Of a DNA stretch of 37,783 nucleotides, positions 1 through 37,783 are shown piece after piece. Numbering within the stretch: the stretch's first letter is position 1; every line of letters begins with the position of its first letter. The position numbers were made by a program, and so were the translations under genes. Below the pieces are notes generated by a model. That model did not search any database. It was not told the origin of the DNA and saw only the letters and a list, made by a program, of their open reading frames with translations. Origin of the DNA: Planctomycetaceae bacterium (GTDB lineage: Bacteria; Planctomycetota; Planctomycetia; Planctomycetales; Planctomycetaceae); the NCBI GenBank assembly GCA_009691905.1, contig SIAF01000006.1:1-37783 (forward strand), given 5' to 3'.

Positions 1-3000
1 TGAGGCCGCCGCCGGTGCGCAGGTGCGCGATCCGCGTGGCGTAGTCGGCGGCGACATCGGTTCTCGTCCATTCGGCCATGATCGCATCGATCGCCGGCCG
101 ATTGAGCGTTTTAGTGCTCTCGTTGAAGTACGAGAATATTCCCGAGATCAACACGTCGTCTTCGTCCCCCCCCATCAGACTGCCGACGCCGGTCCCCCCC
201 ACGAGCAGGTTCCGCCCGCCGAACCCAAACAGCGAGTCGGCGCCGGCGCCTCCGATCAGGACGTTATTGAGCAAGTTGCCTCGGAGCGTGTCGTTGAGGG
301 ACGTCCCCACGACCATCTCGAAGACGTCGCCGGCCCAGAGGGTGACGGTCAGATTGCTGTTGGCGACCTGAGCGGCCGTGCTGGCCAGATCGATCGAGAC
401 CGCCAGCGTCGTGGTCTGCGAGAAATCGAGCAGATCGACGCCACCCACCGGTCCCGGACCTTCAACGAGCGTGTCGCTTCCCAGGGCTGCATCGGCATCG
501 AAGGAATACACGTCGTCGCCGTTCCCCCCGTCGAGCGTGTCGTTGCCCGCTCCGCCCAAGAGCGTGTCGTTGCCGTCGCTGCCGGTGAGCGTGTCGTTGT
601 CGGCGTTCCCCGTGAGGACATTGGCCAGGCCATTGCCGGTCAGCGTGTCATTCAGCGAGCCACCCGTAACGTTGTCGATCACGTCGCCGGCCGACAGCAT
701 CAGCACCAGGTTGCCGTTGACGACTTGCGCGGCGATGCTCGACAGGTCGATCGTCACGCCGAGCGTCGTCGTCAGCGAGAAATCGAGCAGGTCGGTCCCG
801 CCGCTAGCCGCCTCGTTGATCGAATCGCTTCCGAGGGCCGTATCGGCATCGAACGTGTAGACATCGTTGCCATTGCCACCGACGAGCGTGTCGTTCCCCG
901 TTCCGCCGATCAGCACGTCGGCGCCGTCTGCCCCGGTGAGCGTGTCGTTACCGGCGTTCCCGGTGAGCGTGTTGGCCAGAGCGTTACCGGTGATCACGTC
1001 ATCCAGTGAGCCGCCACTCACGTTCTCGAAGACCCCGCCGTTCTCTAACGTCAGCGTCAGGTTGCTGTTGACGACCTGAGCGATGGCGGACGACAAGTCG
1101 AGGGTGATCATCGCCGTGGTCGTGGTCGAGAAGTTGAGCGTGTCGCCGCCGCCGGTCGTGCTCTCGACGAGCGTGTCGCTGCCAAGCGCCGTATCGGCGT
1201 CGAAGACATAGGCGTCGGTGCCGTCACCGCCGATGAGCGTGTCGTCCCCCGCTCCGCCGGTCAGCGTATCGTTGCCGGCGGCGCCCGTGAGCGTGTCATC
1301 CCCCGCGCCCCCCGTGAGGACATTGGCCAGCGCATTGCCGGTGAGCACGTCATTCAGCGCCCCCCCGGTCGCGTTCTCGAAAACGCCCCCTGCCGAAAGC
1401 GTTAGCGTCAAGTTGCTGTTGACGATCTGCGACGCGACGCTCGACAGATCGACCGCCACGCCGAGGTTCGTGGTCTGCGAGAAGTCGAGGAGGTCGGTCC
1501 CGGCGCCGACGGCTTCGATAACGTTATCGCTCCCAAGGGCTGAATCGGTATCGAACACGTAAACGTCGTTGCCCGTTCCGCCGGCGAGCGTGTCGTCGCC
1601 CGCTCCTCCCGTGATTGTGTTGGCCAGCGAATTGCCGGTGAGCGTGTCCCCCTGCGCCCCGCCCACGACGTTCTCGAACGTGCTCGCCGAACCGAGCGTC
1701 AACGCCAGGTTGGCGTTGACGGTTTGGACGGTCGCCACTCCCAGATTGACGCCGATGCCCAGACCGGTGGTCGCCGAGAAGTCCAGCGTGTCGGTCCCCC
1801 CGCCGCTCTCGTCCAAGGTGTCGCTTCCCAATGGGGAATCGGCGGCGAACAGATACAGGTCGTTGCCCGCCGCGCCGACGAGCGTGTCGTTGCCCGCCCC
1901 GCCGACGAGCGTGTCGTTGCCTGCGGCTGCGTTCAGCACGTCGTTGCCCCCTCCGCCGGTGAGCACGTTGGCATTCGCATTGCCGGTGATCGTATCACCC
2001 TGTGCTCCGCCTGCAGCATTCTCGAACGTGGTCGTCGAACCGAGCGTCAGCGTCAGGTTCGCATTGACGGTCTGGGCCGTCGCCACCTCCAGATTGACGC
2101 CGATGCCGAGCGTCGTGGTGGACGAGAAATCCAGCGTGTCGATCCCCCCACCACTCTCGTCCAAGGTATCGCTCCCCAGGGCCGAGTCGGCACTGAAGGC
2201 GTAGGTGTCGTTGCCCGCTCCGCCGATCAACGTGTCGTTGCCCCCCGCGCCGGCCAGCGTGTCGTTGCCGGCGTTCCCGGTGAGGAGGTTGGCCAGAGTG
2301 TTGCCGGTCAGCGTGTCGTTTAGCGATCCCCCGGTTGCGTTCTCGATGACGTTCCCCGCCAACAGCGTCAGCGTCAGGTTCGGATTCACGACCTGGGCCG
2401 TCGTCAGCCCCAGATTGACGGCGACCGCCTGAGTCGTGGTCAGGGAAAAGTCCAACGTATCGGTCCCGCCGCCGCCCTCGTCGAGCGTGTCGCTCCCCAG
2501 GGCCGAGTCGGCGTCTAAGACATACTTGTCGTTCCCGGCCCCTCCGGTGAGAACGTTCGACAGGCTATTGCCGGTGAGCGTGTCGTTCAGCGCGCCGCCG
2601 ATGACGTTCTCGAACGTGGTCGCCGAACCGAGGATGAGCTTCAGATTCGCGTTGACGGTCTGGCTCGTCGCCAGCCCCAGGTTGACCGCGACCGCCAGGC
2701 TCGTCGTGCCGGACAGGTCCAGCGTGTCGATCCCGCCGCCGGTTTCGTTCAGCGTGTCGGTCCCCAGCGCCGTAGCGGCGGCGAACGCGTAGGTGTCGTT
2801 GCCCGCCCCGCCGATCAGCGTGTCGTTGCCGGCGCCGCCGACCAGCACGTCGTCGCCTCCGCCGCCGGTCAGCGTGTTGACATTCGCATTGCCGGTAAGC
2901 GTATCACCCTGTGCTCCGCCAATGACATTCTCGAACGTGGTTGTGGAGCCGAGCGTAAGCGTCAGGTTGGCATTTACGGTCTGGGCTGTCGCCAGCCCCA

Positions 3001-6000
3001 GATTGACGGCGACCCCGATACCGGTCGTCGCCGAGAAGTCGAGCGTGTCGGTTCCCCCGCCGCTCTCGTTGAGCGTGTCGCTGCCCAGATCCACATCGGC
3101 GGCAAACGTGTACGTGTCGTTCCCCGCTCCGCCGACGAGCGTGTCATTGCCGGCTCCGCCGCTCAACAGATCGGCGGCACTCCCCCCCGTCAACGTGTCG
3201 ATGCCCGTTCCGCCCCAGGCAGCGAGCACTTTGGTGAGCGCGGCGGCATTGACCGTGTCGTCGCCGGCATGCGTGCGAACCCGCAGTCCTGCGACGTCGC
3301 CGGCGGTATACGTGTATGGCGTCCCGTTCACCGTCACGCCGATCGACCCGCTCACGCTGACGGTATCGGTGCCCGTCCCTCCCTGCACTAGCACCTGGCC
3401 TGCCGCCGCATGATAGACGCCGGTAAAGACAGCCACATTGTCCTCGTTGATGCCGCCCGGATCAGTCTCAGCGACGGCATCGGTCGGATCGGCAACGAGC
3501 AACAGGAAGTAGTCGGTATTCAGCTCTGCGGCTCCCGCGCCAGGCAGGGGGATCTGGCCGGCGCTGCTGCCGATCGTCCAGGTCTTGATGTGCGTTCCGA
3601 CCGTCAGATCAGCCGGCGCAGTGATCGCCACAGTGCCCAGTAATGCGTCGCCGTCGAACGTCTCGTCACTCGAACTATAGGCCCCCAGGTTGAAGGCGGG
3701 GGCGGCCACCCCGACGATTTGATACGTGACCGTGAGCGTGGTTTGTCCGTTTGCAATGGCCGACAACACGCGGATGTCCAATTCAACGACATCGGTCACC
3801 GTCACCGAAAGGGTCTGGACCGTCGTGCCCCCCGCTCCGTCGCTGGCCGTGACCTGCACGAGGTATACGTTGTCGGCGTTGGCGTCCGTCGGGCTCTCGT
3901 AGTTGGGCGCCGCAACGAACGTCAGCACGCCCCCGGATGTGATCGCGAACTTCGCCTGATCCGCGCCGCCGGTCAGCGAGAACGTGGGCGTCTGCGCCGG
4001 CAGATCGGCGTCGGTGGCCGTGACCGTCAGCACGCTGGTCGTGTTCTCGGGAACGCTGGGGGTGGCGGTGGAGGTGAAGACAGGGTTGTTGTCGTTGACC
4101 GACGTGACCGTCACCGAAAGGGTTTGGATTGCCGTCCCTCCCGCTCCGTCACTGGCCGTGACCTGCACGAGGTACACGTTGTCGCCGTTGGCGTCGGTCG
4201 GGCTCTCGAAATCGGGAGCGGCGAGGAACGTCAGCACGCCCCCGGATGTGATCGCGAACTTCGCCTGATCCGCGCCGCCGGTTAGCGAGAACGTGACTGT
4301 CTGTGCCGGCAGATCGGCGTCGGTGGCCGTGACCGTCAGCACGCTGGTCGTGTTCTCGGGGACGCTGGGGGTGGCGGTGGACGTGAAGACAGGGTTGTTG
4401 TCGTTGACCGACGTGACCGTCACCGAAAGGGTTTGGATTGCCGTCCCTCCCGCTCCGTCGTTGGCCGTGACCTGCACGAGGTATACGTTGTCGGCGTTGG
4501 CGTCCGTCGGGTTCTCGAAGTCCGGCGCGGCAACGAACGTCAGCACGCCCCCGGATATGATCGCGAACTTCGCCTGATCCGCGCCGCCGGTTAGCGAGAA
4601 CGTGGGCGTCTGCGCCGGCAGATCGGCGTCGGTGGCCGTGACCGTCAGCACGCTGGTCGTGTTCTCGGGGACGCTGGGGGTGGCGGTGGAGGTGAAGACC
4701 GGGGTCTGGTTCGAAAATTGGACTTTGAGCGTCGCGGCCCCCTGCGTGGACACATGGAACGTGAGTCCGCCGATGACTACGTCCGCCTGCTGAGTCCAAC
4801 CGCCACCGATGTTCACCGTGTCGTCGGCATTGCGGAACACAGTCAGCGTGTTGGAGGTCGCCGCCGCGTTCGACGGTTGCGTGACGTTGAGCACTTCCTG
4901 CAGGTTTAAGGTCAGCGTGTTGGCCCCGCTTCCGCGAATGTCGATCGTCTCGATGTTCGTGAGCGTGCTGTCGGCCAGCGTGGTGAGGTTGAGCGTCAGG
5001 CCACTGCCGTCGAGCCGTAGTGTGTCGCTGCCGTTCCCCCCGTCGATGCGGGCGAATGTCGTGGTGGAGACCGCCAGCACGTCGTCTCCCGCACCCCCGT
5101 AGAGGACGTCGGCCCCGCCGTTCCCGACGATCGTGTCGTTGCCACGCCCGCCAACCAGAACATCCACCGCCGCGCTGCCGGTCAGCGTGTCGGCATTCGT
5201 CGTCCCGACCTGCGTGGCGCTGTTCGTGAAGTTCCCGCCGAACACCACGTAGCTCTGACCCGAGTACAACCCGTTCGGATCCGCCCCGAAAGCACCGATC
5301 AGCAGGTCGGCAAAGCCGTCCCCGTTCACGTCCCCCGCTCCGCTCACCGAATTGCCGGAGTAGTCATACGCAGCCAAGCCATTGACCACGAACCCGGTCG
5401 TCCCGTCGAGCGCGAAGAGTTCGATCCGCCCGTCCGCCGCCTCTCCACCGGCCGTATCGAGCGCGGCCAGGTTCGTCTGCCCCCCGAACACCACGTAGCT
5501 TTGACCGGAACGCGTCCCGTTGGGATCCGCACCCAATGCGCCGATCAACAGGTCGGCGAAGCCGTCCCCGTTCACATCGCCCGCGCCGCTCAATGCGTAA
5601 TAGCCGGAATAGTCGAGCGAAGTAAGGCCATTGAGCACGAAGCCGGTCGTCCCATCGAGCGCTGAGAGATTGATCCGCCCGTCCGCCGCTCCCCCGCCCG
5701 CTGTATCGAGCGCGGCCAGGTTCGTCTGACCCCCAAACACCACGTAGCTCTGACCGGACTGCGACCCGTTGGGATCGGCACTCCATGCGCCGATCAGCAG
5801 ATCGTCGAAGCCGTCGCCGTTCACGTCCCCCGCTCCGCTCACCGAAAGGCCGGAGTCGTCACCCGCAGTAATGCCATTGAGCACGAAGCCGGTCGTCCCA
5901 TCGAGCGCCGAGAGATTGATCAGCCCGTCGGCCGCTCCCCCGCCCGCTGTATCGAGCGCGGCCAGGTTCGTCTGACCCCCGAACACAACGTAGCTCTGAC

Positions 6001-6420
6001 CCGAGTACGACCCGTTGGGATCGGCCCCAGGAGCGCCGATCAGCAGGTCGGCAAAGCCGTCGCCGTTCACGTCCCCCGCTCCGCTCACCGAAAGGCCGGA
6101 GTCGTCACCCGCAGTAATGCCATTGAGCACGAAGCCGGTCGTCCCGTCGAGCGCCGAGAGATTGATCCGTCCGTCCGCCGCTTCCCCGCCCGCCGTATCC
6201 AGCGCGGCCAGGTTCGCTGGTCCACCGAACACCACGTAGGTCTGACCGGAGATCGACCCGTTCGGATTGGCACCCCGTGCGCCGATCAACAGGTCGGTAA
6301 AGCCGTCCCCGTTCATGTCCCCCGCGCCGCTCACCGACCAGCCAGAGCCGTCGCCAGCAGCCAGACCATTGAGCACGAAACCGGTCGTCCCATCGAGCGC
6401 TGAGAGATTGATCCGTCCGC
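1..6420 (-). CDS. Continuation of the giant protein: FG-GAP, cadherin-like and RTX repeats (partial, off left edge)
   Basis: Open minus-strand frame from the frameshift near 6420 to the left edge, about 2140 codons without a stop where I translated it; it has no end in the window. Order: five further FG-GAP units of about 82 residues (6420-5230); a short RTX block (GGRGNDTIVGNGGADVLYGG) near 5160-5080; a linker; three nearly identical 103-residue cadherin-like repeats (VNDNNPVFTSTATPSVPENT) at about 4705-3801; a CARDB-like stretch (about 3790-3420); then many RTX nonapeptides (GGAGNDTLVGGAGNDT) down to about 180, which bind calcium in this family. The last visible part (AIDAIMAEWTRTD ... YATRIAHL) resembles a tail that often follows RTX blocks in planctomycete proteins. 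Without the deletion it would fuse to the subtilase segment, giving roughly 3000 visible residues. An annotation program might start this part at the internal ATG at 6316. Confidence 0.82.
180..3240 (-). repeat. RTX calcium-binding repeat region
   Basis: Repeated minus-strand coding for GGAGNDTL-type nonapeptides, arranged in larger modules of roughly 300-450 bp. Each module has an RTX cluster, a 'DTLDFS(A/S)TT' strand, a 'VNLGLATAQTVNANLTLTL' strand and a 'FENVIGGAQGDTLTGN' turn. Plus-strand frames here give only proline/serine-rich antisense products. Confidence 0.8.
3801..4705 (-). repeat. Three near-identical 309-bp cadherin-like coding repeats
   Basis: The string GTCACCGAAAGGGT begins at 3801, 4110 and 4419, an exact 309-bp (103-codon) period. 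The three units differ at only scattered bases, and encode PENTTSVLTVTATDADLPAQ and SVTVTSVNDNNPVFTST on the minus strand. High DNA identity suggests recent duplication or gene conversion. Confidence 0.85.
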
Positions 6421-6860
6421 GGCTTCCCCGCCCGCCGCATCCAGCGCGGCCAGGTTCGTCTGCCCCCCGAACACCACGTAGCTCTGACCGGACTGCGACC
6501 CGTTGGGATCCGCATGCGATGCACCGATCAGCAGGTCGGCGAAACCGTCCCCGTTCACGTCCCCCGCTCCGCTCACCGACTTGCCAGAGTAATCGCCCGC
6601 AGCCAGGCCGTTGAGTACGAAGCCGGTTGTTCCGTTGAGTGCCGAGAGATTCAGGCTGGCCTGCGTCCCTTCCACAGTGCCGAACACCAGATAACTTGTG
6701 CCCGCATCAGTCCCGGTGCTCGGATCCGCAAAAAGCGCCCCGATCAACAGGTCGTCCAGCCCATCGCCGTTCACGTCTCCCGCATTGGCCACCGACTGGC
6801 CCGATCGGTCACCCGCAGCACCGCCGTTGAGCGCAAAACCCGCCGTGCCGGTGCCGCCGT
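5230..6860 (-). repeat. Tandem FG-GAP-coding repeats, ~246 bp period
   Basis: The DNA string encoding DGTTGF recurs with its GGT at 5396, 5645, 5891, 6137, 6383 and 6625, giving spacings of 249, 246, 246, 246 and 242. Seven FG-GAP units are recognisable in the protein (integrin-alpha-like beta-propeller blades, DVNGDGFADLL). The 242 spacing is the unit with the 4-base deletion; the 249 spacing adds one codon and stays in frame. Confidence 0.85.
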
Positions 6861-8994
6861 TCGCGGCGAGCAGGCTGCTCAACTCGAACGCAGAAGATGA
6901 AGATGAGTGATTACCGAAATCCTTGTTGGCCAGCACATCACCCGGCAGCACGTTGAGACTGTAATAGCCCGGAGAGGCCGGTGCCGTTTGCGTCCAGCCG
7001 CTCTGCGGAATCTGTCGCACGACGTACGTGGTCTGGGGCAGACCGGCAAATGAATACGCGCCGCCGGCGGGGGTCACTTGTGACTTCTCGGCAGACGAAA
7101 TGATCAGCGACCAACTGGTGAGTGTGCCGACATCGCCCCCCTCGTCGTCGCTGAATTCCAGGATCCAGGTGCCATTCGGATTCTGGCCATCCAACTTGGA
7201 CAGCGGCTCCTCGGGACGGTAACTGCTGCCGAACGGGGCGGTTCCGGCGGTAATCGCCGTGCCGGCTTCATCGTCGAGGATCGTGTTGCTGAAGTTGTCG
7301 GCGCTGCCTCCGACGTCGGTGAATAACTCGATTCGCGTGCCCGCCGGACTGATCAGGTACACTTGAACGTCTTCGTCCCAGGTATGCGTCATGTTGAGCT
7401 TCACATTCACGTCGGTGATGACGCCGGGAACGTTGCTGACAGAGTCGGTGGAGCGCCGCGTATCGACGTCCGCGACGCTCACGGGGACATTCGTCGACGA
7501 GATCGTGGTTGTGCCCGCATCGAGGGCCCCGTTGTTGTTGCTGTCGAGGTAAACCGTCCAGCCGGAAAGCCCCGGCTCGCTGTTGTTGGCGCCGTTGCCG
7601 TTGGTGTCGTTGAACACCGTTCCGCTGATGGTGCCGGGCTTCATGGCCAGGATCGCCGTGCCCAGCGCCAGTACATCGACTCGCGGAAAGTTCAGCCCGG
7701 TGTTGGCGACGTTGTCGTTTTCATTGTCTCCGTCGTTGATGGTTGTTGCCGAATCCCTCAGCAGTTTTTCGAATTCGTCGAGCGTCAGCCGGCGCCCAAG
7801 CGTCTGGACCGCCAGTTCCTGGGCCAGTGCCGCGATCCCGGCGATGTGGGGCGCCGCCTGACTCGTGCCGTGATAGGTCACGATGCCCCCCGACTGGTTG
7901 GCGCCGGTTATGGGCGCCCCGGGCGCCATGATGTCCAGCAGGTACTGGTCGCGCTGCGAAAACGGGGTGATGCGGTCTGGTCCGGTCGTAAAGGCGGTGG
8001 ACCCGTCTCCATAGGACACGCTGCCGATATTCGAGTCATACACCGCGCCGACGGAAATGACGCTGGGGTCGGCCGCGATGACGTTCAATCCCTGCGTACT
8101 GCCGACCGAGTAGAAGGAGTTGCCGGCAGCTACGGACACCATGATGTCCAGGTTGGCCAGCGCGGCGAACTCGTCGGAATAGGGCAAATCGTTGACGTGG
8201 TAACCGACGTTTCCGTACCCCAACGACATGTTGACGCTGGCGATGTTGTACGTCGCGGCATGGGACACGACCCATTGCAGGGCTTCTTCGATATCGGCAT
8301 CGCTGGCACCGGGATTTGGGCCGTCCGGAAAGATCTTCAGGTGAATGATGCCCGCCCCTGGCGCCATACCGGTGTACGTTCCGTCGCTGGATGTCGCGAT
8401 GCTGGTCACGTTCGACCCGTGTCCATTCGTATCCGAGGCGTCCGAGTCGTTCGTGCCCGAAAAATCATAGCTGAACACGATTCGATCGGAGATGTTGTTG
8501 CTGTCATTATCCGGCCCGAAAAACGGGTGGTTGAGGTCGATGCCAGTGTCAAGCACGACGACAGCGAATCCACTGCCGTCGATTCCCGGAAATCGGGGAT
8601 CGGCGCGGAAGTCGTCGAGATTGATGAGCGGACCAGACTCGACCGTGTTGATGGAGGCGTTTCCGTCCCCCTGCTGACCACTGGCAGAGACTGCAACCGC
8701 GTCCAGGTAATTGAGCACGTCCGCGCGACCGGTCGTCGTCAATGTGCCTAGAACCGCGTCGATCTCCGCCTGAGAGATCGCTCCCGGTGCAACCGGTTGC
8801 AGTTCCGACCCTTGAAGCGGATCGGGCGCGGCGAGCATTGTCCGCGGTTCCAGAAACTCGACCTGCGTCGAAATCGCGGCGACCCAGGTCGCGGCAGCGA
8901 TCCGCAATTGCCGATGGTGCAGGTTGCGACGATTTCGCCGCACGACGCGGTAATAGCCGTTTCGCAGCTCGGTCAACCAATGTCGAATTCGCAT
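6331..8994 (-). CDS. Giant LEPR-motif subtilase/P-domain/FG-GAP surface protein, N-terminal segment (frameshifted)
   Basis: N-terminal part of a very large secreted or surface serine protease. Visible in order: basic N-terminus; LEPR-type motif VEFLEPRTML at residues 45-54, a planctomycete export/sorting-like signature; subtilase (S8) domain about 135-400 with the full triad Asp149 (VLDTGID), His192 (NGHGSN) and Ser378 (HGTSQAAP), plus Asn292 (AAGN); an SdrD_B-like segment (GTISGTVFNDTNGNG) from about 452, interrupted by a proprotein-convertase P-like domain (about 510-645), after which the second SdrD_B half resumes (AGGAYSFAGLP); then FG-GAP repeats (GAGDVNGDGFADLLIGA). The frame stops at 6331, but repeat comparison shows the true frame is lost near 6420 by a 4-base deletion, so the last ~30 residues are spurious. 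The continuation is the 1-6420 segment. A weak ribosome site (GAGGA) lies 3 bases before the ATG at 8994. The intact triad predicts an active protease if the frame is real. Confidence 0.88.
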   Translation of the reverse strand: MRIRHWLTELRNGYYRVVRRNRRNLHHRQLRIAAATWVAAISTQVEFLEPRTMLAAPDPLQGSELQPVAPGAISQAEIDAVLGTLTTTGRADVLNYLDAVAVSASGQQGDGNASINTVESGPLINLDDFRADPRFPGIDGSGFAVVVLDTGIDLNHPFFGPDNDSNNISDRIVFSYDFSGTNDSDASDTNGHGSNVTSIATSSDGTYTGMAPGAGIIHLKIFPDGPNPGASDADIEEALQWVVSHAATYNIASVNMSLGYGNVGYHVNDLPYSDEFAALANLDIMVSVAAGNSFYSVGSTQGLNVIAADPSVISVGAVYDSNIGSVSYGDGSTAFTTGPDRITPFSQRDQYLLDIMAPGAPITGANQSGGIVTYHGTSQAAPHIAGIAALAQELAVQTLGRRLTLDEFEKLLRDSATTINDGDNENDNVANTGLNFPRVDVLALGTAILAMKPGTISGTVFNDTNGNGANNSEPGLSGWTVYLDSNNNGALDAGTTTISSTNVPVSVADVDTRRSTDSVSNVPGVITDVNVKLNMTHTWDEDVQVYLISPAGTRIELFTDVGGSADNFSNTILDDEAGTAITAGTAPFGSSYRPEEPLSKLDGQNPNGTWILEFSDDEGGDVGTLTSWSLIISSAEKSQVTPAGGAYSFAGLPQTTYVVRQIPQSGWTQTAPASPGYYSLNVLPGDVLANKDFGNHSSSSSAFELSSLLAANGGTGTAGFALNGGAAGDRSGQSVANAGDVNGDGLDDLLIGALFADPSTGTDAGTSYLVFGTVEGTQASLNLSALNGTTGFVLNGLAAGDYSGKSVSGAGDVNGDGFADLLIGASHADPNGSQSGQSYVVFGGQTNLAALDAAGGEAADGSISQRSMGRPVSCSMVWLLATALAGR

Positions 8995-9089
8995 GATTCC
9001 TCGGTTTTCTGTGAGCCGCTGGATTGTCAGAATTACGCGGATGAAATGTTCGTGGACGCGTTATCTTCGTTGGACGCACCCCCCCGACC

Positions 9090-9110
9090 CCCCCCCTTCC
9101 TAAGGGGGGG
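9090..9110. repeat. C7/G7 hairpin
   Basis: Perfect 9-bp inverted repeat (arms 9090-9098 and 9102-9110) with a 3-base loop, between the TIGR03032 gene's end and the giant gene's start. It could form in either transcript; no T-run follows on the minus strand. Confidence 0.5.
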
Positions 9111-9120
9111 ATTCGCTGGT

Positions 9121-9150
9121 CGAGGCGAAGCCTCGTTCTTTTCTTTTTCC
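9121..9150 (+). terminator. Terminator-like hairpin with T-rich tail on plus strand
   Basis: Stem CGAGGC/GCCTCG with a GAA loop, followed by TTCTTTTCTTTTT. It has the form of an intrinsic terminator for plus-strand transcription, yet both flanking genes are on the minus strand. It might stop antisense transcription or be coincidental. Confidence 0.35.
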
Positions 9151-9178
9151 CCTGAATCCCGAATCCTGAATCCCGAAT
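9151..9178. repeat. Two perfect 14-bp tandem repeats
   Basis: CCTGAATCCCGAAT occurs twice head-to-tail (9151-9164, 9165-9178). Each unit itself contains two related GAATCC half-units. It is non-coding, 28 bp before the TIGR03032 stop. Confidence 0.6.
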
Positions 9179-9205
9179 CCTCTCCTCCAGCGGCTAAAAT
9201 CCACA

Positions 9206-10276
9206 CTACGGACCCACGCTCAGCGTCCGCCGGATTTCATCGGTCTTGAAGCCCAGCGCCGATGGACGCCGCACGCCGGGCAGTACCACCACGTCGTACA
9301 GCTCGCGAATAACCCCTTGCAGCCACAGCCAGTGGACCAGGTCGCCGCTCTTGAGGTCGATCACGCACAGCCCGCAGTGCGCTTCGGCATCGTGTGATTT
9401 CAGGTTGTCGTCGAGGGCCAACCCCTGGAACGTGCGGTTCTCGCGGCACAGCGACAGACCCACCACCGCGTAGTCGCCGACAAACGACAGCCCCCGCAGA
9501 TAGCCGGGACAGAACGTCAGCGGCTCGAATTTTCCGGTCGTCCGGTCGACCCGCCCGAAGGAACCTGTGCCGGAATCCAGCAGCCACAACTGATCGCGGT
9601 AGATGCGCGGCGAATGTGGCATCGACAGCCCGCTGGCGATGGTCTCGTTGGTGCGCACGTCGAGCACGCAGCCGCCATCCCGCCGCCGGTCGCGCCAGCC
9701 GTCGGCCACGTCGCTCTGACTGACGGCGGTCACATACGCCGGCCGTCCGTTCTCGAGCGCCAGCCCGTTCAGGTGGCAGCGGTCTTCGGCCGCCAGCTTC
9801 GACAGGAACGGCGGCCGCCACAACGGGACGAAACTGTGCTTGTCGCTGATCGTCGCCAGACAGCCGAACAACGTGTTGACGAACACGACTTTCCCGTCGG
9901 CGTCGACCGCCACGTCGTGAATGTCGAGATCGCCGATGACGTAGCCGACCCGCGGAACGTAGACGCGATCGAACCCGTTGGCAGCCTCTCCGGGGGGGAG
10001 CGCGTTCTCGAACCGCCAGAGCTGATACAGCGACGTCATCCACAGCGTCTGCCCGTCGCCCCACAGTCCCAGGCAGCGGTTGAATGTCCGCTCGAACAGC
10101 GACAGCCGCCCGTCGGGCTGGAGGCCCGCGAGAAACAGTTTGCCCGTCTGATAGGTGGTGAATGCGAGACTGACGCGCTGTTCCGCCAGCCAGGCGGTGA
10201 ACTGGCGGGACGCCAGCACTTCCAGGAGCGGCGTGTCAGAAGATGAGGGCACCGAGGGCAAGTCGCTCGTCGTCAT
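9206..10276 (-). CDS. TIGR03032 (DUF4915) family protein
   Basis: About 356 aa from the ATG at 10276 (an in-frame ATG at 10303 would add nine residues). The sequence follows the TIGR03032 family along its length: FTTYQTGKLF near the N-terminus, GDLDIHDVAVD, FVNTLFGCLAT, WRPPFLSKLAAEDRCHLNGLA, MPHSPRIY, DSGTGSFGRVD, PGYLRGLSFVGDYAVVGLS and a C-terminal LPGVRRPSALGFKTDEIRR. The family has no established reaction; its repeated strand motifs suggest a beta-propeller-like fold (inference). No signal peptide is seen. It is divergent to the 988-aa gene, with start codons overlapping in TCATGA, so its promoter must lie inside the neighbouring gene or its real start is elsewhere. Confidence 0.85.
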   Translation of the reverse strand: MTTSDLPSVPSSSDTPLLEVLASRQFTAWLAEQRVSLAFTTYQTGKLFLAGLQPDGRLSLFERTFNRCLGLWGDGQTLWMTSLYQLWRFENALPPGEAANGFDRVYVPRVGYVIGDLDIHDVAVDADGKVVFVNTLFGCLATISDKHSFVPLWRPPFLSKLAAEDRCHLNGLALENGRPAYVTAVSQSDVADGWRDRRRDGGCVLDVRTNETIASGLSMPHSPRIYRDQLWLLDSGTGSFGRVDRTTGKFEPLTFCPGYLRGLSFVGDYAVVGLSLCRENRTFQGLALDDNLKSHDAEAHCGLCVIDLKSGDLVHWLWLQGVIRELYDVVVLPGVRRPSALGFKTDEIRRTLSVGP

Positions 10277-13241
10277 GAGACAAGCAGCCTGGCTGGTATT
10301 CAAGGTGCCCGCGACGGCCCGCGTCCCCTACAACGTCGCGGGGCTGCTCGACTGGTCGGCGCTGGAGCCCAACCTCAACCCGATCGCCGCCGTCGGCCCG
10401 AACCCCACGGCCGATCAGGTCGCCAATGTTCCCGCGATCGCACCCCCCGGCGCGCTCGAGACGGCGATCGAGTTGCCGTATCACCTGACCATCTCCCCCA
10501 ACCGCGACGCGACCTGGGACCACCGCCTGGGTCCTTTTACATCGCGCGGACGGACCGAGCTGTGGCACACGCGACTGTGGCGCAAAACCGCCGCTGGCCC
10601 GGCCGAGCCAACCCACGACGCCCCCGCCCTGCTGCGCGCGATCTGGTCGCCCGACTATAGTTCGGGCGCCTTTCCCGACCCGAAAGCCCGTGACAACGAC
10701 CTCTTCCGCACCGCGATGTCGGCCAACGACCGGCACCAGATCGTGATCCTGACGTCGGCCTTCCACGGCTACGAAGTCGAGATCAACTTCCTGGGCCTGG
10801 GCGGGCTCCACGCGCTCGCCGCGGGCCTGCTCAGCGGGGCCATCGACCGGGTGCCGCGGGGAACGTTCACGTTCACCGAAACCTACGTCCCGCAGCCGTT
10901 CGGAGCCGAGTTGCTGATGCTCTCGCCGCTGGGAGGCTGGCTCAGATCGCGCGGGCACTGGAACCCGCCCAAGCGGTCGCGGCCCATCGTCTTCCATCCC
11001 CGGCCCAACTTCAATGACCTGCTGCAGAACCTCGCCGTCATCCCGAGGATTGCCGCCGGGGGGGCCGTCGTGCCGGCGCCCGCGGCCTTCTTCGAGGAAA
11101 CGCTCAACCTCTCAGAATGGATACACGTCGCCACGCAGGGGCGCGACCATTACGTGCGAATCGTTTACGAGGGCGAGCTCTGGCCGTTCCGCCACCGTGC
11201 AGCGCTCGTCAAGGTCACCGAGCGGAAGTTCGAAGACAACGGCACGACCGTGGGCGCCTATCTGATTCAGCGCATGTTCATCATCGTGCGTGAACCCGTC
11301 AAACAATACGCCGCGTCGGCGCGCGCGACGCCGTTCCGACAGGTCCGGCTGACCACGCTCGTGACCCCCGACATTGCCGACCCGCTTTCGACCCCGACGC
11401 CGATCGCGAACACGGGGCAGACGTTCTGGGTCGAGGTCACGACCGGCCCATCTCCAATCGATCGCGCCCCCTTCATGTTCCATGCCGTGGGGACCGACGT
11501 CGCCGGACACGACGTCGATTTCACAGTCCCGCTCATGTTCGTCTCGCTCGACGACACCGACAACCACCGTCCGGCGGTCGCGCTGGGCTACAACTCCCCG
11601 GCCTTCTTCGACCGCCGCGTCGCCCTGGTGCCGGGCCAGAAGCTGGCCTTCGCCGCACCTGACCCCGCCGCGGCCACCGACAACACGCGGCTCGTCGCCC
11701 GCAAAGTGCATCTCGTGGCCGACGCCGCGGGCGGTCCTCCTCCCATGCTCGCCGCCCTTGTGCAGGTGCCGCAGGTGCAGGAACTGCTCGGCACCGACGG
11801 GGCCACCACGATCCGCCACTTCGCCGGGTACCTCTCCAGCGACTTCGATGCCGCGAGCGGCGTCTTCGCGGAGATCGCCAAAATCAACCCTGGGGCTGCC
11901 ACGGCGGCCAACCCCTTCGCGGCCGTGACCGCCGACACCCTGGGCGTGGCCTTCAGCTCCGAAAAGGCCGGGGGCTTCGCCACGCCGAACCTCGGGATCT
12001 CGAGCTTGACCCGCAAGCACGGTCCGGTCGCCGGCAAGGTCGCCGACGCTGTGGCAGACAGCTTCGACCCGTCGGCATTCTTCGGTAAGGGATTGGCCAG
12101 ACTGTTCGGCACCTTCGACCTGGCCGACCTGCTGCCGCCGGCCACGCTCGGGCAGAATGCCCCCAAAATGGTGACGACGACCAAGGACATTCCCGGCGGC
12201 AAGCAGGTGGTCACCACGCTCGACTGGAAGCCTGCGTTTCTTGAGCCCACCGGTCGGCTCGCCGCCGGCAAGGTTACCGAGATCATCAAGAATGACAAAG
12301 GAACCAGCGCCCTGGCGATCCACGGCGAAATCGTCAAGCAACTCAAGACCGGCGGCCCCCCCGACCCCGGCTCGTTCACGATGACCGGCACGCTTAACAA
12401 CTTCCAGGTCGGCGTGCTTAGTTCGGTCTATATCCACTTCTCCATGTTCTCGTTCACCGCGAAGTCGGGCCAGAAGACCGACGTGACGGTGAGCCTCGAC
12501 CCGGAGCAGCCCGTCGAGTTCAGGGGGGATCTCGCTTTCATCGAAGAGTTGCGCAAGGCGATCCCGCCCGGATTATTCGGAGACGGCCCGAGCCTCGACA
12601 TCACCCCCCAGGGAATCCGCGCGGGGTTCTCATTCGCGCTGCCGCCGGTGTCGGTGGGGGTCTTCGCGCTGAAGGATGTGAGCCTCGGCGCCGCGCTCAC
12701 GCTGCCGTTTATCAGCGGCAAGCCGGTGTTCGACTTCAACGTGTCGGAACGCCAGCATCCGTTTCTGCTGGCGGTGTCCCTCTTCGGCGGCGGCGGGTTC
12801 TTCCACCTGCAGCTCGACACGGCGGGGATCAAGCTGCTCGAGGCCGCCTTCGAATTCGGCGCGGCGGCGGCCATCGACATCGGCGTGGCCAGCGGCGAAG
12901 TCCACATCATGGCGGGCATCTACTTCGCCATGCAGCGCAAAGAGAACAGCACCGATCTGGCCTGCATCCTCTCGGGCTACCTGCGACTGGGGGGTTCGCT
13001 CAGCGTGCTCGGCCTGATCAAGGTCTCGGTCGAGTTCAACCTGAGCTTCACCTACGACAGCGTGAAGGACAAGGCCTACGGCCGCGCTACGCTGACCGTC
13101 CAGGTCGAGGTGCTGTTGTTCTCGACCTCCGTCGAGTTGACCGTCGAGCGTGCGTTCGGCGGGACGAGTGGCGACCCGACGTTCGCCGAGTTGATGGACA
13201 CCCCGGCACACTGGGGCGAATACGCACTCGCGTTTGCCTGA
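10275..13241 (+). CDS. Large protein of unknown function, 988 aa, beta-rich C-terminus
   Basis: I do not recognise a named family. Start chosen at the ATG at 10275, where MRQAAWLVFKVPATARVPYN begins a plausible folded N-terminus; an upstream ATG at 10155 would add 40 low-complexity residues lying wholly inside the TIGR03032 gene. No signal peptide or clear transmembrane helix. The N-terminal half (to about 520) is mixed, with aromatic-rich strands. The C-terminal third (about 750-970) alternates hydrophobic and polar residues and is glycine-rich (FGGGGFFHLQL near 837; FGAAAAIDIGVASGEVHIMAGIYFA; LRLGGSLSVLGLIKVSVEFNLSF; LLFSTSVELTVERAFGG), which suggests amphipathic beta strands in a barrel, solenoid or lipid-binding sheet (inference). 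The 1452-aa gene follows after 14 bp, so they are almost certainly co-transcribed. Confidence 0.8.
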   Translation: MRQAAWLVFKVPATARVPYNVAGLLDWSALEPNLNPIAAVGPNPTADQVANVPAIAPPGALETAIELPYHLTISPNRDATWDHRLGPFTSRGRTELWHTRLWRKTAAGPAEPTHDAPALLRAIWSPDYSSGAFPDPKARDNDLFRTAMSANDRHQIVILTSAFHGYEVEINFLGLGGLHALAAGLLSGAIDRVPRGTFTFTETYVPQPFGAELLMLSPLGGWLRSRGHWNPPKRSRPIVFHPRPNFNDLLQNLAVIPRIAAGGAVVPAPAAFFEETLNLSEWIHVATQGRDHYVRIVYEGELWPFRHRAALVKVTERKFEDNGTTVGAYLIQRMFIIVREPVKQYAASARATPFRQVRLTTLVTPDIADPLSTPTPIANTGQTFWVEVTTGPSPIDRAPFMFHAVGTDVAGHDVDFTVPLMFVSLDDTDNHRPAVALGYNSPAFFDRRVALVPGQKLAFAAPDPAAATDNTRLVARKVHLVADAAGGPPPMLAALVQVPQVQELLGTDGATTIRHFAGYLSSDFDAASGVFAEIAKINPGAATAANPFAAVTADTLGVAFSSEKAGGFATPNLGISSLTRKHGPVAGKVADAVADSFDPSAFFGKGLARLFGTFDLADLLPPATLGQNAPKMVTTTKDIPGGKQVVTTLDWKPAFLEPTGRLAAGKVTEIIKNDKGTSALAIHGEIVKQLKTGGPPDPGSFTMTGTLNNFQVGVLSSVYIHFSMFSFTAKSGQKTDVTVSLDPEQPVEFRGDLAFIEELRKAIPPGLFGDGPSLDITPQGIRAGFSFALPPVSVGVFALKDVSLGAALTLPFISGKPVFDFNVSERQHPFLLAVSLFGGGGFFHLQLDTAGIKLLEAAFEFGAAAAIDIGVASGEVHIMAGIYFAMQRKENSTDLACILSGYLRLGGSLSVLGLIKVSVEFNLSFTYDSVKDKAYGRATLTVQVEVLLFSTSVELTVERAFGGTSGDPTFAELMDTPAHWGEYALAFA

Positions 13242-13255
13242 TCGAAGGGCTTGTC

Positions 13256-16200
13256 ATGACCTCCGAACAAACAATTCTGTTCACGGTTCTCGCGCGGGGC
13301 GTCGCCACCGACGGCCGCGCCACCGCCGTTTCCGTCTATGTCTCCCCCAGGCTCCGAGGAGCCTCGGCGCTGGGTTCCTTCCCTGATTGGCTGCACTGGA
13401 CCCGGCGCCTTCACGACCACGGCCTCGTGCTCGAGTTCGCAAGCGGCGGCGCGACGACGAAAGTCGCCGTCGACAAGTCCCCGCTTCGCCCCGACCTCTG
13501 GGAGCAGATCTTCCACCAAGACACGCTGGTCCGCTCCCACGCCTTCAACGACTACACCGACCGCGGCATCCTCTCGTACCCCGTCCGCCAGGCCCTCAGC
13601 GTCCTGAAGACGATTTACCAGGAAGCCGCAGTGACCCTCGCGCTTCCCGACCCTGAAGGGTCTTCCCGCAACCGCGACGGCGGCAACCGCGACACGCTCC
13701 GCAGACTGATCGACGGCCTGGACGTCCACTGGAACGGCGACCGCGCCAAAAGCTGGCGCGACGCCGTCCGCCAGTCGTACCGCTCGATGCGCGCCAACCA
13801 GGCGCAGCAGGCCCTCTCTGGCCCGCTCGATGCCGAGGGGCTGATCGAAGCCAGCCCCGATCCGGCAGCGTTCCAGAAGGTCGCCGTGCCGTTCGCCGTC
13901 TTCCACCATATGCCAACCCCTCCGCTCGACGACCTGGTGATCGACACCGCCACGGTGCTCGATTTCCACCAGGCCCTGAGTGCCCTGAACGCCTATCCCG
14001 CTCTGCTTCGCGCCCTGGGCCTTGTGTTCGACATCGCCCTCCCCGAGGGCTTCCTGAAGCCCACGCCGCTCGGCCAGATCGGCACGGTCTCGGTCGTCCC
14101 GACGGGCTTCTCCTGGGAGACGCCGACAAAAACCCCCGCGCTCACGACCGGCTATATCAACTACACATCCGGCCAGGCTCATCTCTTCGGCAACGCGCCG
14201 CGGTCGCTTGCCGATCCCTCGGCGCCGACGTCGGTGATCGGCCTGCTCGATCTCGACGGCACCCGGTTCGGGCTCGCGCAGGTCGATGTCGACGGCGGGA
14301 TGCACAAGGCGATCATGCTCGCCGAGACACTGAACAACCCCGACCCCGCACGCAACCTCGACCCCGACGCCCAGCCCGAAGACGCGGCCCACCCCGAGGT
14401 CTTCGACCCCGAGGCAACCCTTCCCTCCCTCCGGTCGGGGGGCCTGTCGCTGTACGCCGACGCCCGCGGCTTGCAGCTTCTCGACATGCTTTCGCAGTCG
14501 AAGACGTTCAACAACGCCGTCGAGTCGGGGGGCGTTCAGCACCGGCCGTTTTTCGCCGAAGACCTCGTGCGCGGCTTCCGGCTCGATGTCTGGGATTCGC
14601 GGACCGGCCACTGGCATTCCCTGCATCGTCGCGACGGTGACTACCTCATCGGTGAACTGCCGTTCCACACGACCGACGAAGAGGGCTTCATTCAGACCGC
14701 CGTCACCCAGCCCGCTAAAGGGGCGTCGCCCGAGACGAACGACCTGTACATCCACGAGGCCGTCGCCCGCTGGGCGGGCTGGAGCCTGAGCGTCAGCCGT
14801 CCTGGGAAGCACCTCAGCCGCCATGCCGATCCTGATAAGGCCGTTCCCCCAAACGCCGCCGATCCCGACTTCCTTGAAGACCAGCCCGACACCCCCTTCA
14901 AGATGACCGTCGATTACCAGGTCGTCGCCGGCAGCCTCCCCCGGCTCAAGTTCGGCGCGCGCTACCGCATTCGTGCCCGCGCCGTCGACCTCGCGGGCAA
15001 CAGCCTGTTGGTTGACGACGCGATCGCCGATCGCCTCGCGCGGCTTTTCGCTCTTCCCCGTGACCCCGAGGGGTTCACTTATCTTCGCTACGAGCCTGTC
15101 GGGGCGCCGCTGCTGATCCTTTGCGACCCGCGCGGCGTCACCGATCCCGGCTCGGCCCTCGACCGCCTGGTGATCCGCACGTTTAACGCCGCTCCCGATC
15201 AGGACGCTGCCGCGGCCGACCAGGGCGCCGGCGAGCGGCACCTCGTCCCCCCGCGCACCAGCGTCGAGATGGCAGAGCGACTGGGGATGTTCGACGATGC
15301 CGCCGGCAAGCTCAAGAGTGACGCCGCGACCTGGCAGCTCATCGGCCAGCGCGACGCCGGAAAAATCCCGTCGGCTTCGTTGACGATCGCCGGCATGACC
15401 GACGACTACCCCGTTGTCTCCGACGATCGCATCGACGAACTGCCTTATCTGCCCGACCCCCTCTCGCGCGGCGCGGCGATCCGCGACCTGCCCGGCGCGC
15501 TCGTCGGATCGATCGGCCAGGTGCGCCCCGGTGCGGGTGCGTCGGGACCGATCACGTATGTCCCCCTGAGCGACCCCAACCCGAGGCCCGGCTCGGCCAC
15601 GCTGATCAGTTTCGGCGGCGAGGCCGACTGGCAGGGGACGGTGGGCTTCCGTCTTGCGCTGGAAGAGCCTCCGCCAGGCCCAATCGAACCTGCACCGACC
15701 TGGGATCCCGCGGCGCGGGTGCTCACGGTGTTCCTGGCGAAGGGGCAAACCAGGGTCGTCCCGGTCACCAGCTATATGACTCCCGAGGACCTCAACCTGA
15801 TGGGGGTCTGGCAATGGCTCAGGGGATTTGTCGAACGGATCACCGTGACCAACCCGCGCCCCGAATACCTGGCGCCCGGGCAGAGCGTCGATCGACTCGC
15901 GCACGTCCTGCAGCGCGCGGTCGAAGGGGGGCACTGGATGCTCACGCCGCCCAGATTAGTCACCCTGGTGCATGCCCTGCAGCAGCCGCTGGGGCGCCCC
16001 GAGTTTTGCGCGCTGCGCGTGCTGCACGAGGTGAAGCGCGAGCAGGGCAACCCCCCGCTGCAGTCCGAATCTGTGACAGACGTCGCCGACCCGAACCAGC
16101 TTGCACCGATCGTCGCCCTGCGCCGGCCGGGCGCCACCGATGCCTATCTCACAGGCGCCCTGAAAATCCACGGCGCTTCCACCGCCAAGGTCGATCTGTT

Positions 16201-17614
16201 TGCGTTGTGGGTCGACCCGGTCGACGACCTGTCGGCTCCCGGCCCGACCTCCATCAGCCGAACCGCTCATGTCGACGAGATCCCCCTGCCTGATCTCCGC
16301 GAGGCGATCCTGCTTGCGCCCGGAACCGACCGCCGGTCGGTCGGCCTGTACGACCCCCAGCACGACCAGATCGCGTTTATCCGCTCAGGCGACCGCTGGG
16401 GCTCGCCCGACGAGAATCAGTTCGCGTTTTTTGCCGACGCCGCGCCCAGGCACCTGCTGGGAGACGCGAAACACCATCGCGTGACCTATTCGGCCGTCGC
16501 CGCTTCGCGTTACCGCGAGTATTTCCCCCCCGACGTGCCGAACGGGTTCACCCGCGAGAGTCACCCCGTGGTGGTGGGCGTCCCCGCCTCGATTCGCCCG
16601 CTCGCCCCCGACGTGGCGTTCGTGGTTCCCACGTTCGGCTGGCAGCGACAGACCGACACCAACCTGAAGCGAAGCATCCGTTTCGGCGGCGGTTTGCGGG
16701 TTTACCTCAGGCGTCCCTGGTTCTCGTCGGGAGAAGGCGAATTGCTCGGCGTCGCCCTCTGGAGCGACACCAACGGCAACCTCACCAATTTCAACCGCGA
16801 CAAGTTCAAGCCGTTCATCACCCAATGGGGCATGGACCCCATCTGGCAGACTGCCCCGCTGGGGTTCGTCCCGACCACCTCGGCCTTCCCCGACCGGGTC
16901 GCGATGGACTGCCCGGTGAGCCTCGACGAGCGGACGGCCCGGGCACCCGATGGGTCGCCCGGCAGGGTTGACGTCGTCGGGTTTCCCGCCGAGTTCGACC
17001 CCGAGCGCAAGCTGTGGTTCGCCGACCTGACCATCGATACTCCGGGCGAGACGTATGCCCCATTCGTGCGGCTGGCGCTGGTGCGTTACCAACCGCACGC
17101 CCTGGCCGATTCGAAGGTCTCGCGCGTGGTGCTGGCCGACTTCGCCCAGTTGACCCCCGACCGCACCTTGACCATCACCGCCGACCCGCATCACCCCCGA
17201 GCCCTGCGCGTGGCTGTCTCGGGCGTGGCGCCACGGGGCCCGCAGGCCGTGTTCCGCGGTTCCCGGCGATTGCACGGCAACATCGAGCGACCGACGCAGG
17301 TCCGCGTCCGCGTTCAGCGTCGCGACCCGGTGCTCGACTCCGACCTCGCCTGGTCTGATGTCGGGACCGACGTCGCCGCCATCAACGCGTCGCACGACGG
17401 TCCCACGCCGCTTGACCCCGATCTGGCCCTCTGGTCGGGAACGGTCAGGTTCGTGAAGGTTCCCGAGCCTGGCGAGTTTCGCCTGCTCGTCGAGGAATTC
17501 GAATTCATCTCGGCGAACTACAACCTGGTGCAGGACGACGTCATCAAGCACCCGAGCCGCCTGATCTACGCCGAGTCCATCGTCCTCGACACCGCCCTGG
17601 TTGGCGGCGTCTGA
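13256..17614 (+). CDS. Very large protein of unknown function, 1452 aa
   Basis: No family recognised. The ATG at 13256 has a GAAGGG ribosome site about 7 bases upstream. N-terminus LFTVLARGVATDGRATAVSV lacks a signal peptide. Visible landmarks: SFPDWLHWTRRL (about 40-52); a stretch around 569-583 (RYRIRARAVDLAGNS) like the core strand of bacterial Ig-like folds; a second beta-rich half with FGGEADWQGTVGFRLALEE (about 785), FKPFITQWGMDPIWQ (about 1185) and a C-terminus GEFRLLVEEFEFI ... PSRLIYAESIVLD. The gene has many C-ending codons and long stop-free antisense frames caused by that bias. Close coupling to the 988-aa gene suggests the two products act together, possibly as subunits of one large assembly. 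I cannot assign a function. Confidence 0.82.
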   Translation: MTSEQTILFTVLARGVATDGRATAVSVYVSPRLRGASALGSFPDWLHWTRRLHDHGLVLEFASGGATTKVAVDKSPLRPDLWEQIFHQDTLVRSHAFNDYTDRGILSYPVRQALSVLKTIYQEAAVTLALPDPEGSSRNRDGGNRDTLRRLIDGLDVHWNGDRAKSWRDAVRQSYRSMRANQAQQALSGPLDAEGLIEASPDPAAFQKVAVPFAVFHHMPTPPLDDLVIDTATVLDFHQALSALNAYPALLRALGLVFDIALPEGFLKPTPLGQIGTVSVVPTGFSWETPTKTPALTTGYINYTSGQAHLFGNAPRSLADPSAPTSVIGLLDLDGTRFGLAQVDVDGGMHKAIMLAETLNNPDPARNLDPDAQPEDAAHPEVFDPEATLPSLRSGGLSLYADARGLQLLDMLSQSKTFNNAVESGGVQHRPFFAEDLVRGFRLDVWDSRTGHWHSLHRRDGDYLIGELPFHTTDEEGFIQTAVTQPAKGASPETNDLYIHEAVARWAGWSLSVSRPGKHLSRHADPDKAVPPNAADPDFLEDQPDTPFKMTVDYQVVAGSLPRLKFGARYRIRARAVDLAGNSLLVDDAIADRLARLFALPRDPEGFTYLRYEPVGAPLLILCDPRGVTDPGSALDRLVIRTFNAAPDQDAAAADQGAGERHLVPPRTSVEMAERLGMFDDAAGKLKSDAATWQLIGQRDAGKIPSASLTIAGMTDDYPVVSDDRIDELPYLPDPLSRGAAIRDLPGALVGSIGQVRPGAGASGPITYVPLSDPNPRPGSATLISFGGEADWQGTVGFRLALEEPPPGPIEPAPTWDPAARVLTVFLAKGQTRVVPVTSYMTPEDLNLMGVWQWLRGFVERITVTNPRPEYLAPGQSVDRLAHVLQRAVEGGHWMLTPPRLVTLVHALQQPLGRPEFCALRVLHEVKREQGNPPLQSESVTDVADPNQLAPIVALRRPGATDAYLTGALKIHGASTAKVDLFALWVDPVDDLSAPGPTSISRTAHVDEIPLPDLREAILLAPGTDRRSVGLYDPQHDQIAFIRSGDRWGSPDENQFAFFADAAPRHLLGDAKHHRVTYSAVAASRYREYFPPDVPNGFTRESHPVVVGVPASIRPLAPDVAFVVPTFGWQRQTDTNLKRSIRFGGGLRVYLRRPWFSSGEGELLGVALWSDTNGNLTNFNRDKFKPFITQWGMDPIWQTAPLGFVPTTSAFPDRVAMDCPVSLDERTARAPDGSPGRVDVVGFPAEFDPERKLWFADLTIDTPGETYAPFVRLALVRYQPHALADSKVSRVVLADFAQLTPDRTLTITADPHHPRALRVAVSGVAPRGPQAVFRGSRRLHGNIERPTQVRVRVQRRDPVLDSDLAWSDVGTDVAAINASHDGPTPLDPDLALWSGTVRFVKVPEPGEFRLLVEEFEFISANYNLVQDDVIKHPSRLIYAESIVLDTALVGGV

Positions 17615-17681
17615 ACACGGCCTCGCCAAACAAATTCACCCGGACAGCCGCCTTGGGTCGTATCGCACAGCGTCGGTAGCG

Positions 17682-18368
17682 TCAATTGATTTCGATCGTT
17701 CTGCGAACTACGGGAAATACGAGGCGCTCGGATTCCGGGCGGATGCCGCGCTTGATGTACCCTGAGCGGTCGAATGCCGAAATGGCCGCACTCCATGCGG
17801 CACCCTCCGCGATATTGAGCTTCCCGTCGCCATCTTTGTCGTACGCCGCCCGCTCGTTTTCAATCCAGTGCGCTCCAGCCACGTCGTCGCGGCGCAATGG
17901 GCAGTAGTCGTTCCATGTCCATGTTCGCGAGACCGAATCCTCCGCGTGGCGCGCTGCCCAACTCAGATCGTTGAAGCGACACCGGTAGACCTCCATCCCG
18001 TCGCGCATGAACCGGCAAATGAAAACCGGTGCTTCGCAATCCCCGATTCCGAACAGGTTGCAACATCGGCCTCCGAATTCTATTCCAGAATAGCTGACAT
18101 GGTGAAAGGTCAACAGTCCCTCCGCAGTGACCTTGGGCACCTGGTGGGGTGAATAATCCGTCACTGGATAGTGGAGGCACTGATTCCCGTTCTCATCCTC
18201 GACACGAAGTTCGATATCCGTCATCGACTCGCCGGTTCCGTCGACGAATTCGAATTGGTATTCGGCCGAGGCAAAACCACCGTCCCAAATGGCGACCTGT
18301 GCAAACGAAATGAGCCCAACGACAACGATACCGGCAAGGGAAACGACCGTAATTGTACTGATCTTCAC
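17682..18368 (-). CDS. Membrane-anchored EF-hand protein
   Basis: About 228 aa. I chose the GTG at 18368, preceded by a G-rich ribosome site (GGGGGGCGGATC), because it puts a hydrophobic segment right at the N-terminus (residues 5-27, ITVVSLAGIVVVGLISFAQV): a signal anchor or uncleaved signal peptide. An in-frame ATG at 18548 would add 60 residues of no clear character. A canonical calcium-binding EF-hand loop, DKDGDGKLNIAE, is at 177-188 with D/D/D/K/N/E at positions 1, 3, 5, 7, 9 and 12. Seven cysteines (64, 102, 103, 111, 118, 130, 156) suggest disulfides outside the cytoplasm. The central part (40-170) is not recognised. It faces the 1452-aa gene tail to tail. Confidence 0.65.
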   Translation of the reverse strand: MKISTITVVSLAGIVVVGLISFAQVAIWDGGFASAEYQFEFVDGTGESMTDIELRVEDENGNQCLHYPVTDYSPHQVPKVTAEGLLTFHHVSYSGIEFGGRCCNLFGIGDCEAPVFICRFMRDGMEVYRCRFNDLSWAARHAEDSVSRTWTWNDYCPLRRDDVAGAHWIENERAAYDKDGDGKLNIAEGAAWSAAISAFDRSGYIKRGIRPESERLVFPVVRRTIEIN

Positions 18369-18897
18369 GATCCGCCCCCCCCTTCGGGACAGGCGAAGCG
18401 AACGACTCGAATCGCTGTCGTCGATAACGCCCTTGATGTTATCACAGTCAGTTGCACAGGCACCAGCCGTCCCTTCGTGTCTTCGGCAAGATTCAAGTCG
18501 TGCGGCTCCGCTGAGAAGTGACTGGGATTCAACCTTCCGAGCGCTCACGGTACAGTTGCGTTGAGTGCCTGACGGCAGTGCGGGGACAGGCGGTATTTGG
18601 CAAGTTCCAGCACCGCCAGTTGCGGTTTGAGGCTCGCGGCGATGCTGAATTATCGCCGCATAAATTCCGACATCCGTGTCCGAAACCGTCTCGGAATGAA
18701 CGGTGTTCGATGGGCGTCAGGCACAGCCAGCCCTGCTTTTGCTTCTCCCGAATCCGCGGCCCGAAAAACGTCGCCGTTTCGTCGTCGATAACGTGGTAGT
18801 GCTTCACAAAGCCGCGGGCGGCGGCAAAAATGCAGTCCCAACCCAATCAGACCAGGCCGTCTGCCGGGCGCAACATCGGCATTCCGGGAGCAGACAA
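18369..18897. other. 529-bp intergenic region with repeat copy 1
   Basis: Between the EF-hand gene (divergent) and fumC. It contains the first 160-bp direct repeat (18569-18728). On either side I see no convincing gene: plus and minus frames of 60-105 codons exist but have no recognisable motifs. It should contain the fumC promoter; no clear -35/-10 pair was found. Confidence 0.5.
18569..18728. repeat. 160-bp direct repeat, copy 1 (upstream of fumC)
   Basis: Aligned without gaps to 20333-20492 with 9 mismatches in 160 (about 94% identity). It starts CTGACGGCAGTGCGGGGACA and ends GCGTCAGGCACAGCC. The ends are partial inverted repeats of each other (CTGACG / CGTCAG), suggesting a small mobile or REP-like element with no transposase of its own. 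Confidence 0.8.
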
Positions 18898-20307
18898 ATG
18901 AACTGTGCAGCCAACACGACTCAGGACTGCGTTCGTTTCGAGGAGGATTCACTGGGCCCTGTGGAAATTCCGGCTGACCGCCTGTGGGGCGCGCAGACGC
19001 AGCGGGCGATCGTCAACTTCTCGATCGGCGGGTCGCGCTATCGCTGGGGACGGCCTGTGGTTCGAGCGCTGGGCCTCGTCAAGAAGTGTGCCGCCCTCGC
19101 CAACGGCGATCTGGGACAGCTTCCTCCCGCAAAGGTCGATCTGATTGTCCGCGCAGCGACAGAGGTCATCGCGGCGAAATGGGATGACGAGTTCCCGCTC
19201 GTGGTCTTTCAGTCCGGTTCGGGGACGCAATCGAACATGAACGCCAACGAGGTGATCGCCAACCGCGCTATTCAACTCGCTGGCGGCCTCCTCGGGTCGA
19301 AGCATCCCATTCACCCCAACGATGATGTCAATTGCAGCCAGTCGTCGAACGATGTCTTTCCCACGGTAATGCATATCGCCACGGTCGAAGAAATCGAGTC
19401 CTCGCTTCTGCCGGCTGTCCACGCGCTGCGCGAGACGCTTCACGCCGGGGCGAACGCCTGGGCCGGCGTGGTCATGATCGGGCGGACGCACCTGCAGGAC
19501 GCCACTCCGCTGACGCTCGGACAGATCATGTCCGGATGGGTTGCCCAACTTGATCAGGCGGTCAGGGGCATCCGCCAGGCCCTGTCGGGCCTGTGTGAAT
19601 TGGCCCTGGGAGGGACCGCCGTGGGGACGGGCCTCAATGCGCCGCCGCTCTTCGGCGAAGTCGCTGCGCGTCGCATCGCCGAAGAGACCGGCCGACCGTT
19701 TGTCACCGCCGCGAACAAATTTGCGGCCATCTCGGCGCACGATGCGATGGTAACCGCAAGTGCGTCGCTGCGCACGTTAGCCGGGGCCTTGCTGAAGATT
19801 GCCAATGACGTGCGCTGGTACGCGAGCGGCCCGCGGGGCGGTATCGGCGAAATCATAATCCCGGCGAACGAGCCCGGTTCTTCGATCATGCCCGGCAAGA
19901 TGAACCCGACGCAGTGCGAGGCGCTGACGATGGTGGCAGTGCAGGTGTTCGGCAACGACCACGCGGTCGCATTCGCCGGATCACAGGGAAATTTTCAGCT
20001 CAACGTCTACAAGCCGCTGATCCTGCACAACGTGCTCGATTCGATCCGGCTGTTGTCTGACGGCTGCCGTTCCTTCGACGAGCGCTGTGCCCGGGGCATC
20101 GCCCCCAACGATGAACGAATCCGGCGACATCTCGAAAGCTCGCTGATGCTCGCAACGGCACTGAGCCCGCACATCGGTTACGACAAGGCCGCACAGATCG
20201 CCTTAACCGCCCACAGCGAAAACATCAGTCTGCGCGACGCGGGCCTGCGACTGGGTTACGTTACAGCGGAACAATTCGACCGATGGGTCCGCCCTGAAGT
20301 TGAGTAG
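18898..20307 (+). CDS. fumC: Fumarate hydratase, class II
   Basis: 469 aa, the usual class II fumarase length (about 465). It interconverts fumarate and L-malate in the TCA cycle, cytoplasmic, as an iron-independent homotetramer. The N-terminal [23 protein letters not shown] is typical. The family signature [11 protein letters not shown] is at 327-337, with the catalytic flexible loop serines; [33 protein letters not shown] and [15 protein letters not shown] are the substrate-binding stretches. Start at 18898 because the N-terminus matches there and GGGAG lies 7 bases upstream; the frame is open upstream to 18703 but that part overlaps repeat DNA. It is single, not obviously in an operon, and bracketed by the two 160-bp repeats. 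Confidence 0.95.
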
Positions 20308-20332
20308 GTCAGTTGAGCAGGCCAGGCTGTGG

Positions 20333-20492
20333 CTGACGGCAGTGCGGGGACAAGCGGTATTAGGCATGTTCCAGCACCGCCAGTTGCGGTTTGAGGTTCG
20401 CGGCGATGCTGAATTATGGCCGCATAAATTGCGACATCAGTGTCCGAAACCGTCTCGGTATGAACGGCGTTCGATGGGCGTCAGGCACAGCC
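20333..20492. repeat. 160-bp direct repeat, copy 2 (downstream of fumC)
   Basis: Same orientation as copy 1 at 18569-18728, about 94% identical. Here the left edge reads GGCTGTGGCTGACGGC and the right edge GCGTCAGGCACAGCCTGAC, so the inverted ends are longer (GGCTGTG..CTGACG versus CGTCAGGCACAGCC). Part of the right end is a palindrome, GTCAGGCACAGCCTGAC. Confidence 0.8.
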
Positions 20493-20580
20493 TGACCGAC
20501 TCGTCTACAACGCGGCGGGGGCGTATTCGTCTTTAACGGCCGACAGCCAGCGGCCTCTCTGAATACCGAGCCGAATGACT

Positions 20581-21834
20581 CTACCCCACGGGATCGACTG
20601 CGCAATCTTCCACGCGGCCTTCAACTCGCGGATTCGGCTGGCCCATCCGCCGCAACCAGCGAAAATGTGAACCTAATCCCGCGCTGAAAGTGCCATGTTC
20701 GGCATACCGCACGCCATATTCGCGGCACGTCGCTTCGACCACTTGCGAGATGGCCGGGTAATGGACGTGGCACACGCGCGGGAACAAATGATGTTCGATC
20801 TGAAAGTTGAGGCCCCCCAGGAACCAAGCGGCCGCCCGGCTCGACCGGGCGAAATCGACGGTGGTCTCGACCTGGTGAATGGCCCACGTGTTCTCGATGG
20901 TGCCGGTGTCCGCTCGCGGAAGGGGAAACTCAGCTTCTTCGACGCTATGCGCCAGTTGAAAGACAATGCTGAGCACCATTCCCAGGACGATTGCGGTCAC
21001 GGCATAAACTGCCAGCACCACCCCGATCGAATGGAACATCAGCGGAATTCCAAACAACAGCGTGAAAAATACCATCTTGCCGGCCACAAACACGAGCAGG
21101 TCGGATCTCGTCGGTCGCGGAAAGGCATGCTCGCCGAGCCGCCCTTCGGCCAGTTGACGAAAATCGTCAAAGAAATGCCACTTCATTGCCATCATGCCGT
21201 ACAGCGGCCAAAGGTAAATATGCTGCCAACGATGAAACGGCAAGCGCGGCTGGTGAGGCGACAATCGGCCCAGCAGCCCCAGTTCGATGTCGGTGTCGTG
21301 CCCGGTGATGTTGGCATAGGTGTGATGCAGCACGGCATGTTTCCAATGCCAGATGTACGAACTGCCCCCCAGGACGTCCAGCGATCTGGCCATCAGTCGA
21401 TTGATCCACGGTCGATTCGAATAGGCGTTGTGGCCGCCGTCATGCTGAACATTGAACCCGATCGCAGCCGCCGACAAACCCAGCAGCGCGGCCAGGGGCA
21501 AGGCCTGCCACCAAGCCTGGGCGACGAACACCAGCAAGCCGTACGCCGCAGCGAGGCAACTGAAGAGAATGGCCGTCTTGAGGTACATCGGCCAGCAATC
21601 GCGTTCATTGTGCCCGGAACTGACGAAGTAGTCGTCGACGCGGCGGCGAAGCTCGGCATAAAAGCCGCTGTCCCTGAGGAATGTCAGTTTCTTGTCAGGG
21701 GTGGCCGCGCGCTGGGGCAGGTTCGGGGCACAATCGATTACGGGTGACTCGAGCAGAATAGTACGGTCCTCATTCAATTTGGGATGGACTTCGGTTAAAG
21801 GATACAGTTTTTTCCAGGTTCCTGCCAAGGTCAT
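20581..21834 (-). CDS. Membrane fatty acid desaturase (acyl-CoA / acyl-lipid type)
   Basis: 417 aa. It introduces a double bond into membrane fatty acyl chains using a di-iron centre, at the cytoplasmic membrane. The three histidine boxes are complete: H131DGGH135, H166AVLHH171 and Q345IEHH349. The glutamine-type third box (QIEHH) is that of the front-end (delta-5/delta-6-like) and linoleoyl-CoA-like group; no cytochrome b5 domain is fused. Hydrophobic segments are around 85-128 and 245-293. The first ~50 residues are a non-conserved cytosolic tail. Divergent from the cold-shock gene across about 143 bp, which suggests shared temperature control (inference). Regiospecificity cannot be told from sequence alone. 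Confidence 0.9.
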   Translation of the reverse strand: MTLAGTWKKLYPLTEVHPKLNEDRTILLESPVIDCAPNLPQRAATPDKKLTFLRDSGFYAELRRRVDDYFVSSGHNERDCWPMYLKTAILFSCLAAAYGLLVFVAQAWWQALPLAALLGLSAAAIGFNVQHDGGHNAYSNRPWINRLMARSLDVLGGSSYIWHWKHAVLHHTYANITGHDTDIELGLLGRLSPHQPRLPFHRWQHIYLWPLYGMMAMKWHFFDDFRQLAEGRLGEHAFPRPTRSDLLVFVAGKMVFFTLLFGIPLMFHSIGVVLAVYAVTAIVLGMVLSIVFQLAHSVEEAEFPLPRADTGTIENTWAIHQVETTVDFARSSRAAAWFLGGLNFQIEHHLFPRVCHVHYPAISQVVEATCREYGVRYAEHGTFSAGLGSHFRWLRRMGQPNPRVEGRVEDCAVDPVG

Positions 21835-21977
21835 TCCCTCGGTTGCGATTCAACGAACTGCAACCGGCATTGCGATTCAGCAGCACACCGGGTAAGATTA
21901 TGTCAGGCGGAAGCTGTAGTTTGAATTGGTCAGGCTGTGCGACGCCGCCGAACTGCTTTTTTTGAGGAATGGGACTG
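21835..21977. promoter_or_regulatory. Divergent control region, desaturase / cold-shock gene
   Basis: 143 bp between the desaturase ATG (minus, 21834) and the chosen cold-shock ATG (21978). It holds an inverted repeat GGTTGC ... GCAACC (about 21840-21864), a direct repeat of TTGCGATTCA, and GGTCAGGCTGTGC near 21929, which matches an end of the 160-bp repeat element. No promoter hexamers were assigned with confidence. Both promoters must lie here. Confidence 0.45.
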
Positions 21978-22175
21978 ATGCCAGAGGGAACTATCAAATC
22001 GCTGACGGAAAAAGGTTTCGGGTTTATCGACACCGGAGCCGAGAAGGACATGTTTTTTCACATGTCGAACGTCGAAGGGGTGCGCTACGATGACCTGCGC
22101 GAAGGACAGCGCGTGTCATTCACCGCCGGGCAGGGGCCGAAAGGTCCGCGCGCCGAAAATGTCAAGCCCATCTGA
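21978..22175 (+). CDS. Cold-shock domain protein
   Basis: 65 aa, a single cold-shock domain that binds single-stranded RNA or DNA and acts as an RNA chaperone. RNP1-like KGFGFI and RNP2-like MFFHMS are present, in the order expected (GTIKSLTEKGFGFIDT, then DMFFHMSNVEG). Start at 21978 because GAGGA (21964-21968) is 9 bases upstream and MPEGTIKS is the usual family start; the ATG at 21969 touches the ribosome site and would add three residues. The RNP1 phenylalanines are kept. A strong hairpin follows the stop. Its divergent partner is the desaturase. Confidence 0.92.
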   Translation: MPEGTIKSLTEKGFGFIDTGAEKDMFFHMSNVEGVRYDDLREGQRVSFTAGQGPKGPRAENVKPI

Positions 22176-22197
22176 GGCTTGAAACCGTTCAACACGC

Positions 22198-22226
22198 AAA
22201 CAGCCGACGATTTTTGTCGGCTGTTT
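22198..22226. terminator. Bidirectional hairpin terminator after cold-shock gene
   Basis: Perfect 11-bp stem AAACAGCCGAC/GTCGGCTGTTT with the loop GATTTTT. It lies 22 bp after the cold-shock stop and 12 bp before the end of the convergent membrane-protein gene, so it can serve both strands. Confidence 0.75.
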
Positions 22227-22238
22227 GTCATTTACGGG

Positions 22239-22943
22239 TCAAAACGGGACCGGCAGCAGGAACGCATGGTGTTCGAACAGTACGCCTTTGCCGTGCGCGC
22301 CGATGAATTGCGTGAAGAACAACAGGAACACGTACAGGACCAGCAGCGGCACCAGCACCAGCCGCGACAGCCGGCGAATCGTCGTGGCGACAAATCCGTC
22401 GCCGATCTGCCGGCCGACGAATCGGTGGAATCGTCGCAGTTCGCGACGGGCGTTGAGCCGACCGAGCGCGTCTTCGCTTGGTTTGGTCGTCGAGTCGATG
22501 CTTGCCATGCCCTGATCGACTCGATGTGCCACCGCGCCCCGCTCTTGCCACTGCGTCACGAGCATCTCCGGCGACGGCGACGCATCGGTGACGCGAACCC
22601 GCGCCCGATGGTACGCCCAGCCGGTGATCACCTTGACGGGGTAGATACTGACGATAAAGACGATCGTGACCAGCCACATCGCGTCGGCAGGCGGCAGTGC
22701 GATTTTGAAGAGGTACATGGGCAGCGCCAAGGTCAGCGTGATCAACATGGTGATCAGCCACGAGAACGGGGCATTGCGGTACAGCTCACGAATCGTTCGC
22801 AACTCGAACATCGCGCCGAATCGATTCTCGGCAGCAAAGTGTGCCTGCAAAAACGGCAACCAACTGAAAACCAGCATCAGCAGCCCCCCCCCCGACCAGC
22901 GTCGCCAGAATCGGTAGCCCTTCGGTCTTGTTCGTCGCGGCAA
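22239..22943 (-). CDS. Polytopic membrane protein, C-terminal part (same gene after frameshift)
   Basis: The C-terminal half of the preceding gene in another frame. Genuine sequence starts near 22890 (LLMLVFSWLPFLQAHFAAENRFGAMFE); the first ~18 residues from the ATG at 22943 are an out-of-frame artefact. Hydrophobic segments: about 20-32, 60-77, 88-104 and 205-222. A charged cytosolic stretch (about 110-190) lies between the last two. It ends 12 bp before the shared hairpin. No own ribosome site was identified at 22943, which supports one frameshifted gene rather than two. No function can be assigned. Confidence 0.65.
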   Translation of the reverse strand: MPRRTRPKGYRFWRRWSGGGLLMLVFSWLPFLQAHFAAENRFGAMFELRTIRELYRNAPFSWLITMLITLTLALPMYLFKIALPPADAMWLVTIVFIVSIYPVKVITGWAYHRARVRVTDASPSPEMLVTQWQERGAVAHRVDQGMASIDSTTKPSEDALGRLNARRELRRFHRFVGRQIGDGFVATTIRRLSRLVLVPLLVLYVFLLFFTQFIGAHGKGVLFEHHAFLLPVPF

Positions 22944-23814
22944 AGAGTGCCGTGGGAACGATCAGCCAGATCATGGCTCCTGCGTAGCCCCGCAGTCCCA
23001 GCCAGAAGTGATGCTTCAGCTTCAATTCCGACACGAATTCATGCACTGCGGAATCGGCATGCGACCAGTAGTCGCCCTCGCGCCAGCGTGCGAACAGCCA
23101 GCGGATATTCCTGATCGGGCGAACGAAAGCGCCGAGACTGCCGCCGCGGGCCAGCGCCAGGCACAGGTGGACGGCGATCACGACCGCCAGTACGACGATC
23201 AGGCGATGCAGCCCAAGCTCCAGTCGTGAGCCCGGTTCGATGAGTCGCGCATCGGCAGCGGCATTCGCCAAAAATCGCAAGGGAATGACCCACAGCGTGA
23301 GCCCCAGAAAAATCGACCCCAGCCGCGGGGCCAGGCCGACGAGCGGAAAGGCGTCGCGCAGCCGACCCGATCGCGCAACCCGGCCTTCGACCTCAAGCAG
23401 ATAGCCCAGTGCCAGAAAGTTGACGATCGGAATCGCCGCAATCACAGCCAGCAGCAGAATCAGGCTGGCGATCCCGAATAATGAACGGAGCGACCAGCCG
23501 ATCAGGCTGAAGCAGCGCCGCAGAAGCCCCGGACGCGGCGCGGCGACGGCGATCTTGTTCGAGCGGCTCCCTTCCTGGGAGAGGGCGGCCAGGCGATTGT
23601 CATCTTCTATCACTGCCGACGTTGGTTTCACGAGTCGCCGTCCGGCCGAGGCCTCGTGCGGCGTTTCCGTCTCGAAGAACTCGGTAATTTCGAGTGCGTC
23701 GTCGTCGCGCGGCAACTCAAAAGGGGCGATCCCGTGATCGATGGCCGGCCTGGTCGCAGGCCCTACCTGCGATCGACTCTCGGGTTCAGGACGAAAACTG
23801 GAATCTGGAGGCAT
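22786..23814 (-). CDS. Polytopic membrane protein, N-terminal part (frame lost at C10 tract)
   Basis: N-terminal portion of a membrane protein of unresolved family. The first ~110 residues are polar and cytosolic; hydrophobic segments follow at about 112-140 (IASLILLLAVIAAIPIVNFLALGYLL), 164-180, 205-222 and 275-300. Conserved-looking landmarks are EVEGRVARSGRLRDAFP and SELKLKHHFWLGLRGYAG. True coding ends at the G10 run (coding strand) at 22884-22893; the ~33 residues after it are out of frame. Removing one G joins ATLVGGG to LLMLVFSWLPF, giving a single protein of about 524 aa together with the downstream segment. Divergent from the DUF1549 gene. Confidence 0.75.
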   Translation of the reverse strand: MPPDSSFRPEPESRSQVGPATRPAIDHGIAPFELPRDDDALEITEFFETETPHEASAGRRLVKPTSAVIEDDNRLAALSQEGSRSNKIAVAAPRPGLLRRCFSLIGWSLRSLFGIASLILLLAVIAAIPIVNFLALGYLLEVEGRVARSGRLRDAFPLVGLAPRLGSIFLGLTLWVIPLRFLANAAADARLIEPGSRLELGLHRLIVVLAVVIAVHLCLALARGGSLGAFVRPIRNIRWLFARWREGDYWSHADSAVHEFVSELKLKHHFWLGLRGYAGAMIWLIVPTALFAATNKTEGLPILATLVGGGAADAGFQLVAVFAGTLCCRESIRRDVRVANDS

Positions 23815-23895
23815 GAGTAAGCTCTGTCATCATTACCCGGTCGAGCCCGCCTCTGTTTCGAGATAATCGTGAAACAGTGTTAAGCAAATCCGGGT

Positions 23896-23901
23896 ATAAT
23901 C
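23896..23901 (+). promoter_or_regulatory. Possible -10 box for the DUF1549 operon
   Basis: A perfect TATAAT, 68 bp before the DUF1549 start codon, in an AT-richer patch of the divergent intergenic region 23815-23968. No good TTGACA partner at 16-18 bp was seen, so it is a candidate only. Confidence 0.35.
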
Positions 23902-23968
23902 GAATAGAAGCCTGCGACGTGTGATGCGTTCTTCGGCCCGCCAAGGAAGATATTGATAGGGAAACCGT

Positions 23969-25639
23969 ATGTCCCGCTTGCGTCATCTGTCGAAGTTGCT
24001 GCCGCTGCTGGTGGTTTTAGGGGTCGTCGCGTTGGTCTCTTGGGCGGCCCGCAGTCCGCTGCCGGCTGCCGGGACGATTTCGGAGGTGGGGACCGAACCC
24101 GAGGACCTGGCTCAACCGGTCCAGCGGATCAATGCGGCATTCGAGCGGCGGTGGCGCGATGCCGCGATCGAGCCTGCGCAGCCGGCACCCGATTTACAGG
24201 TGCTGCGGCGATTGACGCTGGCGCTGTTGGGCACGATTCCGTCGCTCGAAGAGATCCGCCAATTCGAAGCCGACACGCGCCCCGACCGCCTCGAGCATTG
24301 GACGCGTCGACTGTTGGCCGACAAACGTTTCGCCGTCTATTTCGCCGAGAGGCTGGCTCGCAGCTACGTTGGCAAAGAAGAGGGGCAGTTCGTGATTTTT
24401 CGGCGCGACCGATTCAGCAATTGGCTGGGCGAGCAGATTCAACAGAACACGCCCTACGACAAGATCGTGGGCACGATGGTTTCGTCGACGGGTTTGTGGA
24501 CGGGAAACCCGGCGACGAATTTCGTGACGGCAGCGGTCAATGACGACGGCATCGACGAGAACAAGTTGACCGGCAAGACGGTTCGGGCGTTTCTGGGACA
24601 ACGCATCGACTGCGCCCAGTGCCACAATCACCCCTTCGCCGACTGGAAGCAGGATCAGTTCGAAGGACTGGCCGCGTTTTACGGTCAGGTGCAAACCAGC
24701 CTCGTCGGCATCGAAGACAAAACAACGCGCGACGGCAAACCGGTCGATTACTCAGTCGAAGACCGCCAGACGAAAGAGCAGCGGATCGTCCCTGAGGGGG
24801 TCCCGTTCCACCCGGAATGGCTGCCCGGTGAAGGGACTCGTCGCGAGCGGCTCGCGTTGTGGTTGACGCATCCCCAGAATCGGCGTTTCGAGCGGGCCAT
24901 CGCCAACCGGGTCTGGGCGCTGCTCTTCGGTCGTGCGCTGCACGAGCCGGTCGACGACATTCCCGATCCCGACGATCCCAACGATCCCTGGGGCGAAGTG
25001 CTCAATTCCCTCGGGGCCGATTTTCGCGAGCATGGCTGCGACCTGCGGCGACTGATTCAGGTGATCGCGGCGTTGAAACCGTTTCGAGTCGGGTCGGAGT
25101 GGGGGGGTGAATCCGACCAGGCCTCGTTCGGTGAAGAGTTTTCGGCACTCAAGCGGGCCGAGGGCGAATGGGCGGTCTTTCCGCTGATTCGCCTGCGTCC
25201 CGAGCAGGTGATCGGCTCGATCCGACAGAGCGCCTCGATCCAGACGGCCGACGGCGACTCGCATTGGCTGTTCCGCGCGATTCGTCTGGTGCAGGAGGGC
25301 GATTTCGTCCGCGAGTACGGCGACCTGGGAGAAAATGAACTTCAGGATCGCGGGGGAACAATTCCGCAGAGATTGCTGATGATGAACGGCGAGCGGTCGG
25401 GCGAGGCGACGAAGGTCGGCCAGCTTAATGCTGCGGGTCGGATCGCCGTGCAGGCGTCAACCGATGAGAAATGCGTCGAGACGGCGTACCTGGTGTGCCT
25501 GTCGCGGCTGCCGACTCCAGAAGAATTGCAGCACTTTGTCGAACGGATGCAGAACAAACACGGCGATGACCGGAAGCAGGCGGTCGAAGACATGATTTGG
25601 ACTTTGTATAACGCGACGGAATTCTCATGGAACCACTAA
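23969..25639 (+). CDS. DUF1549/DUF1553 domain protein with CxxCH motif
   Basis: 556 aa. Planctomycete-type DUF1549 (about 45-235) followed by DUF1553 (about 285-545). The N-terminal hydrophobic stretch (9-26, LLPLLVVLGVVALVSWAA) is a signal peptide or membrane anchor. DUF1549 landmarks RRLTLALLGTIPS, FAERLAR and QNTPYDKIV are seen; C215AQCH219 is a heme-c-like motif within FLGQRIDCAQCHNHPF. DUF1553 landmarks: NRRFERAIANRVWALLFGRALHEPVDD and GGTIPQRLLMMNG. Paired DUF1549/DUF1501 genes are very common in planctomycetes; the biochemical role is unknown. AGGGA lies 6 bases before the ATG. It overlaps the DUF1501 gene by 13 bp, so translation is probably coupled. Confidence 0.9.
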   Translation: MSRLRHLSKLLPLLVVLGVVALVSWAARSPLPAAGTISEVGTEPEDLAQPVQRINAAFERRWRDAAIEPAQPAPDLQVLRRLTLALLGTIPSLEEIRQFEADTRPDRLEHWTRRLLADKRFAVYFAERLARSYVGKEEGQFVIFRRDRFSNWLGEQIQQNTPYDKIVGTMVSSTGLWTGNPATNFVTAAVNDDGIDENKLTGKTVRAFLGQRIDCAQCHNHPFADWKQDQFEGLAAFYGQVQTSLVGIEDKTTRDGKPVDYSVEDRQTKEQRIVPEGVPFHPEWLPGEGTRRERLALWLTHPQNRRFERAIANRVWALLFGRALHEPVDDIPDPDDPNDPWGEVLNSLGADFREHGCDLRRLIQVIAALKPFRVGSEWGGESDQASFGEEFSALKRAEGEWAVFPLIRLRPEQVIGSIRQSASIQTADGDSHWLFRAIRLVQEGDFVREYGDLGENELQDRGGTIPQRLLMMNGERSGEATKVGQLNAAGRIAVQASTDEKCVETAYLVCLSRLPTPEELQHFVERMQNKHGDDRKQAVEDMIWTLYNATEFSWNH

Positions 25640-26958
25640 ACGTGCGCGCTGATTTGGGAAGGCTTGATCGGGGATTGAAGGGACCAGGTTTCGATGCGGC
25701 TAAGCCGCGAGCGGCTCTGACGCGGCGCGACGCCTTGAAGTTGGCCGCCGGCCTGGGCTTGTCGTTTGCGTTGCCGGGACTCGAACTGCGTGCAGCCCAG
25801 TCACGCGGTGACGAGCGGCCCAAATCACTGATTACGCTGTGGATGGGGGGCGGCCCCAGCCAGCTCGAATCGTGGGATCCACATCCGGGGACGGCAATTG
25901 GCGGCCCCTGCACGGCCCTGCCGACCATGATCCCCAAGTTGGAGATTGCCGATCTTTACCCGCGCATGGCCGAGCAGATACATGAGCTGAATGTGATTCG
26001 CTCGATGGTCTCCAAAGAAGGAGACCACGAACGGGGAACGTATCTGCTCAAGACCGGTTATCGGCCCGATCCGACGTTGATTCATCCCTCGCTCGGCGCG
26101 ATCCTCGCCCATCAGCTCCCGGCGGCCGGCGTCGAAATCCCGAGGCACATTTCCATTCTGCAAGCGCAGTGGCCCTCTCGCGGCGGATTCCTGGGAGACG
26201 ACTACGACGCCTTCAAGATCTACGATCCGCGAGCGAACTTGCAAAATATGGTCAGGCGCGTCGAGAAAGACCGGCAAACTCGACGACTGCAAAGCCTGGA
26301 TGTCGTCGAACAATCGTTCCGCAAGCGGCGTCGGCTCCAGGCGGAAGGCACGCTCCACCAGGACACGATTCAGCGGGCTTTGACGATGATGACCTCTGAG
26401 CAGTTGCGCGCCTTCAAGATCGACGACGAACCGGCAGCGAATCGCGCCGCCTACGGCGACACGTCGTTCGGCGTCGGCTGTCTCGTCGCCCGGCGACTGG
26501 TCGAAGTCGGTGTTCGAGCCATCGAGGTCAACCTGGAGGGGTTCGACACGCACGCAAAAAACTACGAGGGGCAAAAGACGAATGCGGCGATTCTCGATCC
26601 CGCCTTCGCCGCCCTGATTCAGGACCTGAAAGCGCGCGACCTTCTGGAGAGTACCGTCGTGTTGTGCATCGGTGAATTCGGCCGCACGCCGAAAATCAAC
26701 CCGCTGGGGGGCCGCGACCACTGGCCCACTGGTTTCTCGTGCGTAGTCGGGGGGGGCGGTTTTCACAAGGGATTGTTGATCGGCGAAACCGATCATACCG
26801 GAACTAAAACCAATCCCGACGACCCGATCGAGGTTCATGACCTGTATGCAACGATATTGCACACACTCGGCGTCGATTACGCCAGGGAACTGAACACTCC
26901 CATCGGCAGGCCGATGGCGCTGTGCAAAGGGCAGCCGATCGATCGGTTGCTGGTGTGA
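25627..26958 (+). CDS. DUF1501 domain protein with Tat-like signal
   Basis: 443 aa, alkaline-phosphatase-superfamily-like DUF1501. A twin-arginine-like signal is set back from the start: LTRRDALKLAAGLGLSFALPG, with Arg33-Arg34. Domain landmarks: SLITLWMGGGPSQLESWDPH, MVSKEGDHERGTYLLKTGYR, EGFDTHAKN, GEFGRTPKIN at 349-358 and GRDHWPTGF. The Asp/His-rich motifs resemble a metal-binding sulfatase or phosphatase centre, but no substrate is known. It starts within the end of the DUF1549 gene (ATGGAACCACTAA), and the two likely act together in the periplasm. Confidence 0.92.
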   Translation: MEPLNVRADLGRLDRGLKGPGFDAAKPRAALTRRDALKLAAGLGLSFALPGLELRAAQSRGDERPKSLITLWMGGGPSQLESWDPHPGTAIGGPCTALPTMIPKLEIADLYPRMAEQIHELNVIRSMVSKEGDHERGTYLLKTGYRPDPTLIHPSLGAILAHQLPAAGVEIPRHISILQAQWPSRGGFLGDDYDAFKIYDPRANLQNMVRRVEKDRQTRRLQSLDVVEQSFRKRRRLQAEGTLHQDTIQRALTMMTSEQLRAFKIDDEPAANRAAYGDTSFGVGCLVARRLVEVGVRAIEVNLEGFDTHAKNYEGQKTNAAILDPAFAALIQDLKARDLLESTVVLCIGEFGRTPKINPLGGRDHWPTGFSCVVGGGGFHKGLLIGETDHTGTKTNPDDPIEVHDLYATILHTLGVDYARELNTPIGRPMALCKGQPIDRLLV

Positions 26959-26984
26959 TCGGCGGTTCATAGAATGCCGTCCTC

Positions 26985-27890
26985 ATGAGTCAGTCGACGG
27001 GTTCTGCCGCCTCTTTATTCGAAACGATCGCCATTGTCGGAGTGGGCCTGATCGGCGGTTCGCTGGCGGCTGCCATCAAGCGTCGTAAGCTGGCGCGCCA
27101 GGTCATCGGTGTGGGGCGGGACCGGTCGCGGTTGGACGAGGCTCGAGTGCGGGGCCTGATTGACGAATCGGAAACCGATGTCACGGTCGCGGCTGCACGG
27201 GCCGACTTGATCGTGTTCTGCACGCCCGTCGACCGCATCGCCGCCGGAGTCCGCGAAGCGGCACCGCACTGCCGATCGGGTACGATCGTGACCGATGTCG
27301 GCAGCGTCAAGGGGCCGATTTGCGACGAATTGGCGACCGGGATGCACGGTGCTGGTTTTCCCAGTGGCGTCGAATTCGTCGGCTCGCATCCACTGGCCGG
27401 TTCTGAGAAGCAGGGGTTCGAATTCGCCGATGCGGAACTCTTCGTCTGGAGGGTTTGCGTTCTGACTCCACAAGAAGGTACTTCGCAGCCCACGCTCGAG
27501 CGACTGCGGAAATTCTGGGAAGCTGTGGGTTCGACGATCGTCGAGATGTCGCCGGACGCGCACGACAAAGCCGTCGCCGAGACGAGTCATCTGCCCCACG
27601 TCGTGGCCGCCGCGCTGGCGTCAACGCTCCAGCACCAAAACGCCATGCTGGCCGCCAGCGGCTTTCGCGATACGACGCGAGTGGCCGGGGGCGACCCTGA
27701 TTTATGGACGGCGATCCTCTTGGCGAACGCCGAGTCGATCGTCGCCAGTTCTGAAAAATTCAGCGAATCGCTGCGCGCCCTTCAACAGGCGTTGCGGAGT
27801 CGCGACGCGGTTCAGGTCAAGGCGCTGTTGACCGCGGCGAAGCAGCAGCGCGAATTGATCGCCGTCGATAGCGGGCCGTCAAATCAATAG
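26985..27890 (+). CDS. tyrA: Prephenate dehydrogenase
   Basis: 301 aa. Oxidative decarboxylation of prephenate to 4-hydroxyphenylpyruvate in tyrosine synthesis, cytoplasmic, NAD(P)-dependent. The nucleotide-binding GVGLIGGS is at about 19-26, followed by the substrate-domain motifs FCTPVDRI, VTDVGSVKG, FVGSHPLAGSEKQGFE and ETSHLPHVVAAAL, with the catalytic histidine of the HPLAG region present. Length fits a monofunctional enzyme without an ACT or chorismate mutase domain. The gene is 26 bp after the DUF1501 gene, with no clear ribosome site, and 27 bp before purL. Arogenate specificity cannot be excluded. Confidence 0.9.
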   Translation: MSQSTGSAASLFETIAIVGVGLIGGSLAAAIKRRKLARQVIGVGRDRSRLDEARVRGLIDESETDVTVAAARADLIVFCTPVDRIAAGVREAAPHCRSGTIVTDVGSVKGPICDELATGMHGAGFPSGVEFVGSHPLAGSEKQGFEFADAELFVWRVCVLTPQEGTSQPTLERLRKFWEAVGSTIVEMSPDAHDKAVAETSHLPHVVAAALASTLQHQNAMLAASGFRDTTRVAGGDPDLWTAILLANAESIVASSEKFSESLRALQQALRSRDAVQVKALLTAAKQQRELIAVDSGPSNQ

Positions 27891-27917
27891 ATCGTAGAGA
27901 GAGGTTCAGGGACCGAG

Positions 27918-30857
27918 ATGATGCTGTTGGAAATCGAGATACAACCGGCAGCCCGCCTGCCCGATCGCGAAGGGGCGCGCGTGCAGGCTCTGTGCCAGGC
28001 TTTGGGCGGCACGTCGATTGCCGTCGTTCGGGCCGCGCGGTCGTTTTTGATCGAGGGCGATCTGACCCCGGCCGCGATCGATCAGATCGCCACAGGCTTT
28101 CTGGCCGACACGGTCGTCGAAACCTGCGAAGTTCGGGTATTGCATGGTGCGGGTGCGGCGAGCATAGCCGCGGCGACGGCACCGACTTCACAACCGCTCT
28201 TGAATGTTCTCTACAAACCGGGTGTGACCGACAACGTTGCCGACAGCGTCAGGCGCGAACTGATCGAACGCGGGCATGCCGTCAAGGCCGTGCGAACCTG
28301 CCAGAAATACTGGTTCAATGCCGACGCGACCGAAGCCGATTTGAAGCGGGCGGCAACGAAGGTGCTGGCCAACGATGCCATTCAACAGGTCGTGTGGGGC
28401 ACGCTCGAACTCGAGACGCTGTCGCTGGGTTCCGATTACGATTTTCGGCTGGTCAGCGTCGCGCTGGGCGCGATGGGCGACGACCGGTTGCAGCAATTGA
28501 GTCGCCAAGGGCAGCTCTACTTGAATCTGGCGGAAATGCAGACGATCCAGCGGCACTTCGCGTCGCTGGGGCGCGATCCGACCGACGTCGAACTGGAGAC
28601 GATCGCTCAAACCTGGAGCGAACATTGCTCGCATAAGACGCTGCGGGGCCGCGTGAAGTATTCCGACGGTCAGCAGGAGATTCAATTCGAGAACCTTCTG
28701 AAGGAAACCGTCTTTGCGGCGACGGCCGAGATTCACCGTCGACTCGGGGCTGACGATTGGTGCGTCAGCGTGTTTCAGGACAACGCCGGGGTCGTGACGT
28801 TCGACGCCGCTCAGCACGTGTGCATGAAGGTCGAAACGCACAATCACCCTTCGGCCCTGGAACCTTACGGCGGGGCCAACACGGGTCTGGGTGGGGTGAT
28901 TCGCGACCCCATGGGAACGGGACTGGGCGCGAAGCCGATTTGCAATACCGATGTCTTTTGCTTTGCGCCCCCCGATCTGCCTTTCGAGCGGTTGCCGGCC
29001 GGGGTGCTGCACCCGCGCGTGATCGCCAAAGGCGTTGTCTCGGGCGTCCGCGATTACGGGAACCGGATGGGAATCCCGACCGTCAATGGCGCGATTTTCT
29101 TCGACGAACGCTATTTGGGAAACCCTCTGGTCTACTGCGGCAACGTGGCCATGCTGCCCGTAGGGATGGAAAAAAAACAGGTTTCGCCGGGCGAACTGAT
29201 TGTCGCCGTCGGCGGACGAACCGGCCGTGATGGAATTCACGGAGCGACGTTCTCGTCAGCCGAGTTGACGCACGAAAGCGAAAACCTGTCGGGAGGCGCC
29301 GTGCAGATCGGGAACGCCATTACCGAGAAAATGGTCGAGGATGTGCTGCTGCAGGCCCGCGATTTGGGGCTCTACACGGCGATTACCGACTGCGGCGCCG
29401 GTGGGTTTTCGAGCGCCGTCGGCGAAATGGGGGCCGAGACCGGGGCCGAAGTCTGGCTCGACAAAGCCCCTCTCAAATACTCGGGCCTGTCGTACACGGA
29501 AATCTGGATTTCTGAGGCGCAAGAGCGCATGGTGCTTGCCGTTCCGCCGGCGCGATGGGACGAATTCGAGCAACTGTGCCGTTCAGAAGGGGTCGAGGCG
29601 ACCGCCATCGGCCGATTCACCGATACGCGGCAACTGGTGCTGAACTACCAGGGAACCGAAGTCGGTCGGCTGAGCATGGAGTTTTTGCATGACGGCCGGC
29701 CGCCGGTCGTTCGCGATGCGGTCTATCAGGCCCCGCCGGTCCGGGAACTCGTTCTGCCGCACAGGACACGCTACAACGACGACCTTGTCAAAATCCTGGG
29801 CTCGCTCAACGTGTGCAGCAAAGAGTGGGTCATTCGGCAATACGATCACGAAGTGCAGGGGGGCAGCGTCGTGAAACCGCTCGTCGGCTTAGCCAACGAC
29901 GGACCCTCCGACGCCGCAGTGGTACGCCCCGATCTCAAATCGCAGCGCGGCCTGGTCGTCTCCAACGGCATGAACCCGCGCTATGGCGATCTCGACCCGT
30001 ACTGGATGGCCGCCTCGGCGATCGACGAGGCGGTCCGCAACGGCGTTGCCGTCGGGGCCGATCCCGACCGCATTGCGATTCTCGACAATTTCTGCTGGGG
30101 CAATACCGATCGTCCCGAAACGCTGGGCAGCCTCGTCCGCGCGGCGCTTGGCTGTCGCGACGTGGCAATCGCGTATGGCACGCCGTTCATCAGCGGTAAA
30201 GACAGCCTGAATAATGAATTCTCGCACGTCGACCAGCAGGGGCAAAAACAGACGGTCGCGATTCCGCCGTCGCTGTTGATCAGTGCGCTGGGTCAGATCG
30301 ACGACGTCCGCCGGGCGATCACGATGGATCTCAAGGAAGCGGGAAATCTGCTGTTTCTCGTGGGTGTGACGCGCGACGAACTGGGGGGCAGCCATTACGC
30401 GCTCGTCAACGGCCTTGACGGGGGAACGGCGCCGATCGTCGATCTCGAACTGGCGCCGATTCTGTTTCGAGCCGTCCATCTGGCGATCGATGCGGGATTG
30501 GTTCGCAGTTGCCACGACCTGAGCGAAGGCGGGTTGGCCGTGGCGCTTGCGGAAATGTGTTTCGCGGGGGGCCTGGGAGCCGAGGTCAGCTTGCAGGCTC
30601 TCAAGGCCGATTCCGGTCTGGACGACGACGCGGTGCTCCTCTTTTCAGAGAGCAACACGCGGTTTCTGGTGGAAGTACCCGTGGCTGCGGGTTCGGAATT
30701 CCAGGAACTCCTCGACGGGCTGCTCGTGACTCCGCTGGGAACCGTAGTCGCCTCGGAGACGCTGGTCGTACTCGGCAACGATGGCCAGACCGCCGTCATC
30801 GAATCGTCGTGGGCCCGGCTGAAGCAAGCCTGGCAGCAGCCGCTGGATTGGAGCTGA
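27918..30857 (+). CDS. purL: Phosphoribosylformylglycinamidine synthase, PurL with PurS-like N-terminus
   Basis: 979 aa. It catalyses the ATP-dependent amidation of FGAR to FGAM in purine synthesis. It begins with two PurS-like modules (about 2-73, ending [12 protein letters not shown], and 92-170, ending [13 protein letters not shown]), then the linker and PurL core: [13 protein letters not shown], the ATP/Mg motif around [23 protein letters not shown] (His308), and the second AIRS-like half with [15 protein letters not shown] and [16 protein letters not shown]. It is longer than small PurL (about 740) yet lacks the C-terminal glutaminase of large PurL, so a separate PurQ should supply ammonia. 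AGGGA lies 5 bases upstream of the ATG. Confidence 0.93.
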
Positions 30858-30862
30858 GCGCG

Positions 30863-30886
30863 CTCCCGCCATTCAGATGATGGGAG
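30863..30886 (+). terminator. Hairpin after purL
   Basis: A 10-bp stem (one mismatch, one G-T) CTCCCGCCAT / ATGATGGGAG with a TCAG loop, 6 bp after the purL stop. There is no T-run, so termination is uncertain. Confidence 0.35.
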
Positions 30887-30941
30887 TTGCAATACCGGGC
30901 GAAGAGTGAGACCATTCGGGCTCCCCGGCAAGGACGAACGA

Positions 30942-31307
30942 ATGACGAACCCGACTGATGACTTTCAAATCGAATGGCACGGCAATTGTGTCGTTGTGAT
31001 TCCTGCGAAAAACGCAGAAGACCTTCGTTGGGAATTGATCGATCAGGCCGCCGAGGTGGTCATGGCTCCGCTGAAGAAGACCGCCATGCCGATCATCGTG
31101 TTCGACTTAAGCGCGATCAAGTATTTTGGCTCGGTTTTTCTGTCGCTGCTGTTAAAGTGCCATAAGGCGGTCAGGACGCGCGGCGGCAAACTCGTTCTCT
31201 GCGGATCGAGCGATATGGCTCGTGAACTGCTGGGAGTGACCGCGCTGGATACGCTGTGGGCTGTGTACGACACGCGTCAGGAAGCACTCGAAGCCCTGGC
31301 GAATTGA
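30942..31307 (+). CDS. STAS-domain protein (anti-sigma factor antagonist-like)
   Basis: 121 aa, a stand-alone STAS domain, as in SpoIIAA-like partner-switching regulators. The core [21 protein letters not shown] corresponds to the region around the regulatory phospho-serine; the usual DSxG is replaced by GSVF, so the conserved Asp and the Gly after the serine are missing while one Ser remains. Helix and strand order otherwise fits ([18 protein letters not shown]). Start at 30942, with AAGGA 7 bases upstream; the ATG-less extension from 30906 is disfavoured. No kinase or phosphatase partner is in this window. Confidence 0.8.
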
Positions 31308-31464
31308 CGGCGCTTGCAGACCGTGCGCCCGGGATTTTCGCCGTAATAAAGAAGCCACTTCGCTCGTTTCCAACATCAGGGGAACTGCCGCGCGGCGTAT
31401 TGCGTCCAAACCAGTGGCAGGCCGATGCCCGGACTGTTGATGGAACCAATCAGGAGCGATTGCC

Positions 31465-33912
31465 ATGCATCCATGCCGCACGCTATTCGCGGGTTTGAGG
31501 TCGAACCGTTGGATCTCGGGTTGCTGCTCGTTGAAAGGCCAATGGGAAGCGTCACCGTTCAACGGGTGCGCGATGGCTCTCATGGGGTTGATTCTCGCAA
31601 CTCTGATTGGGGCAGCGCAGGCCCAGGTGATCATTGTCGATCAGTCGCGGCGCATCATTTTACCCCATCCCCCTGTGCCACGCCCGTCCCCTGGCTTCTC
31701 GTCGTACAAGATTCGCACGGTCGACGTGCAGGCTTCGATTCGCGATCAGTCGGCCAAGGTTCAGGTGTCGCAAGTCTTTCAAAACACCGGCAGTGCCGTC
31801 CTCGAAGCGCAGTTCGTCTTTCCGCTTCCCGAAAATGCAGCGATCAGCGGGCTGACGTTGCTGGTCGATGGGAAAGAGTTGACGGGCAAGCTGCTCAAAA
31901 AAGAGGACGCGCGCCGCATCTACGAAGAGATCGTCCGCCGTCGGCAGGATCCGGCCCTGCTCGAGTACATGGGGCAGGGGATGTTCCAAACCAGCGTCTT
32001 CCCCATCCAGCCGCAGGCCGAGCGAACGGTCGAAATTCGGTACACCCAGCTTCTGAAAAAAGACAATGGCTTGATCGACTTGTCGCTGCCGATCGGCACG
32101 ACGAAGCACTCGAACCACCCGATTGAGACGATGAACATTACGGTCCGCGTCGAGGCGGCCGACCAGATCAAGACGATTTACAGCCCGACGCACCAGCTTG
32201 ACATCCAGCGCGCCGACAACAATCACGCGGTCGCCAAACTCTCACTCCGCGACGCCTTCAGCCCCGACGATTTCCGGTTGCTGTACGGAACCGTGAACGG
32301 ATTGGTGGGAATGAACGTCGTCAGTTATCGGCCCAATGAAACTGACGACGGCTATTTTCTGCTGCTCGCCAGTCCCGAGGTCAAAAGCGCCATGGCCGAG
32401 CGGGTCGGGAAGACGATGGTGTTCGTGTTCGACAAGTCCGGCAGCATGAGCGGCAAAAAAATCGAGCAGGCGAAAGAGGCGCTCAAGTTTCTGATCAATC
32501 AGCTCAAGCCGGGTGACACATTCAACATTGTGGCTTACGACTCGGCGGTTGAGGCGTTTCGGCCGGAACTGCAGCGTGCCGACGATGCGACGATCAAGGC
32601 GGCTCTCGGATTCGCCGACGGACTCTACGCCGGCGGCAGCACCAACATCGACGGGGCCTTGCAGACGGCCCTCAAAATGCTCACCGACGCGAAGCGCCCC
32701 ACGTATGTGCTGTTCATGACCGACGGACTGCCGACGGTCGGCGAATTGAACGAACAAAAGATCGCGGCGAACGCGAAACAACTCAACGCCGCCAACGCAC
32801 GGCTGTTCGCATTCGGGGTGGGCTACGACGTCAATGCGCGATTGCTTGATCGGCTGGCGCACGATCAGCGCGGACAGTCGGCCTACGTCCGGCCGAACGA
32901 AACCATCGAAGCCCATATCGCGGCGCTCTACAACAAAATCGGGTCGCCGATTCTGACCAATCTGGCCGTGAATCTCGAATACGACCGGGTCATCCCGGCC
33001 GGTGCCGCAACTCCGATTTCGCGCACCTATCCCCGGCAACTCACCGATTTGTTTCAAGGGGAGCAATTGGTGTGGGTCGGCCGCTACAAGTACGGCGGGG
33101 CCGTGAAAGTCTCGATGACCGGCGCCGTGGGGTCCGAAAGCAAGTCGTTCACGTTTCCGGCAACGCTCGCCGAGACTTCGATCGACGAATCCAACGGATT
33201 CGTCGAGAAACTCTGGGCCACCCGGCGGATCGGCGAGATTATCGACGACCTCGATTTGCGCGGACACAACCAGGAACTGGTGGACGAGCTCGTCCAGCTC
33301 TCGATGCGGCACGGGATCATCACCCCGTATACGTCGTTCCTGGCCGATGAAAACGTGAGACTGGCCGATCGCGTTGAGAACAACCGGCGCGGGTATACGA
33401 GACTGTCTCGCGATTTGTCGATAGTCGACGGCAAGCCAGGTGTAGCGCAGCGCGAGTTCAAGGGGGGTTTGCAGTCGGCGGACCGAGCGAGATCGACCCC
33501 GGCCGCAGCGGGAATGGCTATGGGCGGGGGCGGCATCGGCGGCAGTGGGCTGGGTGGGGCGCGTCTCAGTGCAAAGGCAGATGAAGCGCGAAAGCGATTC
33601 AGCGCATCGAGTGGTCGTGCCGCCATCACTCAGGACGCTGAGGGCGAAGTCGAAGTTCTGGATGCCGTCCGCAACGTGGGTCAGAAGACGTTCTTCTATA
33701 AAAACAAGCAATGGCAGGACTCGACGGTGTCCCCCGACCAGGAGAAAAACGCGAAGCACATCGTGCAGTTCAGCGACGAGTATTTCGAGTTGGCCGCGCA
33801 ACACGGCGGGACGCTCGCCAAGTACCTGGCGTTCGACGAACCGGTCCTGGTCAGCCTCAACGGCAAGCCGTACCTGATCGCGCCGCCGACCGCTGACACC
33901 AACGACAAATGA
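31465..33912 (+). CDS. VIT + von Willebrand A domain protein, exported
   Basis: 815 aa. AGGAG 8 bases before the ATG at 31465 supports that start, giving an unusually long n-region before the hydrophobic signal segment (about 36-54, AMALMGLILATLIGAAQAQ); an ATG at 31573 would give a conventional signal peptide. Then a VIT domain (about 76-205; VQASIRDQSAKVQVSQVFQN, EARFVFPLP-like FVFPLPENAAISG, LLKKEDARRIYEEIVRRRQDP, VFPIQPQAERTVEIRY), and a VWA domain (about 316-490) with an intact MIDAS D323KSGS327. A glycine-rich linker (about 688-700) and a small C-terminal domain follow. The architecture is that of inter-alpha-inhibitor heavy chain-like bacterial proteins, a metal-dependent adhesion function (family knowledge). 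Followed by the 1134-aa gene. Confidence 0.9.
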   Translation: MHPCRTLFAGLRSNRWISGCCSLKGQWEASPFNGCAMALMGLILATLIGAAQAQVIIVDQSRRIILPHPPVPRPSPGFSSYKIRTVDVQASIRDQSAKVQVSQVFQNTGSAVLEAQFVFPLPENAAISGLTLLVDGKELTGKLLKKEDARRIYEEIVRRRQDPALLEYMGQGMFQTSVFPIQPQAERTVEIRYTQLLKKDNGLIDLSLPIGTTKHSNHPIETMNITVRVEAADQIKTIYSPTHQLDIQRADNNHAVAKLSLRDAFSPDDFRLLYGTVNGLVGMNVVSYRPNETDDGYFLLLASPEVKSAMAERVGKTMVFVFDKSGSMSGKKIEQAKEALKFLINQLKPGDTFNIVAYDSAVEAFRPELQRADDATIKAALGFADGLYAGGSTNIDGALQTALKMLTDAKRPTYVLFMTDGLPTVGELNEQKIAANAKQLNAANARLFAFGVGYDVNARLLDRLAHDQRGQSAYVRPNETIEAHIAALYNKIGSPILTNLAVNLEYDRVIPAGAATPISRTYPRQLTDLFQGEQLVWVGRYKYGGAVKVSMTGAVGSESKSFTFPATLAETSIDESNGFVEKLWATRRIGEIIDDLDLRGHNQELVDELVQLSMRHGIITPYTSFLADENVRLADRVENNRRGYTRLSRDLSIVDGKPGVAQREFKGGLQSADRARSTPAAAGMAMGGGGIGGSGLGGARLSAKADEARKRFSASSGRAAITQDAEGEVEVLDAVRNVGQKTFFYKNKQWQDSTVSPDQEKNAKHIVQFSDEYFELAAQHGGTLAKYLAFDEPVLVSLNGKPYLIAPPTADTNDK

Positions 33913-33938
33913 CGGCCGGCGGGCGCGGCCGGCGGCCC

Positions 33939-34006
33939 GTTTAGCCGCGAGCCGCAGGCGAGCATTGGTTTTTTGAATACTGCTCGCCTGCGGCTCGCGG
34001 CTAAAC
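33939..34006. repeat. Perfect 26-bp inverted repeat
   Basis: Arms 33939-33964 and 33981-34006, perfectly complementary (GTTTAGCCGCGAGCC...), with a 16-base loop containing TTTTTT. A very stable hairpin between two plus-strand genes; it resembles the palindromic intergenic elements repeated in many planctomycete genomes and could act as a terminator or mRNA-stability element. Confidence 0.85.
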
Positions 34007-34183
34007 GTCATTCGAATACTCGGTTTCGTCGCATTTCCAGCGCTGCTTTGCATCCACACCCTGTGTTGATGTAAATTATCCAGTTGGCAAAGCTTGCATG
34101 AACACTTTAGTCCCCGCAGACGTTCAAATCTCGCCAGTCTGCCGGAATCGCGTTCAACCAGTTATTCGAGTTCAACAAACACG

Positions 34184-37100
34184 ATGATCGAAAATTGTGA
34201 ACGGCTCCGCCGATTTGCCATTGAAATGGCTTTGATTGCGGTGGTTGGCCTGTTTCCCCTGGGACAGGTTCGGGGGCAGGAACCCGCAGCGAGCGCTGCG
34301 CCGCAGCCGCCGGCGGCCGTTCAGAGCGAATGGGAACGGTTGATTTACGTCCCCTATCGAAATCTGAAGCAGGTTTTCGAGAAGGAAGACTCGACGGTGC
34401 TGATGCCGTACGGCCGGTTTCTCAAGCTCTGGGAGCGACTGCAACGCATCGATCTGTCCCAGCCGGCCAAACCACCGGTCAACGCCGTCATCACGAGTGC
34501 CGCCTATACAGGCCGTATTGAAAAGGACGTCGCCCGCATCAATGTCGAACTGACGATTCAGGTGCTCGGCACGCCGTGGGTCGAAGTTCCGATTCAGTTC
34601 GGCGAGGCGGCCATCGGCAAGATGACCGCGAGTGACGACAAGGTGCTGCTGCAGGGGACCGGGAACGGCGCCTATTCGCTGTTGTTCCCCAAACCGGGAG
34701 AGCACACAGTCAAGCTCGAGCTCGCGACGCGTATTCGCAGCTCGCCCGATGGCCGCAGCCTCGACTTCGATTGTCCGGCGGCAGGCATCACGACGTTCGA
34801 CCTGTCTGTCCCGGCGGGCGATCAGTCGGTTGAAATCGTTCCGCAAGGGGTGCAGACGACCGCCCAGACCGACGAGAACTCGACGCGGGTCAAAGCCAGT
34901 CTCGGCGCTACGAAAAAGATCGTCGCTCGCTGGCGTCCGCGAGTCAGCACCGCCCCGGTGATGGAAGTTCTGACGAGTGTGCACAATACGCTCGACGTGC
35001 GGATCGCCGACGGCCTGGTGCATACGCACGCGACGCTGACGTATCAGGTTCTTCGCGGCCAGCTCGATCAGATCAGGGTCGCTGTGCCGCTCGAACATCG
35101 CGTGCTCGATGTCACGACCCCCGGCCTCAAGTCGTGGAAGGCGGTCGCCGAACAAAAATCACAGGTGCTGACGATCGATTTGCTGGGGGGCGAATCGAAG
35201 TCGATTGTCATCGAAGTGCACACCGAGCGGCCGGCCCCAACCGGGGCGTTCGAGCCGGCGGGGGTCGACGAAACGGGCGTAGCACATGGCATTCATGCGC
35301 TGGGCGATGTCCGCGAGAACGGATTGCTGGTGATCGGCCAGTCATCCGATTTGTCGCTGACGGTCGAGCAGCAATCGGGGCTGGTGCGGGTGGAAGCCGC
35401 CGAAGTCCCCGAAGCCCTGCGCCGCCCCGAAACGCTGTTCTACAAGTTTTACACGCCGAAGTTCGCTTTGAAGGTCGTTGCCCGGCCGGTCGAGCCGCGG
35501 CTGCTGGTCGAACATTTGACGCAACTGGTGTTCCGCGACGACGAATTACAATTGACGTCGCAACTGCAATATGAAATTGAGCGTGCCGGAGTGTTCGAAT
35601 TGCGGTTTAAGCTGCCCGCCGGTCTGAAAATCGACCGGGTCGTCTGCGATGAAATGAAAGAGTTTCAGACTCCCGAGGGGGCCGACCAGTTGATCGTCTC
35701 GCTCCAGGAAAAGACAGAAGGTCAGATTGTACTGGAAGTCGTCGGCCACCTCGCGCTCGATCCCAACGATAAAGAGTCACACCCGCTGCCGCTGCTTGAG
35801 CCGCTGGCGACGTCACGCGAAGACGGCACGCTGGCGGTTTACGCCCCCGAGTCGCTGGAAGTGATTGCCGACGAGAAGGGGGTCCAGGGGGCGCAACCGA
35901 CGCGCATCGACCCCAACCGGATCGCGCGTTTCGCCAATGCGCGACTCGTATCGGCCTGGGCCTATAACCGGCATCCTGAGATACCGGTGCATACGCAGCG
36001 CAAGCCGACGCGGCTGAGCGCCGCCGTCGCGACGGTCGTCAACCTCCGACAGGATTTGACCGAGGTCACGACCCTGATTAACTACAACGTCTTGTTCGCG
36101 GGGATCGACACGTTTCGATTCGCGGTTCCCGAGGGGGTCGCCGACAGCGTGCAGATCGAAACGATCGATGCGGCGTCGCTGCCGATCAAACAGAAAAGCC
36201 GCGATGAACAGGCAGTCGACGGCTGGGTCACATGGACGCTCGTGCTGCAGCGGGACGTGACCGGTCTGGTTCCGATTCGGGTGCGTTACGACCTCAAATC
36301 GCCGGTGGGCGACGATCAGAAAATCAAACAGACGATTGTGCCGGTGCAATTGCTGCGCGTGCTGGAGACTCCCGGAAAGGACGAAGGCGACCCGGCGATT
36401 GTCATGGCGTCGGTCTCGGGCGAGATCATCGTCCAGAAAGATCGCGCCCTCTCGGTTGCCGCGAAAGCTGACGACCTCGAACCGATCGACGTCCGCGAGT
36501 TAACGCTGCTTCCGTCCGAAGGCTATCTCGCCTACCGGTATTTCAAGCAGCCCGAGCAACTGGCGACCTCCTTCACACTCGAGCTGACCGAGACGCGCAA
36601 CGACATCCAGCCGGTTGTCGAAACGGTCGTCGATCGAGCATTGATCGAGGCGGTCGTCACCGAAGACAAGTCGGTCACCTATCGATGCCGCTATCGACTG
36701 CGGACGAGCGAACGCCAGCGGTTGTCGCTCGACCTGCCCGAGAACGCCGAAATTCTCGATACGCTCGTTGCCGGTAAACGGGTGAAGCTCGAAAAGGGGG
36801 CGGCGAGCGGTTCCAAAGAGTCCCGCGAATGGGATTCGTTCTACGTCAACGTGGCCCGGTCGACCCCGTCCGACGAGCCGTTCGTGATGGCGCTGGTCTT
36901 CCGCGCTCCGTTCACTGATTTTCCGCTGCGAGGGCAGGGGGGCAATTTGAGGCTGCGACTGCCACGACTGGGCGGTACAGACGAGTCGGGTCAGCCGGCC
37001 GTCGCCTTGCAGCAATTGCGAACGGCCCTCTGGGTTCCGCGTGAATTCGCGCTGGTCGGCACTCCCGAGGGATTCACCCCTGAGCAGACGACCGAATTGA

Positions 37101-37588
37101 CGCTCGCACGCGGCGCCGTCGGTTACGCCTCGAGCACGCAGGAACTCGAAAACTGGTTCGGTGATTCGGCCGGGGGGCTGTTCGCCTTCACGCCGGCCGG
37201 CAAGGCCTACCTCTATCACCGACTGGGCGCTGTAAATGCGGTTGAAGTCAGCTACTGGCGCACGGCCTGGTATACGTGGATGATCAGTGCCGCTGTGGCC
37301 CTCGTCGCGTTCGTGCTTGTCCGCACTTCATGGGAAAACCGCCTGACGCTGGTGCTCGTGGCGGCATTGGCGGCAGCATTGTATGCCCTGCGCGATGCCG
37401 ACATTGTGGTCAACGTGCTCGGTGCTGCGCGCTTCGGCCTGCTGGCGATGGGGGCGTACTGGCTGATCCACGCTTTGACTCGCCCGCGGCCCAAAACAAG
37501 CGGAATCACGTTCCGTTCCGGTGACCCCGCCGCTGCGGTTTCGGCTTTGGGTGCGGTGCTGCCGCCGCCGGGGTTGTTTGACAAGTAA
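34184..37588 (+). CDS. Large exported, C-terminally membrane-anchored protein (unknown family)
   Basis: 1134 aa from the ATG at 34184, which is followed by a good signal peptide (RRFAIEMALIAVVGLFPLGQVRGQ). The frame is open upstream to 34094, but that extension (RRRSNLASLPESRST) does not look like coding sequence. The long ectodomain (about 35-1020) is beta-rich without a recognised catalytic motif; repeated phrases such as FELRFKLPAGLKIDRV, FRFAVPEGVADSVQIE and RLSLDLPENAEILDTL suggest repeats of one Ig-like domain. At the C-terminus two to three transmembrane segments (about 1025-1100, MISAAVALVAFVLV, LTLVLVAALAAALYAL, GLLAMGAYWLIHAL) anchor it, leaving a short tail. It follows the VIT/VWA gene by 271 bp, separated by a strong palindrome. 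Function unknown. Confidence 0.82.
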   Translation: MIENCERLRRFAIEMALIAVVGLFPLGQVRGQEPAASAAPQPPAAVQSEWERLIYVPYRNLKQVFEKEDSTVLMPYGRFLKLWERLQRIDLSQPAKPPVNAVITSAAYTGRIEKDVARINVELTIQVLGTPWVEVPIQFGEAAIGKMTASDDKVLLQGTGNGAYSLLFPKPGEHTVKLELATRIRSSPDGRSLDFDCPAAGITTFDLSVPAGDQSVEIVPQGVQTTAQTDENSTRVKASLGATKKIVARWRPRVSTAPVMEVLTSVHNTLDVRIADGLVHTHATLTYQVLRGQLDQIRVAVPLEHRVLDVTTPGLKSWKAVAEQKSQVLTIDLLGGESKSIVIEVHTERPAPTGAFEPAGVDETGVAHGIHALGDVRENGLLVIGQSSDLSLTVEQQSGLVRVEAAEVPEALRRPETLFYKFYTPKFALKVVARPVEPRLLVEHLTQLVFRDDELQLTSQLQYEIERAGVFELRFKLPAGLKIDRVVCDEMKEFQTPEGADQLIVSLQEKTEGQIVLEVVGHLALDPNDKESHPLPLLEPLATSREDGTLAVYAPESLEVIADEKGVQGAQPTRIDPNRIARFANARLVSAWAYNRHPEIPVHTQRKPTRLSAAVATVVNLRQDLTEVTTLINYNVLFAGIDTFRFAVPEGVADSVQIETIDAASLPIKQKSRDEQAVDGWVTWTLVLQRDVTGLVPIRVRYDLKSPVGDDQKIKQTIVPVQLLRVLETPGKDEGDPAIVMASVSGEIIVQKDRALSVAAKADDLEPIDVRELTLLPSEGYLAYRYFKQPEQLATSFTLELTETRNDIQPVVETVVDRALIEAVVTEDKSVTYRCRYRLRTSERQRLSLDLPENAEILDTLVAGKRVKLEKGAASGSKESREWDSFYVNVARSTPSDEPFVMALVFRAPFTDFPLRGQGGNLRLRLPRLGGTDESGQPAVALQQLRTALWVPREFALVGTPEGFTPEQTTELTLARGAVGYASSTQELENWFGDSAGGLFAFTPAGKAYLYHRLGAVNAVEVSYWRTAWYTWMISAAVALVAFVLVRTSWENRLTLVLVAALAAALYALRDADIVVNVLGAARFGLLAMGAYWLIHALTRPRPKTSGITFRSGDPAAAVSALGAVLPPPGLFDK

Positions 37589-37628
37589 CCGGCGATTGAG
37601 CTCGATTCCGTCGAATCCGGCCTCTTTC

Positions 37629-37645
37629 GCCAGCCGCAGGCTGGC
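37629..37645. repeat. Short perfect hairpin after the 1134-aa gene
   Basis: GCCAGCC-GCA-GGCTGGC, 7-bp arms. It is a candidate terminator, but no T-run follows; similar GCCAGCCGCAGGCTGGC palindromes are common between planctomycete genes. Confidence 0.4.
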
Positions 37646-37698
37646 CGGACGAAACTGCGGAGATTGGGGGAAACTGGGGTTGCCAGGAAATTAAAAAC

Positions 37699-37758
37699 CT
37701 GTTGCGCACCTTCGTGTGTGTTTTTGGAATGGGAATCCAAAGCGAAGGAGCGCAACAG
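37699..37758 (+). promoter_or_regulatory. Hairpin sequestering a ribosome site before a GTG start
   Basis: Arms CTGTTGCGCACCTTCG (37699-37714) and CGAAGGAGCGCAACAG (37743-37758) pair at 15 of 16 positions. An inner TTTGGA/TCCAAA pair (37723-37728, 37736-37741) extends the fold. The 3' arm contains the ribosome site AAGGAG (37745-37750) and ends at the first base of a GTG start, so folding would block translation. It could instead be a transposon end. Confidence 0.45.
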
Positions 37759-37783
37759 TGAGAGTATCTTGGTCGATTTGTGG
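37758..37783 (+). CDS. Probable start of a further gene (partial, right edge)
   Basis: GTG at 37758 with AAGGAG 7 bases upstream; only eight codons are visible (start then RVSWSIC), which could be a signal peptide start. Too short to identify. The alternative is that the ribosome site is coincidental and this is a mobile-element end. Confidence 0.4.

Follow-up and report, generated by a model that had tools for sequence, protein, structure and literature searches.

Hitchhiker export through the Tat translocase is known from the Escherichia coli complexes PaoABC and HybO-HybC, in which one subunit bears the Tat signal and its partner travels without one (PMC4273604). The gene pair described here, which we call A and B, resembles these systems in that about 12 of its relatives have a Tat-type motif at the start of A and no signal on B, and in that the A and B genes are tightly adjacent. 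Unlike PaoABC, a cofactor enzyme of 135 kDa, A and B look beta-rich and non-enzymatic, sum to about 260-520 kDa and are sometimes linked to a tatA gene. Their complex and its Tat dependence are predictions.

Two other groups of proteins invite comparison through their folds. Like the Ig/Fn3 arrays of alpha-2-macroglobulin, cytokine receptors and ICAM, B is predicted as a succession of beta-sandwich domains. However, B has no sequence match to Ig/Fn3-array proteins (TM-scores are 0.05-0.3), none of its three cysteines lies in a thioester CxEQ motif, and no counterpart of its conserved C-terminal module was found. The last third of A is predicted to contain a run of long antiparallel strands like that of the outer-membrane beta-barrels LptD and SlpA. 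Yet A resembles these barrels at a TM-score of about 0.1, has no Sec signal (its relatives have Tat signals) and belongs to no recognised barrel family.

The A and B genes

The pair lies in a stretch of Planctomycetaceae DNA of 37,783 nucleotides, which is referred to here as the window. Its features are as follows.

10265..10292, strand not applicable: probable junction between the TIGR03032 gene and A, with little room for two divergent promoters
10275..13241, plus strand: protein A, 988 aa, ATG start; beta-rich, unnamed
12690..13238, plus strand: A residues ~806-988, a glycine-rich long-strand meander and the best-conserved part of A
13256..17614, plus strand: protein B, 1452 aa, ATG start; multi-domain, Ig/Fn3-like, unnamed
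14960..15004, plus strand: B residues ~569-583, RYRIRARAVDLAGNS, a strand flagged in an earlier note on this DNA and conserved in B homologues
16712..16846, plus strand: B residues ~1153-1197, with the invariant core RPWFSSGEGELLGV ... TQWGMDPIW

The two plus-strand frames of 988 and 1452 aa that the earlier note had reported are present at these coordinates, with 14 bp between the A stop and the B start. Judging by the 16-17 homologues across phyla that align over nearly the full length, both are real genes. Each is present in a single copy in the host genome, whose DUF1549, DUF1553 and DUF1501 genes suggest a planctomycete. The invariant core of B lies in a C-terminal region shared with distant rhizobial B proteins, and the invariant residues of this module read RPWxxSGxGE...TQWGMDPIW...RxLWxxD...YxPFxRxALxRxQP.

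Neither protein matched Pfam, NCBIfam or PHROGs, even at E<=1, nor any PADLOC model or PDB chain in a profile sequence search. Membership of a known family is excluded on these grounds, in agreement with the earlier note, which had recognised none. The Ig, Big and Fn3 models of Pfam have no match in B (E<=1), and the Pfam A2M/MG domain gave none either (E<=1). Profile comparison with hhalign was empty: A and B are not paralogues, and neither has internal repeats that this method can detect. A phage origin of the pair was likewise rejected because B is absent from phage records. The pair is present, with A ahead of B, on one putatively viral contig of IMG/VR, and Foldseek against viral models returned only generic tail, Ig and Big-1 proteins. 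The literature searched supplied background on Tat; the A-B family, having no name, may have been described in other wording. As far as the searched libraries go, A and B fit no named family.

Elsewhere in the window, a minus-strand ORF with subtilase S8, P-domain and FG-GAP regions (6331-8994) overlaps by 46 bp a giant minus-strand FG-GAP/cadherin/RTX ORF (2-6376) that extends past the window edge. A frameshift has probably split what was a single, very large secreted protein into these two ORFs. Positions 31465-33912 encode an 815-aa VIT and VWA domain protein of the inter-alpha-trypsin type.

Recurrence and neighbours of the pair

A scan of genome contigs for B identified 17 loci in Acidobacteria, a Deltaproteobacterium, Rhodoblastus, Bradyrhizobium, a Gammaproteobacterium, Chloroflexi, Symbiobacteriaceae (a Firmicute), Rhodothermia, Bacteroidetes, Ignavibacteria, Desulforhopalus and others. 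A lies ahead of B at all 15 loci with sequence upstream of B; the remaining two start inside B. Six plasmid records show the same order, with A split in one of them (L022); the replicons are those of Cupriavidus metallidurans CH34, Rhizobium, Streptomyces and Diaphorobacter. Four distant pairs are on plasmids of S. meliloti, R. ruizarguesonis, Ruegeria and A. vitis. Among the 22 relatives compared, A is followed directly by B in 21, at a spacing of -8 to +42 bp, the exception being the split A of L022. Overall, the pair is carried by Acidobacteria, Chloroflexi, Firmicutes, Actinobacteria, Bacteroidota, Desulfobacterota and Proteobacteria, with some copies borne on plasmids.

The distance matrices of A and B agree closely over 21 loci (Mantel r 0.944, a value that none of 10,000 permutations reached), and phyla are interleaved in both trees. 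B is present in one of 392 sampled genomes of the host phylum, leaving 391 without it, and in one of 99 in a sample with relatives of the host, where the 98 relatives have none. The paired recurrence, the matching matrices, the phylum-mixing trees and the absence of B from relatives lead us to regard A-B, on the evidence of these comparisons, as a rare cassette that is horizontally transferred and kept together. The view of the earlier note that the genes belong together is thus upheld by their conserved order and spacing, matching distances and scatter across phyla; neither a confident family match nor a loss of the conserved pairing was found. Rhizobial plasmids at L037, L041 and L042 carry B fragments or broken copies, and judging by these the cassette seems often to be lost after acquisition.

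The divergent neighbour of A (9206-10303) is a TIGR03032/DUF4915 gene (E 1e-147), as the earlier note had named it. The link between this gene and the pair did not survive comparison. TIGR03032 is beside the pair in none of the genome-contig relatives examined and is common in the host family without it (24 of 59 genomes, versus one in 99 for B); a functional link was rejected. Its position here is incidental to A-B.

Conserved partner genes were found only in tatA (see below) and in the Rhodothermia/Ignavibacteria. The nearest neighbours otherwise vary by locus and include M16 peptidases, an RND pump, MFS, a P-type ATPase, a polysaccharide deacetylase and patatin, among others. Two extra protein families without a Pfam match are conserved alongside A-B at three Rhodothermia/Ignavibacteria loci (L014, L015 and L019). 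Members of one are 640-700 aa long, start with a signal peptide and, like outer-membrane barrels, end in RRW/KSW; the other is predicted to be secreted and beta-rich. We read both as predicted exported proteins, one of them resembling an outer-membrane barrel.

L014, 14542-17188: predicted exported families beside the pair
L019, 1069-4191: the same
L015, 813-4854 and 14434-16533: the same

On an Agrobacterium vitis plasmid (L045/L046), a distant A-B pair adjoins dpdE-dpdH (dpd, 7-deazapurine DNA modification).

The copy in the window

The window A lacks a domain of ~105 aa (motif RPDDLL...PQxIAEQ) that is present at the N-terminus of all other complete copies of the protein, and a search for this domain elsewhere in the host genome found nothing convincing. 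Homology of the divergent gene to a TIGR03032 family member ends at ~10264 and homology of A begins at ~10293, a gap of ~28 bp; it looks as if a junction had removed the beginning of the A gene. Upstream of its ATG, the reading frame is open as far as a GTG at 10155. The window A is probably 5'-truncated. Of the two giant genes announced in the earlier note, both ORFs therefore exist, but A is probably not full length.

The third-position GC content (GC3) of A (0.87) and B (0.85) compares with 0.726 +/- 0.054 and a maximum of 0.82 in 52 sampled host ORFs. A, B, the TIGR03032 gene and the RTX gene, at 0.84-0.87, are all above every one of these ORFs. The block is therefore foreign, or the contig is chimeric. 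The window copy may have been acquired horizontally, with A also truncated, and may be degenerate. We give an even chance to the view that this copy is either a degenerate passenger or a chimera produced by assembly, and that nothing functional is made from it, the start of A having been lost when the block joined TIGR03032. This view concerns the window copy only and is compatible with the explanation of the family that we prefer below. It draws on the loss of the N-terminal domain, unique to the window among complete copies, on the ~28 bp that separate the conserved parts of A and TIGR03032, on the outlying GC3, on the absence of B from all sampled relatives and on the origin of the contig from a 490-contig draft genome. 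Against it, both long frames are intact, B is full length and the core of A is well conserved.

Tat signals, predicted folds and a proposed assembly

A Tat-type signal opens A in about 12 relatives and B in none; the N-termini of the B homologues were read and have no signal peptide in any case. Signals were called by regular expression and by eye, as a motif plus a hydrophobic stretch. L012, L013, L014, L015, L016, L017 and L023 (Streptomyces) carry the S/T-R-R-x-hydrophobic motif, with a hydrophobic stretch after it, near the beginning of A, and the same motif is found in A of S. meliloti, R. ruizarguesonis, Ruegeria, A. vitis and the R. phaseoli locus. The motif is present in 6 of 21 real A N-termini versus 0.6% of shuffled ones, a count that misses L013 because the start assigned to its ORF lies too far upstream. 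The statement in the earlier note that the proteins have no signal peptide is correct for the window and fails for the family. Some A proteins carry an (R)LNLxxLR-like motif at the extreme N-terminus (L010, L011, L012, L014 and L015). It precedes the Tat motif by ~20-30 residues, is retained in relatives that lack the Tat part, and is possibly a chaperone or partner site.

Three loci in two unrelated lineages have a tatA gene 12-49 bp past B.

L012, 13895-14080: tatA of Symbiobacteriaceae, 12 bp after the B stop; Pfam TatA_B_E PF02416, E 6e-20, canonical
L039, 22637-22804: tatA on S. meliloti plasmid pC, 49 bp after B; E 2e-9, short
L041, 17251-17388: tatA of Ensifer, 20 bp after a degraded B; short

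The Tat motifs on A, the lack of a signal on B and the tatA genes behind B support export of A by Tat and make B a candidate hitchhiker, as in PaoABC. The earlier note had held that no function can be read from sequence alone; the Tat signals of relatives and the linked tatA genes provide a functional hint. The Tat signal is absent from the window A and from its whole clade, and no signal is recognisable in A of the soil acidobacterial/Bradyrhizobium clade or of Cupriavidus/Diaphorobacter. A Tat signal is missing from about half of the A proteins, and the pair must therefore also be able to work without Tat. In the window clade, A is without the Tat signal and ~450 N-terminal residues, which suggests that the pair stays inside or exits another way.

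AlphaFold2 and Foldseek analyses of homologues agree with the Ig-like look of B and the alternating strands in the last third of A noticed in the earlier note. The model of L003, an A homologue of 1086 aa with 58-61% identity to the window A (pLDDT 72.5, pTM 0.59), is beta-rich, and its last 300 residues are long antiparallel strands. A is thus predicted to end in a long beta-meander. Foldseek finds a weak likeness of this model to membrane barrels and lipid-transfer sheets (TM <= 0.26). For a B homologue (L011, first 1200 aa; pLDDT 74.4, pTM 0.55), the model consists of successive beta-sandwiches, with Ig/macroglobulin-like arrays as the best, if weak, matches (E about 1e-6, TM <= 0.3). In the models, B resembles a chain of Ig-like domains; at TM-scores of about 0.1-0.3, the matches of both proteins indicate a fold class and not a family. 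Ig-like arrays are, as a rule, exported proteins.

Our preferred explanation, to which we grant a little under an even chance, is that A and B are one undescribed exported assembly, ancestrally Tat-dependent and structural or adhesive in nature, encoded by a horizontally moving two-gene cassette. A and B would fold and associate in the cytoplasm, and the signal on A would direct the complex, already folded, to the Tat translocase, B passing through as a signal-less hitchhiker. Outside the cytoplasmic membrane, the complex would form a structural or adhesive assembly in which the terminal beta-meander of A anchors or polymerises and B contributes its array of Ig-like domains. Export by Tat would be the ancestral state, the window copy being signal-less and probably truncated. 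We infer from the genes that A and B build one assembly, as the earlier note had proposed, and from analogy that its role is structural or adhesive. The small number of loci with a linked tatA, three in all, counts against the explanation.

Alternatively, A-B could be a cytoplasmic assembly (a scaffold or storage-like particle) and the Tat versions a derived branch recruited to export. The signal-less A proteins of the window, the soil acidobacterial/Bradyrhizobium clade and Cupriavidus/Diaphorobacter are consistent with this view. We consider it unlikely because Tat signals are on several deep branches and tatA in two lineages, for which loss is a better fit than repeated gain, and because Ig-like arrays usually leave the cytoplasm. 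The pair might also be an exported two-component weapon or effector, in which A uses its long beta-hairpins to insert into a membrane or form a pore in it while B binds the target. This would suit its sporadic spread by horizontal transfer, its presence on plasmids and the long alternating strands in the last third of A, with their weak Foldseek similarity to membrane barrels. However, no immunity-like or toxin-like partner gene recurs, PADLOC is empty, no known toxin motif is present and fold matches stay at TM <= 0.26, all of which make a weapon quite improbable. Least probable is that A, B or both are enzymes of very large size whose active site has escaped recognition: B does have invariant polar residues (H906, E1162, D1194 and D1257) besides structural ones, but Gly, Pro, Trp, Phe and Arg make up most of the invariant columns, searches at E<=1 gave no enzyme family and no enzymatic neighbour recurs.

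The preferred explanation of an exported assembly has a bearing on the capacity of Tat. Computed masses are 158 kDa for A and 141 kDa for B in L012 (~299 kDa), and 331 and 192 kDa for the larger, distant A' and B' of S. meliloti, whose A' has 3052 aa (3107 aa in R. ruizarguesonis). The cargo that Tat handles is put at about 150 kDa in a review (PMC6708511), next to which export of the L012 complex or of the S. meliloti A' would be exceptional. A tentative reading, which we hold to be less likely than not, is that non-enzymatic A-B assemblies of 260-520 kDa are exported folded via Tat, with B carried on A and, in some lineages, with the help of a TatA from the same operon. The hitchhiker route itself is already known; the A-B form of it is unusual. 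If this reading is true, such assemblies would lie well beyond the reported Tat cargo size, form a new class of exported assembly and bear on the open question of the largest folded complex that Tat can pass. With its 331 kDa, its Tat signal and an adjacent tatA, the S. meliloti A' lends itself to testing Tat cargo size. The family spans about eight phyla and stays paired through horizontal transfer, which suggests that it probably does something specific.

Follow-up and report, generated by a model that had tools for sequence, protein, structure and literature searches.

A long homopolymer inside a membrane-protein gene has the build of a contingency locus. Among the systems described so far, homopolymer phase-variable genes, for example those of M. 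tuberculosis, carry a long homopolymer whose length decides whether a gene product is expressed, and the available part of the report on that species describes homopolymer-length variation as an adaptive mechanism (PMC11898584). Another class of split genes consists of singleton frameshifts, in which one conserved protein is split in a single record and has no split relatives; the portion at hand of the GeneTack survey of prokaryotic frame transitions sees indel mutation or sequencing error behind most such singletons, and expects one category of them to hold errors and not true indels (PMC3711429). As for transcription, the accessible sections of a study on E. coli and Buchnera state that insertions prevailed in A/T runs and that deletions seldom coincided with homopolymers (PMC5574713). 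A literature search pairing planctomycetes with phase variation brought up no report on the subject in the partial texts that it returned.

In this report, we analyze a gene of a Planctomycetaceae bacterium that is split at a run of ten C. The run resides in what we call the window, which is the whole stretch of 37,783 nucleotides that was analyzed and also the whole of contig 309 of a draft genome (490 contigs, 6.36 Mb, 93.7% complete). The locus is akin to the GeneTack singletons, and differs from them, as the available part of that survey presents them, in that it breaks at an unusually long homopolymer (PMC3711429). It shares with the phase-variable genes of M. tuberculosis a long homopolymer, but the run of ten G on its coding strand (G10) is not conserved in relatives. 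Our main finding, as judged from alignments, is that this is one gene, broken only in the source record among those read, at a run that the relatives do not conserve.

The run and the frame jump

The original prediction was that a C10 tract splits a membrane-protein gene. The tract is indeed present on the plus strand, where it occupies positions 22884-22893 exactly (G10 on the coding strand), and relatives carry both halves of the gene in one frame. The features of the region are the following.

20581..21834, minus strand: fatty-acid desaturase-like gene
21978..22175, plus strand: cold-shock protein gene
22239..22943, minus strand: second frame, listed with a TTG start and 234 aa long; homologous to relatives from about residue 18, that is, from the run onward
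22786..23814, minus strand: first frame, 342 aa; homology to relatives covers residues 1 to about 309, after which come 33 residues of out-of-frame tail
22884..22893: run of ten C (coding G10) at which the coding frame changes, from the sequence, the codon-usage frame test and the frame map
23969..26958, plus strand: DUF1549/DUF1553 and DUF1501 genes, on the other side of the split gene

By itself, the C10 run is only mildly unusual, and somewhat rare: dinucleotide-shuffled windows contain on average 0.24 C10/G10 matches, with at least one match in 16 of 100 shuffles, and the source genome holds 15 C/G runs of at least 10, or about 0.09 per window-sized stretch (14 of the 15 match the pattern forward and all 15 reversed, the extra run ending a contig). 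What needs explaining is the frame jump. Codon-usage scores are strong on either side of the run and in different frames, 38 to the left and 37 to the right; since, moreover, the single frames of relatives align to both halves (to the first until about residue 309, to the second from about residue 18), the jump is not due to chance. It is the sole in-gene frame jump of the window on a coarse 300-base frame map, a resolution at which short in-gene jumps could escape.

The N-terminal frame, read from 23814 to 22786, ends in ATLVGGG followed by AADAGFQLVA and further residues out of frame, which agrees with the prediction of a non-matching tail. The C-terminal frame, read from 22943 to 22239 (234 aa), has the sequence SGGGLLMLVFSWLPF; it was expected to continue the protein after the run, and its homology to relatives bears this out. 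The first ATG past the run is at 22877, six bases after the G-rich run. About 70 residues of the second half (window 22374-22592) are absent from most aligned relatives; at that position L025 carries a shorter insert.

The predicted neighboring genes give no hint of a switch. Elsewhere in the window, positions 9079-9110 hold an intergenic palindrome made up of long runs of C and G (C7, C9, then G7), found in its exact form only in L077, which is the same place, with a similar core visible in L067. Three long frames (10155-13241, 13256-17614 and 34094-37588; 1028, 1452 and 1164 aa, respectively) have no Pfam match at E <= 1e-5, and near position 18000 the G+C content goes from 0.62-0.68 on the left to 0.59-0.62 on the right, and the GC skew changes there too.

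One open frame in the relatives

Both halves lie within one open frame at 29 of 29 relatives' loci (30 were fetched, one being the window itself). A second, larger set, which shares many genomes with the first, gave the same picture: all 100 loci were unsplit and none split, over 78 distinct site sequences. These counts support the proposal of a single gene whose frame is offset by one base at the run; in the orthologue check for a full-length frame, 0 of 29 and 0 of 100 loci from overlapping genomes are split, so that orthologues are not consistently divided at this point.

Matches to the first half were obtained in 45 of the 59 genomes searched, and matches to the second half in 148 of 170 genomes of the family, the source genome being included in both counts; many of the 22 genomes without a second-half match are incomplete. 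At the second-half matches listed, the open frame is of at least 391 aa, except in the window (240), in G166 (287) and in one second-piece row, G119:C34 (80), the last two adjoining contig ends that are respectively 400 and 89 bases from the match. The sole other genome of the genus that was compared (G001, 66% complete) had no match to the gene. Aligned with its eight best relatives, the second half is 71-78% identical over about 100 residues, and at these same loci the identity of the first half is 39-61%. Loci with the gene include Gimesia, Schlesneria, Thalassoglobus, Planctomicrobium and others, which makes it a planctomycete protein. By homology, the two overlapping minus-strand frames each encode one half of a single conserved membrane protein of planctomycetes, and neither half would be expected to work alone.

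The break site in the protein

The break falls at a pair of glycines, Gly308-Gly309, that is invariant in an alignment of both halves with 20 relatives. The same pair (residues 258-259 of the orthologue L200) is at least 90% conserved in 33 full-length orthologues, and other residues replace it in a few of the 100 loci, such as L158, L199, L211, L228 and L239. The glycines at the break are written GGG GGG GGG in the source genome, and relatives mostly use other codons; the G10 run thus exists because a conserved Gly-Gly-x is encoded with GGG codons in the source lineage. Across the 78 distinct sequences of relatives, the longest G run at the site is 2 to 6 long in 77 and 8 long in one, and this single G8, which belongs to one genome (L011, L162 and L221 being the same), is in frame.

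In the modeled structure of L200 (mean pLDDT 85.8, pTM 0.80), the glycine pair is predicted to lie inside a helix of 30 residues (250-279). A fold search with this model against solved structures gave 102 matches at E <= 10, none of them at E <= 0.001 (best E 0.19), and an NCBIfam search with three proteins returned no family. DUF4013 (PF13197), on which the partial texts found in the literature comprised only a cotton study, matches 29 of 33 orthologues at E <= 0.01. Its matched region in L200 (219-317) spans the break site at 258-259, and the second half of the window gene matches the end of the domain (E = 0.0003), the first half having no DUF4013 match. The resemblance to DUF4013 therefore lies in orthologue matches that span the break; the difference is that L200 (26.4 bits) and the second half of the window gene (21.1 bits) do not reach the curated cut-off of 26.9 bits. 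As 29 of 33 orthologues match, a distant relation of the protein to DUF4013 is still likely.

Run lengths in the assembly

The codon-usage frame test was applied to 135 C/G runs of at least 8 in the source genome, namely 70 of the 71 runs of length 9 or more (the 71st ends a contig and was left out) and, from the 270 of length 8, a set of 65. Because the window and these same stretches, with the exception of L077 and L078, also served to train the codon model, the test is partly circular. Coding was confident on both sides and on one strand for 68 runs, of which 65 kept the same frame and 3 did not; the 67 runs without a verdict had coding on one side only (48), on neither side (16) or on different strands (3). 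One break, at L126, was dropped as an intergenic hairpin between two genes, which leaves 2 breaks in 67. Testable coding runs of at least 8 are thus in frame in 65 of 67 cases (34 of 34 for length 8, 27 of 28 for 9, 2 of 3 for 10 and 2 of 2 for 11 or more). Breaks affect 1 of 5 runs of at least 10 versus 1 of 62 shorter ones, a difference that is not significant (Fisher p = 0.14). With 65 of 67 runs in frame, we rejected the idea of a generally indel-prone assembly, and a real indel at the C10 run stays plausible.

At L059 (contig 187 of the source genome), in a run starting at 902, nine C break the frame of a conserved-looking protein with an offset opposite to that of the C10 case, as expected of undirected length noise; from its motifs, we take this protein to be subtilase-like.

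Counts of C/G runs in the source genome drop steadily with length, from 270 (length 8) to 56 (9) and 15 (10 or more), with no excess of long ones. Runs of at least 9 are enriched within 300 bases of contig ends (10 of 71 versus 3.3 expected, p = 0.0015), an enrichment that was set aside, several of these runs lying, by eye, in repeats common to contigs. In the pairs L071/L089 and L074/L091, long G/C runs at most 300 bases from contig ends have look-alike flanks between contigs, and on visual inspection these runs seem to lie in dispersed repeats.

Discussion

We consider it probable, if far from certain, that the gene split is a one-base length miscall or a population length variant in a lineage-specific run. 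The length of the G/C run in the assembled record would be one base out of register, so that one multi-helix, DUF4013-like membrane-protein gene looks split. The recorded length would be either a miscall, arising from polymerase or read stutter, or one length out of a population in which lengths vary; it would differ from that of most cells, and the gene would probably be intact in most living cells. Sequencing error, phase variation and slippage had all been left open by the original prediction. The comparison with relatives appears to favor error or variation of length within the population, since the run lacks conservation and the same glycines are encoded without it in relatives; a conserved switch, for the same lack of conservation, is without support. 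Also in favor of a miscall or length variant are that the split is a singleton, that the genome is a draft of 490 contigs, and that the L059 run breaks a frame with the opposite offset.

The main rival of a miscall or length variant is a genuine recent frameshift, that is, a one-base indel in the run that is fixed or common in the sampled population and inactivates the gene, leaving a young pseudogene that plays no part in switching. We regard it as possible, though rather unlikely. The usual accuracy of the assembly on long runs renders a real change plausible, and the 22 of 170 family genomes without a second-half match, many of them incomplete, suggest that the gene may be dispensable; yet there is no other sign of decay, with no further frame break and with downstream conservation and codon usage intact. 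If real, the break would not be old, given a codon score of 37 after the run against 38 upstream and the 71-78% identity of the second half. The second alternative is a functional length switch, in which slipped-strand phase variation, transcriptional slippage or ribosomal frameshifting would yield a variable full-length fraction, and it seems unlikely to us. It is suggested only by the run itself: a membrane-protein gene with a G10 midway along it resembles a contingency locus in its layout, and length variation of this type is the adaptive mechanism described, in the part of the report available, in M. tuberculosis (PMC11898584). Against this, the tract is not kept in orthologues (apart from one G8, the 78 site sequences have at most G6), long C/G runs are not in excess in the source genome, and in E. 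coli and Buchnera, by the sections of that study at hand, transcription insertions favored A/T runs and deletions seldom went with homopolymers (PMC5574713).

A conserved programmed transcriptional slippage or ribosomal frameshift was rejected, since neither the run nor the split recurs in any relative read. The lineage-specific G10 might work as a switch whose length, at the level of DNA or of transcripts, determines the number of cells that make the conserved planctomycete membrane protein, which we judge quite improbable. That the locus consists of two genes, the second starting independently, is scarcely credible. The ATG at 22877 does follow the G-rich run by six bases, which leaves room for the run to be a weak ribosome-binding site. 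Yet none of the relatives' loci is split in either set, the residues from the TTG at 22943 to the run have no counterpart in relatives, where homology starts near residue 18, the relatives do not share the Met at 22877, and the break site is predicted to lie within the 30-residue helix of the modeled orthologue. No credible independent start for the second part was thus found, and an independent second gene was rejected.

For annotation, the two frames are best taken together as a single conserved gene whose base count is doubtful. Should reads reveal several lengths that coexist stably, the locus would become a lead on homopolymer switching in planctomycetes.
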